Shown here piece after piece: positions 1 to 51,253 of a stretch of DNA of 51,253 bases (position 1 is the first letter of the stretch; each line of letters opens with the position of its first letter). The notes below the pieces were generated by a model. That model was not told the DNA's origin, did no database searches, and saw only the letters and a program-made list of their open reading frames with translations. The position numbers and the translations under genes were made by a program. The DNA is from a virus. The DNA is taken from the IMG/VR virus record IMGVR_UViG_3300031603_000005, positions 1 through 51,253 of that record. The stretch is one strand, 5' to 3'.

Positions 1-6
1 TTTCAT
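1..6 (-). CDS. Start codon of an ORF that continues across the window ends
   Basis: Positions 6-1 read ATG AAA on the minus strand, preceded by GGTG about 8 nt upstream and GGAG further away. The frame runs off the left edge. It is the same frame as the open reading frame that begins at 51253, so the joined product would be a 48-residue cysteine-rich protein. Confidence 0.5.
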
Positions 7-35
7 ATTGTTTTCACCATCTCCAATGATTTTAT

Positions 36-119
36 TTAATCGGTCCCCCCAGGAGTAAACCCGCATTTCGGGCAAATTCGGGAATACGATTCAAGTTCCT
101 GATTGCACCTTTCATCCAG
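36..119 (-). other. Possible tiny zinc-knuckle ORF downstream of the 112-522 gene
   Basis: Two overlapping short frames occupy this stretch. One runs from an ATG at 115 to a stop at 32 and has 27 residues with no recognisable pattern. The other runs from a CTG at 119 to a stop at 36, contains a CPKCGF knuckle and looks more protein-like, but it lacks a normal start codon. I cannot decide which, if either, is translated. Confidence 0.25.
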
Positions 120-522
120 TGATTGGCCTAATTGGTTTTAGCCTATTAATTGCGTCTTCTAGCGAGATAAACCGGGTTACGCAAGATTCATTATCAGTAT
201 CGTCTAAATATTTTTTGAACATTAACCACATGCCAATTCTGCCGTTTTTGATCCCAGACTCAGCACATTTTATGGCGATTTCATTAACATCTCTGAGTGG
301 CACCATTACGCTGCCGTCATAGTACCGCTTGACTTCTCTATCCTTAATCTCTTCAGCGGTCAAAACTTTCGGCTCTGGTTCCACTATTTCCCAATTTTCA
401 GAAATAGCCTCTCCTAAATCTAACGATAAAAATTTTTTATGAGTAGGATTTTTTATTTCAAGCCCCTCTAACTTAAGAACATCACCTTTTTTTGATCGTG
501 CAAAGGCCGTTTGTAAATTCAT
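112..522 (-). CDS. Hypothetical early protein (136 aa)
   Basis: I do not recognise this protein. It begins with a short segment resembling the opening of many phage accessory proteins, then has a stretch ending in NWEIVEPEPK around residue 50, a charged linker, and a C-terminal region with a YYDGSVMVPL segment. There is no signal peptide, membrane helix or metal cluster. It is the last full gene before the left window edge, directly downstream of the RusA gene, so it belongs to the early block. Its function is unknown. Confidence 0.6.
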   Translation of the reverse strand: MNLQTAFARSKKGDVLKLEGLEIKNPTHKKFLSLDLGEAISENWEIVEPEPKVLTAEEIKDREVKRYYDGSVMVPLRDVNEIAIKCAESGIKNGRIGMWLMFKKYLDDTDNESCVTRFISLEDAINRLKPIRPITG

Positions 523-559
523 GATTAAAACCCCGTTTTTAAATTAATTATTAATTCCA

Positions 560-982
560 TTAAAAGCTCCTGAAAATTATTGCTCCACTTTCTCCCCAAA
601 TCTTATCCGTCCTATGCTTCCAAATATGGGAATCCTCTTTGCAGAGAGCATCTTGGAGCGACTTTTCTATGTTATCAATATCAGGCCGTTGCATGTGTGG
701 CTTACCTGACATTTCTAACCGTTTTTTATTCGACCACGATTTAGGCATTTTGATTATGAATATACAATCAAGTTTGTCTTTTAACTCAAGATTTAAAACG
801 TTGAATCTAAGTCTAATCTCATCTGCAAATGCTCTATATTTCACCACACAAGCTCTTTTTTGCCATTTATCGCGCTGTGTTTGCCGTGGCTTAGAGCATG
901 GATCAATATCAATTATTATCCACGTTCCAGCGCATATTTTGCAGATTTCGAATGGCTCGCATGAACATGTTTTTTTAGTCAC
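560..982 (-). CDS. rusA: RusA-like Holliday junction resolvase
   Basis: RusA-family nucleases are Mg2+-dependent dimers that cut Holliday junctions and branched DNA during phage recombination and before packaging. The family signature is visible near residues 99-118 as RPDIDNIEKSLQDALCKED, with the aspartates expected to bind metal. The 140-residue length fits the family. An N-terminal cysteine cluster (CSCEPFEICKIC, residues 6-17) is an unusual addition that may bind zinc. The start overlaps the upstream gene by 8 bases. The early block also encodes an annealing protein and an exonuclease, which gives it a near-complete recombination set. Confidence 0.8.
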   Translation of the reverse strand: MTKKTCSCEPFEICKICAGTWIIIDIDPCSKPRQTQRDKWQKRACVVKYRAFADEIRLRFNVLNLELKDKLDCIFIIKMPKSWSNKKRLEMSGKPHMQRPDIDNIEKSLQDALCKEDSHIWKHRTDKIWGESGAIIFRSF

Positions 983-1379
983 AATCTAAACCATGAGATT
1001 TTTTGCAGGCGTCCCAGCCTGAAGTATAACGTCTATCCTCCAGAAATGCGCCAGCTATATTCCAATATTTTTTATACCCTGCCCACGATTCATCACATGT
1101 TTTTGTCCCAACGTGCCTTAATTTCTGGTTTTCTTCTCCGGCCTTGAATGCTATTTCTATATCTTCAACTTGCCAGAATGATTTATCTGCATACTGTTTA
1201 ACCGGGTAAGCTCCTTTTAAATATTCGTCAGCAGTAACCGGATATTTTACTTCTTCAATCCAGCCCAATTCATGCAAATGCTCATGCCAACAATCAAGAA
1301 TTTCACCATCTCTTTTTAACAGATCAGACCTTATCCATCTTTTCATCTCATTTGGAATTACTAATTTATATTTCTTCAT
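975..1379 (-). CDS. Hypothetical protein (134 aa)
   Basis: A soluble protein of 134 residues, rich in Trp, Lys and Glu, with no motif I recognise. It has a mildly basic N-terminus, a repeated WHEHLHELGW-type segment near residue 31, and cysteines and histidines only in its last 15 residues (CKKSHGLDCD). It overlaps the RusA gene by 8 bases, so the two are translationally coupled. Function unknown. Confidence 0.65.
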   Translation of the reverse strand: MKKYKLVIPNEMKRWIRSDLLKRDGEILDCWHEHLHELGWIEEVKYPVTADEYLKGAYPVKQYADKSFWQVEDIEIAFKAGEENQKLRHVGTKTCDESWAGYKKYWNIAGAFLEDRRYTSGWDACKKSHGLDCD

Positions 1380-1394
1380 TTTTCCTCACTTTAA

Positions 1395-1787
1395 TTAAAC
1401 GTTTGAATCCAAATATTCAAGGCACATCGCTTCTGCCGACTCTTCCATTTCTGCACATGCGATTTCATCATATCCGTTCATAAAATTATCAAGCTCTTCG
1501 GCCTCGTCAGCATCGCAACCATACAAGCAAGCAAAGCTCATTTCATAACCGCTGTACGCTTTTATATTGTCTAACCGGTCTGATGATTGAAAAACAATAT
1601 GGAATTTTTTGGTTTCGCCTTTTTCGTTCGTGGCTTCAATGTCAAACTGCACTTCAAAACCGGCGACTCCTTTTTTCGTTTCATAGCTACATCCTTGACC
1701 AAAAATGGAAACTATCTTTGCATTGTCCGTGAATGTTTCAGTGTTGATGATTTTGATTGAGTTTGTGTATTTCATTTCTGGATTCAT
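1395..1787 (-). CDS. Hypothetical acidic protein (130 aa)
   Basis: The start at 1787 is supported by GGAG six bases upstream. The N-terminal two thirds look beta-rich, with alternating hydrophobic residues around VAGFEVQFDIEATN. The C-terminal third is strongly acidic and ends in an EEL/EMEESAEAM helix. No known domain is recognised. An acidic, possibly DNA-mimic-like tail is only a compositional remark. It lies in the early block of small accessory genes. Confidence 0.65.
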   Translation of the reverse strand: MNPEMKYTNSIKIINTETFTDNAKIVSIFGQGCSYETKKGVAGFEVQFDIEATNEKGETKKFHIVFQSSDRLDNIKAYSGYEMSFACLYGCDADEAEELDNFMNGYDEIACAEMEESAEAMCLEYLDSNV

Positions 1788-1829
1788 TTTGATTCTCCGG
1801 TTTGAGTTTTTAAGTATTTAATGCATTTT

Positions 1830-2021
1830 TTATTTAAGTGATTTTGGAGTTTCCCCGCATTTATGGAAGTCTGTTGTAAGCACATCAATAAGCCCGTTGA
1901 AATCTACAGGATAGAATTTTCCTTTTTTAGACCTTACAAAAACAATCTCAGAACCGCATCTTTTACATTTTTTTATTCTATTTGAGTCTTGATTTTGTAA
2001 ATCTAATTTTGACCAGCCCAT
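1830..2021 (-). CDS. Small zinc-knuckle protein (63 aa)
   Basis: A single CKRCG knuckle at residues 18-22, followed by a beta-like segment (FVRSKKGKFYPVDF), and a second Cys/His pair (HKCGE) near the C-terminus. Together these could bind one zinc ion. GGGA precedes the ATG. It is one of many small zinc-ribbon proteins in the early block. Its role is unknown. Confidence 0.6.
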   Translation of the reverse strand: MGWSKLDLQNQDSNRIKKCKRCGSEIVFVRSKKGKFYPVDFNGLIDVLTTDFHKCGETPKSLK

Positions 2022-2066
2022 TTTATTCCCAGGTTTGAGTGTGTGCTGGTTGCCCAGCTTTTTGTT

Positions 2067-2396
2067 TTAGATCATTCCAAAAAGTTCTTCAACTTCTTCC
2101 GAGTCTGACAAGTCATATGTGCATTCCCTTTCAAAATTCATGATTGATTCGTCATCCCATGGAAAATCTGAAGCGTCTTCATTTTTATCGTAGTTCTCAA
2201 CATCGTCGAAATTCCAAGTTACTTTTCCGTACTGTGCAAAACCTTTTTCAATTTTAACAGCCTGAGCTACCCAAGTCCTATCTTCGTTAATTCTGCATCC
2301 GTGCACTGCATTGTGGACGATGTGAATGTTTTCACCGAATTTTCCATTCTTTTCTGACAGTTTTTCGATTTTGTTGACGAGTTGTTGCTTTTCCAT
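2067..2396 (-). CDS. Hypothetical acidic protein (109 aa)
   Basis: I start it at the ATG at 2396, seven bases after GGAG. A longer frame to 2483 has no ribosome site and runs into the previous gene. The product begins with a short Lys-rich helix, has a central beta-like part (IHIVHNAVHGCR, TWVAQAVKIEKG), and ends in a long acidic tail with many Asp and Glu. Function unknown. Confidence 0.6.
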   Translation of the reverse strand: MEKQQLVNKIEKLSEKNGKFGENIHIVHNAVHGCRINEDRTWVAQAVKIEKGFAQYGKVTWNFDDVENYDKNEDASDFPWDDESIMNFERECTYDLSDSEEVEELFGMI

Positions 2397-2451
2397 TTTA
2401 ATTCTCCGGGTTTTGGTTTGAGTGTGTGCCGGTTGCCCGGCTGGGTTAATG

Positions 2452-2733
2452 TTAGAATTTACGTGCTGCCGCTGATTTGGCATCTCTTAAATTAGTATAT
2501 GTGCCCAATTTATTACATTCCATATCATAAATTTTCCAACCGTTAGCTTTATTATTAATTATGTTTTTAACTATCTGGCCAACTTGCACGGTTTTATTAA
2601 ATATTTGGTATGATGTGTAGTTGCCTTGTTTTATTTGTTTTAGGTTCATTTGATTCTTCAGTTGAAAAGTTAAGCCACCGACTCTTTTTAGTGGCTTGTC
2701 ATTAGTTTGTATTGTTCCAATCCAATTTTTCAT
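2452..2733 (-). CDS. Hypothetical small basic protein (93 aa)
   Basis: A small basic protein whose C-terminal half (GWKIYDMECNKLGTYTNLRD) resembles compact alpha/beta folds of phage early proteins, but I cannot assign it. The ATG at 2733 lies five bases after the upstream stop. An internal ATG at 2649 also has a weak AG-rich site, so the start is uncertain. Confidence 0.5.
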   Translation of the reverse strand: MKNWIGTIQTNDKPLKRVGGLTFQLKNQMNLKQIKQGNYTSYQIFNKTVQVGQIVKNIINNKANGWKIYDMECNKLGTYTNLRDAKSAAARKF

Positions 2734-2737
2734 TTTA

Positions 2738-2950
2738 TTAAATACTTGCTAAAAGGTAATTAGCCGCGTGCCATCTGTTCAGCTCTGTATGAATTGGGTG
2801 AACCAAGTTTGAATGAATATCAAATGATTCCCATTTCCCGTCAAATCCATGTACATAACCGATCAAGCCGTTATCGTTTGTTACTTCGTATTCTTTTGTT
2901 CCAACTTTTTTCAATTTCAGGTTTTTTTTAAGTTCGATTTTACAAGACAT
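2738..2950 (-). CDS. Hypothetical protein (70 aa)
   Basis: The ATG at 2950 is preceded by a clear AAGGA site. The protein looks like a small beta-rich domain with a repeated pattern of short strands (YEVTNDNGLIGYVHGFDGKW). No metal site or membrane helix. The hairpin at 2976-3002 lies in its leader. Its layout resembles that of the next gene downstream (2452-2733), so the two may share a fold. Confidence 0.6.
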   Translation of the reverse strand: MSCKIELKKNLKLKKVGTKEYEVTNDNGLIGYVHGFDGKWESFDIHSNLVHPIHTELNRWHAANYLLASI

Positions 2951-2975
2951 TTGATTTTCCTTTTTGAGAGTTTTT

Positions 2976-3002
2976 GATTAGTTTCTTTAACCTGAACTAA
3001 TC
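2976..3002. repeat. Inverted repeat in the leader of the 2738-2950 gene
   Basis: GATTAGTT (2976-2983) and AACTAATC (2995-3002) are perfect inverted arms with an 11-base loop, and flanking TGAG/CTCA bases extend the symmetry. Neither strand has a following T run, so this is more likely an operator or an RNA hairpin in the leader than a terminator. Confidence 0.5.
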
Positions 3003-3011
3003 ATCTCAATT

Positions 3012-3290
3012 TTAATCATTGTTGTCAAGTAAATTCTTTAGTCTTACCTCATTTATTTTATTATTAATCAAAGCCTTTATTGACAGGTGTCTTCGGATAT
3101 TTTTCGGTGGATCTATCAAACTTTTTTTAAACTCTGACCGCGATGCGTGTGTTAATTCAGGCGTTAATTCTGCAAAATATTTCCTACCCTCTTTTGTACC
3201 AAGGAAATTCTTGATTTGTTCGTTAATTACCGGTTTTCCCGTTTTTGTTTCACTGTCATACCGTTTGTCCCAATTTTTATTATCACCCAT
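3012..3290 (-). CDS. Hypothetical basic protein (92 aa)
   Basis: The ATG at 3290 follows an AAGGG site and lies just after the stop of the upstream winged-helix gene. An upstream in-frame start at 3329 would overlap that gene. The product is basic and predicted helical, with a C-terminal segment (RRHLSIKALINNKINEVR) that could contact nucleic acid. It is probably co-expressed with the upstream DNA-binding protein. Confidence 0.55.
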   Translation of the reverse strand: MGDNKNWDKRYDSETKTGKPVINEQIKNFLGTKEGRKYFAELTPELTHASRSEFKKSLIDPPKNIRRHLSIKALINNKINEVRLKNLLDNND

Positions 3291-3297
3291 TTTTCCC

Positions 3298-3591
3298 TTA
3301 ATTAAATATTGATTTATAGTTGAACTCAAACCCGCCGGACTTATTCGGCAATTTTTCCCGGATTAAATACCCTTTGTCGTACAATTTTCTGAGCTGAGTT
3401 GATGCGTTTTGAAGGCTTATGGTGTGATGCATTATTAAACCGTCCGTAAATTCTGATAAGCTTGATGAAGTAATACCACCGCCAAACTCGGTCGCTAAAT
3501 ACATAATTTTTACTTGTTGTTCTGACAATAATAATTGTCTGATTGTTTTATGATTTTCGAATATTACTTTTCTTAAATTTTTGTCGTTCAT
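3298..3591 (-). CDS. Winged-helix DNA-binding protein (97 aa)
   Basis: Residues 18-95 read as a compact winged helix-turn-helix: a first helix (SEQQVKIMYLATEF), a helix-turn-helix with the recognition helix around SLQNASTQLRKLYDKG, then a wing (YLIREKLPNKSGGFEF). This is the general layout of MarR/IclR-like regulators. AGGAAAAA precedes the ATG. It may regulate phage early genes, but its target cannot be read from sequence. Confidence 0.6.
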   Translation of the reverse strand: MNDKNLRKVIFENHKTIRQLLLSEQQVKIMYLATEFGGGITSSSLSEFTDGLIMHHTISLQNASTQLRKLYDKGYLIREKLPNKSGGFEFNYKSIFN

Positions 3592-3601
3592 TTTTTCCTG
3601 T

Positions 3602-3826
3602 TTAGATTATAAATTTGGCATGATTTGCGTAAGCCATCAGTCCACGTTTTCGATTACCCCCGTTTACTTTGATATAAAGCGCTGCTTTGCTTTCTACATC
3701 ATCTACAAACCGGTTTAAAGCCGTAGATTTTATCAAACCGATTGTATGAATTCTGAATAATCCTTTTTCGTAGACTGCAGGACTTAATTTTTTCCAGCCT
3801 GGACCTGGTTTATATTTTTCTTTCAT
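3602..3826 (-). CDS. Hypothetical small basic protein (74 aa)
   Basis: I place the start at the ATG at 3826, which follows GAGGTG and overlaps the stop of the upstream small gene as ATGA. The N-terminus carries a PGPGWKKL segment, a pattern seen in small phage and plasmid proteins of unknown function. The remainder has alternating basic and hydrophobic residues. No specific role can be given. Confidence 0.55.
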   Translation of the reverse strand: MKEKYKPGPGWKKLSPAVYEKGLFRIHTIGLIKSTALNRFVDDVESKAALYIKVNGGNRKRGLMAYANHAKFII

Positions 3827-3999
3827 TTCACCTCTGAAGCAATCCACATTCCGGATTTTACCGTTTTTCCATTTAGCCTGACATTCATAGCTAATATCCT
3901 AGCCAACTTATTTGTAATTTCACCCACATCGCCTGAATCACCTTCCCAAAATACAGAATTCCCGAGTATTTTGTTTTTAATTTCTACTTTAATTTTCAT
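3823..3999 (-). CDS. Small hypothetical protein (58 aa)
   Basis: A short frame that fills the gap between two genes. It runs from ATG at 3999 to TGA at 3823 and shares ATGA with the next gene. The protein begins MKIKVEIKNKILGNSVFW and is lysine-rich, with a predicted strand-helix-strand pattern (KLARILAMNVRLNGKTV). The tight coupling and sensible composition support translation. Function unknown. Confidence 0.6.
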   Translation of the reverse strand: MKIKVEIKNKILGNSVFWEGDSGDVGEITNKLARILAMNVRLNGKTVKSGMWIASEVK

Positions 4000-4013
4000 T
4001 TTAAAAACCTATT

Positions 4014-4349
4014 TTAATAATTTACTAACGGACCACACGGATAAATTGGAACTTGCAGCATTGGATCATCTTTATCAAGCGGTTTTTCATGGCCGCAATC
4101 GATGCACCGCCATTTCGTAAAACAGACGGGATGAGTGCATGTTTTTTCATATTTGTGAGCTGATCCATTCAGGCAATCGGCTTTTTTTGGTTCGTAATGA
4201 AAATTAATTGACGTGCTGAAAATAAAACTTTTCATACAATCTGGATTCTCACATTCGGCTTCTTCCCAAATATCCTCAGTGCAGCCGAAACCGTCTGAGT
4301 TGTCGATTTCCTGTGGGTGATTGCAGTACGGACATGTTATATTATTCAT
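4014..4349 (-). CDS. Double zinc-ribbon protein (111 aa)
   Basis: The ATG at 4349 follows AAGGA and begins directly with a zinc ribbon (CPYC at residues 6-9, partner CENPDC near 33). A second cysteine-histidine cluster (HKYEKTCTH, CIDCGH) occupies the C-terminal half. Such proteins usually bind nucleic acid or another protein. It lies between small accessory genes upstream of the HNH protein. Its exact role is unknown. Confidence 0.6.
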   Translation of the reverse strand: MNNITCPYCNHPQEIDNSDGFGCTEDIWEEAECENPDCMKSFIFSTSINFHYEPKKADCLNGSAHKYEKTCTHPVCFTKWRCIDCGHEKPLDKDDPMLQVPIYPCGPLVNY

Positions 4350-4380
4350 TTTAAATCCTTTTTGAATATCCAACTGTTTT

Positions 4381-4575
4381 TTACCTTATTTTTGACGGTA
4401 TTTTTTCGCCATAATTACTCGATAAATCATTAAGAACATTTGTAAACGTTTTAGACAAATCAATTTGATTTTGTTTGTGTGCAAATATTTTAATAATTAT
4501 ATCGCATTCATTCGGGTTATTTTTACAAACTTTTTTAACCTCGTTTACTGCATGTACCCTTTCTTTTTTATTCAT
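4381..4575 (-). CDS. Small helical protein (64 aa)
   Basis: A predicted all-helical protein of 64 residues with two cysteines in the first third (VCKNNPNECDIIIKIF) and a Lys/Asp-rich surface. No family recognised. It sits directly downstream of the HNH gene in the early block. Confidence 0.5.
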   Translation of the reverse strand: MNKKERVHAVNEVKKVCKNNPNECDIIIKIFAHKQNQIDLSKTFTNVLNDLSSNYGEKIPSKIR

Positions 4576-4619
4576 ATATTTTCAATTATTAAAAGTTTGG
4601 TGGTTCCTGCTGGCAAAGA

Positions 4620-4961
4620 TTAGCGAATTTTTTTACAAAATTTCCAAAGATCCTCGTATGGCGGAAGGTTTAATTTATTTTTTAATTCTCTGTAAAACCG
4701 TTTTCTAACTAAACCCCTGTATGTTTTATCACAGCACATTTTTTCAGAATGTGTTTTTTTATGGCACTCAGCGCAATATGTGATTATTAATTTATCACTG
4801 TATTCCCACGGTTCTAATCCATAAATATATTCTTTATGGTGAATATGTAGCTCTTTTTCTTTTTCCCCACATTTTTGACATTCCCAATTATCCCTATTGA
4901 ATATTTCTAATCTTTTCTTTTGCCACCTTGGATCTCTTAATTTTTCAGAATATGAAACCAT
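4620..4961 (-). CDS. HNH endonuclease-like protein (113 aa)
   Basis: HNH proteins cut or nick DNA through a beta-beta-alpha metal finger. The features visible are ECQKCG near residue 28, the catalytic HIHHKEYIYG near 44, and CAECHKKTH at 67-75, which complete the zinc and HNH sites. AAGG precedes the ATG. It lies directly downstream of the DnaB helicase, so it may work in replication or recombination, but HNH genes are also often mobile. The family assignment is firm and the role is open. Confidence 0.8.
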   Translation of the reverse strand: MVSYSEKLRDPRWQKKRLEIFNRDNWECQKCGEKEKELHIHHKEYIYGLEPWEYSDKLIITYCAECHKKTHSEKMCCDKTYRGLVRKRFYRELKNKLNLPPYEDLWKFCKKIR

Positions 4962-4975
4962 TTTAAAACCTTTTA

Positions 4976-6316
4976 TTAAGCGTAATTGTTACTTGAACAA
5001 TTCTCAAAACGGTTATACTCACCTTTAAATCTTAAAAATATAGTACCAGTACCACCGTTTCTGTGTTTATCAATATTTATTTCGGCTATCCCCTTATCCT
5101 GTGACTCTTCATCATAAAACTCATCCCGGTAAATAAATATCAAAATATCAGTGTCATGCTCAATTGATGCAGACTCCCTTAAATCTGACCTGATAGGACG
5201 TTTATTTTTCCTTTTCCGTGGGTCCCTGTTAAGTTGAGATAGCTGTATAATTGGAATATCTAAATCTTTAGCAGTTCTTTTGATTGACCTTGAAACGTAA
5301 GCAATTTCCTGTTCTCTGTTTGATTTTCCCTGACATTCAACCAACTGGAGATAGTCAATTACCCCTAGGCACAAACCCCCTTCGACATTTCTATGTTGAT
5401 ACTTCATCTCATGTATCATTTGATCGATTGATACCACTGAGTCATTCATCAATATATTACTTTTAGAAATCTTACTAGCGGCCTTATATACATCGTCAGA
5501 CTCTCTTTGGCTCAATTTCCCATTCATATAATTCGTGGCGTCAACCTTTCCGGATGAACAAATAATCCTGTCTGATAATTGGAAGTTTGCCATTTCCCTT
5601 GAAAATATAATGGTTGCCCGTTTCTCTTCAGATCGTCTGTATATATTTTCAACAATATTTAAGGCGAATGTTGTTTTCCCTACCCCTGAGTCAGCGGCGA
5701 TTGTAATAACATTCGGAGCTATTAACCCAGATATTATCTTGTCTAAATCATAAAATCCAGTAGGGACCCCGACAGTTTCATATTTATTATCAACCCTGAC
5801 ATCCAATTTTAACATGCTCTCTCTTACTGCTGACTTTATATTTACGGTAGATTTTTTACTCATCACTTTTGATAAATCACTTATTTTTGTTTCGGCTTCA
5901 ATAAGTAAATCTGACAGTCCTTGCTCTGGGTCCCTTGCTTTTCTTCCAATATCACATGAAACCCTGATAAGTTCACGCAACATTGAATCTTCTTTGATCA
6001 ACTTTGAATAATAAACTATATTACCCGCAGATGGTGCTGATTCTGCCAAATCTGCAAGATATTGATACCCGCCTGTTTCATCTAGTTCACTTTTTGATTT
6101 AAGATTTGCGCCAATTGTAAGCTCATCTACAGGATCATCCTTATCAAATAACTCAATGATAGCTCTGTATATTCTTTGATGTGATTCATTATAGAAACAT
6201 TCTGCTGACAGTATTCCGGTTACTGATACGATTAAATCATTATCAATTATTAATGATCCTAATACCGCCTGTTCAGCTTCTATTTTGTGAGGGATTAAAC
6301 TCTGTTTATCAATCAT
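4976..6316 (-). CDS. dnaB: Replicative DNA helicase, DnaB family
   Basis: This hexameric 5'-3' helicase unwinds the phage fork. The N-terminal DnaB domain begins IPHKIEAEQAVLGSL. The RecA-like core has GVPTGF at about 183, Walker A GVGKT at 211-215, a Walker B region ending VIDYLQLV, and the SQLNR sensor. The length (446 aa) is normal. I start it at the ATG at 6316, which overlaps the stop of the replication protein gene as ATGA and has GGAG upstream. The longer frame to 6394 encodes an unrelated leader. Pairing with the initiator-like gene is the classic phage replication layout. Confidence 0.92.
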   Translation of the reverse strand: MIDKQSLIPHKIEAEQAVLGSLIIDNDLIVSVTGILSAECFYNESHQRIYRAIIELFDKDDPVDELTIGANLKSKSELDETGGYQYLADLAESAPSAGNIVYYSKLIKEDSMLRELIRVSCDIGRKARDPEQGLSDLLIEAETKISDLSKVMSKKSTVNIKSAVRESMLKLDVRVDNKYETVGVPTGFYDLDKIISGLIAPNVITIAADSGVGKTTFALNIVENIYRRSEEKRATIIFSREMANFQLSDRIICSSGKVDATNYMNGKLSQRESDDVYKAASKISKSNILMNDSVVSIDQMIHEMKYQHRNVEGGLCLGVIDYLQLVECQGKSNREQEIAYVSRSIKRTAKDLDIPIIQLSQLNRDPRKRKNKRPIRSDLRESASIEHDTDILIFIYRDEFYDEESQDKGIAEINIDKHRNGGTGTIFLRFKGEYNRFENCSSNNYA

Positions 6317-7098
6317 AATTTGAACTTCTCCGCTGTTTTTTGTGCTCTTCTTTGAGCTTGCGCTTTTCCATCGTCCTGAGTGACTCCACTGCAATTTAAA
6401 AATATCGTTGTGAAATGTTCCCTTAGTTTGTTAGGTGATCTCAAATTAGGAATCCATGAAAATTTATCTGTCTCATTAATTGGGTCATGAGCATAATCTA
6501 TTACTTTCCTAATATCGTCTTTGTTCCTTTTATCGATTCTAAGTATCTTGTCAATTTCTGAGCTCCAACTTTGAAAATTAGGTTTTTTATTATTAGGGTC
6601 CGATTTTAAAAGAACACTAAAAAGGTATTTTGCTATTTTCATTTCAAGCGACTCGTCAGAAAATTTATTTTCAGACTTAGGGCTATTGTTTAATTCTTCT
6701 TTCTTCTTTCTTTCTTTCTTGTTAGTGTTCACTCGTTGTTCACTCGTTGTTCGTTCGTTGTTCACTCGTTGTTCACTTGTCTGGTAGTTATCCCAATTAA
6801 GCACCGTGACTATTCGGCTCTGGCGGTTTGTTCGTTGTTCGATCATGTGGCACTTTTCAAAAAACTTTAGCGATCTTTGTATTTTACTTTCGTTTATTTT
6901 TAAGTCAGCACTTAGTTTTTTTCTACCTGTTATTAATTCACCTGGGTTAAGTGTTATTTCGTCCCCTCCCCAATTAACATTGTATGGAAACTTTGTTGCT
7001 TTTATAAGGAGATGTACCCATAAATGAACCATTTCTGAATCCTTGTATATTGAACTTTTGTCTATTTTTTCATACAGTTTAATCCATCTATCACCCAT
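6313..7098 (-). CDS. Phage replication initiator / replisome organizer-like protein
   Basis: The N-terminal 100 residues form a winged-helix domain typical of phage replisome organizers (MGDRWIKLYEKIDKSSIY, then KLSADLKINESKIQRSLKFF). Residues about 108-135 are a low-complexity linker with repeated SEQRVNNERT units, followed by a Lys/Glu run. The C-terminal domain ends near the DnaB gene. Its role is to bind the origin and load DnaB. The linker is encoded by 11-bp DNA iterons that may themselves be the origin. The ATGA overlap couples it to dnaB. Confidence 0.75.
   Translation of the reverse strand: MGDRWIKLYEKIDKSSIYKDSEMVHLWVHLLIKATKFPYNVNWGGDEITLNPGELITGRKKLSADLKINESKIQRSLKFFEKCHMIEQRTNRQSRIVTVLNWDNYQTSEQRVNNERTTSEQRVNTNKKERKKKEELNNSPKSENKFSDESLEMKIAKYLFSVLLKSDPNNKKPNFQSWSSEIDKILRIDKRNKDDIRKVIDYAHDPINETDKFSWIPNLRSPNKLREHFTTIFLNCSGVTQDDGKAQAQRRAQKTAEKFKL
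6694..6720. repeat. 27-nt pure polypyrimidine tract (plus strand)
   Basis: All 27 bases are T or C on the plus strand, with TTC/TTTC units; the minus strand is all purine. It lies beside the iteron block, within the replication protein gene, where it encodes the Lys/Glu linker. Such tracts can unwind or form triplex structures. Confidence 0.8.
6730..6773. repeat. Four 11-bp tandem iterons inside the replication gene
   Basis: CACTCGTTGTT occurs at 6730-6740, 6741-6751 and 6763-6773, with a two-base variant at 6752-6762 and a decayed partial copy after 6774. The 11-bp period is close to one DNA turn, so bound proteins would line up on one face. As in lambda O, iterons within the initiator gene are a plausible replication origin. 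That role is inferred. Confidence 0.7.
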
Positions 7099-7107
7099 GA
7101 CAACCCC

Positions 7108-7233
7108 TTATTTATTCTTTTCTTTTCTGGGGATGTCCCACTTAGGGTTTTTGCAATATGGGCAAGCCCTTGGCTTTGTTTCGATCCTTGGCGTCCATTC
7201 GTAACCACATCTTAAACATTTTAATTTTTTCAT
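7108..7233 (-). CDS. Tiny zinc-ribbon protein (41 aa)
   Basis: A 41-residue protein consisting of one zinc ribbon, with CLRCGYEW at residues 6-13 and CPYCKNPKW at 24-32. This is the standard small phage zinc-ribbon pattern. It is the first gene after the promoter at 7348-7376 and immediately precedes the replication protein gene. It could bind nucleic acid or a host polymerase. Function unknown. Confidence 0.7.
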   Translation of the reverse strand: MKKLKCLRCGYEWTPRIETKPRACPYCKNPKWDIPRKEKNK

Positions 7234-7347
7234 GCTTTCTATTTAAACCTTTAATTACTGTTTTAGTTAATAGATGTAATGTCTATTTTGAATAACAACT
7301 TTTAACATTGACCTGACTGAAAGTCGGTTTGTTGTGTTGTTATCATG

Positions 7348-7376
7348 ATTATCATTAAAAAATATAATAAAGTCAA
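7348..7376 (-). promoter_or_regulatory. Predicted sigma70-type promoter for the replication genes
   Basis: Minus-strand TTGACT (7376-7371), a 17-base spacer, and GATAAT (7353-7348). It sits in a 167-bp gap upstream of the zinc-ribbon and replication genes. The 8-bp palindrome ATCATGAT overlaps the -10, and a GACT-GAA-AGTC hairpin lies downstream; either could be an operator. Confidence 0.65.
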
Positions 7377-7400
7377 GCCCAAATCCAAACTTTATTCAAA

Positions 7401-7700
7401 TCAACCCCACATTCCATAAAATTCATACAGATCGATATTTAAACAGGTTTCTTTTTCAAAATCATCTTTGCCATCGTCTATTCGTTGCATCGTTTTACCG
7501 CTGCATAAATTATGATAAGCCCCGAAATTAAACCTTACTGGTTGGTTTACTTCCCAAATATCTGAATCAGTGTAGTTACCGACTAGTTCAGGGACTTTCC
7601 CGATATACCGTACGCAAGTAACTATTTTACCATAATTCTCCTTAACAACACCACCAACAATAACAGCTAGGCAACCAGGTTCTAAATTTGATCTCTTCAT
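7401..7700 (-). CDS. Hypothetical SH3/KOW-like protein (99 aa)
   Basis: The first 40 residues (GCLAVIVGGVVKENYGKIVTC) match the look of a KOW or SH3-like barrel with the hydrophobic-Gly pattern such domains show. The remainder has two conserved-looking cysteines and an aromatic C-terminus. It is the last gene before the replication promoter. A nucleic-acid or protein-binding role is a guess from the fold. Confidence 0.55.
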   Translation of the reverse strand: MKRSNLEPGCLAVIVGGVVKENYGKIVTCVRYIGKVPELVGNYTDSDIWEVNQPVRFNFGAYHNLCSGKTMQRIDDGKDDFEKETCLNIDLYEFYGMWG

Positions 7701-7831
7701 TTTTTACCCGCATTAAAGTTTTTTCAATTACTATCACATATATCACAATCAAAATTCATCGTTTTATCCTTTTCTGAATAGTCTATTGTCATATTTTAAC
7801 CTGTTTTAAATTAACTTTTAAAATATATTAT
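7701..7831 (-). other. AT-rich 131-bp gap with a possible 22-aa micro-ORF
   Basis: The gap contains a frame from ATG at 7792 to TGA at 7724, whose 22-residue product ends in a single CDICDSN knuckle. No good ribosome site precedes it. I see no clear promoter or terminator. Confidence 0.3.
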
Positions 7832-8050
7832 TCAAACGCTATCTTTCAAAAATAAATAAACACATTCTGATATATACCAGGAATCCATCCCCTGCGCCTC
7901 TAGATCTGCTAAAAAAGATTTATAGGTAGTCTTTGTGTAATTAACACTCTTTTCAATATAACGCCCGTAAAACTGCCTTAAAGACGTTCTTTCATCTGCC
8001 AGTATATTTTTAAATTCTTCAATTAAACCGCTGTTTACTTGTTTATTCAT
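7832..8050 (-). CDS. Small helical protein (72 aa)
   Basis: The ATG at 8050 overlaps the stop of the previous gene as ATGA and is preceded by a GAG site, which favours it over a start at 8089. The product is predicted to be helical, with aromatic-rich repeats (FYGRYIEKSVNYTKTTYKSFL). Its pattern resembles the product of 12936-13124, and both may be related helical proteins. Function unknown. Confidence 0.55.
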   Translation of the reverse strand: MNKQVNSGLIEEFKNILADERTSLRQFYGRYIEKSVNYTKTTYKSFLADLEAQGMDSWYISECVYLFLKDSV

Positions 8051-8250
8051 ATTTTGAATCTCAAGAGATCTCGGTGTTCTGGAAAACATTCAACATATGC
8101 GATTAAAGCCATGTTCCATGCGCTTGCCTGGGCTGAATATTTATAAGAAACTGAAAAATCGTGGTTTAATTCCATTTTGTACGAAGACGCTGATGAATTA
8201 AACACCAACCTTGCTATATCATTGATTTTATCTTTCGTTTTGTCTTTCAT
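8047..8250 (-). CDS. Hypothetical protein (67 aa)
   Basis: A small mixed alpha/beta protein with a basic N-terminus (MKDKTKDKINDIARLVF) and an Ala-rich helix (SAWNMALIAYVECF). The ribosome site is weak. It is coupled by ATGA to the next gene. No family recognised. Confidence 0.5.
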   Translation of the reverse strand: MKDKTKDKINDIARLVFNSSASSYKMELNHDFSVSYKYSAQASAWNMALIAYVECFPEHRDLLRFKI

Positions 8251-8289
8251 AATTTTTTATTCATTTTAGATATAAATTAAATTGTTTAT

Positions 8290-8487
8290 TCAAAATTTGG
8301 TAAAACAATATTTGCATGCAGCGGGGATACTATAATGTCCTGAAATATTTACTCTATCCCCAAGGAAAACATGTGGGTCCTGTTTCTCGAAATCAGAATA
8401 TTTCCTGTATTTTCCGCAATATTGACACCGGAAGTTTCCGTTTTTATCACGAATTGACAATTCCTGCATGTATGATAATTTGCTCAT
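8290..8487 (-). CDS. Small zinc-finger protein (65 aa)
   Basis: Two paired cysteines, CQYCGKYR at about residues 21-28 and CKYCFTKF at the very C-terminus, give a four-cysteine zinc site. The ATG at 8487 overlaps the previous stop. The same two-knuckle layout occurs in its upstream neighbour, so the two may be a diverged pair. Confidence 0.6.
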   Translation of the reverse strand: MSKLSYMQELSIRDKNGNFRCQYCGKYRKYSDFEKQDPHVFLGDRVNISGHYSIPAACKYCFTKF

Positions 8488-8834
8488 AGTTTCTTCCGGT
8501 TAGATTTCTTCCAATCGTCATTCAGATCATACGGGTTAATCCTTTTCGGCAACGCCATGAATTCAGCAAAAGTTCCATTAATTAAGACATCTTTCATCTT
8601 GTCCATCGGGATCGGCTTTGATGTTTTTCTCTTGTCAACTTCGACAGGAATGTAAGGACTAGACTGACTGTTATTTTTAATTTTTTGACAGACTTTGCAA
8701 TATCCGGGCAGTCCTCTTGCTGTTTTAGTCCCAGGAGGTTTAAGCCAAATGTCAAACCATCCCTTACATTCCGGGCACCACTTTTGCCAGTGCAGATTAT
8801 TGACCATGATTGATTTTTTTGCTGGTTCTGTCAT
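8484..8834 (-). CDS. Zinc-finger protein (about 116 aa)
   Basis: A four-cysteine zinc site is formed by CPECKGWFDIW and CKVCQKIKN, followed by a basic linker and a C-terminal helical part (DVLINGTFAEFMALPKRINPYDL). The start is uncertain. An ATG at 8903 would overlap a plausible small gene in another frame. I prefer the ATG at 8834, close after GGAG. It probably binds nucleic acid. Unassigned. Confidence 0.55.
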   Translation of the reverse strand: MTEPAKKSIMVNNLHWQKWCPECKGWFDIWLKPPGTKTARGLPGYCKVCQKIKNNSQSSPYIPVEVDKRKTSKPIPMDKMKDVLINGTFAEFMALPKRINPYDLNDDWKKSNRKKL

Positions 8835-8844
8835 AACTCCGAAT

Positions 8845-9000
8845 TCACTCAATTTTTCTCCTTTTTGGTATTCCGTGGATTCCATATTTTTTAAATTCAT
8901 CAATGTCTTTTTTTGTGGCGTTCCAGGCTATTAGTTTGGAATCAGGGAATAGTTTTTGTATTGCTTTGATTTGTTTTAATGAGTTTTTCAATTTTAACAC
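8845..9000 (-). CDS. Possible small basic protein (51 aa, GTG start)
   Basis: A frame from GTG at 9000 to TGA at 8845 encodes a Lys-rich product containing KAIQKLFPDSKLIAWN and a C-terminal YGIHGIPKRRK. The composition looks protein-like and it fills an otherwise empty gap, but no ribosome site is visible and the start codon is non-ATG. Confidence 0.35.
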   Translation of the reverse strand: MLKLKNSLKQIKAIQKLFPDSKLIAWNATKKDIDEFKKYGIHGIPKRRKIE

Positions 9001-9009
9001 TCAATTATA

Positions 9010-9204
9010 TTATTTTTTGTTCTCAGGAATGTGAACACTTTTAAATTCAATTTCATCGTTTCGATTAAATAAATAAGCTGCGCCGCAAGACGTGCATTGC
9101 CATTTCATATAAGCCAATTTGCCGTCCATAAAAATTAAATCATTTTCAGTGTCTTCGAGTGCAAAATTATTGCAGTTTGGGCAGAAACTTAAAGCGTCTT
9201 TCAT
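9010..9204 (-). CDS. Small zinc-ribbon protein (64 aa)
   Basis: A classic four-cysteine ribbon, with CPNCNN at residue 8 and CTSCGAAYLF near 37, connected by an acidic loop. The C-terminus is charged. It probably contacts nucleic acid or an RNA polymerase subunit; the exact partner is unknown. It is one of a run of small zinc proteins at 8.3-9.6 kb. Confidence 0.65.
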   Translation of the reverse strand: MKDALSFCPNCNNFALEDTENDLIFMDGKLAYMKWQCTSCGAAYLFNRNDEIEFKSVHIPENKK

Positions 9205-9240
9205 GTTGTTTCCATTTTTTAATCTGTTTTAAAAAATTAC

Positions 9241-9567
9241 TCATACTAACCAAGTCTCGACGATAGCCATAAGCCATTTGTTTTCCCAGTCTTTAATATA
9301 TTTCTTTTCTGGCAAATTTGACATCTCCTCGCCACATTTATGATGTGCCCACGTTGACAAGCGATCATCAACTTTTCTTCCCATCCCCTTTCCGTATTTC
9401 AATTTTAAATACGGTATTTCACAATGGTGAAAGTAGCAGGTCCCATCATTCGGAGCACCACAAAACCGGCAGTATTCATCTTTTGGCTTTTCAATTTTAT
9501 GGACTCTTGAACGTGTATTTATGATCTTGGCATGTTTGGTTTTTTTACCAGGTTTTTCATATTTCAC
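9241..9567 (-). CDS. Treble-clef/HNH-like hypothetical protein (108 aa)
   Basis: The basic N-terminus leads into CRFCGAPNDGTCYFHHCE near residue 33, and a second metal-ligand cluster WAHHKCGEEM appears near residue 73. The spacing recalls phage recombination-associated treble-clef nucleases of the NinG/DUF968 type, but I cannot confirm a catalytic HNH. It is positioned just after the RHH gene, in the early block. Confidence 0.5.
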   Translation of the reverse strand: MKYEKPGKKTKHAKIINTRSRVHKIEKPKDEYCRFCGAPNDGTCYFHHCEIPYLKLKYGKGMGRKVDDRLSTWAHHKCGEEMSNLPEKKYIKDWENKWLMAIVETWLV

Positions 9568-9585
9568 AGCTCTAAATACTCCTTT

Positions 9586-9792
9586 TCAAGTTTTTTCAGT
9601 TCTGTCATTTTTTCTCATCTTTGATTCAGCATATTTTTCCAAGTCTCCGATAAAATCCTCCTTTATTGCGAGATCGAATAAAATGCAGCTCGTTATGTAT
9701 TCGCTCATGTTCTGATTGTCAATGACCGCCGCTGTTTTAACTCTTTTCTTAAACGCAGGCGATACCTTGACTATTATTTGATCTGTTTTCAT
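9586..9792 (-). CDS. Ribbon-helix-helix DNA-binding protein (68 aa)
   Basis: The N-terminus reads as a beta-strand (QIIVKVSPAFKKRVK) followed by two helices (AAVIDNQNMSEYITSCIL). This is the Arc/MetJ ribbon-helix-helix layout used by antitoxins and phage regulators. No toxin-like neighbour is apparent, so a role as an autoregulated repressor is more likely. An upstream TTGACG with a poor -10 is the only promoter trace. Confidence 0.65.
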   Translation of the reverse strand: MKTDQIIVKVSPAFKKRVKTAAVIDNQNMSEYITSCILFDLAIKEDFIGDLEKYAESKMRKNDRTEKT

Positions 9793-9837
9793 GTTATTAC
9801 CTTAATGTATTTTTTGTTACTACGTCAAGCAAATATT

Positions 9838-10275
9838 TCACCCAAATTCTAAAATACGCATCACGTACGATTGAAAAACACTTTCTTTCATCCCTGGAAT
9901 CAAAACATTTAGATTGGCAAGGATGTAATCAACAAACTCTGAAAATAGCTTTTTGAACGCGATCTCAGACATGTTTTTAAAAGCGATTGATTTAGGGAAC
10001 TGTTCGACTTCACCTTTAAAATTGACCCCGACATCAACATTTCCAAGGTCAATCTGGATTAATTTTATTAAGAAATGCGCTGATTTCCATTGCATATTGT
10101 TTTGTACCACGATGTTAACCATTTTAAAAAAGGCTTTATGATTTGAATACTTCCGATCTTTCCAAGGTACTATTTCAAACTTTTGGCCGATTTCAAAACT
10201 GTTAAAAAGTTGCTGGCAATTCTCATCTGTTGGAATTGCCGCGCCGGGGATTTTTTCCAAAAATAGTTTATCCAT
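9838..10275 (-). CDS. DUF1367-like phage protein (145 aa)
   Basis: Residues 39-63 contain the family's typical WKDRKYSNHKAFFKMVNIV segment, and the following parts include a helical WKSAHFLIKLIQIDLG stretch. DUF1367 proteins are found in lambdoid-type recombination or replication regions; their biochemical role is unknown. The start at 10275 overlaps the stop of the preceding coiled-coil gene as TAATG. The longer frame to 10371 is the neighbour's shadow. Confidence 0.6.
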   Translation of the reverse strand: MDKLFLEKIPGAAIPTDENCQQLFNSFEIGQKFEIVPWKDRKYSNHKAFFKMVNIVVQNNMQWKSAHFLIKLIQIDLGNVDVGVNFKGEVEQFPKSIAFKNMSEIAFKKLFSEFVDYILANLNVLIPGMKESVFQSYVMRILEFG

Positions 10276-11294
10276 TAGTAATTGATCGAAACATTTTTGA
10301 TTTTTTTCTGAATGATTGCAATTATAATTTGCTTTGCAACATCTTCTTTTATCCCCAAATTTATAATACAATTTAGAGATTCGTTGTTGACTTTTTTCTG
10401 GTGGTCCTGGTCAGCCGCTTTTTTATCAGATTCAATTTTTTCTAAACGTTCTTTTTCAACCCTATCGAACTCAACCTTTTTTGCTTCGGCCTTTGCTGCA
10501 ATTTCAGCATTTTCAACCGCTCTCTGTTGGTCAATTTTCGCCTGTTGCTCTTTTGCAAGTGCAAATTTTTTGTCAAGTTCTGCCTTTTCTTTAACTCGCT
10601 CGGTTTCGGCTTCGGCTTTTTCCTGTTTTTCTCTCGCTTCTAATTCACGTTTTAAAATTGCCTGCTTTTCATCTTCGGCCTTTTTTTCAGTTTCGATTCT
10701 GGCATTATCGGCAGCTTCTTTTTGAAGTCGTTCTTCTCTGTCAATTCGCTCTTTTTCTACACGTTTTTTCTCTTCTTCGGCTTTCCGGTCTTCTTCCTGT
10801 TTTGCGAATTCAGCCTCTTTTTTTGCTACTTTTCTTTCACGGTTTATCAAATCATCGTCAATTACAGCTTGATCATAATCAGCGATATATTCAGCAAGTT
10901 TGGAAGCTTCATCTTCTCTGGCTTTTTCTTCAGCTTCCCATTTTGTCAGAGGTTCACGGTGTGCAGCTTTGAAATAATCCATTGAGTCCTTGAAATATTT
11001 TCTTACCACATCAACTTTTTTCGATTTTGCTTTCCAATCATCCGTCAAGCTTTTTCCAAGCCCATCGAATTTAGTTTTAGCCCTGGCCACACTTGCGGCA
11101 CTTGATTTCAATATGTCCCTGTCCTTTTTAACTGACATATCTAAATCAGCGGGTGCATTTTCTTCAGCCTTCTTTTTTACATCATCAAGTAGTCCGGCAA
11201 CATTTCCTTCAGTGTAAATTTGTAAAACCGTTTGATTGTCGATGTTGATTAAGTCGGTTTCAATTTTTCCGGGTTCAGTTTCTTCTCGTCTCAT
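10275..11294 (-). CDS. Long coiled-coil protein of the recombination block (339 aa)
   Basis: The N-terminal 100 residues are mixed, and residues about 110-310 form an almost continuous charged coiled coil rich in Glu, Lys and Ala. A short folded tail ends at residue 339. Proteins of this layout lie beside the annealing protein and exonuclease of many phages (DUF1351-like). Here it is coupled by ATGA to the YqaJ gene upstream and by TAATG to the DUF1367-like gene downstream. It may organise recombination complexes; that is inferred from position. Confidence 0.65.
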   Translation of the reverse strand: MRREETEPGKIETDLINIDNQTVLQIYTEGNVAGLLDDVKKKAEENAPADLDMSVKKDRDILKSSAASVARAKTKFDGLGKSLTDDWKAKSKKVDVVRKYFKDSMDYFKAAHREPLTKWEAEEKAREDEASKLAEYIADYDQAVIDDDLINRERKVAKKEAEFAKQEEDRKAEEEKKRVEKERIDREERLQKEAADNARIETEKKAEDEKQAILKRELEAREKQEKAEAETERVKEKAELDKKFALAKEQQAKIDQQRAVENAEIAAKAEAKKVEFDRVEKERLEKIESDKKAADQDHQKKVNNESLNCIINLGIKEDVAKQIIIAIIQKKIKNVSINY

Positions 11295-11896
11295 GATTGC
11301 TCCGATAGATTTTTAATTTTAGCCTCAATTTCTTTGATCATTTCCTCACCTGCTGAAAAACCAGCAAGTAGTTTTGAGAACTTTTCTTTGTCTGGAAGCT
11401 GCCTAACGATTATTAATGACTCATCGAAATTAGGGTTGTAAAATACAAGATCATTCCATTCTTTTTCGCACACAAGAAGCTGCATTTGAGCCTGCCAGAC
11501 ATATTTAGTATCGACTTTACCGCCCAACATAAGATCAAAATAGCCTTTATCCGCTAAACATTTTATCTCTGCCATACCTTCATTACCAACAAATAAATCA
11601 GGAGAAACGCCAACAAATTCACTATAAACAGCAAATCCTATTTTTCTCACTTCGTACCCGGTTTCCATCTGATACATAAACGCCGCTGAATCTTCGAGAT
11701 CATTTCCTCGATCTGTGTGGACGTTACTAAATCTTTCCGGCTCTGCATTGCTGTAATATTCCTGCATTAATTGATTTGTGTAAGTTACAAGCCCTTTACC
11801 ATTTGCGCCTATTGCCTGGGCATGGCTGGCAGTCATTTTCTTCTCACGCAAAGTAAACCATTCGTCAGAAAGTTGCTCAACATTAACTATCTGCAT
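11291..11896 (-). CDS. YqaJ/lambda-exonuclease-family nuclease
   Basis: A processive 5'-3' dsDNA exonuclease that makes the 3' overhang for the annealing protein. The family features are visible: SDEWFTLREKKMTASHAQAI at the N-terminus, RGNDLEDSAAFMYQM (metal Glu), SPDLFVG (metal Asp), and AEIKCLADKGYFDLM (the ExK motif). The start is ATG 11896, after AAGGAG and seven bases, overlapping the ERF gene by 14 bases. A longer frame to 11986 is only the ERF shadow. It works with ERF as a two-component recombinase. Confidence 0.85.
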   Translation of the reverse strand: MQIVNVEQLSDEWFTLREKKMTASHAQAIGANGKGLVTYTNQLMQEYYSNAEPERFSNVHTDRGNDLEDSAAFMYQMETGYEVRKIGFAVYSEFVGVSPDLFVGNEGMAEIKCLADKGYFDLMLGGKVDTKYVWQAQMQLLVCEKEWNDLVFYNPNFDESLIIVRQLPDKEKFSKLLAGFSAGEEMIKEIEAKIKNLSEQS

Positions 11897-12593
11897 TTGC
11901 CAGCTCCTTAACAATTTCTTCCTTTCTTGCTGCCAATGCTTTTGTGAACTCTTTTTTCGACTTCCCGACTTTGCCAATATTAGCATTGTAATATTTAGTC
12001 AGATCAGGAACAGTTTTCAGAAGTGATATTTCTTCTTTGACTTTCTCAAGCAACAAATCGCTGTCTGATCCTTTTCCATCATCATCTTGATCATGTGCTG
12101 CTAATCCGGTCAATGCAAGCAATGTGTACCGCTGCAAATAAGTGATCGCTGACCCTATCGCCTGAATTGCATTTTTGCCGCCTGAGTTATCTGCTTCAGA
12201 TTTCAAAGATGTACTTTCGGAATATCCTAAAATATGGGTTACTGTGCAGGTGACTTGTATCCCGTTTGTTTGATCAGTTTTCCATGAAGCAGTTAACCCA
12301 TGATCTGCCAATGCGCTATTAATGATCTCTGTAATTTTTCCAAGGCTCGCATGACTATATTTTGTTTGACCATAGGCAACGTCCTTGTCCTTGTAGAGAG
12401 AAGGTGGATTTTTTTTAAACTCTGACATAGCTGAATGATAAGCTTTTCTTGCCTGATTTGACTCGTATCGTTCCTGCAATTCCATCATTTTTTCGAGATT
12501 CGCCAAGTCTCCACCATCTTTTAGAAACTGGCTTGCGTAGTCCATTGGGCTGGTTTCTTTCCTGGCTACTATTTCATCTTGTTTTTCCATCAT
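11883..12593 (-). CDS. erf: ERF-family single-strand annealing protein
   Basis: ERF proteins anneal complementary single strands and promote circularisation and recombination of phage DNA. The core motifs are seen: ESNQARKAYHSAMSEFKKNP, then YSHASLGKITEIINSAL, and NAIQAIGSAITYLQRYTLLAL. The C-terminal region is acidic and less conserved, as usual. The 236-residue length is normal. AGGA precedes the ATG. The exonuclease lies immediately downstream, overlapping. Confidence 0.88.
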   Translation of the reverse strand: MMEKQDEIVARKETSPMDYASQFLKDGGDLANLEKMMELQERYESNQARKAYHSAMSEFKKNPPSLYKDKDVAYGQTKYSHASLGKITEIINSALADHGLTASWKTDQTNGIQVTCTVTHILGYSESTSLKSEADNSGGKNAIQAIGSAITYLQRYTLLALTGLAAHDQDDDGKGSDSDLLLEKVKEEISLLKTVPDLTKYYNANIGKVGKSKKEFTKALAARKEEIVKELANADS

Positions 12594-12619
12594 TTGTCCT
12601 ATATTATAAAATTTCAGTG

Positions 12620-12730
12620 TTAAAAATTAGCTTCGGAGCTGTTCGGGTTTCGGAGCTTTTTTATTGTCTCGATAACTGTTGAAATTATCATGACCAGTAT
12701 TAAGACAAATATTTTTGGAATGTCAGACAT
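12620..12730 (-). CDS. Single-helix membrane micro-protein (36 aa)
   Basis: The frame from ATG 12730 to TAA 12620 encodes 36 residues: a hydrophobic stretch (IFVLILVMIISTVIETI) followed by a short basic-polar tail. It lies in the gap before the ERF gene. The frame contains two direct TTCGGAGCT repeats near its C-terminus. Its translation is plausible but unproven, and its role is unknown. Confidence 0.5.
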   Translation of the reverse strand: MSDIPKIFVLILVMIISTVIETIKKLRNPNSSEANF

Positions 12731-12738
12731 AAATACCT

Positions 12739-12939
12739 TTATTGAAAGTTTAAGTTTACCCCTCCGTAGTACATGCCACCTGTATTTAATTTTACAGCGA
12801 TTGGAGTATAACTCTCAAAGTCAGTTTGTTCATAAACCGTGATTGTGCCACCTCTAACAGCATATTCTTCAATCGCTTTTTCGATCTCTGCACTTGTTGA
12901 TTGTGGTCCCTGTTTTCTTTTTCTGACAAAGTTTTTCAT
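12739..12939 (-). CDS. Hypothetical small basic protein (66 aa)
   Basis: A basic N-terminus (MKNFVRKRKQGPQ) precedes a predicted beta-rich domain (GGTITVYEQTDFESYTPIAV). It overlaps the previous gene by four bases. No family recognised. Confidence 0.5.
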   Translation of the reverse strand: MKNFVRKRKQGPQSTSAEIEKAIEEYAVRGGTITVYEQTDFESYTPIAVKLNTGGMYYGGVNLNFQ

Positions 12940-13124
12940 TTTCCCTCTAAAAAATTGTTGATAGCTTTTGAAACGTCTGCTCTCATTGCAGCATCTTTGT
13001 TCAACATATTCATAAAATGCTGGTAAGTGATTTCTATCTGGTCTTTGATGTATCTACGCCAGAACCATTTGAAATTCCTTTCCAGCTCTGAACTTTCAAG
13101 TTTATCCTTAAGTGCTTTTTTCAT
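12936..13124 (-). CDS. Small helical protein (62 aa)
   Basis: A predicted all-helical protein with an aromatic-rich middle (FKWFWRRYIKDQIEITYQHF) and a charged N-terminus. The layout resembles the 7832-8050 product. It is the first gene after the promoter at 13165-13194, so it may be a small early regulator. Function unknown. Confidence 0.5.
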   Translation of the reverse strand: MKKALKDKLESSELERNFKWFWRRYIKDQIEITYQHFMNMLNKDAAMRADVSKAINNFLEGK

Positions 13125-13164
13125 TTCTCCTTTTTGTTTTAGTTTGATTCTCAGTTGTTGATTA

Positions 13165-13194
13165 ATAATAGTATGATTTGATAATAAAAGTCAA
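13165..13194 (-). promoter_or_regulatory. Predicted early promoter
   Basis: Minus-strand TTGACT (13194-13189), an 18-base spacer and TATTAT (13170-13165), directly upstream of the 12936-13124 gene. The TTGACTT form of the -35 is shared with the promoters at 7348 and 14662. Confidence 0.55.
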
Positions 13195-13209
13195 GGTTTA
13201 TTTTTAAAC

Positions 13210-13836
13210 CTATTTTAATTTACTTTGGTTCTTTGAGAGGATTTCAGCAATATCAATCATCCGGTCATGCAGTCCACAATGATCGAGTCCTAAAATTTCT
13301 GGGTTTAGTTCGAGGTATTTGAAAACTTCTATGAAATGCTTAATGACTCCTTGATTTTGAAGTCTGAAAGAATCTGAAACAAGTCTCTGGATTCCTTTTT
13401 TTGAATCTAAATAGAAATCTACTTTTTTAACATCTCCATTTGTCATCGTTTGGTCGTGAACAAAATCAGGGAATTCTTTTTTGTAAAGTAATACGGTTTC
13501 TGCTGCTTCTTCTGAAATTCTGAATAGATTTATTGATGAAATGTACTTTTCGACAAAATCGCGGTGTAAAACGAGTATGCGCCTGTCTCTCGCGTTACCT
13601 GTTGTCAGATGACAACAGCCGAACCTTTTTTTTATCTTTCTGTACTGAGTTCCGTAATCAATACCCATCCCAGAAACCATAGATTTAGCTCCTATGTAGG
13701 CATTTTCAGGGCTTGCAGCGAATTGGGTTTTATACTTTCCCTTGAATGGTTCTGACCAAAAATTGAAGGTAGGTTTGTCTTTTATCGGGGTACCATTTTT
13801 TAACTTTTCAAGTGTTTCAAGAATCATATCTTGCAT
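13210..13836 (-). CDS. P22 antirepressor (Ant N-domain)-like protein
   Basis: Residues about 47-105 match the P22_AR_N layout: YIGAKSMVSGMGIDYGTQYR, then a basic KKRFGCC segment and VLHRDFVEKYISSIN. In P22-like phages, such proteins bind repressors and trigger lytic growth. Here no CI repressor gene is seen, so the role may be different, for example a general DNA-binding regulator. The C-terminal half is helical and of unknown type. It is preceded by the early block's first genes. Confidence 0.6.
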   Translation of the reverse strand: MQDMILETLEKLKNGTPIKDKPTFNFWSEPFKGKYKTQFAASPENAYIGAKSMVSGMGIDYGTQYRKIKKRFGCCHLTTGNARDRRILVLHRDFVEKYISSINLFRISEEAAETVLLYKKEFPDFVHDQTMTNGDVKKVDFYLDSKKGIQRLVSDSFRLQNQGVIKHFIEVFKYLELNPEILGLDHCGLHDRMIDIAEILSKNQSKLK

Positions 13837-13847
13837 ATTTACACCCG

Positions 13848-14111
13848 TTAATTATTATTTAAAAATCCTTTTTTTATATTTGCAATGTGCATTCTAACAG
13901 CCCTTTCCTTTGATTTTTTATCCATTAGAGGATTTACGGAAACGGAACAACCATATTGACATGAACCGGGACCCCATTTTGTCAGTATCATTATATGCCC
14001 AAAATCATTAGTTTCTATAGAATGAAATGGGTTAAATGCTTCAATTTTACCTTCTTTGCTTATTTTTTCAAATAAGTCATTGACCTGATCTATTATTGAT
14101 TTTTCATTCAT
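13848..14111 (-). CDS. Hypothetical protein (87 aa)
   Basis: A small protein with a helical N-terminus (IDQVNDLFEKISKEG) and a beta-like middle with two cysteines (SCQYGCSVSVNP). The C-terminus is basic. The gene overlaps its upstream neighbour by eight bases. No family is recognised. Confidence 0.5.
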   Translation of the reverse strand: MNEKSIIDQVNDLFEKISKEGKIEAFNPFHSIETNDFGHIMILTKWGPGSCQYGCSVSVNPLMDKKSKERAVRMHIANIKKGFLNNN

Positions 14112-14385
14112 GATTTTCCGGGAATTTGGGTTTGATACTATTCCAAAATTCTTTTTGAGCTTCCCATATTTCGGAATGCTTTACAACGCTGGATACTATT
14201 TCATTGACAGTGCCATCCTGCTGAGATGGAACATGTATCCATTTTCGTTTACCTTTTTCTCGTGTAAATATAGCGTGTTTATAAATCAACTCTTTGTACC
14301 GTGCTGATTCAAGATAGAGATTAGTCTCGATTTTGACTTGTGAACCATCTTCTCTTTTTAGTATTTTTTCATGAAAATTATCCAT
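14104..14385 (-). CDS. Hypothetical protein (93 aa)
   Basis: A 93-residue protein, basic in the first half with a beta-strand pattern (GSQVKIETNLYLESARYKEL) and helical in the C-terminal half. It lies three bases after the stop of the upstream RHH gene and may be part of the same early regulatory unit. Function unknown. Confidence 0.5.
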   Translation of the reverse strand: MDNFHEKILKREDGSQVKIETNLYLESARYKELIYKHAIFTREKGKRKWIHVPSQQDGTVNEIVSSVVKHSEIWEAQKEFWNSIKPKFPENHE

Positions 14386-14387
14386 TA

Positions 14388-14558
14388 CTATTTACCTGTA
14401 ATTTCGTCAGGCTTGAAATTAGCCTTGAGTTTTTTAAGACCCAGATGGATTACATTTGACAATGTTCTGCTCTCGTTTTTAGCGATTTGAGCGAAGAAAT
14501 CAAATGTTTCTTGGTCTGTCATAGTCTGAACGTGTTTACTAAGTGCTTCTTTTTTCAT
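14388..14558 (-). CDS. Small Arc-like ribbon-helix-helix protein (56 aa)
   Basis: The frame from ATG 14558 to TAG 14388 encodes 56 residues. The segment TDQETFDFFAQIAKNESRTL and the following NVIHLGLKKL read as the two helices of an Arc-like fold. It is the first gene after the promoter at 14662-14690. A protein in this place is well suited to regulate the early promoter. Confidence 0.65.
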   Translation of the reverse strand: MKKEALSKHVQTMTDQETFDFFAQIAKNESRTLSNVIHLGLKKLKANFKPDEITGK

Positions 14559-14661
14559 GATTCCTTTGATATTTTTTAATTAAAGGATGTTGGATCCCAT
14601 TGGGTAGCTCTGAAAAACCAATTTAACCTCTGTGGGTTTGGTTTATCATTGCTGTGTATAT

Positions 14662-14690
14662 AATATATATCTTGTATATGTTTAAGTCAA
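14662..14690 (-). promoter_or_regulatory. Predicted early promoter at the late/early junction
   Basis: Minus-strand TTGACT (14690-14685), a 17-base spacer and TATATT (14667-14662). It begins immediately after the U-tract of the late terminator and is followed by an RHH gene, so it looks like the main start of the early block. Confidence 0.7.
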
Positions 14691-14691
14691 C

Positions 14692-14729
14692 AAAAAAATG
14701 CTTGCAGACTAAAAATAATCTACAAACAT
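14692..14729 (-). terminator. Rho-independent terminator ending the late block
   Basis: On the minus strand an 11-bp stem (two G-U pairs) forms between 14729-14719 and 14708-14698, with a 10-base loop, and is followed by a run of seven T. It lies 26 bases past the stop of the last late gene and one base before the early -35. Confidence 0.75.
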
Positions 14730-14754
14730 CTGTAAAACTTGACTATAAATATTC

Positions 14755-15096
14755 TTACGGTTCTTTTAATCTCCTCCATCCTTTCCACTGCTCTTGAACT
14801 CGGTTTAAAAGGTCGCTCCTCTTTTCTGACGCCGATTTATCCAAGTTTTTAGGATCTTCAGACGAATATGAACCCCTGTTTTTGTTGTAGAATGATGCGC
14901 TGTATTCAGCGTAGTTTATCATCCCATCGACGGTCAATTTATCACCATCAACGGCCAAGACAATATCATTGCCGTTGATTAGCATAAAATAATAAACAGT
15001 CCTTACAGGTGCTTTTTTTTTGAACGGATTCAGTGAAAACCCGAAAGCACTGGACGAAAATATCAAAAGTGAAATTATTAAGATTAGTTTTTTCAT
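14755..15096 (-). CDS. Exported protein with Sec signal peptide (113 aa)
   Basis: Residues 1-19 are a signal peptide (KK, hydrophobic core ILIISLLIFSS, and AFG cleavage site). The mature part starts with a basic segment (NPFKKKAPV) and a possible beta domain, then a charged helical tail with a WKGWRRL end. It is coupled by ATGA to the barrel-like gene and lies downstream of the DGR. A periplasmic role such as superinfection exclusion or envelope change is possible; I cannot assign it. Confidence 0.6.
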   Translation of the reverse strand: MKKLILIISLLIFSSSAFGFSLNPFKKKAPVRTVYYFMLINGNDIVLAVDGDKLTVDGMINYAEYSASFYNKNRGSYSSEDPKNLDKSASEKRSDLLNRVQEQWKGWRRLKEP

Positions 15097-15752
15097 CTCA
15101 TGAAAGGGATTGAAAATGATAATGATACTGAGCTAAAAGAACCGTTTCCCTGGCTATCAACAATGTCCGGGTCTTCATCACCAAGTCTAGCATCGATAAA
15201 ACGATAAGACACAACAATTTTTTTCCCACCTTCCCATGGAACATCAAGAGAAATTCCTCTTTCTATAGCTGTATCAAGTCCGGGTTCATCTCCATTATCA
15301 TTCTCTAGCCAAATTTTACCAGCACCCCCATAAATTTTTAAAACAGGGGTTAAATAAATTCCAGCGCCACCCATCACCATTCTTGACTCCCAGCCTGGAT
15401 CATAAGCGGACCCTTCATAAGACGGTTTTTCTGTGTTTCTATTGCCATACCACCCATATACAAAAAACCCTGATGTCAGGTTATAAGTAATCTGTACGTC
15501 AAAGTTTTCAGTATAAAAATTATAATAACCGCCGCTTGGACTATCTAAAACATTTAACCTGAATTCAATATCTAAATCAGCCCTATTTACCTCTGCAAAT
15601 GGGGTACTTGCTGTAACCGGGCAATTATTTTTCAATGCCGGCTCTGCAACACTGAAAACAGTTTCTTTCATTTTCGTATAACCTGACCCAAAATCAGCAT
15701 AAGCAGAGACCGAGAGCATTAAAAAAACAACCAAAATAACGAGCTTTTTCAT
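15093..15752 (-). CDS. Outer-membrane beta-barrel-like protein (219 aa)
   Basis: A signal peptide is visible at residues 1-19, ending SVSAYA. The mature 200 residues show repeated alternating strands with Gly and aromatic residues (VQITYNLTSGFFVYGWYGN, VLKIYGGAGKIW) and a C-terminal strand (SVSLSFSIPFMR) near the usual aromatic end. This is the pattern of an 8-10-strand outer-membrane barrel. A barrel encoded by a phage may block receptors or alter the cell surface. Expression with the late block is implied by position. Confidence 0.6.
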   Translation of the reverse strand: MKKLVILVVFLMLSVSAYADFGSGYTKMKETVFSVAEPALKNNCPVTASTPFAEVNRADLDIEFRLNVLDSPSGGYYNFYTENFDVQITYNLTSGFFVYGWYGNRNTEKPSYEGSAYDPGWESRMVMGGAGIYLTPVLKIYGGAGKIWLENDNGDEPGLDTAIERGISLDVPWEGGKKIVVSYRFIDARLGDEDPDIVDSQGNGSFSSVSLSFSIPFMR

Positions 15753-15813
15753 TTTTAAACCTCTTTTTAAAGTTTAGGAGACTGGTACAAAATAAACACC
15801 GCACTTCTTCCAA

Positions 15814-16836
15814 CTACTCAACTTTTATTTTCTGTTTAAACAATTCATTTAAAATTGATCTTGTAGAATTATAACCATTGCAATGCTTCGTGTACGCAAT
15901 AAACGTCATTACGTATGTCTTTAATTCTTTTAACATTAAGTTTTGTTTTCTAAGCCGTTTAAACCGCTTTTTAGCTCTTCTCATATTCCTTTTTCTTGGC
16001 AATATGTGAGTTGGCCAAATTCGATAACCGCAAAAATCTACCCCTCGGTTGTCTTGAAATATTTGTGTCTTACGGTTCATCGTAAGTTTTAATTCATCAT
16101 GCAAGAAATTTGTAATTTTTTCTAATGCAGATTTCAAATAGTCTTTTTCAGGGTGAATTAAAATAAAATCGTCCATATATCGTAAATAGTTTTTTACACC
16201 TAATTCATCTTTTACAAAATGGTCTAATTTATCCAAATAAATATTTGCAAACAATTGACTTGTTAGCGCACCTATAGGCAAACCAACTGTTCCCTCGCTG
16301 TTGTTATCCAGAATCTTATCTATAAGCCATAATGTAGACTTGTCACTTACTGTTCGTTTTATCAACCTTTTAAGAACAGTTATATCAATACTGTAAAAAT
16401 ACTGGCTGATGTCAGCTTTTAAAACGTAGTATCTGCCGTATTTTCTTTGCGTTGACCTAGTAAAGGCCTGGAGCTTTTTGACGGCTCCGATTGTTCCTTT
16501 GTTTTTTATACATGCATAAGAGTCATAAATGAATTTTTTTTCAAACATTGGCTCGATTACCTTAACTAATGCATGATGTACAACCCTGTCCCTGAAAGCA
16601 GGTGCTTTTATTAGCCTTTTTTTAGGATCAAAAACATAAAATTCCCTTTGTGGCGATGGAATATAGGTTTTCCAAATTAATTCATTTTGTATTTGTATCA
16701 AATTTTCTTCTAATTTATCCGTATACCGTAAAACCTCTGGTCTAAACCTCTTTCCTTTCCTCGCCCTTAAATAAGCATTGTGCAACTGTTCGTACCACAC
16801 AATTTCATTCCACAGATAATCATTTGTTTTAGGCAT
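15814..16836 (-). CDS. DGR reverse transcriptase
   Basis: This RT copies the template RNA with adenine-specific errors, and the cDNA replaces the variable repeat. Visible motifs (340-aa numbering): catalytic ADISQYFYSID at 141-151, the DGR-diagnostic IGALTSQ at 188-194, and YMDDF at 220-224. The length suits the family. The start is taken at ATG 16836, close after AAGGA; a GTG at 16866 has a worse site. Its upstream neighbours are the template repeat and Avd, a standard cassette order. Confidence 0.95.
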   Translation of the reverse strand: MPKTNDYLWNEIVWYEQLHNAYLRARKGKRFRPEVLRYTDKLEENLIQIQNELIWKTYIPSPQREFYVFDPKKRLIKAPAFRDRVVHHALVKVIEPMFEKKFIYDSYACIKNKGTIGAVKKLQAFTRSTQRKYGRYYVLKADISQYFYSIDITVLKRLIKRTVSDKSTLWLIDKILDNNSEGTVGLPIGALTSQLFANIYLDKLDHFVKDELGVKNYLRYMDDFILIHPEKDYLKSALEKITNFLHDELKLTMNRKTQIFQDNRGVDFCGYRIWPTHILPRKRNMRRAKKRFKRLRKQNLMLKELKTYVMTFIAYTKHCNGYNSTRSILNELFKQKIKVE

Positions 16837-16931
16837 CCCTTCCTTTGAAATACTCTTAAAATCCACCCTGGATTATAATTAAAGCCATTTTCCTTTTTAA
16901 GTACTTACCGCTTTAATTTATTTATATTTTA

Positions 16932-16945
16932 CCTTACCGGTAAGG
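16932..16945. repeat. 14-bp perfect palindrome in the DGR spacer
   Basis: CCTTACCGGTAAGG is a perfect palindrome between the template repeat and the RT gene, in the region that would be the spacer part of the DGR RNA. A CTTACCG half-copy lies about 20 bases away on the RT side. Confidence 0.8.
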
Positions 16946-17004
16946 ACTAAAAGCCTGACAAAAGTCACTGGATATGCATTCGTAAATCCATATCTCTATA
17001 TTGA

Positions 17005-17111
17005 TGTCACAGGCGAACCGGGACCCGATGTTGGTGTTCACATTCCACGGATAGTTGTTCAAGTTCACCATCCGAGAACCAGCATTCGCGCCATTGTTCC
17101 AGTTACCGCCG
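17005..17111 (-). repeat. DGR template repeat (TR)
   Basis: This 107-bp sequence is nearly identical to 17484-17590. On the minus strand it would encode a lectin-fold end rich in Asn, including GGNWNNGANAGSRMV. It has 26 adenines on that strand by hand count; 13 of them differ from the variable repeat. It lies between the avd stop and the RT gene. The transcript of this region is the DGR RNA template. Confidence 0.95.
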
Positions 17112-17119
17112 AAACGCTC

Positions 17120-17452
17120 TCAGCCCATTGTTTTGATCCATCCTCCTAAAATTTTACCTATCTCAAGCAATAATTTACTGCTGTGTTCGTAGCTCTTTTT
17201 TGATAGATATTTTCTATCGTGTGAAAATCTAATTAACATTCGTAATTCTTCAAGACAAATATCAATTTCATAAGCACCTTGTTTTTTCCTTTTGCTCTTG
17301 TTCGCCCTTATTGTAAGAGTGTGTAGTTTTAATATTGTGTTTTTTAATTCCGTGCATAATGCAAATTTTTCATATTTCGGAAACCTGTCGATTATCGGAA
17401 AGATGTATAGCATGAAATCGTAGACCTTTTGGTATAATACTAATTTTTGCAT
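17120..17452 (-). CDS. avd: DGR accessory variability determinant (Avd-like)
   Basis: Avd forms a pentameric four-helix bundle that binds the RT and the RNA. The protein is 110 residues, all helical, with a basic core segment (RANKSKRKKQGAYEI) and the typical end of alternating Leu and Lys. It begins with LVLYQKVYDFMLYIF, a usual Avd opening. The stop is nine bases before the template repeat. Confidence 0.85.
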   Translation of the reverse strand: MQKLVLYQKVYDFMLYIFPIIDRFPKYEKFALCTELKNTILKLHTLTIRANKSKRKKQGAYEIDICLEELRMLIRFSHDRKYLSKKSYEHSSKLLLEIGKILGGWIKTMG

Positions 17453-17475
17453 AATACAGACTTTCAGAAAACAGA

Positions 17476-18531
17476 TTACAGAGTGTCACAGGCGAACCGG
17501 GACCCGAAGTAGGTGAGCACAAGCCACGGATAGTAGTTCAAGAGCACCATCCGAGAACCAGCATTCGCGCCATCGCCCCAGCTACCGCCGGTTATAAATT
17601 GCCTAAGGCCTGTAGCGTTTGGAAGATATAGTTGACCTGTTTTCATTGATGGCATAACGTCATAATATGCCCATGTATCGGTGCCGTGAGCAATGGTATA
17701 TTCATCCACCCACTGGAAAACTTTTCTTGCACAATCTACGATACCGGAAAAACTAACAGCTAAATTAATATCTCCACATGTTCCACGATCTGACGTATTA
17801 CCTACGAATTCATCTCCTTGTGGATGTCCATGAGCACCCTGTAGCCATTCTGCGTGTGTTAATAGACGTGCATTTGACCGTTTTGCAAGTTCAACAAAAT
17901 TATACCCCGCAAGTCCTTCTGTTCCGGTTAGCGGCACCCCTCCAAAAACTGATTTACACGTTCCAGCTGTAACTGGATAACCATCCCCGGCCTTAACAAT
18001 AGCCTCGTCAACCGAGGCTAAATATATATATTGCCAATGATTTCCCACTTTCGCTAATCCTGATGGATCACAAATAGGTCTTTTTCCCGGCCTTAAATCC
18101 CAAATTGAATTTTCTAAAATACCTTCTGCAATGGTCGCTGCTGTCAAAACAGTCCGAGTCCGTCCGTAGTGAAAACCGGCTATCTTGCGGCTGTTGTCTG
18201 CTGTTATAGCGGCCCCGTCAGCGTTTGTGCCTGTCGGGTAAGTGCTATTTTTTGAATACATCAATTGAGCATTACTGGATTCAAGAGCGAGCGCATATAA
18301 TTTAATATCATCACCCACGGCCAAAGCGGTAAAAGAACTGTCCCGGTTTGCTGATGTTACCGGGTTAAAATCTGTCTGTGGCGCAATTCGAAAGCCTTTT
18401 GTAAAACCCCCGATGTTCACAGTGCATTCAGGTATATCAAGTGTGTCTCCGGTTCCTTTTTCGAAATCGCCGTCAGCTTCGAAATGACCGGGCATCCCGG
18501 CAATTAAAAGATATTCATTAAAATCACTCAT
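17476..18531 (-). CDS. DGR target protein with C-type-lectin-like domain (351 aa)
   Basis: A receptor-binding candidate whose last 35 residues are diversified. The N-terminal part reads like tail-fibre beta structure. From about residue 120 it has the DGR-target pattern (GFHYGRTRTV, SIWDLRPGKRP, LLTHAEWLQGAHGHP, FQWVDEY) and ends in GGSWGDGANAGSRMV with aromatic variants. This is the FGE/lectin fold used by phage Mtd and by TvpA. The gene lies directly after fibre-type genes and before avd. In BPP-1 such a protein sits at the tail tip. Confidence 0.9.
   Translation of the reverse strand: MSDFNEYLLIAGMPGHFEADGDFEKGTGDTLDIPECTVNIGGFTKGFRIAPQTDFNPVTSANRDSSFTALAVGDDIKLYALALESSNAQLMYSKNSTYPTGTNADGAAITADNSRKIAGFHYGRTRTVLTAATIAEGILENSIWDLRPGKRPICDPSGLAKVGNHWQYIYLASVDEAIVKAGDGYPVTAGTCKSVFGGVPLTGTEGLAGYNFVELAKRSNARLLTHAEWLQGAHGHPQGDEFVGNTSDRGTCGDINLAVSFSGIVDCARKVFQWVDEYTIAHGTDTWAYYDVMPSMKTGQLYLPNATGLRQFITGGSWGDGANAGSRMVLLNYYPWLVLTYFGSRFACDTL
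17484..17590 (-). repeat. DGR variable repeat (VR)
   Basis: The last 107 bp of the target gene. It differs from the template at 13 positions, all at template adenines on the coding strand, giving nine residue changes (N to S, G, D, L, Y, L, L, Y, and I to F). The final 20-odd coding-strand bases (GGGTCCCGGTTCGCCTGTGA) are identical in both and match the place of the IMH site. Confidence 0.95.
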
Positions 18532-18858
18532 TTAATCTCCTAGTTCAGAAATCCAAAGACTTACGTCCACGGCGGTTAAGTTCATTTTTTTGAGGGATGA
18601 ATTTGGATTATCTTTAAAAATCATTAATTGATAAGTTGATGGATCTTCTTCGGTCAATCCTTTCAGCTCTTCAACTTTTTCATTGGTTCCAGCTGAGTAA
18701 TCAACGGCAACCGTTTTATCAAAAAAATAACATTTCTGAGTATCAAGCAATGACTGAAGCTGGTTGATAATCGGCTGTTTTTTAATTTTTCCGGACTTTA
18801 CCATACTGATAGCGTTTTCTATATCGCCCTTTGTTCTTAATGATGGGGTGCCTCTCAT
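18532..18858 (-). CDS. Hypothetical protein upstream of the DGR target (108 aa)
   Basis: A helical N-terminus (NAISMVKSGKIKKQPIINQL), a middle part with two lysines and a cysteine, and a C-terminal beta pattern. Its stop codon lies right beside the target start. It could be a tail-fibre assembly chaperone for the target, but no chaperone motif is visible. Confidence 0.5.
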   Translation of the reverse strand: MRGTPSLRTKGDIENAISMVKSGKIKKQPIINQLQSLLDTQKCYFFDKTVAVDYSAGTNEKVEELKGLTEEDPSTYQLMIFKDNPNSSLKKMNLTAVDVSLWISELGD

Positions 18859-18865
18859 AGAGTCC

Positions 18866-19762
18866 TTATTGTGTTAGAATTTGCAAAGTATTTGAACCGC
18901 CCAATGGAGAATAAACAATGACAGAACTGACGGTCTTATATGATTGGATTCGAAACAAATGTTTTCCTGGCCCGGTCATAGTTGCAGCGTAGCTCGTTGT
19001 ATCAGAAGCTATTTCTATCGGTGTTGTACTCCATGTCCCTTCAGTCCAAAATCCAGTTTCAGTGTCCAGAGTGTCTTTTCTGTGCCAAATATGGAAACCG
19101 CCTTCATCTGTTGACTTATCAGTCCACGATAATGTTGAGTTGTAAACTGTTTCACTAATTGATAAAAGTTTTCCAGTCGCTTGAGTGATTGCGGCCGTCG
19201 CTGTCAAATTTGTTGGAATTAATGGCGGATCCTCTGGCAATGAAAAATATAATCCTGCTTGACGTTTCGCTACTGTCGTATTCCACTTGTAATCATTTTC
19301 TTTGTTAATCGGGTTTCTGTATGACCTTAATCCGTTCACCAAATCTGCAGCTGACATTATTATGAACTGATTTCCTTCAATCATCCATTTTCCAGAATCT
19401 GGACCAGTATACGGTGGAACATATAAAGAATGCATTGATGTTGTATAAGTCCCGTTTGCATTGAATGTTATTGTCTGAGTAGCTGAATAATACAATTCAG
19501 ACGAATGTAAAACCCATCCGGCCGGAACCGTTCCACCTAAACCAATTCTCGTCTCTACCGTCCAAGTCTTTCCTGCTACTTTTGACCCGTCCGGGAACCC
19601 AATGACACTCTGCTCGATAAACCATCTTTTGTAATTTTCTTCAGCTACTGTTGAAATATTACCCACTGAAACTTTTGAAAAAACATGTTCAGGTTCGTAA
19701 TCTGCTGAATATGCGAAAATTGGCAACAAAAAAGCAATTAATATAAGACTTAATCTTTTCAT
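18866..19762 (-). CDS. Exported protein with fibronectin III-like domain (298 aa)
   Basis: I start at ATG 19762, after GAGGGTG. The first 20 residues are a signal peptide ending in AYSA. The remainder holds a beta-rich N-terminal domain that includes an NGTYTTSMHSLYV segment, then a Thr-rich linker and a fibronectin-III-like domain with TLSWTDKSTDEGGFHIWHR and a C-terminal GPGKHLFRIQSY strand. A signal peptide is unusual for a virion protein, so it is more likely a host-surface or periplasmic product. It is surrounded by fibre genes. Confidence 0.65.
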   Translation of the reverse strand: MKRLSLILIAFLLPIFAYSADYEPEHVFSKVSVGNISTVAEENYKRWFIEQSVIGFPDGSKVAGKTWTVETRIGLGGTVPAGWVLHSSELYYSATQTITFNANGTYTTSMHSLYVPPYTGPDSGKWMIEGNQFIIMSAADLVNGLRSYRNPINKENDYKWNTTVAKRQAGLYFSLPEDPPLIPTNLTATAAITQATGKLLSISETVYNSTLSWTDKSTDEGGFHIWHRKDTLDTETGFWTEGTWSTTPIEIASDTTSYAATMTGPGKHLFRIQSYKTVSSVIVYSPLGGSNTLQILTQ

Positions 19763-19773
19763 ACACCCTCTTT

Positions 19774-19995
19774 TTATAAATATTTTGAGCAACCGATTAC
19801 AGCTTGCCCATAATTTGAATTACAATCCTGAACTTTTACCGTTTGAGTTGATGGTGCTTCCTGAACAGGTGGAGTCTCTTGAATTGGAGTCTCTTGAATT
19901 GGAGTCTCTTGAACCGGAGTTGACGTGCTGTTTTCCTCTTCTGCACATCCAAATAGGAAAACAGCTATGAAAATAATAAATAAATATTTTATCAC
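19774..19995 (-). CDS. Small lipoprotein with tandem TPIQE repeat (73 aa)
   Basis: Residues 1-17 are a lipoprotein signal with lipobox LFGC; the cysteine would be lipidated. The linker includes three copies of a 5-residue unit (TPIQE), encoded by a 15-bp repeat, and the C-terminus has two cysteines (QDCNSNYGQAVIGC). It overlaps its upstream neighbour by four bases. Prophage lipoproteins often block superinfection or alter the surface; this one is unassigned. Confidence 0.65.
   Translation of the reverse strand: MIKYLFIIFIAVFLFGCAEEENSTSTPVQETPIQETPIQETPPVQEAPSTQTVKVQDCNSNYGQAVIGCSKYL
19871..19915. repeat. 15-bp tandem repeat in the lipoprotein gene
   Basis: Three adjacent copies of GGAGTCTCTTGAATT (19871-19885, 19886-19900, 19901-19915, the last with two changes) encode the TPIQE units. 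Slippage could change copy number. Confidence 0.85.
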
Positions 19996-20636
19996 TTTGG
20001 AACCTTTAAAACTATTGTGTTATTGATGAACAATGTTTCGATAATGTCTCCGCTGGTTTCGTCTATGTCTTGAACTTCGACTAATACACCATTAAGCAAA
20101 TAAGAGCCACTGAAACTCGCGCCGTGCTCAACAGTTACAGATCCACGGATTATCAAGCCATGCGTAACCCCATTCAGTATCAACTTGCCGGTACTTGCCG
20201 TGATCCCGATATATCCAGAAACTTCGACAAGTGTCAAATCAAATGTATCAAGATTAATTGAGGCATCAGGGCTGTCCATTCCAATTTTAACTTGATTCGT
20301 CAGTGTTCTGGCCGCTGTTAGAACTACACCTGATACAAAAAGTAAATTATAACCGGCAAGTGAAGCGGCTACAAAATCAGTTTCATCGTTTGTTACTCTT
20401 GCCTCGGCTAGATTCCCGACTACAACATCTGGTTGTAGCTGCCTTGTGTTGTTTTCCAGGTATGTTGCCCAATCTGATGCCCCTTGAAATAAATAATTGT
20501 GTTCGCTAGTATTCGGGTTTGCTGATATTCCATACCCTGCCGTTTCTAAAGTTGTCGGCCTGACGAAACCTTCCCCCCGTCCCCAAAGTGGTTGCCTTGC
20601 AGGTGGATAAAGTAAATCATGTCTAGTTGTTTTCAT
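19992..20636 (-). CDS. Tail fibre/baseplate-like protein (214 aa)
   Basis: The protein has a Trp-Gly-Arg-rich start (WGRGEGFVRP) and a middle with repeated beta-strand and Asn/Ser-rich turns (SINLDTFDLTLVEVSGYIGI), consistent with a beta-helix or shaft fibre. It shares a base with the gene upstream and overlaps the lipoprotein gene. Its position after the baseplate I-like gene suggests a fibre or fibre-adaptor part. Confidence 0.55.
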   Translation of the reverse strand: MKTTRHDLLYPPARQPLWGRGEGFVRPTTLETAGYGISANPNTSEHNYLFQGASDWATYLENNTRQLQPDVVVGNLAEARVTNDETDFVAASLAGYNLLFVSGVVLTAARTLTNQVKIGMDSPDASINLDTFDLTLVEVSGYIGITASTGKLILNGVTHGLIIRGSVTVEHGASFSGSYLLNGVLVEVQDIDETSGDIIETLFINNTIVLKVPK

Positions 20637-21355
20637 TATGTTTTTAATGTTTTATACGTTCCAGAGCCATACCCGGCCCCGTCAGCGTCAGGGTTAGTGT
20701 CAAGATCATATTGGAAAATGGGAGTAAGAAATTTCTGCTTTTTGTAACTCGGTATAATTTCATCACCGAAAGAATAAGTTAAATATATTCCTAAATTGTA
20801 ACCGCCGGCGCTAGGGTCAGGGCTAGTGTCAAGGTCATACTGAAAAACCGGGAGCTCTAAAATTCCGTTAAAAATCCTTCCTGTTCTTCCGTATTTTGTA
20901 CCCGCCAATTCTCTCAAAACACCAGGGGGAACGATTGATTGATCAATTTTATCTGATGCAATAAATACAAAATCCCAAAAAGCACCGCTAACAAATTCAA
21001 TGGCCGATTTCCCGTCTTCAATTCCAAATAATTCAAGTATCCTGGCGAACCCGGCAAATGTTCCAGACCTGATTTGATTAAAGAATTTTTCATCTACTCT
21101 AACCCTAAATGACTCAAGTGTTTCAGCATCAAGCCTAACCAAAGACCCTTCTTGAGCAAGTAAGTCAAGGCTTTGAGATGTGCATTCTATCGCATTTCGT
21201 TCGTCTTCAAAAACCGGTGCTATTAGATCAAAAAAAGGACCGTAAATATCAGATAATGCATTGATTGACGCCTGAGTTTCATCACCCCGCAAATACTCTG
21301 GAACGTCATCAAATACTTTTTCTCTGAATATTCTTAGGTTTGTGTCATTAGGCAT
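20636..21355 (-). CDS. Baseplate protein, P2 gpI-like (239 aa)
   Basis: In P2-like tails, gpI lies at the baseplate wedge, next to J and the fibre. The start is taken at ATG 21355. The body includes QSLDLLAQEGSLVRLDAE and a helix-rich domain (FFNQIRSGTFAGFARILELF). Two copies of a PxFQYDLDT motif with Gly-rich tails (about residues 169-191 and 212-234) end the protein and may connect to the fibre. It overlaps baseplate J by eight bases. Confidence 0.65.
   Translation of the reverse strand: MPNDTNLRIFREKVFDDVPEYLRGDETQASINALSDIYGPFFDLIAPVFEDERNAIECTSQSLDLLAQEGSLVRLDAETLESFRVRVDEKFFNQIRSGTFAGFARILELFGIEDGKSAIEFVSGAFWDFVFIASDKIDQSIVPPGVLRELAGTKYGRTGRIFNGILELPVFQYDLDTSPDPSAGGYNLGIYLTYSFGDEIIPSYKKQKFLTPIFQYDLDTNPDADGAGYGSGTYKTLKT
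20654..20851. repeat. Duplicated 69-bp segment in the gpI-like gene
   Basis: The segments 20783-20851 and 20654-20722 encode 23-residue copies starting P(V/I)FQYDLDT, separated by 60 bp. The DNA similarity is high in the first half. It looks like a duplicated fibre-attachment motif. Confidence 0.65.
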
Positions 21356-22601
21356 AATTGATCTCAATCGCGCTTAAATTTGGTATTTCAAAACCTAATT
21401 GCATTGACCCGGTCGTAAACTCTGTCATTGTGTCTATTGTTAGATTATCGATGTCATTGATTAGTAGATCCCTGATTGTTCCAGTTATTGTTAATTTATA
21501 ATATAGCGTATTTGGCGTGAATTGAAAAATCAAACCATCGTAAAGTTCATTTTCACGCCTCATGAATTCCAAAACTTCGCTGATTGCAGTGGTTAATTGA
21601 GCTTCTGTTAATGTTGATGTAGCTTTTTGAACTACATCAAATATCCAGTTTACAGATTTTTCAGGAATCGCAACGGCGAAAGGAAAGTCATCAAGTCCAT
21701 GGTTCCCGGTTAGATCGTCCGGAATTGTCAACCCTCTCACTTGATAGGATTTTTCGTCTGCAATTTCTAAATTAATACTATCTATTATTGACGAGTTAGG
21801 AACCCCTGCTGGTGAAAGAATATAGATTTCAAAATGGCCGCCTCCGTATAAGTCCCTTACTAAATGAGATGGAAAATAATACTGTTCTGATGCTGCACTG
21901 TATCCGGTAACTGAATTAATCACAGTCTCATAAAAATCATCTTGAGCGTATCCCTTTGAGCGAAAATTAAGAAAAGCTCTGTTGATTAGGCTTTGATCCG
22001 ACTCCGTATCTCTGCCCGTTTGAGTTATCACCGTGTTTTCGGTTTCAGAAATAAAATCAGGTTCTGGCATGATTGTAAATTGGCCTTCTGACAAGTTATA
22101 TTCGTCGCCTGTTTCCTCGGCCTGGACTGGTCCCTCTTTTGTTGCTTCCCCGATTGCAAAAGTAATTGAATCAACTAAAAATGCTGATAATGTTGTGTCT
22201 CCGACAATGGCCTGGACTTCAAAACCTGAATCAATTGTTTCTTCTCCTGACGTGTCTGACCTTGTGAATGATTGAGTCTGGATTGTTTCTAATGCCTGAT
22301 TTCTTGAAACATCAAAATTCTTTTCAGCGATTATATCAACATAATTTCCTTCAGCTGTTCCCATGAATAGATTATAATATAATCTTTCACTGTTTGGAGT
22401 CGTTCGTTCCTTATCATCAATTTGGTCCATCATCCAAAGCATAAATTGAGCGTGAATTTTTGCAAATAGATTTCCTGCCACGGTTAATTCGCCACGATCA
22501 TTTACATAATTTTCACCCAGAGCCAAAAGATTCGGAAAAATAAACTTTTCAATTACTTCTTCTTCCGTATTCGGCCAGGATATTGTTGACTCTACTGTCA
22601 T
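21348..22601 (-). CDS. Baseplate assembly protein J (417 aa)
   Basis: Baseplate J (gp6-like wedge) proteins join the baseplate hub to the fibre. This protein has the length (417) and layout of the family: helical N-terminus with MLWMMDQID, a central domain with GRDTESDQSLINRAFLNF and AQDDFYETVINSVTGY, and a C-terminal domain for the wedge contact. The start overlaps the W-like gene by four bases. The neighbours W and I support the assignment. Confidence 0.8.
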   Translation of the reverse strand: MTVESTISWPNTEEEVIEKFIFPNLLALGENYVNDRGELTVAGNLFAKIHAQFMLWMMDQIDDKERTTPNSERLYYNLFMGTAEGNYVDIIAEKNFDVSRNQALETIQTQSFTRSDTSGEETIDSGFEVQAIVGDTTLSAFLVDSITFAIGEATKEGPVQAEETGDEYNLSEGQFTIMPEPDFISETENTVITQTGRDTESDQSLINRAFLNFRSKGYAQDDFYETVINSVTGYSAASEQYYFPSHLVRDLYGGGHFEIYILSPAGVPNSSIIDSINLEIADEKSYQVRGLTIPDDLTGNHGLDDFPFAVAIPEKSVNWIFDVVQKATSTLTEAQLTTAISEVLEFMRRENELYDGLIFQFTPNTLYYKLTITGTIRDLLINDIDNLTIDTMTEFTTGSMQLGFEIPNLSAIEINYA

Positions 22602-22945
22602 ATTGCTAGCTCTAAATTGATCACGCTTTCATTTTTCAAATCTGCTGTGATGAGGATATTTTGCTTGTAGGTAGAAACTTGTTCGAGTTCAACTTTCGCT
22701 GTTCCATTTATCACAAATTGATCTTCTTCAACCCATCCCGCTATTGATTGCAAATGCTCTTCTTGACTGTCTGGATTGTCTGAGAGTAATTGAGAAACCT
22801 TACGGTTATAGATTAGGTCAATCGTTATATTTTGGCTTACAACGTCAGAACCGTCTATCCATTCCGGTACACCGGGGAAAGAATAAACCACGTTTTTTGT
22901 ATCAATATCAACTTTCCAATCTTTTAAATCTGCTAGTTCAGTCAT
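22598..22945 (-). CDS. Baseplate wedge protein, gpW/gp25-like (115 aa)
   Basis: A small protein of the gp25/gpW size placed just before baseplate J, with an early WKVDIDTK strand and a middle GWVEEDQFVINGTAKVELEQV that suit the fold. It follows its own N19 promoter. I have no direct catalytic or signature motif; the assignment is mainly from position and size. Confidence 0.6.
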   Translation of the reverse strand: MTELADLKDWKVDIDTKNVVYSFPGVPEWIDGSDVVSQNITIDLIYNRKVSQLLSDNPDSQEEHLQSIAGWVEEDQFVINGTAKVELEQVSTYKQNILITADLKNESVINLELAI

Positions 22946-22950
22946 GCCTT

Positions 22951-22981
22951 ATTATACAAGTGTTTAGTGTGTGGTTGTCAA
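22951..22981 (-). promoter_or_regulatory. Predicted late promoter (N19 type)
   Basis: Minus-strand TTGACA (22981-22976), 19-base spacer, TATAAT (22956-22951), then AAGG. The -35 lies on the stop codon of the tape-measure gene, and the -10 is six bases before the baseplate W-like start. It has the same layout as the sites at 33764, 44297 and 48297. Confidence 0.65.
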
Positions 22982-24540
22982 AAACCAACTAATGCCAGTC
23001 CAAAAACTTCTTGCTCTAGTGATTCATTATAAAATTCGTTGTTCCCGGTTAAAATGATATTAGTTTCTGATTTTCCACCGCCTGTTTGACCTGGAGTCAT
23101 TGGCACCGGTTCAGTTTTAATAGGCGTTTTTGTTACTTCCCCGAATTGCGCCGTTTTTGTTACTTCCCCGAATTGCGCTCCCATGGCTTCGGCTGCTGTA
23201 ATTCCCGGCGCTATTTCTCCATTTGTTACCAGTGCATTAGTCATATTCAACATGGCTGTCAATGTGTCAATAAACCCCCTTTTAGCTGACAAAAAAGGAT
23301 TGCCAAGATTTACCAAAAGCGTAGTCCATGCAGAATTAAGCAATGTTACAGAACCTTCCACATTGTCAATCTGCTCACGCATTACTTGATATGCTGCACC
23401 ACCTTGTCCAAGTCCAATTTGTTTGTTATATTTTTCAACCCTGGTTTGGACCTTTCCGAGTGCTGCCTCTTGCGCTAAGATTGCGATCTTGCCAAATTGA
23501 TACTGTTTAAATATCTTAGCTAATACGCTCGTCACTTGAGCGTTTCCCATTACTGCTTTTTTTGCGGAGGCTTCTGTTTGCTTCCCGTACTTGTCTTCTA
23601 TTTTTATCCTGTCAAGTCCCGCCGCCTTTCCAATTACTGATAGTGCTTTAATTGCGTCAATATTGCCTTGTGCGTTTACTATATCGCTTCTTTCTACTTT
23701 CAGGAGATCTCTTAATCTATCACCCTTCGCGCTTAATTCGCCTAATTTAGCAAGTGACACACCCAAAGACTTGATACCAGTACCAAAATCACTACCCTTT
23801 ATTCCAAAACCTGCCAGAGTACCGCCTAATGCTAGAAATTCACCCAAAGAACCACCAGCAAGCTTAAATGCCGCCGCCCCAACCTTCGCGCCCTCTGAAA
23901 GTTCCATTATGTCTGTGTTGCTTGTCCTTGATGCTTCTGCCAACATATTAGCCGCATCTGCTGACTGCCTAGCTTGTAGCCCAAATCCGGACATGATATT
24001 TGTTGTAAGGTCCGCCGCCGTTGCCAAATCTATTTGTTCAGCTCCAGCAATTGCCAATGTTGCCGCGACAGACTTCATTGTCGTTTTTGCATCCATCCCG
24101 GACTTAATCAGCATTCTTTGACCACTAGCCACTTGTACGGCTGTAAAAAATGCTAAATCACCAGATCCAGATAGGGCAAGCGCCTGCTTCCTCAACTGTG
24201 GAATCATGGCCTTATCAGTCATTGAAGACATGACAGCCTTAACCCTAGACATTGCTGTCTGTAGTTCTTGAGCTGGCTGTAAACCTGCATTGATCAAATC
24301 AAATGTTTTTTTGATCCCAAAACCAACGGCACCGATAGCACCAAGGCCAATCATAAAACTAGCGTTTGCCCTGCCTAATGCGGTTACCTTGTCACCTAAT
24401 CCTGATATACTGTTATGTGCGCTTGCTGCTGCGGATTTCGTGCCACTTGCAAAACTTTTTACACTATTTGATGCGGATTTAAGACCCGCCCCCATTAAAT
24501 TTTTTGTCTCTAAATATAACGCGGCGGTTTGTATTGACAT
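22978..24540 (-). CDS. Tail tape measure protein (520 aa)
   Basis: The tape measure sets the tail length. The N-terminal half is of the TP901 type, with hydrophobic helices (FMIGLGAIGAVGFGIKKTF), ALALSGSGDLAFFTAVQVAS and a helix-rich AADLTTNIMSGFGL segment. The C-terminal part is charged, and a 9-residue unit is repeated twice near residues 455-472. At 520 residues it is short for a contractile tail. It follows the frameshifted chaperone gene, as expected. Confidence 0.85.
   Translation of the reverse strand: MSIQTAALYLETKNLMGAGLKSASNSVKSFASGTKSAAASAHNSISGLGDKVTALGRANASFMIGLGAIGAVGFGIKKTFDLINAGLQPAQELQTAMSRVKAVMSSMTDKAMIPQLRKQALALSGSGDLAFFTAVQVASGQRMLIKSGMDAKTTMKSVAATLAIAGAEQIDLATAADLTTNIMSGFGLQARQSADAANMLAEASRTSNTDIMELSEGAKVGAAAFKLAGGSLGEFLALGGTLAGFGIKGSDFGTGIKSLGVSLAKLGELSAKGDRLRDLLKVERSDIVNAQGNIDAIKALSVIGKAAGLDRIKIEDKYGKQTEASAKKAVMGNAQVTSVLAKIFKQYQFGKIAILAQEAALGKVQTRVEKYNKQIGLGQGGAAYQVMREQIDNVEGSVTLLNSAWTTLLVNLGNPFLSAKRGFIDTLTAMLNMTNALVTNGEIAPGITAAEAMGAQFGEVTKTAQFGEVTKTPIKTEPVPMTPGQTGGGKSETNIILTGNNEFYNESLEQEVFGLALVGF
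23126..23179. repeat. 27-bp tandem duplication near the tape-measure C-terminus
   Basis: Two adjacent 27-bp copies (23126-23152 and 23153-23179), identical but for the last base, encode AQFGEVTKT-type units. The clean copy suggests a recent duplication. Confidence 0.85.
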
Positions 24541-24543
24541 AGT

Positions 24544-25100
24544 TTATGTGTAAAGCTGTGGTTTAGTTGTCATTGTTAGCCGTTCATTTAATATTCCAAG
24601 TGCTAATCCATACCAGTAAGCGAGTTCATTTCCTTCAGGTTCTTTGTTAAAAACATGCCTGACAATTGCTATAGCATGATGTTTACCGCCTCTTTTATAA
24701 GCACTTAGCGCCCGTTTTTTTATTGCAAAAAATCCTCAATATCGCTTGACCCTCCATAGTGGCTATTAAGCAGGTTTACGGCTACGGTTACGATCATTCC
24801 CCATTCTTCTGTTTGTATTAGAGCGTGGAAACTTTCCCTTGCGAGTTCTTTTTCCTTCCAAAATCCATCTTTTTCAACTTTGCCATTGGTGATGGTCGGA
24901 GGAGTGTATTCGCTGATTTTCCCGGAAAAAGAATTAAGTAGGTAGTTTGCTTTTCTGTTTTTTGGGTTTGTCATCAATTCAAGATCGAAAGTATCATAAT
25001 GTTTTCGATCAATCTCGAAATGATAAAGGGTTGGTTCGCCGTCTTTTCCTGTGTTTGGATCGTTTGGCGTGTGCTTTAATTTAACAATTTTGTTTGACAT
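24544..25100 (-). CDS. Frameshifted tail assembly chaperone (gpG-T type fusion)
   Basis: A -1 slip at TTTTTTG near the end of the 24720-25100 gene would carry ribosomes past its stop into a frame that is open to 24544. It adds about 60 residues, including YKRGGKHHAIAIVRHVFN and a YWYGLALGIL helix. Tail chaperones of contractile and lambda-like phages normally make such a fusion, to bind the tape measure and tube. The extension ends just before the tape-measure start. Confidence 0.75.
24720..25100 (-). CDS. Tail assembly chaperone, short form (126 aa)
   Basis: The short product covers residues 1-126. It is a basic-then-acidic small protein, with SNKIVKLKHTPNDPNTGK at the start and an ERESFHAL-like helical end (LARESFHALIQTEEWGM). 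It lies between the tube and tape measure genes. GGGGA is close to the ATG at 25100, and the AAATCTATCGGGG leader element is directly upstream. Confidence 0.75.
   Translation of the reverse strand: MSNKIVKLKHTPNDPNTGKDGEPTLYHFEIDRKHYDTFDLELMTNPKNRKANYLLNSFSGKISEYTPPTITNGKVEKDGFWKEKELARESFHALIQTEEWGMIVTVAVNLLNSHYGGSSDIEDFLQ
24726..24732 (-). promoter_or_regulatory. -1 frameshift slippery heptamer
   Basis: On the minus strand the heptamer T TTT TTG ends one CAA codon before the TAA stop of the short chaperone. The zero frame is GAT TTT TTG CAA TAA. Slipping back one base leads into the open frame. A P2-type tail chaperone is reported to use the same heptamer. Confidence 0.75.
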
Positions 25101-25106
25101 GATATT

Positions 25107-25120
25107 CCCCGATAGATTTT
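25107..25120 (-). promoter_or_regulatory. Leader element copy (AAATCTATCGGGG) for the chaperone
   Basis: The minus-strand sequence reads AAAATCTATCGGGG, directly before the SD of the chaperone start at 25100. The same element occurs at 40892-40904 and 44270-44282, with an 11-base match at 11302-11314. Confidence 0.75.
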
Positions 25121-25128
25121 AAATAAAT

Positions 25129-25590
25129 TTAGGTTGAAGTTTTAACAACTCTTTCCTTAAATACAAATTTTTCACCAGATTCTCCTTTGGCGTAAACTAC
25201 ACCGAGACTGACAAATTCGCCTAATGGAATGAAAGTAACTTCAACATTTTCGTCTGTTGCTTCATCTCCCATTTCGTTTTTGTTCTCACCATCTTTTTTC
25301 AGGTAGCAAGTTTTTGATTCAAAATATAATGTACTCTTTGATTTTGCTTGCCAAGCTGAGTTCCTAGCCGTCAAAACAACCGTTGTGCCCAACTTATCTT
25401 TTAGATAAGTTGTGTAATCATCTTTTGTGACCATCACTTTGCCCTCACCAGTTTGAGGACCCTGGTTGATCTTATATGCGCCTCTACCGTTCATTTTTGG
25501 CTTAGACCCATCGACAGGGGTAAATGTGAAACCTTGTACGTTTAAAACTCCAACCCCACCGATGTTTACTTCTGTTATATTATCGCTCAT
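25129..25590 (-). CDS. Tail tube protein (153 aa)
   Basis: It lies directly after the sheath and before the chaperone, and has the size and composition of a myovirus tube monomer. Visible are beta-strands including GVLNVQGFTFTPVDGS and a Lys-rich loop. The C-terminal YAKGESGEKFVFKERVV fits the conserved end of tube domains. No signal or membrane segment. Placement makes the call quite safe, the sequence alone less so. Confidence 0.7.
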   Translation of the reverse strand: MSDNITEVNIGGVGVLNVQGFTFTPVDGSKPKMNGRGAYKINQGPQTGEGKVMVTKDDYTTYLKDKLGTTVVLTARNSAWQAKSKSTLYFESKTCYLKKDGENKNEMGDEATDENVEVTFIPLGEFVSLGVVYAKGESGEKFVFKERVVKTST

Positions 25591-25593
25591 ATT

Positions 25594-27459
25594 TTACGCC
25601 GTTTCTTCGGTTGTTGTCTCCGTATAATCTAGCTGGAGAGTATTAATAATTGTAAATCTACTGGCTGTCGGCGTGGGCCAAAAGTTCATTACAACCTGGA
25701 ATCTTCCTGCTGGAGATGTCATCCCTTCAAGTTCTGGATAATCGCCACCATTTGAACTCTGGATACTTCCGAAAATGACAACCGGATCGAACTTAAAAAG
25801 ATTAGCCAATGAAACATCACCAATTATAAACTGTTCTGAAATCAACGAAACCAACTCAAGACGTGCATCGTCAAGACCTGCTACAGTCGCCAGTCTAACT
25901 ATTGGATTATCTGACCACGCTTGAATCTGTGGTAAAAGTGCATACCAGAGATGTTGATAAAGTAAGAAATGTTCAGGCCGTTTGAACTGATCTGTTGATT
26001 GCGTGAAAAGCTGAGACCCCGGATAAAATCTAAATTCAGTTGATCCATCATGGACATAAGCATCAATGATTCTCTTGCCGATTCCGTCACCCGTTCCCCG
26101 CATATAAATTGAAGCTGCTTTTGAAACATATTCATTGTAATACGCCTGAACTGTTGGCATACCGCTGATAGGATCTGCACCACCAAACCCGGGAGGATAT
26201 TGCGGAAGCTTGCTATATTTGAAACGATTTGCCACATAATGAGCAAATTGATTCAGTCCAACATTCGTATTGACTTGACCACCGTAAATCCATTTATCCC
26301 ACCGACCGTCAGCGTTTATGGCTTCCCGGTACTCTTCCCACGTTTGAGAGCTTGCGGTTGAACTTGCTGCATCATTGTTGACTGATAATCCTGAAATCGC
26401 GGTTTCCAATTCGTTGATTGTGTCCAGCGTTACAGCATCATATTGTGAACCCGCTGCAATCGCTGTACCCACTAAATCAGCTGATACATCACCACTTGTG
26501 ATTGATCCGGCCGGAAATGAGAAGTAAGTTTTCAGGGTTGTGAATGTAAAAGTTAGCCCTGCACCTGATGCAGTAGCAGTTTTATTCATCTGAACTGTTG
26601 CCGATGTTTTGGCGATCACTTTAGACCCAACTGGAATACCGATTCCCTGAACCTCTTGACCGATTTCAACACTCGTTGTTGTTGAAACTCCGGTCAGTGT
26701 ATCACTATCAAGAGTTGTCGCTCCCGTCACATCAAATGAAGTTCTAGCAAATGCCCTGCCAGTTTTTAAAGTGATTTCGGTAGATACATCGAACGCCTTA
26801 CCTGATACCGCCGTATCAGTTACGGTAGCTAAGGCGCTGACCGTGACCGAAGATGCTGTCTTACTGTCAATAATAGATCCAGTTGGAATTCCAACCATTT
26901 CGATTAATTGACCGACTTTTAAGTCTGAAGTATCTGCAATGCTCGTTATAATCAAAGACCCTGAGGTTGTAGTACCTGCAAAACTGACTGTAACATCTCT
27001 CTTGAATGTCAAATCAACCGTTGATTTGTCAAGGACCTGTTTTATCAATTTCAACTGTTGCCCAATTGGTTTATTGTCAGCTGACATTGATAAGCCTAAG
27101 GCGTCCATCAGTGCTATGTTTGTGGTTGTAAAAATATCGTCATCGAGATAAACAACATCACCGAATAAAAGGCCGTCTTTTACTCTGTCAACTGCAACTG
27201 TTGGATCTTCAGCGACTTCTTGAACGACAATATGGAAATGCATGTTGCCGCCTGATCTCGCAGAAACATAATCCAAAAAATCCTGGATTTCTTGTGGATA
27301 TAACGACCAGTCAGAACTCGAAAAAATGTCCTGTGCGAGAGAGCCTGCTGGCAAGTCCACATTTGATTTTGTCGTCACCAGCAGGAAAACCCCTAGCGGA
27401 CTATCGGGTGTAGGCACCGCCGAGGATTGAACATTGTCTATAGTGCTGTATCCGGTCAT
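25594..27459 (-). CDS. Tail sheath protein with two inserted beta modules (621 aa)
   Basis: The contractile sheath. The C-terminal part from about residue 390 has sheath-like QFAHYVANRFKYSKLP, RIIDAYVHDGSTEFRFYPG and a C-terminal VMNFWPTPTASRFTIINTLQ strand of the DUF2586 type. The N-terminal 150 residues are compact alpha/beta. Residues about 157-226 and 242-310 are two copies of a beta-rich module (GSLIITSIADTS, VGQLIEMVGIPTGS) that look like decoration inserts. Inserts of this kind usually sit on the outside of the sheath. Confidence 0.8.
   Translation of the reverse strand: MTGYSTIDNVQSSAVPTPDSPLGVFLLVTTKSNVDLPAGSLAQDIFSSSDWSLYPQEIQDFLDYVSARSGGNMHFHIVVQEVAEDPTVAVDRVKDGLLFGDVVYLDDDIFTTTNIALMDALGLSMSADNKPIGQQLKLIKQVLDKSTVDLTFKRDVTVSFAGTTTSGSLIITSIADTSDLKVGQLIEMVGIPTGSIIDSKTASSVTVSALATVTDTAVSGKAFDVSTEITLKTGRAFARTSFDVTGATTLDSDTLTGVSTTTSVEIGQEVQGIGIPVGSKVIAKTSATVQMNKTATASGAGLTFTFTTLKTYFSFPAGSITSGDVSADLVGTAIAAGSQYDAVTLDTINELETAISGLSVNNDAASSTASSQTWEEYREAINADGRWDKWIYGGQVNTNVGLNQFAHYVANRFKYSKLPQYPPGFGGADPISGMPTVQAYYNEYVSKAASIYMRGTGDGIGKRIIDAYVHDGSTEFRFYPGSQLFTQSTDQFKRPEHFLLYQHLWYALLPQIQAWSDNPIVRLATVAGLDDARLELVSLISEQFIIGDVSLANLFKFDPVVIFGSIQSSNGGDYPELEGMTSPAGRFQVVMNFWPTPTASRFTIINTLQLDYTETTTEETA
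26530..26991 (-). repeat. Two sheath-inserted beta modules
   Basis: Copy A (26991-26782) and copy B (26736-26530) encode about 70-residue units with the shared pattern (T)xGxxIxxIADTSxLxVGQxIxxxGIPxGSxI. A third copy is at 41666-41460 in another protein. Confidence 0.7.
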
Positions 27460-27463
27460 ATTT

Positions 27464-28060
27464 TTACTCCTGATATTTTAACTGCTCTTTAACGGTTCCT
27501 GAAAGTTTGTCAAATTTTTGCTCGCCCCGATTTACATTTCCAACATTAACACGCCCTTGAACATTCAAAGGTATTTTAAATTGATGCTCCCAGGGTTCCT
27601 CAAAGTCAATTATTCGTCCTGTTAAATCCTGTTTTCCTGAAATTGTCAGAGTTTCAAAATCGTACCCGGCAAAATCATTACCAGCTCGGCAAAGGTTACG
27701 AATTTCTGTTAAGAGTTTCCATCTCATTTCTGGCTTTGAAGCGTTTATTTCTCCCAAAACAAAAACAAGGGTCAAATCTGCACTTATGCTGTATCGTTCA
27801 TCATAGACACTAATCATATCATCACCATCGGTACTGTTTCCCTGTAGCGTTTGAGTTTTGTCAATGTCACCCTCCAATAATAACCAAGGTGATCCTGATT
27901 CTCTCGCCCTTCGTTCCGGCAATGATTTTGCATTCCTGGCTAACTTGTCATCAATATAATACCTCACGTCCCAATCGTCAAATTTATCAGAAATCGTTTT
28001 GACGTAGGCATTTAAACCAGTTCTTAAATAATCACCTGCTGAGAGTAATATTGAGATCAT
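27464..28060 (-). CDS. Tail terminator/completion-like protein (198 aa)
   Basis: It lies between the HK97 gp10-like gene and the sheath, where tail terminators or completion proteins are found. The N-terminus begins MISILLSAGDYLRTGLNAY; a beta-rich middle includes SISADLTLVFVLGE; the C-terminus is basic. The start overlaps the previous gene by four bases. The assignment is based mostly on position. Confidence 0.55.
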   Translation of the reverse strand: MISILLSAGDYLRTGLNAYVKTISDKFDDWDVRYYIDDKLARNAKSLPERRARESGSPWLLLEGDIDKTQTLQGNSTDGDDMISVYDERYSISADLTLVFVLGEINASKPEMRWKLLTEIRNLCRAGNDFAGYDFETLTISGKQDLTGRIIDFEEPWEHQFKIPLNVQGRVNVGNVNRGEQKFDKLSGTVKEQLKYQE

Positions 28061-28692
28061 CTTTTAGTTGTGAGAGTTTTTTCCACTCTATCCAGTATTT
28101 TTTTGCCTGCGATTCTTTGAGAAACCAAAATAGCCTTTTTAGTGTATTTAATAAAGTTTTTCCCTTTCGTGCCTTTCGCCGCAATCGATCTTGAAAGGAT
28201 AAAGGCCAAATCATCAGCATATTTAAACTTCGTTTGGTTTTTTGCCCGTTTGCCTTTGTTCTTGTTTCCCGGTTTATTTGTCGGCTTTCCTTTTCGCTTC
28301 TTTTTTGATGATTGTGGTTTTAATGGCAATCCTGAAATTCGTCTAACCCATAGAAGAAAACTTGTCGGATTTCCGACCTTGTCTCTTATTGGTATTCCCC
28401 TTGTCCGGCCTTTCGTCCCATCGTCTAACCAGCCACCATATTTTACCGTCGGGCCCACACTTATCGCAAAGGCCCTTGATGTTTTGTGGATCTCGAAACT
28501 TATACTCGTTCTTGTCGCCCCAGTTGCTCCTTCTCCTGTAACCTGGCCGATAATAACAGCCATTTTTCTCTCAGCAGTTAAAGCCAAATCCTTTGTTTCG
28601 CGTTCGATATAAAATGGTAGTTTTTTACTGGCTTTAACGAGAGATGCTCTATATTCATCCATCCCGCGCCAAAATACGTCCCCCCTAGCCAT
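28057..28692 (-). CDS. HK97 gp10-like tail component (211 aa)
   Basis: An HK97 gp10-like head-tail joining or tail completion protein. Features: a helical N-terminus (LVKASKKLPFYIERETKD), GPTVKYGGWLDDGTKGRTR, and a Lys-rich disordered linker (SSKKKRKGKPTNKPGNKNKG) around residues 130-150. The linker is unusual in the family. It overlaps both neighbours by a few bases. Confidence 0.7.
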   Translation of the reverse strand: MARGDVFWRGMDEYRASLVKASKKLPFYIERETKDLALTAERKMAVIIGQVTGEGATGATRTSISFEIHKTSRAFAISVGPTVKYGGWLDDGTKGRTRGIPIRDKVGNPTSFLLWVRRISGLPLKPQSSKKKRKGKPTNKPGNKNKGKRAKNQTKFKYADDLAFILSRSIAAKGTKGKNFIKYTKKAILVSQRIAGKKILDRVEKTLTTKR

Positions 28693-29071
28693 TTATTACC
28701 GTTCTTGTTGATCTCTTGCTAATTGTGCATTCCCATACAGCCGGCTTTATTGTCGCCTCATCTGCTACAGTTTCAATTCGATATTCGGCGCCTGACTCGT
28801 CTATTTTGACAATCAAATTGCCTGGGTATTCGCGGAAAGGGTTTACGGAAGGCCAAAAAGGTTCCCTTTCGGCGTCAATAAGTGCCTTATTATTATCAGT
28901 GTCAAATATCACTTTACCCTCATCGATTAAGTACCCGTCTGGTAAATCTTCGTCCGGCAGTTCAGCAGAACCGAGAGCAAGACCTGGAACGTCATCGTTT
29001 GACGGTCTTGTCCTGTAGATTTTACTTGGTTTCCCCATTTTTCTAAATAGACGCTGCTGTTTCGCTACCAT
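28685..29071 (-). CDS. Head completion-like protein (128 aa)
   Basis: The ATG at 29071 overlaps the previous stop, and I prefer it over 29089. The central region has an acidic AELPDEDLPDGYLIDEGKV segment and the C-terminus is a short strand-rich part. It lies in the joining region between capsid and sheath genes. The head-tail joining role comes from position, not motif. Confidence 0.5.
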   Translation of the reverse strand: MVAKQQRLFRKMGKPSKIYRTRPSNDDVPGLALGSAELPDEDLPDGYLIDEGKVIFDTDNNKALIDAEREPFWPSVNPFREYPGNLIVKIDESGAEYRIETVADEATIKPAVWECTISKRSTRTVING

Positions 29072-29454
29072 GTGGTAGGGTCCCACCAAACAAATGGGTC
29101 AATTGTTTCCTCAACTTTTTCTTTCACCATCCCGACAGCACTATAAACCGTGTCTTTTAGCCCAGACTCTTCAAGAAAAACGCCCCATGCTTGTCCTTCA
29201 GATCCTAACCACCTGACGATATTAGCAGCATTTTCACCGAGGACATTTTCGACTATTTCATCCATGTCAATTTTTTGAATTGATACGTGTATCCCAAATG
29301 AAAATAATTGACCAATTATGAAAATAGAAACGAGTAAAATTATACTTCTTTTCCATTTTGAAAATATGAAATTCTGGTAAGTGTCTTTTTTGGGATAATT
29401 AACAGCCTCTTCAGCTGCTACTATCTCAACTGGTTCTTGAGATAAGACTGTCAT
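29065..29454 (-). CDS. Single-pass membrane protein (129 aa)
   Basis: A soluble N-terminus, a transmembrane helix at about residues 37-56 (SIILLVSIFIIGQLF), and a C-terminal acidic/amphipathic region ending WWDPTTW. It overlaps the patatin-like gene by 29 bases. A holin-like or spanin-like role in lysis is possible, since it lies with another membrane protein. Not proven. Confidence 0.55.
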   Translation of the reverse strand: MTVLSQEPVEIVAAEEAVNYPKKDTYQNFIFSKWKRSIILLVSIFIIGQLFSFGIHVSIQKIDMDEIVENVLGENAANIVRWLGSEGQAWGVFLEESGLKDTVYSAVGMVKEKVEETIDPFVWWDPTTW

Positions 29455-30304
29455 CTTTAGCCCCTTTTGATAATTCGATTAGTTTTGCAATTTCTTTTTT
29501 TGGAAGATTCATCACAAACGGCGCTTGCTTCATAATTGTCAATTTGTAATTTGCTCCAAGTTCTTTTTGCATTGTCTCAATTGCCTGTTGTGCGCTGGCT
29601 GAATAAGACTGATCAATCTGGTATCCTGAATGCTTGTTTACTCTTTTCTCTTTAGGAATATATTGCTCATGTGGCATATAAAAAGTTTCAAACTGAAAAT
29701 CGTTACCACCATGACTACGCAGTAAAACAGGATCAGGTATCGGATATACCGCATAAGAACCCCAAAAAGTACCACTTTCAGATAAGCCACCTGATTTAAT
29801 AGATTTGGATTTACCAAGTTTTGTCCTAGCACAAAAAACAGGGTGAGAAACACAAAGCAAACAAGCAATTTTTACCAACAAATCTGGAGAGGTTGCTTTA
29901 GATATTACAGCGGGAATCCCGTTTGTAGCGTTCAGAACCTCAAAGAATACGTCACATTTTAGATCTTTGATCTGCATTTTGACAGAGTCACGGCCTAAAA
30001 GTTCCTCGTGTGCGATAAAATAAGAAATCTGCTTGTGAGTAATTTCCTTGTTGCCTTTGCCGATTCTGTAACCTTCTTGTTTATAGATTTCGAGAATCTT
30101 ATTCGGATCGAGTCCAGCGGCTATTAATATAGCGAAAACTCCACCAAGTCCTGAGCCTGTAACGATGTCAGGAAACCCTTTAAGTTTCGGTAAAATAGTC
30201 GTTGCGTGGATGTCTCCAATCGAAAACGACCATACTTTTTTTAGTGGTCCAACTGGTTTTTTTTGTGCAATTACTCTGTTTTGATGAGGTTGTGTAATAT
30301 CCAT
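29426..30304 (-). CDS. Patatin-like protein lacking the catalytic dyad (292 aa)
   Basis: It resembles the patatin-like phospholipase fold: VWSFSIGDIHATTILPKL, FPDIVTGSGLGGVFAILIAA and VSHPVFCART. But the nucleophile elbow GxSxG reads GSGLG (residues 50-54), and the DGG motif reads SGG (171-173), so the Ser and Asp of the dyad are both missing. An inactive scaffold or a decoy is more likely than a lipase. The start is ATG 30304, in TAATG overlap with the membrane gene. Activity has not been assessed. Confidence 0.6.
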   Translation of the reverse strand: MDITQPHQNRVIAQKKPVGPLKKVWSFSIGDIHATTILPKLKGFPDIVTGSGLGGVFAILIAAGLDPNKILEIYKQEGYRIGKGNKEITHKQISYFIAHEELLGRDSVKMQIKDLKCDVFFEVLNATNGIPAVISKATSPDLLVKIACLLCVSHPVFCARTKLGKSKSIKSGGLSESGTFWGSYAVYPIPDPVLLRSHGGNDFQFETFYMPHEQYIPKEKRVNKHSGYQIDQSYSASAQQAIETMQKELGANYKLTIMKQAPFVMNLPKKEIAKLIELSKGAKDDSLISRTS

Positions 30305-30573
30305 TATAGAAACACCGCTATGAATAATAGTTTGATAGACCAAATTCCAATGATGAAAGTAATTATCCCAGACACAGCAAAAAGAGGTTTATCTTTAAGA
30401 TCGGATCTTGCGCCCCACCATGTCCATCTGTCGTCAAAATCGCATGCATCAAATTGAGGTTTGAAAACCCATTTATACGCAAGTACAAATAAAACAGTGA
30501 TTATAAGCGCTCTGAATGTCACGCTTGCGATCCACAATCCTACTATTGAAAAGTTTTGAATTAGTTCCCACAT
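30304..30573 (-). CDS. Two-helix membrane protein (89 aa), holin candidate
   Basis: Two hydrophobic segments (about residues 20-36 and 66-88) are separated by a polar loop with a FDDRWTWW patch and an Arg/Asp-rich part. The length and layout fit a class II holin, but other small membrane proteins also fit. It lies next to the patatin-like and the single-pass gene, so a membrane cassette is probable. Confidence 0.55.
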   Translation of the reverse strand: MWELIQNFSIVGLWIASVTFRALIITVLFVLAYKWVFKPQFDACDFDDRWTWWGARSDLKDKPLFAVSGIITFIIGIWSIKLLFIAVFL

Positions 30574-30580
30574 ATTGTCC

Positions 30581-30937
30581 TCATAATTGTTGGAATGCTG
30601 GTGTGGTTCTAACGTTTGATGTTGTTTGAGACAAAAAAGGGAAAACCCTGTTCATTTCGTCTTTATAGTTTTTGAGAAGTACTCGCCACATGTCAGACTG
30701 CTCTCGTTCTGTTGTGCTAGCACCTGCCGCACTTGCAGTTTCCTGAAGCGTTTCGGCTTCCGTTAAACCTTTGAGGCTTAGTTTATAACATGTATAATTA
30801 TAAACATAATCCTCAAGATTTTTGTCGTCTGTGTATCTCTGACTAAGAAGATTGTCAGTTTCTTTTTTTGATATATCCGCAATTTCCCCAGGGTATTTAT
30901 CCTGGATATTTTGCGGATATTTTGATACTGGTGTCAT
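30581..30937 (-). CDS. Head-tail connector-like protein (118 aa)
   Basis: A small helical protein directly downstream of the capsid gene, in the place of gp6-type connectors. The start has a KYPQNIQDKYPGEIADIS segment and the middle has a YNYTCYKLSLKGL helix. No signature motif is certain, so the call depends on place and size. Confidence 0.55.
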   Translation of the reverse strand: MTPVSKYPQNIQDKYPGEIADISKKETDNLLSQRYTDDKNLEDYVYNYTCYKLSLKGLTEAETLQETASAAGASTTEREQSDMWRVLLKNYKDEMNRVFPFLSQTTSNVRTTPAFQQL

Positions 30938-30955
30938 TTTAGTAATCCCGTTTTA

Positions 30956-32146
30956 CTAAGCTACAGTAGTCAAATATTTAATAACCCGACCAGAAAACAC
31001 TTTTTTTGCTGCGATGTTACCAAAATGTGCAAGTCCGTGGCTCCAATCGAAAGCATACTCAGTTGAAAAGGTCATTGCTGACTGATCTTTTCCTCTTGCG
31101 ATGTTCGTGTATGGTAAATATTTATGGGTTCCTTTTGGGGGAATCATAATACAGTCATCATACGTAGACAGAGCTTTGGTTGTGCCGATAACTTTGAAAC
31201 GCGCAACCGGAAAATTATCAGCGCCCAAATTGTCAGGATTTTTAAAATACGCCAAATCACCTTCAATTGTCGCTTTTCTTTCTGGACTTGTAAAAATAAG
31301 AACTTCCCCGCTTGGTTGCCAAAATGGAGTGAAATATTTTGTTGCTCCTTGAACTTTGATAACGGTCCCATCTGTTCTGACGAGCGGCGCCTGAGTTCTA
31401 ACCATGTCCATGTAAGCTGCGTTCAGCGCAATCATTCGTTTATCACGTTTAAGCGCGTTGGTCGTGTCGCCTGAATCGATACCGGTTAAATATGGAGTTC
31501 CAGGAGTAATACTTGACTGTCTTCCGTAATTTGTAACAAGAAAGATTGCAGCCCACATTTGATCAGTCAGATGCTCAAGACGAAATTTAGGGACTTTTGC
31601 CAGAGTTGCAGGTACATCAGCCCAGGTATTATCTCGAATGAAAAACTTTGAAAACTTGGCAGCGGTTCCATAATTCACGGTTGAAACTGTGATCTCTTCG
31701 CCTTGTTTTTGTTGGAATGGTAACTTTGTATCTTCAAGCAGTTCCTCTACAGTGAAAACCTCATCCATGGAATAGAACTTTTTAAGGTTCGTTCTCATTT
31801 TGATTTGATCGAATGCCTGAAAACATGCCAAATCAACATCCAGTTTGTAAAGTGCAAATTTTTCTACTTGACCGCCCATATGTTGAAGAGCGTCAAACGT
31901 TTCCGAGAAATCATCTTCACGGTAACCGCCAGCAGACAAACGAGCCAACATTTCGTCAAGTTTTTTGATTGATCCGTCATCTTCGAGCCTAACAGCTTTA
32001 TCAAACCCACGCATCAACTTTGCAATTGCTGCTTGAGTGTTTTCATCAGGTGCTTTGTCAGTACACGCCGCATCAAGTTTTTGAGGCGTCCACAGCGTAC
32101 CGTCAGGAGCTTTTAGTTTTCCAAAATTTAAAGTAGGTTCATGCAT
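30956..32146 (-). CDS. Major capsid protein (396 aa)
   Basis: It follows the decoration and protease/scaffold genes and is about the size of an HK97-fold capsid. The N-terminal region is a helical arm, and the body has a WQPSGEVLIFTSPERKATIE segment and a C-terminal beta part (FDWSHGLAHFGNIAAKKVFSG). No proteolysis site is clear. The SD before the start at 32146 is good (AAGGAG). The call is based on location and composition. Confidence 0.75.
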   Translation of the reverse strand: MHEPTLNFGKLKAPDGTLWTPQKLDAACTDKAPDENTQAAIAKLMRGFDKAVRLEDDGSIKKLDEMLARLSAGGYREDDFSETFDALQHMGGQVEKFALYKLDVDLACFQAFDQIKMRTNLKKFYSMDEVFTVEELLEDTKLPFQQKQGEEITVSTVNYGTAAKFSKFFIRDNTWADVPATLAKVPKFRLEHLTDQMWAAIFLVTNYGRQSSITPGTPYLTGIDSGDTTNALKRDKRMIALNAAYMDMVRTQAPLVRTDGTVIKVQGATKYFTPFWQPSGEVLIFTSPERKATIEGDLAYFKNPDNLGADNFPVARFKVIGTTKALSTYDDCIMIPPKGTHKYLPYTNIARGKDQSAMTFSTEYAFDWSHGLAHFGNIAAKKVFSGRVIKYLTTVA

Positions 32147-32159
32147 TTTTTATATCTCC

Positions 32160-32666
32160 TTATGTGGCGTCAGGCCCGATGATTTCAAGAGTCCGCATCA
32201 CCGCCAAAAGTGCGTTGATCTGCGTCAGTGCTGAACCTGCGTCAGTCGCGTCAATAATGTTTGTTGCTGATACAACATCACCAACGGCTCCCTTCCTTGC
32301 AGGAGATTCGGCGCCAAAAGCAACCTTTGCAGCCGCGTCATCTGATGCAGCTGGTTTTAACACGTACCCCATGTATGCGCCCGCTGCCAATGTGGTAACG
32401 GTTGCGTTCGTGGCATGTCTTTGAAAACTGTCACCTGCTTTCAGGGCGACTGCCTCTTTATCGATATAGACCGCGCATTCAATCGCGAGATTAAACTCTT
32501 CACCAATTGCGGCATTTCTATCACAGACGCCGTAAATCGTGCGGTCATTTGTGGTTGACCAAGAGATAACTTCGTTGTTTTCAACCGCCGCTGTTGCAAC
32601 CAAATGTTCAAGCATACGAACATTGCCCCAATCAATACCATCATGAGCATAAATTTTGTCTACCAT
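32160..32666 (-). CDS. Capsid decoration-like protein (168 aa)
   Basis: A beta-rich protein, with Ala/Gly/Thr-rich loops (VTTLAAGAYMGYVLKPA) typical of DUF2190/decoration folds. It shares a base with the protease/scaffold gene and comes right before the capsid gene. The decoration role is inferred from this classic order. Confidence 0.6.
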   Translation of the reverse strand: MVDKIYAHDGIDWGNVRMLEHLVATAAVENNEVISWSTTNDRTIYGVCDRNAAIGEEFNLAIECAVYIDKEAVALKAGDSFQRHATNATVTTLAAGAYMGYVLKPAASDDAAAKVAFGAESPARKGAVGDVVSATNIIDATDAGSALTQINALLAVMRTLEIIGPDAT

Positions 32667-33736
32667 TATATTTCCTCATCAGTTGGGGTTTGATTTCCAG
32701 TTCCCAAATTAACAGGGCTGTGAGTTTCGCGCATTTTTTGAAGAGCTAAAACCTGTTCGTCAATCGCTTCCTTTGTTTCGCCTGGGATCAAAGAAATAAC
32801 ATCTTCGGCTTTTACACCTTCACCCAAGTTTGCGGATTCGATTTTGACGGTTTTATATGCAGACAGAACAGTTTTCATTTCTTTCTGCCATTCTTGCTCT
32901 GGAGTTTCTTCGTTGACTTCAGCTATCTTTGCGACGGCCTCAGACAATGCCAAAATTGATTCATTTGTCGTTTTAGCTGACAAACTTAACATTTCGGCGA
33001 CTTCTTCTTTTGTAATCGGTTCCAATTCGTTCTCCTCTTCTTCGGATTCATTGAGTTGAGTTCCGTTTTTTTGTACAGCCCCTTTATCAGCTTGCTTATC
33101 AGGATCGATAATGTCCAAGCGATCAAAGGTCAACGGCACACTTAGCGATATATAGGGCATTTTGTCTGTATTATCTACAAACGTGCGCTCTGTTTGAGTG
33201 TTTAATTTTGGCCTTAAATTATAAAGACTGAACGAATAAGGACTGTTGATAATTGCAGCGTTTTCCATGTCCTTTGAAAGTTCAGCGTCATAACTGTAGC
33301 CAAGAAAATAAGCGCTTCCGCCTTCGTACTTCCCGCCCAACCAAAGTATTTTTTTACCTTGAGTGAAGCCGGTGTAAGAGTCCCGATGACCTTCGGCACC
33401 AAGTTTTCCCCCGCTATTAAGTACAGCCGGGAGAGTTTTAACGGCTTTTGAAGTAACCTGCAATCTGGTTCTGTCCCAATTCCCAGGTTGTAAGAGTTTT
33501 GAATAAAGTTTCTTATCAACTTTTCCATCAATTGCCGTCAATCCTGCTGTGGTAAATATATAATTATCCTCATTTACCGACATCAATTTTATCAGACGAT
33601 TTGCGGCTTTTTCATCAAAGCCAAGATTTGAAACAATCTCTTTTATTTTCGCGGATTCAGCTTTTTCTATAGACTGACCACGATCAAAAAGGCATATATT
33701 AGAAAGATTCGCTTCATTTAATGATTCTTTTTCCAT
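32666..33736 (-). CDS. Prohead protease/scaffold-like protein (356 aa)
   Basis: The N-terminal ~200 residues could be a maturation protease, with GHRDSYTGFTQG and a AYFLGYSYDAELS segment. The C-terminal 140 residues are a charged helical, scaffold-like region with an acidic ESEEEENELEP linker. Such fusions shape the prohead and are then removed. I cannot confirm the protease's active site. The gene lies after an N19 promoter and before the decoration gene. Confidence 0.6.
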   Translation of the reverse strand: MEKESLNEANLSNICLFDRGQSIEKAESAKIKEIVSNLGFDEKAANRLIKLMSVNEDNYIFTTAGLTAIDGKVDKKLYSKLLQPGNWDRTRLQVTSKAVKTLPAVLNSGGKLGAEGHRDSYTGFTQGKKILWLGGKYEGGSAYFLGYSYDAELSKDMENAAIINSPYSFSLYNLRPKLNTQTERTFVDNTDKMPYISLSVPLTFDRLDIIDPDKQADKGAVQKNGTQLNESEEEENELEPITKEEVAEMLSLSAKTTNESILALSEAVAKIAEVNEETPEQEWQKEMKTVLSAYKTVKIESANLGEGVKAEDVISLIPGETKEAIDEQVLALQKMRETHSPVNLGTGNQTPTDEEI

Positions 33737-33763
33737 TCCGTCTCTAATTGATGTTTGAGTCTT

Positions 33764-33794
33764 ATTATAACTACAGATAGCGTTTAAATGTCAA
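33764..33794 (-). promoter_or_regulatory. Predicted late promoter (N19 type) for the capsid genes
   Basis: Minus-strand TTGACA (33794-33789), 19-base spacer, TATAAT (33769-33764), then AAG. It lies in the 67-bp gap before the protease/scaffold gene. Confidence 0.65.
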
Positions 33795-33803
33795 AATGTT
33801 CGT

Positions 33804-34448
33804 TTACTTCAAAAACATTGTATAGACTAAATACCTCTTAAAGTGCGTCTTTGTTGGCTTTGGACTAAATCCGTAAAAATTTGACCCGGTCGTTATATCT
33901 TCAATAATTCTTTGCAATGCCATGATTTGCGGGTAATAATTCAGAGTTTCAAACTTAAGCGGCTTACCTTTTTTATTCAAGAAATTGTCAATCCTTGGCT
34001 CACCTGCATTATATGCCATCAATGCTAATTCCCAATTATTGTATTTTTCGTGTAAAGAATTAAGATAAAGACATGCGGCTTTTGTCGATTCAACTGGATT
34101 TGATCTGTCAGTTAATCCGAATTCTTTGGCGGTTGCTGGCATAAATTGCCAAAGTCCAACGGCTCCCGATTTCGAAATTGCACCAATTTTATATTCTGAT
34201 TCTATTACTGGGATGGTTGCGATCCACGAAGGGATATCATGTTTTTTAAGGTAATAAAGGATCATCAACCGATTCGAGAAAGCTCTGGAAAGTGACTCTT
34301 CAAGTTTTTGTTTGCATACCATTATTTCAGAGACTTCCTTACAATCTCTTTGATAAAGTTCGACCCATTGATCAGGAGTGTACGCCTGAGATTCTTTGTA
34401 GGCAAGGAGAAGAAAAACAATGATTGCAATGTAGATTAATTTTTTCAT
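33804..34448 (-). CDS. Lytic transglycosylase with signal peptide (214 aa)
   Basis: An SLT-family muramidase. The signal peptide covers about residues 1-22 (hydrophobic IAIIVFLLLA and an AQA-like end). The catalytic segment PVIESEY has Glu83, and the following SKSGAVGLWQFMPATAKEFG and MAYNAGEPRIDNF are the further conserved motifs. It cuts peptidoglycan from the periplasm, either at lysis or in tail entry. The start overlaps the previous gene by four bases. Confidence 0.85.
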   Translation of the reverse strand: MKKLIYIAIIVFLLLAYKESQAYTPDQWVELYQRDCKEVSEIMVCKQKLEESLSRAFSNRLMILYYLKKHDIPSWIATIPVIESEYKIGAISKSGAVGLWQFMPATAKEFGLTDRSNPVESTKAACLYLNSLHEKYNNWELALMAYNAGEPRIDNFLNKKGKPLKFETLNYYPQIMALQRIIEDITTGSNFYGFSPKPTKTHFKRYLVYTMFLK

Positions 34449-34666
34449 GATATTGTTCCTGGTCCTGTTGTTGCCCCGGTTCCTGTGCCCGTGTTTACCT
34501 GCACAATAATCCCTGAGTTGACTGCTCCTGATCTTACAAAAGTATCAATTAATGTTGACATTTGATCTGCAAAATCCTCTTGAGCTTGTTCCGCTGATTT
34601 ACCGCCGCCACTATTTTGCAGGATTGTTAGGATTCCTGATTTAAGAGATGTCTTGTCTAGTGCCAT
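34445..34666 (-). CDS. Small structural protein (73 aa)
   Basis: A 73-residue protein with a helical part (EQAQEDFADQMSTLIDTFV) and a C-terminal Gly/Thr-rich tail ending in a TGTGTGATTGPG stretch. It follows the spike protein closely. It may be a spike tip or baseplate accessory; no family recognised. Confidence 0.5.
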   Translation of the reverse strand: MALDKTSLKSGILTILQNSGGGKSAEQAQEDFADQMSTLIDTFVRSGAVNSGIIVQVNTGTGTGATTGPGTIS

Positions 34667-34668
34667 AA

Positions 34669-35511
34669 TTATTTATATAGTAGTGCCATTTGTGATTTAA
34701 GTAATGTCAGCGCCCCAGCGTCCGGCCCTGTTCCGTTTGCTACAATTATTTTGCTTACTTCATCAATAATACCGCTAACAATTGTTTTTAAATCGGTTGT
34801 CAAGTTTTCGGCTACCAAAAGGCCTGTTGCATCAACGCCTGTTTTGCCGATTAAGTTTCCAACTTCAACACTTCCGAGCTGGGAAACTACCGAGAAATTA
34901 CCACCTGTAACGATCTGGAATACTAACCCGGTAACTATATTCAAAGCCTGCACTGCTGTGATTGTGCTGTTTTCGGTTCCAGTTATCGAGAATCTCCCAG
35001 CTTGAAAATTCATAATACCGAGAGCGCCTAAATTTATGTCACCTTTTGAAGCAAGATTTATCAAAAACCCAGATTCTACCCCATACTGATCTGTAATATT
35101 TTCTTGAGAGCTGGCTGTGTTCTTGAATTCATCACCTTCGATCCTGACATTATCGGCTTCAATTTCAATACTTGATTGATCAGTATCGATTGCAATACGG
35201 GATTGCTCATCACCGATTTGTCTTTGTCCTGCTTGTAATCCAGGGACCAATTTTCCAAAAGGTGTTATGTGGTCAACAAAATAAATACTCGTTCCTTCAT
35301 AAATATCTATCCCGACAATTGACCCTTCATCCGGATAAGAATAGTCATCCTCTGTTTGCATTGTCAGAAATACAGAGCTGATTGACTCATCAGTATCAGC
35401 CAGTTTTGAATCAAGGATAGTCACGTCTACTGCATACGATCCGTTGTATTCAGTCGCGGTTCTTTCTTGGCTTGAATCTCTGTATACTTTTGTTACTCTG
35501 GCAAGTTTCAT
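34669..35511 (-). CDS. Baseplate spike-like protein, gpV type (280 aa)
   Basis: The N-terminus reads as an OB-like domain (YAVDVTILDSKLADTD, then SYPDEGSIVGIDIYEG), and the rest is a repetitive beta-structure with short hydrophobic repeats (GDINLGALGIMNFQAG, VTGGNFSVVSQLGSVEVG) typical of the spike shaft. Its place beside the hub-like gene supports a spike that pierces the outer membrane. Family match is by layout. Confidence 0.65.
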   Translation of the reverse strand: MKLARVTKVYRDSSQERTATEYNGSYAVDVTILDSKLADTDESISSVFLTMQTEDDYSYPDEGSIVGIDIYEGTSIYFVDHITPFGKLVPGLQAGQRQIGDEQSRIAIDTDQSSIEIEADNVRIEGDEFKNTASSQENITDQYGVESGFLINLASKGDINLGALGIMNFQAGRFSITGTENSTITAVQALNIVTGLVFQIVTGGNFSVVSQLGSVEVGNLIGKTGVDATGLLVAENLTTDLKTIVSGIIDEVSKIIVANGTGPDAGALTLLKSQMALLYK

Positions 35512-35888
35512 CTATTGTTGTTTAAGAAGTTAGACACATGTTTAAGATTCTCACACAACTTGCCACCGTTTGATTCTACCATCCTGCCTACAGCCTCTAG
35601 GCTTTTTATCTGACTTTTATTTAGGCCTTCGCGGATAAAACAAAATACTGTCTTGGCAGGTCTTTTATTGGAATCGTCTACCACTTCCGCTATTGAGTAA
35701 ACACCAAGCATTTCTGACGTGATAACATATAGAACCATATCGCACTCTTCACGCTGTTTGATTTCTTCCGCTTGGCATCCTACTGTCCAGTCCTTGACAA
35801 CTGGGTTGAAGTAATCTATCTCTAACATTGCAATCAGTACTTCGCGCCATGTTGATTCATTGCATGTTCCCCCCAAAAAAACTTTCAT
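35508..35888 (-). CDS. Nucleoside 2-deoxyribosyltransferase-like protein (126 aa)
   Basis: The opening MKVFLGGTCNESTWRE and the following YFNPVVKDWT and SEMLGVYSIAEVVDDS match the Nuc_deoxyri_tr2 family. Such proteins cleave or exchange N-glycosidic bonds of nucleosides. The Glu in SIAEVV is a likely catalytic residue. It overlaps both neighbours by four bases, so it is co-translated with baseplate proteins. Its presence inside the structural block is odd, and a role in nucleotide metabolism or in countering host defences is only a suggestion. Confidence 0.75.
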   Translation of the reverse strand: MKVFLGGTCNESTWREVLIAMLEIDYFNPVVKDWTVGCQAEEIKQREECDMVLYVITSEMLGVYSIAEVVDDSNKRPAKTVFCFIREGLNKSQIKSLEAVGRMVESNGGKLCENLKHVSNFLNNNR

Positions 35889-36661
35889 AATTTAACCTCT
35901 TTCAAAAATATTTTCATCTTTTCATCAGATGTTATTTTGATGATCTTAGCATAATAAGCATTTGGCCTACCTTCGCTATCTTTCCGGTTATTGATCATAG
36001 CACCCGGCCAAATTCCATTCACCCATTGACCCGTTATCTCATTTCGTTTTTCGTTAAATGTTCCGGTTCGTGACATATCCATTGCTTCAGTTTCAGCGTG
36101 GATTCCATCGGGCCAATCTGAAAACCTGAGTTCTCCTGTTGGCAATTCTACCCAAAAAGGTTGCCGCATTTCAAACTGTTTGCCGATGTCAAAACCGGTT
36201 CGTGGGTCCATTATTATATTTTGTCTTTTTATATTAACATAATGACCCCATGCAGGCGAATAAGGGAGAACAAAATTCATGTGATTAGTCTTTGAATACT
36301 CTGCGAACGCTTCTTTTAGGCTAACACCAGCCGGTTTTTTATATTCTCTTGAATCAAGATTCTGTCTTATGTTCGTTCCTTCTGGTATTCTCTGAACTGC
36401 CAAGGATGCCATTGAATGACAAGTAAGTATCCATCTATCATCTTTTTGTTCCTGAGTTTTTGCGAATCCTACGAAGTTCTGTATTGCTGAACTATCGTCA
36501 GTCGATGCGAAGAAACGGACTTCATGAACCCCTTTTTCAATTGGTTCTTTTAATTGAAATTGAGCAATATGAGGTTGCAGAGTTTCACCGCCTTGCAGAA
36601 ATATTGTCCAATCCAGGCTTTCAATTATTTGACCGCTTATGGCTAGTTTTTTATGTATCAC
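35885..36661 (-). CDS. Baseplate hub-like protein (258 aa)
   Basis: It precedes the spike gene, where gpD/gp27-type hub proteins are found. The protein is beta-rich with segments like VHEVRFFASTDDSS, RWILTCHSMASLA and QPFWVELPTGELRFSDWPDG. It overlaps the deoxyribosyltransferase-like gene by four bases. No unmistakable motif is visible; I rely on order and composition. Confidence 0.55.
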   Translation of the reverse strand: MIHKKLAISGQIIESLDWTIFLQGGETLQPHIAQFQLKEPIEKGVHEVRFFASTDDSSAIQNFVGFAKTQEQKDDRWILTCHSMASLAVQRIPEGTNIRQNLDSREYKKPAGVSLKEAFAEYSKTNHMNFVLPYSPAWGHYVNIKRQNIIMDPRTGFDIGKQFEMRQPFWVELPTGELRFSDWPDGIHAETEAMDMSRTGTFNEKRNEITGQWVNGIWPGAMINNRKDSEGRPNAYYAKIIKITSDEKMKIFLKEVKL

Positions 36662-36872
36662 TATAAAGCCTTTTTAATGCACTTATATAACCGTACCACT
36701 GGTTATCATCCCAGTTTAAGAGATCAGGTCTTTTGTTTTTGCGTTCATAAATTTTAATATAAAGCTTACCCTTATATCTATAGCCAAGCTGGTACCGATA
36801 GAAATCATCTTCCATTTCAAGTTTTCCGCTGGCATAAGCTTCTTGAAACTCTTTTTGTCTCTCAATGATCAT
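36651..36872 (-). CDS. Small basic protein (73 aa)
   Basis: A helical N-terminus (EFQEAYASGKLEMEDDFYRY) and aromatic beta-like middle (YRYKGKLYIKIYE). It overlaps the hub-like gene by 11 bases and the previous gene by four. Such small proteins in this position include the tail-hub LysM-like or assembly factors; this one is not recognised. Confidence 0.5.
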   Translation of the reverse strand: MIIERQKEFQEAYASGKLEMEDDFYRYQLGYRYKGKLYIKIYERKNKRPDLLNWDDNQWYGYISALKRLYSDT

Positions 36873-37390
36873 CCTAGAAATAACCCCGCTGTTTCTTTCT
36901 GCTTGCTTGATTGATAAGCGATTGTCTCAGCTATTGAAAAGCCTGATGCTGGATCTGATGGAGTTGTTGAGATATTTTCATCAGTTGATATGTCTGCTAA
37001 TTCTGCCGGGGAATTCTGCTGTAATAATACAAGTGTGCAAGGTGTTTCCTGTGCGTTCGGACCCAATGAATCTGAAGTCAAAAACGATACTATTTTAACA
37101 GTCCTGACTTTCCTGAATTTTATTGATCTATGAAAATCTATGTCTGATGAAATATCAATTGTTTCATCTGCCTGCCTTAAATCTTCAATTTCTTCAATTA
37201 TACTGCCTTTTTCAGGAGGTACTGAAAATGTAATTGTCAGAGTGTTAGGCATTACACCATTTTGTGTTTGTCCTGAAGTCGGCTCATTTGGATTTAACGG
37301 CTTTGTATTGTTCGGACCGCTGCAACTACATTTGAAAGGTGTGTTGATTGTTTGTTGATTCAGGATTACAGATCCTATTTTAATTTCCAT
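36869..37390 (-). CDS. Baseplate/tail structural protein (173 aa)
   Basis: The N-terminus has two cysteines in a CSCSG segment and a Pro/Asn-rich loop, then a beta domain (TLTITFSVPPEKGSI and a KFRKVRTVKIVSFLTSD strand), and a Ser/Thr-rich C-terminus. Coupled to both neighbours. A LysM-like or hub-related role is possible, but no family is recognised. Confidence 0.5.
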   Translation of the reverse strand: MEIKIGSVILNQQTINTPFKCSCSGPNNTKPLNPNEPTSGQTQNGVMPNTLTITFSVPPEKGSIIEEIEDLRQADETIDISSDIDFHRSIKFRKVRTVKIVSFLTSDSLGPNAQETPCTLVLLQQNSPAELADISTDENISTTPSDPASGFSIAETIAYQSSKQKETAGLFLG

Positions 37391-37538
37391 TGTTCCTTTT
37401 AGGTTTTACTTGATCTCGCAGTTCTAAAATATCTTTTTCTGAATTAAATAAATCTTCCGGGATTCTTAAAAGTTTCGCCTTCCCATTTCTGCGGACACTC
37501 CTTGAATGACATATTTTTTCAGCCTTTGATTTTCTCAT
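37380..37538 (-). CDS. Small basic protein (52 aa)
   Basis: A short frame, ATG 37538 to TAA 37380, starting one base after the previous stop and overlapping the next gene by 11 bases. It encodes a basic protein with HSRSVRRNGKAKLLRIPE and a charged tail. It may bind RNA or be an assembly factor. The tight coupling supports translation. Confidence 0.55.
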   Translation of the reverse strand: MRKSKAEKICHSRSVRRNGKAKLLRIPEDLFNSEKDILELRDQVKPKRNNGN

Positions 37539-38786
37539 TTACAATCCAAGTAAAGTTTTAAGTCCATCAAGTGAAGCCGTCCCACCAACAAATGATACTA
37601 TAACGCAAAAATTAAAGCCAACTGGGACCCCTGAAGATTTCGACATATCTAAAACTAAGTCATCAACTCCCGTACTTCCAGAATATTGGCCTATGTAACA
37701 ACCCGACGCCGCACCGTTCGCGATAATACCCAAAAGATTATTATATTTTTCAGAAAAGGCGTTTATCTGGCTTATCTTTCCTTGGATCGCCTCACTTGCT
37801 GCAGATATTCCACCCTCAGCCGCTTTGGCGTAGACTCCTAAGTCAAAGATTGCCTGTTTTAATATATCGTTGGCCTGAGTGGATCCAGGTATTAATTGCA
37901 AAGGTGTTACTGATTCCCAATCATCTTTATTACTAAATACAGATTCGTCTGCAATCTGAGAAAATCCAAAATCAATACTTGTTTCTATTTCAACCCCATC
38001 GACTACGGTCAAGGCCGTGACCTCATAATCGGATTTTACCATTTTAGCTAATACGGTATTGTCATGATACGATCGTCTCCTGGGTTCTAATACTGCTATC
38101 CTGACACTTGATTTGTAAATCTTAAATCCAATCTCATCCCCGTTTGTTTTCCAAGTTAGATATACGCCTTGCTTTGCTAATATTGCGCCCATTTTTCGTT
38201 TGATTCTTTCCAGCTCCGGGAATTTAAAGATTGCTGAAAATGAATTCAATGTTGGTAATAATTGAGAAGGGGAGGGAGCTGCGAAAACTATATTGATTGC
38301 CTCGACAGGTCCTGAATATGTTGGAGCGTTTTTTCCAGGATTCGTGATCGTTGACATCAAAATATTGTTTGCCTGACCGAATGATAATGATGGAGATAAT
38401 TTTGAATTGCCAATTGTTAAAACTTGCTTATCTGTCCAGTTTGATAATTGTGATGGGTTCTGAGCTTCATCGACTACTAGCTGGCCTAAGAGAGTTTGTT
38501 TTACTTTGGTCCGTGTATTTTGCCCATATTTGAACGGGTCGATTACTTTTATCTTGATTCCAGATTCGAATAAGTCCTCTCGGATGTTGTCTATCTCATC
38601 AATTATTGCTTGGGCTGCTACTGCGAAAGGTTCAGCGTTACCTATCAGAAAAGCGTCAAGGACTTCAAGAGCGTCAGCGGCTACACCTAAGGCAGATGTT
38701 AAGCTGCTTGATAGGCCTATGACTTGCTCTATGATGTCTGAAACGCTGCTGTCTGCTAGTCCTAATTGAGTGGATTCATATAACAT
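37539..38786 (-). CDS. Large structural protein with a fibronectin-like segment (415 aa)
   Basis: The N-terminal 80 residues are helical (SSLTSALGVAADALEVLDAF), the middle includes a fibronectin-III-like part (GVYLTWKTNGDEIGFKIYK), and the C-terminal region has another helical bundle and a GCYIGQYSGSTGVDDLVL strand. It lies between minor head/HNH genes and baseplate genes. Its most likely role is a tail or baseplate accessory. No exact family. Confidence 0.5.
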   Translation of the reverse strand: MLYESTQLGLADSSVSDIIEQVIGLSSSLTSALGVAADALEVLDAFLIGNAEPFAVAAQAIIDEIDNIREDLFESGIKIKVIDPFKYGQNTRTKVKQTLLGQLVVDEAQNPSQLSNWTDKQVLTIGNSKLSPSLSFGQANNILMSTITNPGKNAPTYSGPVEAINIVFAAPSPSQLLPTLNSFSAIFKFPELERIKRKMGAILAKQGVYLTWKTNGDEIGFKIYKSSVRIAVLEPRRRSYHDNTVLAKMVKSDYEVTALTVVDGVEIETSIDFGFSQIADESVFSNKDDWESVTPLQLIPGSTQANDILKQAIFDLGVYAKAAEGGISAASEAIQGKISQINAFSEKYNNLLGIIANGAASGCYIGQYSGSTGVDDLVLDMSKSSGVPVGFNFCVIVSFVGGTASLDGLKTLLGL

Positions 38787-38787
38787 A

Positions 38788-39075
38788 TTATTTTAACTGG
38801 TAGCCGTATTTATTACCAACGTGAGCGATTACCTTCGCGCAAATATCAACGTATTCCTGCATACTCATATCAGATTTTGAAACATTTGCTTGTTTGATAA
38901 CTGCGTGCAAGTTTTCCTTTTCTGATGAACCGCCTTGACCCAACGGGATTATATGATCAAATGCTGTTGTCTCTGGCGTCAATTCATCACCAGTTAAAGC
39001 GCATTTATAACTTTGATCTTCCAATATTTCTCTAAGTTGTGTTATCCCCGCAACCTTACCATTTTTTTCAGGCAT
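38788..39075 (-). CDS. HNH endonuclease (95 aa)
   Basis: The core CALTGDELTPETTAFDHIIP and HAVIKQANVSKSDMS are typical of an HNH nuclease with a His-Asn metal finger. It starts eight bases inside the preceding basic protein gene. Phage HNH proteins can cut DNA for packaging or act as homing endonucleases. The neighbour with tryptophan repeats may be a DNA-binding partner. Confidence 0.75.
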   Translation of the reverse strand: MPEKNGKVAGITQLREILEDQSYKCALTGDELTPETTAFDHIIPLGQGGSSEKENLHAVIKQANVSKSDMSMQEYVDICAKVIAHVGNKYGYQLK

Positions 39076-39733
39076 TTTGTTTTCCTATTTTTTCATAAAG
39101 TCTATTATGTAAAGACGTGATAGTCATCCTGAATAATCTTGACCAATCTTTATTGAAAGTTGATTCTTTTACTTTTAAACGGTCTCTTTGCTTCCTCAGG
39201 TTTTCAAACCAATTATTTACAGGTAAAAATCTCTTGTGACCGCTTCCATTGCTTCTATTCGTTGATTTCCTGATATACGTTGCATTATTGGTTAATAACT
39301 TTTTCCATCCGGTGTTGTATTTCTTCTTAACAAGTAACGTGTGAGACTTCTCAAGTAAATCTTGCCATTCCCGATTTGAATCATTGTATAGAAAAGTGTT
39401 TTTTGATTCAATATTAATACTTCTGTGATTGTACCACATCCTTATTATATTGTGAGATCTTAAAATAGAAAAACACCACCTTTCTTCTAATGATTCTGAG
39501 TTGTGCCTTGCGTTGTACTGCCTCACCTTTGAAACAGTATTCCTATAATTTATGATAAGAAACTCTTTCCAAGTTTTGCAAATTCTTATTGATTTTTTAG
39601 ACGGAGATAGCGAAGATTTGTGAGCATTTTTTAATTTCGCAACTTCTTTATTCAAAGACAATATCCATGGGTCTACTTTCCTATGCTTCGACTTAATTCT
39701 TATTGATTCGCTCTTTATTATATTTTTAAACAT
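39068..39733 (-). CDS. Very basic Trp-repeat protein (221 aa)
   Basis: Highly basic, with about seven degenerate W-x2-3-L units (for example DPWILSLNKEVAKLKNAHKS, REWQDLLEKSHTLLVKKKYN, TGWKKLLTNNATYIRKS). No common family is recognised. The start is placed at ATG 39733, just after the stop of the minor head gene; a GTG at 39769 is possible. It overlaps the HNH gene by eight bases, which suggests a DNA-binding partner. Confidence 0.55.
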   Translation of the reverse strand: MFKNIIKSESIRIKSKHRKVDPWILSLNKEVAKLKNAHKSSLSPSKKSIRICKTWKEFLIINYRNTVSKVRQYNARHNSESLEERWCFSILRSHNIIRMWYNHRSINIESKNTFLYNDSNREWQDLLEKSHTLLVKKKYNTGWKKLLTNNATYIRKSTNRSNGSGHKRFLPVNNWFENLRKQRDRLKVKESTFNKDWSRLFRMTITSLHNRLYEKIGKQNA

Positions 39734-39734
39734 T

Positions 39735-40604
39735 TTATTTTTCAGGAGCTTTTTGAAATTGAGTTTCACGTTCTACAGTAAATTTATGGCTTTCAGGAAA
39801 CTGCTCTGACTGAACAAACCCATCTCTCTTCTTCCTGTCATACGCCACTTCTGAACACCCACAATGAGGATGATACACGGCATGTGGCCCTATGTCAATC
39901 CAGTAAATCTCCCCAATATGAGGAGCACAAATAGGACAACCAGTTTTACCATTGACAATCAAAACCCGAGTATAACCCTCATTCTCATATAGCGCGACTT
40001 TCGATCTCACATGTGCTAATTGAGTTTCAGTCCGGATAACCCTGGCAGCATTTGAAAAAGGGCTTTTATAAGTCCCTGTCCCTTTCCCTTTGTCGAAAAA
40101 TTGAGCTATCCTTGAGGCTGATCTGGCAAAATCATCATTAGCAATCATCCCTTGAACTATTTCGGCCCTGATTACTTTGATGTGCACTTTGGCTGCTGTC
40201 TTGACAACTAAATCAACTGATTGAGCAAATGCAGCTGAAACCAGAGGCGTTTTATATGCTGTACCGAGTTCAGAATTTACTAAGCTGAAACCGGATTCAA
40301 TTCCGACCGGAATGTCCTTTGCTGCTGTATTTATTACTGATTTAGTTATTGAAGGCCAATCGTTTTCAAGGACTTGATCGATCTGTTTGAGTTTGTAATA
40401 GACTGCTTGAGATCCCGTTTTCCCAGCTTTCCTGTCAAGTTCTCTGACTTTTAATTGTGAAAGAATGTTCTTTTTGACCGCTTTTATGTGGGGCTCAACT
40501 AATTTTTTGGCGTCGTGGATTGTCAGTGCTGCGAGTTTGTTTTGAGCAATCCCGGCGCGTTTGATGTGGATTGCTGAAGAATCTAGGTTGATGTGGGGTT
40601 TCAT
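39735..40604 (-). CDS. Minor head protein, Mu gpF / SPP1 gp7-like (289 aa)
   Basis: A head morphogenesis protein that binds the portal and enters the capsid interior. The family region includes RTETQLAHVRSKVALYENEG (residues 191-210), CPICAPHIGEIYW (223-235) and HPHCGCSE (245-252), which together bind a metal ion. The protein is helical at the N-terminus. It overlaps the previous gene by four bases, as part of the portal block. Confidence 0.8.
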   Translation of the reverse strand: MKPHINLDSSAIHIKRAGIAQNKLAALTIHDAKKLVEPHIKAVKKNILSQLKVRELDRKAGKTGSQAVYYKLKQIDQVLENDWPSITKSVINTAAKDIPVGIESGFSLVNSELGTAYKTPLVSAAFAQSVDLVVKTAAKVHIKVIRAEIVQGMIANDDFARSASRIAQFFDKGKGTGTYKSPFSNAARVIRTETQLAHVRSKVALYENEGYTRVLIVNGKTGCPICAPHIGEIYWIDIGPHAVYHPHCGCSEVAYDRKKRDGFVQSEQFPESHKFTVERETQFQKAPEK

Positions 40605-40885
40605 TGTAAAATCATTTGGTAAAGATCATCCAGAACATCTTTCTTAATCACAGATAATTTATTATTTACGCCAATCAATAAGACACTGTCAGATTCAAAA
40701 CTTAACATATCATCAATTGTTGTGATCAGGTAACAATCATCATTTTCGTGAGAAACTGCATTGCCCTTGTAGTCAAAATGCCAAGGTATCCCGTCAACGA
40801 CATTTTCACTATGTTCCTTTCCGTATTTAACAAAATCATGAAAAAATACAACCTCAACTTCTTTCCGCCTTTCTACATATCTCAT
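40601..40885 (-). CDS. Hypothetical protein (94 aa)
   Basis: A small alpha/beta protein with HDFVKYGKEHSENVVDGIPW and a middle VSHENDDCYLITTIDDMLSF. The leader element AAATCTATCGGGG occurs just before the start at 40885. It lies between the module-bearing protein and the minor head protein. Unassigned. Confidence 0.5.
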   Translation of the reverse strand: MRYVERRKEVEVVFFHDFVKYGKEHSENVVDGIPWHFDYKGNAVSHENDDCYLITTIDDMLSFESDSVLLIGVNNKLSVIKKDVLDDLYQMILQ

Positions 40886-40891
40886 CTAATC

Positions 40892-40904
40892 CCCCGATAG
40901 ATTT
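40892..40904 (-). promoter_or_regulatory. Leader element copy before the 40601-40885 gene
   Basis: AAATCTATCGGGG on the minus strand, followed by GGATTAG and the ATG at 40885. Its GGGG is part of the SD. Confidence 0.75.
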
Positions 40905-40907
40905 AAT

Positions 40908-41780
40908 TTATGGAATCGCCCAATCAGACGGGATAAGCTCATCCTTGAAAACAATTACACCCGGTACAGTTTCTTTTTTATCGTCTGATGTAATATATTG
41001 TAACTCATAATTTCCATCTGTTCCAGCAAAATCTTCTGTTTCATCTTTTAATATTCTGGGAATTACTCTGGAAAATGTTTCTGATGCTTCGACAGATATT
41101 TGTGAACTGGATCCACCTGAAACATTCGCCGACCCTTTTTTAAGTTCAAAAGTTCCATTGGGATCCACTAAGACGAACATGAATTGCCAGCCGGTGACGT
41201 CTTCTTGAAAATCGAATATGAAATCAATATTATCCCCCTTTACCCTGGGTATTGCCTGAGTGAGATTAGTTGAGAAAGGCAATACTGTTGGACCTGCTTT
41301 ATCAACCCACCCGCCCCACTGAAAACCCGATCTTAATGGGTCGCTACTAGCGTCAGAGGTTCGCATTTTCCAGTAACCTGTCAATTCTGATTCTGGTTGG
41401 CTGGTTATATTTGCAAAACTCCAAGTATAAATATTCGTGTCAATTGCTCCAGGTGTTGCCAATGTAAAAGCGGTCAATGAAACGATTGTATCTGATGCAG
41501 TAGCCAGTTTATCAAGTGTGATTGTGCTCGCTGACTTATCCCCAATTTTTGACCCTATTGGAATTCCTACCCCTTCGATTACTTGACCGACTAATAAAAG
41601 GGTTGTGTCTGCAATACTTGAAATGATTAACGACCCGTTTGTAGTGTTTCCCGTGAATTCAACAGTCGAATCAAGAGGTATTTCGGCCCCTGCATCGCTA
41701 AACATTTCCAGAATAACATCCTTATCTATTGGAAAATATGACCTGGCTATCGGAGTGTTTTTTATTGAATAAATATCCAT
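40908..41780 (-). CDS. Structural protein with a sheath-type beta module (290 aa)
   Basis: Residues 39-107 are a third copy of the beta module found in the sheath (GSLIISSIADTT, VGQVIEGVGIPIGS). The rest has a beta-rich body with WGGWVDKAGPTVLPF and TGWQFMFVLVDPNGTFE. It is next to the portal gene, so a capsid or portal-associated or decoration role is reasonable. No family known. Confidence 0.5.
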   Translation of the reverse strand: MDIYSIKNTPIARSYFPIDKDVILEMFSDAGAEIPLDSTVEFTGNTTNGSLIISSIADTTLLLVGQVIEGVGIPIGSKIGDKSASTITLDKLATASDTIVSLTAFTLATPGAIDTNIYTWSFANITSQPESELTGYWKMRTSDASSDPLRSGFQWGGWVDKAGPTVLPFSTNLTQAIPRVKGDNIDFIFDFQEDVTGWQFMFVLVDPNGTFELKKGSANVSGGSSSQISVEASETFSRVIPRILKDETEDFAGTDGNYELQYITSDDKKETVPGVIVFKDELIPSDWAIP

Positions 41781-41786
41781 TGTACC

Positions 41787-43121
41787 CTATTCTATTTCGT
41801 CACCATCTTCATGATGAGCATTTAATTCAGATTTAAACTCAGCTGTTCTTTGACCATCGATTCTTTTTGACTCAACTTCCCATTCTGGAAGATCATCAAT
41901 ATATTTATTCCTGATTGTTTCTAATTTCGTTTCAGTGCTTAACCCAGTATCCTGCATTAGTGCAATAACTATTTCTTTGATTGTGGCGGTATCTGGAAAG
42001 GCTTCAGGCCATTCGATGTCACCTGACAAGTCAACTTTGTCGATAGAATTTAGATTGTTGACGGCTTCCAAGGCTGCCATTATTTCTTTGAGTCCTTCTG
42101 TTTGCGCTCCCTGTCTTGCTACGATTGTCCGGATGAATACCTGTAGTTGATTGGCGGTTGAATTCATCCCGGTAACTGTTGATAACGTTCCCTCTGGAGT
42201 TCCTGTTTGCTCAAGAAATAACCAGAATAGGACCTCTAAGAATTTTATAATTTCGGGGATTCCTTTGGGAGGTTCAGTCCATCCATATTTGGCGTTGGCA
42301 TCTTCAAACATGAATTGTGGAATACTAATTGTTGATCCATTTCCTTCACTGTCTTTTACAACTTCAATGCCGTCCTTGGGCACTTTATATGCCCCTGTTG
42401 CAAATTTATCCGGCTCACCTGTTATTTTGACTACGGCTCCCAGTGCGTTAAGAGCTTGTTTGTAGAGAGTTGAGATATTATATTCAAGTACCCCAATCAT
42501 TGGATCGTTTCTGCCAGGGAGTTCTTGAATATTAATAGTGACTATTCTTTGAATGCCTATCGTATTTGGATAAGAATATTCTGGAATTATTTTACCGTCG
42601 ATATAAGTGATGATTTCTTTTTTGTTGTAAACTTGTTTGATGGTGTTCTGCTGTTCGGTTATTTCTCCATTCGTTTTATCGACAACAGAGCTTTCAGATT
42701 CCCATTCTAAAACATACGAGTCATTGATATGGTCTGGCCTTGCCATTACATGTGAGAGGGGGATAGGCTTTAAAACGGTTGTTCCTTTGGACGAATCAAA
42801 TTCAACCAAAATGTCAACTATGGCAGTCAAAGAAATCTGTCTGTCTGCCATTGTGAAATCATTTGTAGTGGTTTTTAGGAGTGCATCGTTATTGTCTTGC
42901 AGAGTGTCAGATTTTACAGTGAAACCTTGACCATGGGTGATCAATGCGACAAGGTTAACAACGGCCTTGATCAATGGTAGACTTGAATATCCTTCGAGTT
43001 TCTGTTCGTCAGTGACAGAGCTGACCGTGAAAAGGTCATCATTTCTTGGAAAAGGTTTCCCGCCTTTTTCTTTGAATATATTCGTTACTGCTCTTAAATG
43101 CCATCGGTCTATAATGTTCAT
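41787..43121 (-). CDS. Portal protein (444 aa)
   Basis: The portal is the ring through which DNA enters. The protein has the right size and position (terminase upstream, minor head downstream), a SLPLIKAVVNLVALITHGQG start, a long helical middle with VTINIQELPGRNDPMIGVLEYN, and a C-terminal EVESKRIDGQRTAEFK region. A few residues reflect portal motifs, but the call rests mainly on gene order. Confidence 0.7.
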   Translation of the reverse strand: MNIIDRWHLRAVTNIFKEKGGKPFPRNDDLFTVSSVTDEQKLEGYSSLPLIKAVVNLVALITHGQGFTVKSDTLQDNNDALLKTTTNDFTMADRQISLTAIVDILVEFDSSKGTTVLKPIPLSHVMARPDHINDSYVLEWESESSVVDKTNGEITEQQNTIKQVYNKKEIITYIDGKIIPEYSYPNTIGIQRIVTINIQELPGRNDPMIGVLEYNISTLYKQALNALGAVVKITGEPDKFATGAYKVPKDGIEVVKDSEGNGSTISIPQFMFEDANAKYGWTEPPKGIPEIIKFLEVLFWLFLEQTGTPEGTLSTVTGMNSTANQLQVFIRTIVARQGAQTEGLKEIMAALEAVNNLNSIDKVDLSGDIEWPEAFPDTATIKEIVIALMQDTGLSTETKLETIRNKYIDDLPEWEVESKRIDGQRTAEFKSELNAHHEDGDEIE

Positions 43122-43558
43122 ATCCAGTTTTTAAACTCAAACGGGTTTAGTCTGTCAAGTGCGTAGTGTGCCAAAAGTCCAACGGAAAAGGCGACTGCAA
43201 TTAAAGTGTATTCTCTGAATATAATTAAAACCGTGGCTGTGATTAAAACGGGCGTGCTGAATTTATGGGTCCACCCCCGGTGTTTACTTACTTTTGGTGA
43301 TATGTAAATCATGCATACAATCAGACCATAAATCGGTTCTTCAACATAAATAAAATAAGCAGATGAAACCAAGGCGAATCTAGCAGCCCATTTTGAAGGT
43401 GTTGAGGCCGTGTCGAGATCTGGAAAGTTTGCCCCTAGATATACAGCAACCGATAGAATCAATGAGACTTCAAATTTTGATCCAGCTGCCAAAGTTGCTA
43501 TCAAAACAAGTGCGCTTGCTCCGACTGCGAACCAATTATGCTTTTTAAAATCACTCAT
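43118..43558 (-). CDS. YdjM-like membrane metal-dependent hydrolase (146 aa)
   Basis: Membrane-bound with 4 hydrophobic helices. The family's conserved motifs appear: HNWFAVGAS near the start, NFPDLDTAS (about 44-52), KHRGWTHKF (about 92-100), and HYALDRLNPF near the C-terminus. These His/Asp residues should bind metal. In E. coli the homologue is LexA-regulated. Here it is in the phage membrane cluster and overlaps the micro-protein by four bases. Confidence 0.75.
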   Translation of the reverse strand: MSDFKKHNWFAVGASALVLIATLAAGSKFEVSLILSVAVYLGANFPDLDTASTPSKWAARFALVSSAYFIYVEEPIYGLIVCMIYISPKVSKHRGWTHKFSTPVLITATVLIIFREYTLIAVAFSVGLLAHYALDRLNPFEFKNWI

Positions 43559-43656
43559 TTATTGGCCGTAATGTATGGACAAATGAATACTTCTAAGATT
43601 ACAACAACAACAAAAATTATACCCACTATCGAAGCAGCAACTAAAATGCTTATCAT
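43555..43656 (-). CDS. Single-helix membrane micro-protein (33 aa)
   Basis: From ATG 43656 to TGA 43555, a 33-residue peptide made mostly of one hydrophobic helix (SIVGIIFVVVVILEVFI). It shares ATGA with both neighbours, which strongly supports translation. It may help a holin/antiholin system or stabilise the neighbouring membrane proteins. Confidence 0.65.
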   Translation of the reverse strand: MISILVAASIVGIIFVVVVILEVFICPYITANK

Positions 43657-44261
43657 CTTTTTATAACCTTGTCTAAGTCCTGATTCATGGAAAGTATCTT
43701 GCTTTTATCGTTTTCGACAGACTTAACTCTCCTCCCTGCTTTTGATTCAGCCCAGATCCTGATACTGTTTGATATTGCATGTATCCCGCTTACAAACCGG
43801 TTTTTCTTTTCTCTGCCTTTCAAAATGTCCCAGGCTTCCGTGGGGAACATCCCCGTAAAGGTCCAGAATGCAGCGATTGAAGCAAGGATTGCATACCCTG
43901 TTAGTACCACCGGATGACCGGATAAAGTGTAGATTGATGTTATCTCCTCAACTGCGTTGAAAGCATTGAAGTAAGCCGGGTAAAATACAACATACGATAA
44001 AACAGCGAGTCCAAATGAAAAGAAATATCTTAGTCCTATTCCTTGCTTGAATCCGTCCCATTTCTGCCAAGTCAAGAGTGACATAAAAGCGAATGCACTT
44101 AGAAAAATCACGAATGCGAGTGTCTCAGTTCGTGAGTCTGATTCAGCGGCCCATGCTATTTTTTGGATGTAATAAAAATGCACATTCCCAGAGATCAGAA
44201 GGAACCAAAGGAAGAGGCGAGCGATTGTTCTTTTTTCTTTCGTATTATATAGTTGTTTCAT
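43653..44261 (-). CDS. Multipass membrane protein (202 aa)
   Basis: About four hydrophobic helices occur in residues 15-135 (LFLWFLLISGNVHF, LAFVIFLSAFAFMSLL, YFFSFGLAVLSYVVF, LTGYAILASIAAFWTF), followed by a 65-residue charged C-terminal tail. It begins directly after an N19 promoter and a leader element. Its role in lysis or membrane change is unknown. Confidence 0.55.
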   Translation of the reverse strand: MKQLYNTKEKRTIARLFLWFLLISGNVHFYYIQKIAWAAESDSRTETLAFVIFLSAFAFMSLLTWQKWDGFKQGIGLRYFFSFGLAVLSYVVFYPAYFNAFNAVEEITSIYTLSGHPVVLTGYAILASIAAFWTFTGMFPTEAWDILKGREKKNRFVSGIHAISNSIRIWAESKAGRRVKSVENDKSKILSMNQDLDKVIKR

Positions 44262-44269
44262 AATTTCCT

Positions 44270-44282
44270 CCCCGATAGATTT
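44270..44282 (-). promoter_or_regulatory. Leader element copy before the 43653-44261 gene
   Basis: AAATCTATCGGGG on the minus strand, running into GGAGGAAATT and the ATG at 44261. It is located between the N19 promoter and the start. Confidence 0.75.
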
Positions 44283-44296
44283 AAATGTTATACCCT

Positions 44297-44327
44297 ATTC
44301 TAGCATTAGATTCGACATTGCTGTCAA
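44297..44327 (-). promoter_or_regulatory. Predicted late promoter (N19 type) for the membrane/portal block
   Basis: Minus-strand TTGACA (44327-44322), 19-base spacer, TAGAAT (44302-44297), then AGG. It follows the stop of the terminase gene and precedes the leader element. Confidence 0.65.
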
Positions 44328-44332
44328 AAAGT

Positions 44333-45979
44333 TTATCCAAAATGAGGTTTATTGATATGCCTTGACCGTGTAGCGGTTACAGACTCGATCATCTCTTCAT
44401 AAGTCGGAAATCTGTCCTCTACCGCTTCGGCAATCATTGTCAAGGTGTCCGGCGCATCGTCTACCTGATTCTTTCCATCTCGCATGAATTGATCCATATG
44501 TTTAGCAAATTTAGGCCAACGCTGTTTCCAGCCAACAGGATAAAATACATGTTTTTGTATGAATCTGGAAGCTGAATTGATTCGAGCAAGTTTGTTTTTC
44601 GTCTGAGTGAATGTTGAAATATCAATTCGTTTCGTGGGAACCGTTCCTATTTCTGTCAGCCCTTCGCCGGTATCAGTTTCAATTATTTTACTGACTTCTC
44701 TTGCAAAGCCTCCTCCTCCGTTGTTATGTTCAATCTTACCAGAAATGAAGTCATACTTCAACTTATTTTTGACTAATAATTCAGCGGTTTCGGGGATCGT
44801 TACTTCTTGGCCGGCATCCGTGTAATAAACATCTAGCAGGTAAGGTTCGTCCATCATTGAAATTCCAGCAACGATCACACACAAAAAGTCATCACCCTCG
44901 TCAGCAGTATCCCCCCTGAAAATGTATTCTTTCATGACCGGCAGTTCCTCATATTCAAGGAATTGTTTATACATTTTACCCTTCATGTCAGGAGGACGTT
45001 GATGGTAATTCGCCTGAAAGATCATTTCATCGAGTTCAGACTCAAGATAAAGATATCTGTCTCTATCTAAGAAATCATCACATAACATGCCCTGCTCTTC
45101 GGTCCAAGCTTCCATGATCAAGGTTTTAATTTTATGTCCGTTTGGACCTGCTAGGGCATCCCCGGATTGATCATTTACTGACCAGCGGGTTGCATTGATT
45201 ATGACATCCCCGCCCTTTTCTAATCGCTGATAGTAGTTATTTTTTGCTGAAGAAATTACTTTTTCAAGATGATCCGGGTTGAATGCCTCGATTGATCCCT
45301 TGACAGTATCGTCATAGATCAGAAGATTACTTCCCATTCCGGCCTCACCTGCTAGAATTCCGCACCCTTTATAAGAATGAAACCGTCCTTCTAGTGACCA
45401 CTTGCCTTTGGATTTATTCCCGTATTGTAAGACTGAATTTGGGAAAACATCGTTGTAGATTATATCAACTGCATGAGTTTTTTGTTCTTCGATGGTGTCC
45501 CTGGTGTAAGTTGAAAATTCAATAGCCAGGTCTTTTTTGTGGCAAACGGTCATAACCATGGTTGCAACATCTTTCCCGTATCTCCAAGCTGTGTATAAAA
45601 ACAGGGTTCTTGATTTGCCGTGCCTGGGAGGTTCGTTCTGGTTTACGGTATCACCGTACGACTCATCCTCTAAGACTAGATCACAAGTGAAAATGGTTTT
45701 GTTTCCTTGGATCTCATATTGAACTGGGTCTTTTTTGGGATCGTCAGTATCCCCGTTTCGGATCCTTTTTGTGTGCCGGTATGGTGAAATATAAGATCGC
45801 GGTGTTTTGTAGTAGAATGCTTCCAGGAAAAGGCAATTGATTACTAAATGAGTACGATGTTCAATGTAATAATCAGGCGCTTCAAGTTTGCAGAATTCCC
45901 AGAATGATTCCCTTGCTTTCAGGATTTTTCTGATCCTTAGCATTTTTAGAAGTTCTTTTTGTTTTTCGAAATCAGCCAT
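44333..45979 (-). CDS. terL: Terminase large subunit (548 aa)
   Basis: The packaging motor ATPase and nuclease. Walker A is PPRHGKS (about residues 117-123), Walker B is in NLLIYDDTVKGS. The nuclease part includes FRGDTADEGDDFL and NQVDDAPDTLTMIAEA, where acidic residues bind metal. The start is set at ATG 45979 with AGGAA; a GTG at 46030 is less likely. The small subunit lies upstream, with one small zinc gene between. Confidence 0.88.
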   Translation of the reverse strand: MADFEKQKELLKMLRIRKILKARESFWEFCKLEAPDYYIEHRTHLVINCLFLEAFYYKTPRSYISPYRHTKRIRNGDTDDPKKDPVQYEIQGNKTIFTCDLVLEDESYGDTVNQNEPPRHGKSRTLFLYTAWRYGKDVATMVMTVCHKKDLAIEFSTYTRDTIEEQKTHAVDIIYNDVFPNSVLQYGNKSKGKWSLEGRFHSYKGCGILAGEAGMGSNLLIYDDTVKGSIEAFNPDHLEKVISSAKNNYYQRLEKGGDVIINATRWSVNDQSGDALAGPNGHKIKTLIMEAWTEEQGMLCDDFLDRDRYLYLESELDEMIFQANYHQRPPDMKGKMYKQFLEYEELPVMKEYIFRGDTADEGDDFLCVIVAGISMMDEPYLLDVYYTDAGQEVTIPETAELLVKNKLKYDFISGKIEHNNGGGGFAREVSKIIETDTGEGLTEIGTVPTKRIDISTFTQTKNKLARINSASRFIQKHVFYPVGWKQRWPKFAKHMDQFMRDGKNQVDDAPDTLTMIAEAVEDRFPTYEEMIESVTATRSRHINKPHFG

Positions 45980-46090
45980 TATGCGGTTTTCCTGAAAACA
46001 GTGATTTGTTTGTATTTTGTTATTATTCACTTTCTAACTCAAACGCCAAATAATAAAGCTTTTCCTGCCTTTGATCTCATACCTGCCATT

Positions 46091-46315
46091 CTACCCTCCA
46101 AGTTCTTTAATTTTAGATTCATACACCCCACTAAGTGTTTTGATAACATACTTAGTGCATTTTATTTCATAGTTTACCATCGGGCAACCACAAAACTTGC
46201 ATCTTCCAATTGCATAACCACTGTGTGTAAAACCGGTTATTAAACTTTTGCCCCATGCGTGCAGACCTTGACTACAAAATGGTTTCATGATTGTTTTAAG
46301 CATAGCCGTATCCAT
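46091..46315 (-). CDS. Small zinc-binding protein between the terminase genes (74 aa)
   Basis: A cysteine cluster (RCKFCGCPMV, with CSQGLHAWG before it) suggests a single zinc site. The start is uncertain; no strong SD is found. It may be a packaging accessory. In the 45-base gap upstream there is a small hairpin. Confidence 0.5.
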   Translation of the reverse strand: MDTAMLKTIMKPFCSQGLHAWGKSLITGFTHSGYAIGRCKFCGCPMVNYEIKCTKYVIKTLSGVYESKIKELGG

Positions 46316-46359
46316 ATTTAAACGAGTGAGGAAAGCTAACTATCACGACACGTCGTCCG

Positions 46360-46923
46360 CTAGTAATCAGCATCGCCACACTCGCTCAGTTCTTTGATTT
46401 TCGCCTTAACTTCTTCATGTGTTAATCCGTCCGTAATATCGACTTTGATCAAAGTCTTTTTAAGCTCCTCTTCTCGGTCCATGCCAAGCGCTTTTCTAGT
46501 CGATGTGTATAGATTCGATATAGTCTTGCTGGCTACTTCACTGACCTTTTGACATGTGACCAGTCTATTAGCCTCAGCGGTTGCTATGTTCCCACCGCAC
46601 TTTTTTAATTCTTTTGCCATTGCGCCCATTATCGCCATGGTGACGCCCCTGATATTTGCCGCGTCTCTTAAGAATGTTTCGGTCAATATTACGCTCTTAT
46701 CAGTGCCATTTTGGATGAGTGTCTCTATTGTCGCACTCTCGATGGCTTCTGAGACATTTATTTTTTTTGATCCATAAATCCAATTTTCTTTTTTTGCTCG
46801 TCGCTCAATAGTTTTCTTATTAATTTCATGCTGTTGGGCGATTTTATAAATTGGGTCGCTGCCTGCGACATACTTACCCCTTATTTGCGACCATGTATCC
46901 TGCGTAACTTTTTTCTTAGCCAA
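46360..46923 (-). CDS. terS: Terminase small subunit (187 aa)
   Basis: DNA-recognition subunit of the packaging motor. The N-terminus holds a helix-turn-helix (VTQDTWSQIRGKYVAGSDPI, then IAQQHEINKKTIERRAKKEN). The middle is a helical oligomerisation part. I prefer the TTG start at 46923 just after the PLD gene stop, because a longer ATG start at 46950 lies inside that gene. The pair with TerL is typical. Confidence 0.75.
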   Translation of the reverse strand: MAKKKVTQDTWSQIRGKYVAGSDPIYKIAQQHEINKKTIERRAKKENWIYGSKKINVSEAIESATIETLIQNGTDKSVILTETFLRDAANIRGVTMAIMGAMAKELKKCGGNIATAEANRLVTCQKVSEVASKTISNLYTSTRKALGMDREEELKKTLIKVDITDGLTHEEVKAKIKELSECGDADY

Positions 46924-47602
46924 AATTATAATCCATTTCAAAGTCGCCAAAAGTTGCTTGCTGATTTCCTTTCATTTTATCTAAAACAGGCTCGAGTTTT
47001 TGAGAAGAGGCGAGTTCGAAATTGTCAGTTACTCTTATCTGGCTCCATGCTTCATCAAAGAACTGTTTGAAAAATTCAGCAAACTCTAAATCATCAGTCA
47101 GCTCAAAATTCTCAAGTCTCCTGTTTCTGTTAAGATTCGCGCTGGTTCTGATCACAATATTGAAGTCATCATTTTGTAATACAACAAACTTAGCATGAAT
47201 TCTGGTGGTCCGTATGCAGTCAGGCCCAAAATTATCAAACAGGTATTTGTAAGGTTTTCCTTTGAACTGCTTAAATCCTCTGTCAACCATGAATTTTACA
47301 CTCTTTATCATTTTGTTTTGCAGAAACATAAAAGCCTTTTCGAGGCCGTCCTGACTTGCGGTCCATGTTGATAAGTATAAATCAGCAGGACCTATGCTTT
47401 TTAGAACATGCTCAATAACGTCACTCAGGGAGAATTGACCAGAATTAAAGAAAAATATATTCATTCCTTTTTCAACTGGTCCTATTAGTCTTTCTACTGA
47501 TTCCAGTGGATCTGCCTTGAGTATCTTCTTTTTAGATTTTAATACATGCTTCGTGAATGTGTTGAATGCTCCTGGTTCAATATCAACTGTGGATTTAGTC
47601 AT
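46916..47602 (-). CDS. Phospholipase D-like protein (228 aa)
   Basis: The PLD/endonuclease fold with an HxK motif at IHAKFVVLQNDDFNIVIRTS and the following NLNRNRRLENFEL. A second HxK is not obvious, so it may act as a dimer or use a modified site. These proteins occur next to terminase genes in several phages; their role is unknown. It overlaps the HTH gene by four bases and the terminase gene by about eight. Confidence 0.7.
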   Translation of the reverse strand: MTKSTVDIEPGAFNTFTKHVLKSKKKILKADPLESVERLIGPVEKGMNIFFFNSGQFSLSDVIEHVLKSIGPADLYLSTWTASQDGLEKAFMFLQNKMIKSVKFMVDRGFKQFKGKPYKYLFDNFGPDCIRTTRIHAKFVVLQNDDFNIVIRTSANLNRNRRLENFELTDDLEFAEFFKQFFDEAWSQIRVTDNFELASSQKLEPVLDKMKGNQQATFGDFEMDYNFG

Positions 47603-47760
47603 TTTTCAATCTCGCTCAACAGTATGTTTAAAAGTTTTTCAGTAGATCCGTGAAACCCCGTCTTACTCCATCTGGTTATCTGAGATTCATGGATCTTAAG
47701 AAGTTTTGAAAGCTCCCGGTTCGTTTTTAAACCGAGAGTTTTTTTTATTCTTTTAATCAT
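47599..47760 (-). CDS. Small CI-type helix-turn-helix protein (53 aa)
   Basis: From ATG 47760 to TGA 47599, a 53-residue protein with the phage CI repressor HTH pattern (LKTNRELSKLLKIHESQITR). It shares ATGA with both neighbours. It may regulate the region upstream or bind DNA for packaging. Confidence 0.7.
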   Translation of the reverse strand: MIKRIKKTLGLKTNRELSKLLKIHESQITRWSKTGFHGSTEKLLNILLSEIEK

Positions 47761-47990
47761 AAGCAAGTTTGAGCTGCTTTGATTTTCTCAACCAATATTT
47801 CAGTCAAATAATCTTCGTGGTTATTACAAATCTCTTCCCAGGAAAATACATCCCCATTTGCTAATTGGTATTCATTATCAAGTAACATTTCATCATTTTT
47901 GAAAAACATCTTGTTCAATTCATCACAAACTAGCTCTTCTTGTCCGTTCCAGTCTCCAACATTTTCAGTTGTAAATAATTTTTCAGTCAT
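47757..47990 (-). CDS. First late gene product, acidic (77 aa)
   Basis: A strongly acidic protein (QEELVCDELNKMFFKNDEML) with no recognised family. It is the first gene after the regulatory region, and shares ATGA with the HTH gene. It could be an inhibitor or DNA mimic. Confidence 0.5.
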   Translation of the reverse strand: MTEKLFTTENVGDWNGQEELVCDELNKMFFKNDEMLLDNEYQLANGDVFSWEEICNNHEDYLTEILVEKIKAAQTCL

Positions 47991-48049
47991 TTTGTTCTCC
48001 GTTTGAGTTTCTGTTTAGGTTTTCCGCTTTATTGCTTTAACCTAAGTAC

Positions 48050-48078
48050 AGTATCTCTAATTCTTTACAGACTGTCAA
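48050..48078 (-). promoter_or_regulatory. Predicted promoter upstream of the late block
   Basis: Minus-strand TTGACA (48078-48073), 17-base spacer, GATACT (48055-48050). The -35 overlaps one GACTGTCAA copy, as would suit repression or activation by a protein bound there. Confidence 0.55.
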
Positions 48079-48123
48079 GTTTTATTATCACTATTTTACT
48101 TTGGACTGTTATTATTGACTATT

Positions 48124-48156
48124 TTTCTCTAAATAAGTTTGATTTATTTAGAGAAA
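48124..48156. repeat. 13-bp perfect inverted repeat
   Basis: TTTCTCTAAATAA (48124-48136) and TTATTTAGAGAAA (48144-48156), separated by seven bases. No T tract follows on either strand, so an operator or RNA hairpin is preferred over a terminator. Confidence 0.8.
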
Positions 48157-48296
48157 GCTAAACTGATAATGTTGATAATTAACGGACTGTCAACTTTATT
48201 GGTAATATCGGTTTACTCCGGTTTTTTCTCAATGTGTCCTGTTTAATGGTATAAGCGGGAGGCTTTAACGGTGTTTTTTTATCCTCTTTTTGTTCT

Positions 48297-48327
48297 ATTA
48301 TACCTTAAAACTATACAGTGATGTCAA
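48297..48327 (-). promoter_or_regulatory. Predicted late promoter (N19 type)
   Basis: Minus-strand TTGACA (48327-48322), 19-base spacer, TATAAT (48302-48297), then AG. Both hexamers match the consensus. Transcription would run through the regulatory gap into the late genes, leaving a leader of about 300 bases. Confidence 0.6.
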
Positions 48328-48339
48328 AAACTACTCAAT

Positions 48340-48588
48340 TTATTTTTTCACAGGATTGCATTTTACCGGGCTCAAATGCATGAAATCGCCTACCATGATT
48401 TTTGACACCCGCTTTTTGCCATCGGCATAAGACCATGTAATGATATACATTTCACCGTTAATACAGTGCTCGCTCACAACTGCAAAGTACGGATTTGGGT
48501 TCTCGGAAAGCACTCTCCTGTAGTCTTCATCTTGGCCGTAGCAAACTGAACTTATTAAGATAAACACTACTGCGATAATTGTTTTCAT
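48340..48588 (-). CDS. Exported small protein (82 aa)
   Basis: A signal peptide covers residues 1-18 (KTIIAVVFILISSVCYG). The mature part is short, with two cysteines (SEHCINGEMYIITWS, and PVKCNPVKK). The start at ATG 48588 follows AAGGAAGAA. It lies at the end of the early block. It may be a periplasmic superinfection or lysis factor. Confidence 0.6.
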   Translation of the reverse strand: MKTIIAVVFILISSVCYGQDEDYRRVLSENPNPYFAVVSEHCINGEMYIITWSYADGKKRVSKIMVGDFMHLSPVKCNPVKK

Positions 48589-48803
48589 TTCTTCCTTTTT
48601 TTCCAAAATTTAATAAATTCTTTGGCCGTTTTATTCGAAAGCACAATATGTTTTCTTGCAGTATTTTCCGAAGCTCCAGACAGTTTGCAGATTTCTATCA
48701 TTGTGACCATTTTTCCATCAAGATTCCACTGTCTACCGCAAGCTCGGTTGCCCCTGGTTTCATATTTTTCTCTTGGTATATACATTACACCATTACAGCT
48801 CAT
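48585..48803 (-). CDS. Small HTH-like protein (72 aa)
   Basis: A helix-turn-helix-like sequence (TMIEICKLSGASENTARKHI) is followed by a basic tail ending KFWKKRKK. The start at 48803 has AAGGA. It overlaps the signal-peptide gene by four bases. A DNA-binding early regulator is likely. Confidence 0.55.
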   Translation of the reverse strand: MSCNGVMYIPREKYETRGNRACGRQWNLDGKMVTMIEICKLSGASENTARKHIVLSNKTAKEFIKFWKKRKK

Positions 48804-49075
48804 AAGATTTCCTTTTTGGCATCTTCCGTTTCTACTGTTTTTCTAACGCGTTCATTAATAGCGTTGTGAAAATTTTCTGCTAATTCTTTTCTATTTTCTG
48901 AATAAAGCAGAGCATTGTAAATATTTTCATCGTTAATATCGGTTACTAAATCTAATATTTCTTGCTCGTGTGCTCTCAACGAATACGGGATATTAATCCA
49001 AAATTGTAATAATGATGTTGCTGCGAAGTATACCATGAAGACAACTATTGTTGAAGTATTCACTATGCGCTCCAC
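48800..49075 (-). CDS. Small membrane protein (91 aa)
   Basis: The first 30 residues hold one transmembrane helix (IVVFMVYFAATSLLQFWI). The remainder is a charged helical region (HEQEILDLVTDINDENIYN). It overlaps its neighbours by a few bases. Type and role unknown. Confidence 0.5.
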   Translation of the reverse strand: MERIVNTSTIVVFMVYFAATSLLQFWINIPYSLRAHEQEILDLVTDINDENIYNALLYSENRKELAENFHNAINERVRKTVETEDAKKEIL

Positions 49076-49377
49076 ATTGTTTCCGCAAGTTCCATTATTT
49101 CAACCTGCTCTTTGATTAACTTCGAATTGTAGTAATACCTAAGACCTCGCGACCGCCTGCAATCATCACAATAGGGAGTTCTCGATCTTTGATTATATCT
49201 GTATTCATCTCCGCAATCTGAGCAATTACAGTAAGTAATCCCATTTTTCAGGAAGGTTTTCTTTGATCGGCGTTTCGTGTGCTGGAATCCGTTCTTGTAG
49301 AATATATCACCCGGTTTTTTGTTTGAGACGAATTTACCTTTCTTGAATTTCCCTTCTTTTAGAATTAGTTTAGTCAT
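49063..49377 (-). CDS. Zinc-finger protein (104 aa)
   Basis: The start at ATG 49377 overlaps the methyltransferase stop. A basic N-terminal part (LKEGKFKKGKFVSNKKPGD) leads to CNCSDCGDEYRYN and CDDCRRSRG, a four-cysteine zinc site near residues 60-85. It probably binds nucleic acid, possibly in cooperation with the methyltransferase. Confidence 0.6.
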   Translation of the reverse strand: MTKLILKEGKFKKGKFVSNKKPGDIFYKNGFQHTKRRSKKTFLKNGITYCNCSDCGDEYRYNQRSRTPYCDDCRRSRGLRYYYNSKLIKEQVEIMELAETMWSA

Positions 49378-50437
49378 TTTTATCCACTGAGTTAATCCTA
49401 TCCTCTGCAATTTTAAAATACTCTGGATCTTTTTCTATTCCGATGAAATCCACCCCCTCAAGTTCTGATGCTTCTCCAAATGTTCCAGAACCCATAAAAC
49501 AATCCAGTATAATTGTATTTTCTGGCATCTTTACAAGTTTAATTAAATAACGTGCGAGTGCAAGCGGTTTGACCGTTGGATGCACATTACCTTCTCCGCG
49601 TTCTTTTTTGCTGGCTTTTGCACAATAGAAAAAGCGGGCGGAGTCTCCCATGCCGGTTGTTACCTCTTCGCTGCCGTCGTGAATTATGTTTGCTGGGAAT
49701 CTTCCGGAATTATGATATGCAAACCCCTCTTGCTCTACTGTTCCCCTAACACCCGGCAAAGCGACCGTACTCCTTTTTCTTGTGCAGCTTCTTTCGTTTG
49801 TTTTGTCCCCTCTGGTATCAACCCGACACCCATCAATATTAATACCTGCAACCCCGTGTTTCAATGCATTATTTACAAATGTGCCGTCATTTGGTTTCAT
49901 TGCGACGATTATCGGTTCATATGCTGGTTTTAATGCGGTGCCGTATCCGTTCCAGAGTTTAGCGGCTGGTGTTGCTGGTGTTGTGATATTTGGGCTTGTA
50001 ATTGGAGAAGCTTCTCTGCATTCTTTTTGCCTCCATTTATTATTTGAGTCCAAATGGCTTGGCCTGTGATGTGGATTTTTTCCTACTACTTCACGTTTAG
50101 CACCCGCTTTTTTATCAATCTGTTTAGAAATATCCTGAGATTTTGGAAACCCCGACCCATATATCCACATAATCGTATCACGGATAAAAAACCCGGCATC
50201 CTCAACATTTACAGCCATTCGATGCTGTGTCCTGCTACCTGCAAATATCAAAGCAACCCCGCCCGGTTTCAACACTCTCAACGCTTCTTTCCAGATCTCA
50301 ACGCTTGGAACATCGTAATCCCATTTTTTAGACATAAATTTTAGTCCATAAGGTGGATCAGTCACAATTGATGAAACGCTGTTGTCTGGCATGGTCTTCA
50401 TTATTTCTAAACAATCACCTTGATGCAATTTAATCAT
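49370..50437 (-). CDS. Orphan N4/N6 DNA methyltransferase (355 aa)
   Basis: A beta-type amino methyltransferase. Motif IV TDPPYGL is near residue 26-32 and motif I DCFMGSGTFGEA is near the C-terminus, giving the IV...I order. NGYGTALKPAYEPIIVAMKP and HPTVKPLALARYLI are further typical segments. The DPPY form suggests adenine N6 or cytosine N4. No restriction gene is adjacent, so it is likely to protect phage DNA or set methylation marks. Confidence 0.88.
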   Translation of the reverse strand: MIKLHQGDCLEIMKTMPDNSVSSIVTDPPYGLKFMSKKWDYDVPSVEIWKEALRVLKPGGVALIFAGSRTQHRMAVNVEDAGFFIRDTIMWIYGSGFPKSQDISKQIDKKAGAKREVVGKNPHHRPSHLDSNNKWRQKECREASPITSPNITTPATPAAKLWNGYGTALKPAYEPIIVAMKPNDGTFVNNALKHGVAGINIDGCRVDTRGDKTNERSCTRKRSTVALPGVRGTVEQEGFAYHNSGRFPANIIHDGSEEVTTGMGDSARFFYCAKASKKERGEGNVHPTVKPLALARYLIKLVKMPENTIILDCFMGSGTFGEASELEGVDFIGIEKDPEYFKIAEDRINSVDKND

Positions 50438-50453
50438 AAAACCCTTTAGAGTC

Positions 50454-50472
50454 CCGCGATTTTTCTTCGCGG
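50454..50472 (-). repeat. Short hairpin in the methyltransferase leader
   Basis: CCGCGA and TCGCGG are 6-bp arms with a 7-base loop, about 10 bases upstream of the AAGGG site of the methyltransferase. It may modulate its translation. Confidence 0.6.
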
Positions 50473-50548
50473 TATGTTATTTACTAAATTTTCGTTCCGG
50501 TCTGTTCTTATATAAAGATATGTCTATTATTACTTACAGTTCCTATGT

Positions 50549-50604
50549 GAGTACTTTGGGCTGAGTACTTATTTTGTACACTGCAAAATACCTACCTGAG
50601 TACT
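50549..50604. repeat. Three GAGTACT direct repeats
   Basis: GAGTACT occurs at 50549-50555, 50563-50569 and 50598-50604, within the gap between the wHTH gene and the methyltransferase (the last copy overlaps the wHTH gene's end). AGTACT is palindromic. The spacing suggests binding sites for a regulator of the methyltransferase. Confidence 0.65.
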
Positions 50605-50909
50605 CTGTAGGCTGTAATTTTCTTCTCACTCTTCTTTTTTGTCTCATTATCAATCCAGTGCATTTGCCAGGTTTTAATCCATTTATCATCAATTAGAATT
50701 TTCCTGTATTTTGTTATGGTAGTCCTGTTCATTCTGCAATCTTTTGATAGGTCAGTCAGAGACCTGAAGAAAAAATCTTCTTTTTCTCCTGTGAATCTAT
50801 GCTCTAACTCAGACAGGACAACGTAAATAAGAATTGAATTATGGTGAAAATCGGTCTTGAATATGTCCCTGTTGATTTGGACAAAATTTCCAGATTTATA
50901 CTTTGGCAT
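50592..50909 (-). CDS. Winged-helix DNA-binding protein (105 aa)
   Basis: A winged-helix pattern with FVQINRDIFKTDFHHNSILI, RSLTDLSKDCRMNRTTITKY and DKWIKTWQMHW. It resembles replication initiator or replisome organizer N-terminal domains. It could bind the GAGTACT repeats just downstream, or take part in replication. The start at 50909 is the first clear ATG. Confidence 0.6.
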   Translation of the reverse strand: MPKYKSGNFVQINRDIFKTDFHHNSILIYVVLSELEHRFTGEKEDFFFRSLTDLSKDCRMNRTTITKYRKILIDDKWIKTWQMHWIDNETKKKSEKKITAYRVLR

Positions 50910-51112
50910 GTAATAATCCCCATCATGATTATTTGATACTGCCGGCTATATGGACCTGTGATGGCAGATCCATATAATTACTGACCGCTAAGTCGCCGGA
51001 AGGACTGTGTGTCTCTTGTCTTTAACCTACCATTATTATAAGATTTAATCAAGTTTTATCGATAGATTTTCACACCCTCAAAGATGATTTCAAAGAATTA
51101 GTTTTTTCATAG
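50910..51112. other. 203-bp gap with an inverted repeat
   Basis: The gap holds TATATGGA (50947-50954) and TCCATATA (50969-50976), 8-bp arms with a 14-base loop, plus one GGACTGT at 51002-51008, matching the late-region repeat. A TATAAT-like site near 51040 lacks a good -35. No gene is seen. Confidence 0.5.
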
Positions 51113-51253
51113 CTAATAATCATAGACAATTGGAACGCCGTTTGTTTTATTGTACAATTTTCCGCACAGTTCTACATTGCAGCATTGAGGTGTTTTTGTT
51201 AAGTTTTCTCCATCGCATATAGAAAATTTGGATTGATTAAACCCATATTTACA
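51113..51253 (-). CDS. Cysteine-rich ORF, cut by the window end (46 aa visible)
   Basis: A frame with a stop at 51113 is open all the way to 51253, with cysteines at positions 1, 13, 24, 25 and 30 of the visible part (including PQCCNVELCG). If the ends join, ATG AAA at 6-1 supplies the start, making 48 residues. It may bind a metal ion or be secreted. Role unknown. Confidence 0.55.
   Translation of the reverse strand, partial: CKYGFNQSKFSICDGENLTKTPQCCNVELCGKLYNKTNGVPIVYDY

Follow-up and report, generated by a model that had tools for sequence, protein, structure and literature searches.

The 51,253-base IMG/VR virus record IMGVR_UViG_3300031603_000005 (positions 1 to 51,253, referred to here in its entirety as the window) carries a complete diversity-generating retroelement (DGR) that diversifies the tip of a phage receptor-binding tail protein. 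Directly behind the variable repeat (VR) is a phased array of CTG trinucleotides, termed here the ladder. The ladder is probably a multivalent mark of the target site that gives retrohoming its direction, a function judged here from sequence. With somewhat less assurance, it appears to be a general cis-element that makes the VR, and not the template repeat (TR), the recipient. As such it would have letters that differ by clade (YTG, ATT, TTA, CTT, CG), could replace the hairpin, and would be so far undescribed. Taken as a DGR, the cassette is a further representative of an already known type and not a new class.

The DGR cassette and its tail context

The components of the cassette are all on the minus strand, in the order target gene with VR, avd, TR, RT-14 RNA and reverse transcriptase (RT). 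The first-pass annotation had proposed a complete DGR with target/VR, avd, TR and RT in this order on one strand, and its coordinates and order are both correct. It made no mention of the RT-14 RNA, of the phased CTG array behind the VR or of the absence of the usual hairpin.

The RT gene (15814–16866) encodes a 350 aa protein that matches PHROG 1423 in a profile search (1.1e-128) and also Pfam RVT_1. Within the PDB it is closest to the DGR RT of 8ub7 (5.2e-54). The RT displays IGALTSQ at motif 4 and YMDD at motif 5, which is the (I/V/L)GxxxSQ and YxDD pattern that characterizes DGR RTs. Both IGALTSQ and YMDDF had been read from the sequence in the first-pass annotation, and the profile matches now add homology to DGR RTs. 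The avd gene (accessory variability determinant, 17120–17452) encodes a 110 aa protein that matches Pfam bAvd (1.1e-32) and PHROG 3206 (2.8e-31), with PDB matches to 4dwl (5e-4) and 8ub7_B (0.0036). Avd is a common but not universal accessory protein of DGRs. The spacer RNA between TR and RT (16876–17012) is an RT-14 RNA (Rfam RF02921) with a score of 56.8 bits against a gathering threshold of 48.1, and in locus L107 the RT-14 RNA has the same position, between TR and RT.

The TR (17005–17111) and the VR (17484–17590) align without gaps over 107 nt and differ at 13 positions. The TR has 26 adenines, many of them within AAC/AAT codons, and all 13 mismatches are at these adenines (hypergeometric p = 5.7e-10), i.e. 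6 A>T, 4 A>G and 3 A>C. The VR is at the 3′ end of the target gene and ends 8 nt ahead of the last base of the stop codon. Its last 24 nt (17507–17484) are identical to the TR and form an IMH-like core; VR-specific sequence begins just past this core, with the ladder. A 12-nt match to the TR core is also found at position 13963, which is the chance expectation of about 0.3 such matches per window.

A search of viral contigs and genome contigs with exact peptides of the target gave no near relative of the window's phage, nor was the TR/VR core DNA matched in viral contigs; DNA relatives were likewise not found, and a plasmid search was also empty. Related DGRs elsewhere were compared in 26 pairs whose TRs are at least 97% identical. 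Their VRs vary, with 375 of 404 VR differences on TR adenines, and the TRs of the same pairs show 23 differences in 3012 compared positions. The DGR family to which this element belongs is thus active as judged on the sequences of relatives. An invariant VR together with a TR mutated at positions other than adenine, which had been named beforehand as the sign against a DGR, is not what the relatives display.

The target gene (17476–18531) encodes an Mtd-like protein of 351 aa, a predicted receptor-binding protein of the tail whose C-terminal part has a C-type-lectin fold. Mtd proteins are trimers that sit at the tips of tail fibres and bind the receptor. The sequence matches Pfam mtd_2nd (8.1e-15) and PHROG 11262, a tail protein family (8.5e-37), and is 27–35% identical to BPP-1 Mtd and the YPCBV-1 target. 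Its C-terminus reads GGSW...SRMV...CDTL, in agreement with the GGSW...SRMV segment seen in the first pass. A structural model was made by AlphaFold2 from an alignment of 36 sequences (its own and related ones) and has a pLDDT of 87.4 and a pTM of 0.88. The five best PDB matches of the model by Foldseek are the Mtd variants 1yu0–1yu4 (E-value 5e-16 to 2e-15, TM 0.63–0.68). These are followed by formylglycine-generating enzymes and then by the variable protein TaqVP, all of which are relatives with the C-type-lectin fold. The target has both the domain organisation and the C-type-lectin fold of the Mtd family and is a real Mtd homologue. Its predicted receptor-binding role, previously drawn by analogy to BPP-1, therefore rests on homology, i.e. 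on the mtd_2nd match, the 27–35% identity and Mtd as the best PDB fold.

Tail genes are found upstream of the cassette, also on the minus strand. These encode a gpI-like tail protein (20636–21367; PHROG 1228 tail, 4e-11), a Baseplate_J/baseplate wedge protein (21348–22601; Pfam PF04865, 1.3e-17; PHROG 6, 1e-20) and a tape-measure-like protein (22978–24540; PhageMin_Tail, 1.6e-18; PHROG 991, 1e-31). The contractile tail assigned in the first pass is probable: the Baseplate_J, gpI-like and tape-measure proteins speak for it, however a tail sheath gene was not detected in the window by HMM searches with Pfam and PHROGs.

BPP-1 (mtd-avd-TR-brt) resembles the window in its one-strand order, adenine-only TR/VR differences, Avd, SQ-motif RT and Mtd-fold target, and has a spacer RNA in the equivalent place, which is RF03022 (Phage_DGR) in BPP-1 but RT-14 in the window. 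The RTs are 34% identical and the targets 28%. The best named match to the target (35%) is that of the DGR of Chromohalobacter phage YPCBV-1, in which baseplate genes, target, avd and RT are found in the identical order.

A phased CTG ladder behind the VR

Where the TR/VR homology ends, the VR side, unlike the TR side, continues with CTG-TAAT-CTG-TTTT-CTG-AAAGT-CTG (17457–17481, minus strand). The C residues of the four CTGs are at 17481, 17474, 17467 and 17459, which gives steps of 7, 7 and 8 nt. A phased-ladder site is defined here as one with at least four copies of one trinucleotide at steps of 7–8 nt, no more than 60 nt behind the VR, and none behind the TR; CTG at 7, 7, 8 is such a site, and the region behind the TR of the window has no ladder. 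It is the sole CTG 4-chain at 7–8 nt steps on either strand of the 51 kb, and when the 68-nt region was shuffled 20,000 times such a chain never arose. An extra CTG (17489–17491, minus strand, part of CTGTGAC) is in the TR-identical end of the VR and stands 10 nt ahead of the ladder. A 10-nt step is also found in BPP-1 (CTGTGACCAC-CTG). The first unit of the ladder overlaps the last codon and the stop codon of the target gene (CTG TAA) and the final unit ends 4 nt ahead of the avd ATG. The ladder thus shares its sequence with the end of the target gene (stop codon) and with the leader of avd, and therefore one function leaves room for another.

Other DGR loci were gathered by RT, target and pattern searches, and their TR/VR pairs were located by script. 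Genome searches with PHROG 1423 gave mostly non-DGR RTs, probably those of group II introns, and only loci with TR/VR pairs were kept. VR flanks more than 65–70% alike were removed as duplicates. The loci were picked by similarity and are thus not a random sample of DGRs, and the frequencies below are to be read accordingly.

In 91 deduplicated VRs, CTG-CTG pairs occur 0.92 times per VR at lag 7 and 0.62 times at lag 8. The comparable values at each of the two lags are 0.009 for pieces drawn at random from these loci and 0.000 on the TR side. When chains of any trinucleotide are counted, 44.0% of 134 deduplicated VRs show at least four units at 7/8 nt, compared with 0.3% of shuffled sequences, 0% on the TR side, at most 0.7% for step sets outside 6–9 nt and 0.4% of 1072 other gene ends. 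A general gene-end or composition effect is ruled out by the shuffles, the random pieces and the other gene ends. A motif-free, base-by-base autocorrelation also peaks at lags 7 and 8 (0.366 and 0.334 versus about 0.25) and is flat behind the TR.

The length of CTG chains is bimodal in 145 Avd-bearing VRs (0–1 units, n = 56; 2, n = 28; 3, n = 7; 4, n = 49; 5, n = 5), and behind the TRs of this set no chain is longer than 1. In chains of at least four CTGs the commonest steps are 7, 7, 8 (29/54). The IMG/VR Mtd-type loci L026, L029, L038 and L039 resemble the window, with targets 37–48% identical, a 7, 7, 8 CTG ladder and no hairpin, but these are on other contigs and have other linker letters. 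In comparisons of near relatives, which started from loci with intact ladders, CTG positions differ in 10.9% of cases and linker positions in 38.8%, and the units are thus conserved.

When 2.9 million viral contigs were scanned blind for the spaced pattern CTGTAATCTGNNNNCTGNNNNNCTG, 47 contigs matched, and in 33 of these a DGR component (RT, Avd, target or TR) is found no more than 4 kb away. Wherever a TR can be aligned, the matches sit directly behind the VR. A control pattern with the same letters and altered spacing matched 22 contigs, none of them with a DGR (0/22; Fisher 7e-9 versus the spaced pattern).

The ladder is also found at VRs remote from the cassette. Betaproteobacterial loci carry a second TR without a local VR, and a search of two betaproteobacterial genomes with these orphan TRs located VRs on other contigs or far off. 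Behind these remote VRs are GTG, CTG, TTG and ATG at steps of 7, 7, 7. Seven VRs without an adjacent avd bear a ladder (including L109 11795). The ladder is tied to the VR rather than to avd.

Clade-specific letters and relation to the hairpin

TG is the core of the ladder in Avd-bearing systems and is preceded by C in 240 of 344 units. A TG chain of at least four is present in 72 of 124 Avd-bearing VRs versus 0 of 63 Avd-less VRs (p 4e-18). About 40% of the Avd-bearing VRs are without a TG ladder of four, and in VRs with fewer than three TG units the 7/8 periodicity persists. The same steps are found with other letters, i.e. ATT (L273), CTT (L286), TTG (L274), ATG (L157) and, in Bacteroides phage F4 and L339, TTA.

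An Avd-less RT clade (55 deduplicated VRs) has no TG ladders and instead displays CG repeats at 7 nt. CG chains of at least four are present in 21.8% of these VRs, compared with 0% behind the TR and 0.9% in shuffled sequences; the ladder of this clade is weaker and its local background is CG-rich. RTs associated with CTG ladders of at least four have a median identity of 44%, down to 28%. The steps are thus kept in other lineages, in the Avd-less CG clade and between distant RTs, and therefore the pitch is general and the letters depend on the clade, YTG being used in Avd-bearing systems and CG in the Avd-less clade.

In BPP-1 a 21-bp IMH at the VR end, with five differences from the TR, sets the direction of transfer (PMC3240598), and a hairpin behind the IMH raises efficiency (PMC3240598; PMC12875486). 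At target sites of the BPP-1 type the IMH is distinct from the IMH* of the TR end. The GRNA hairpin is reported as nearly universal in phage DGRs, though not defining, and its distance from the VR is "quite flexible" (4–34 bp). The window has no inverted repeat that would correspond to a GC-rich 7–10 bp hairpin with a GRNA loop 4–34 bp behind the VR. The DNA fold behind the VR is weaker than that of shuffled sequences (z = +1.1), whereas that of BPP-1 is at -2.4. BPP-1, the sole DGR system that has been studied well, has a GC-rich GAAA-loop hairpin and at most a partial ladder, the window has a full four-unit CTG ladder and no hairpin, and the VR of YPCBV-1 is followed by a GGCA-loop hairpin but not by a CTG ladder. 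The ladder of the window stands in place of the missing GRNA hairpin.

Ladder and hairpin are combined in several ways in other loci. Of the 61 VRs in which three or more CTG units were counted, 27 have a GC-rich inverted repeat after the ladder, 8 have it before the ladder and 26, the one in the window included, have none. Four loci with a ladder only (L039, L044, L048, L231) show 10–16 differences in the VR, 0–1 in the TR and none in the next 60 nt behind the VR. Since the VRs differ and the 60-nt flank is unchanged, hairpin-free sites are in use and the ladder itself is left unaltered. Mini-hairpins of the CTG-N4-CTG type were also considered. Their outer bases can pair when the unit is CTG, ATT or TTA; with ATG, CTT or NTG units they do not, and therefore this reading is not general.

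Possible function of the ladder

In DGRs, RT-Avd copies the TR/spacer RNA into cDNA and makes errors at adenines, and this cDNA replaces the VR. The ladder would be the mark of the target site, a generalised form of the BPP-1 21-bp IMH directionality element. The 21-bp IMH in the BPP-1 VR reads CTG-N7-CTG-N4-TTG, and its second CTG is missing from the TR; on the simplest reading the BPP-1 IMH would be a short ladder and the full ladder the usual recipient mark. The DGR complex or a recruited factor would read the ladder several times, once per 7–8 nt unit, and the ladder would dock the complex at the 3′ edge of the VR, acting together with a hairpin where one is present and without it in the window's phage. 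The TR itself would be protected by it from overwriting. The letters of the reader would vary by DGR clade and the pitch would be fixed.

The presence of the ladder, its phase, its place on the VR side and its conservation are matters of observation. Its regular spacing suggests a reader, either multi-subunit or stepping, that makes contact several times over. One candidate is an Avd pentamer, with the target strand laid round the five-fold ring and one YTG per subunit at a mean step of 7.3 nt. The solved RT-Avd complexes in the PDB have five Avd chains per entry (45 chains, 9 entries), Mtd-type sites hold five CTGs (10, 7, 7, 8), and the restriction of TG ladders to Avd-bearing VRs given above is also in favor. 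However the Avd-less clade has a CG ladder of equal pitch, and the letters may track the RT rather than Avd; in this sample the presence of Avd is confounded with the RT clade. A pentamer reading of this kind is considered unlikely. Avd as the sole reader was dropped since the Avd-less clade shows the CG ladder, and therefore the RT, RT-RNA or a recruited factor is to be considered as reader.

It is similarly doubtful that the locus offers nothing new, being an ordinary DGR whose ladder is the known IMH or is already described somewhere. The BPP-1 IMH does occupy a similar place, and the hairpin/cruciform and IMH of Guo et al. 2011 (PMC3240598), which are needed for target choice in BPP-1, are like the ladder VR-specific and on the same side of the VR. 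That element, however, combines an inverted repeat with a sequence of 21 bp, whereas the ladder is a phased direct array found with, before, after or without a hairpin. The open-access DGR texts consulted give (GC)14, the 21-bp IMH, the GRNA hairpin, or no VR-flank motif; CTG or a phased repeat is not mentioned in these texts.

There is very little to be said for the ladder as a by-product, in which the mutagenic RT slips at the 3′ junction and leaves short tandem copies whose A-containing linkers are randomised. The A/T-rich linkers and the absence of A from the CTG core would fit. However the RNA behind the TR has no matching repeat, and a search there for a phased CAG complement gave no clear peak at lags 7 and 8 (12 and 6 pairs versus 1–19 at other lags). 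In addition, most pairs of near-identical DGRs whose VRs differ at 10–19 sites show 0–1 differences in the 60 nt that follow, and the pitch is held across RTs to 28% identity though the letters change. Least probable, and largely refuted, is a translation or mRNA element for avd, or a property of phage gene ends at large: the window's ladder is between the target stop and the avd start and avd follows the VR in most loci, however VRs away from avd, including those on other contigs, bear the ladder and the other gene ends are essentially without the chain.

The integration step of DGRs was called incompletely understood in 2026 (PMC12875486). It has long been asked how a DGR distinguishes the VR from the TR and which factor reads the target site, and a phased, clade-specific element renders VR/TR discrimination directly testable. 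The ladder would aid in finding remote target genes without a nearby RT and in annotating the real borders of VRs, and it would allow DGR target sites to be placed on chosen genes without the BPP-1 hairpin.

Loci with repeated DGR components

Four betaproteobacterial loci (L002, L013, L014 and L015) carry two consecutive DGR reverse transcriptases (RTs), each with its own Avd and template repeat (TR); in L002 the tandem double-RT region spans positions 6009–9086. The second TR of these loci is without a nearby variable repeat (VR), and a remote VR for it is present in both genomes searched (L343 and L344). Two viral contigs display a single TR that serves two VRs, which are at positions 4896–4995 and 11795–11894 of L109 and at 4181–4292 and 5236–5346 of L111. 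A CTG ladder of four copies is found behind all four of these VRs. At L036, L041, L047, L051 and L061 a GC-rich inverted repeat is located at the target stop codon and precedes the ladder rather than following it.

Genes around the DGR of the window

Several proteins with signal peptides, as judged by eye, are encoded on the minus strand at positions 18866–19995, in the stretch that separates the tail genes from the DGR, and at 14755–15752, directly behind the RT. One is lipoprotein-like, with 15-nt tandem repeats at 19870–19920. Such proteins beside the DGR are unusual for a tail module. Within the structural gene block, positions 29426–30343 (minus strand) show a weak match to Patatin-like phospholipase (1.4e-4, under the Pfam cut-off). 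The sequence GAACCGGGACCC (positions 13963–13981, within the open reading frame at 13848–14111) has 12 nt in common with the TR/VR end, a match that is to be expected by chance.

Reading frames of the TR and RT

At positions 17120–16950 (minus strand) of the window the avd frame stays open beyond the avd stop codon, across the TR and further (ERFGGNWNNGANAGSRMVNLNNYPWNVNTNIGSRFACD...); thus the TR is in frame with avd. Annotated RT genes of Pseudoalteromonas, Aeromonas and Vibrio phages (L012, 3749–5014; L255, 3234–4520; L256, 3249–4526) begin further upstream than the RT usually does. The L012 frame starts within the TR, giving a putative RT with a TR-encoded N-terminus, which may be an annotation artefact or a real fusion. 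The DGR RT of the crAss-like phage cr52_1 (L259, 4983–6005) has six in-frame stops under code 11, and these probably represent stop-codon recoding.
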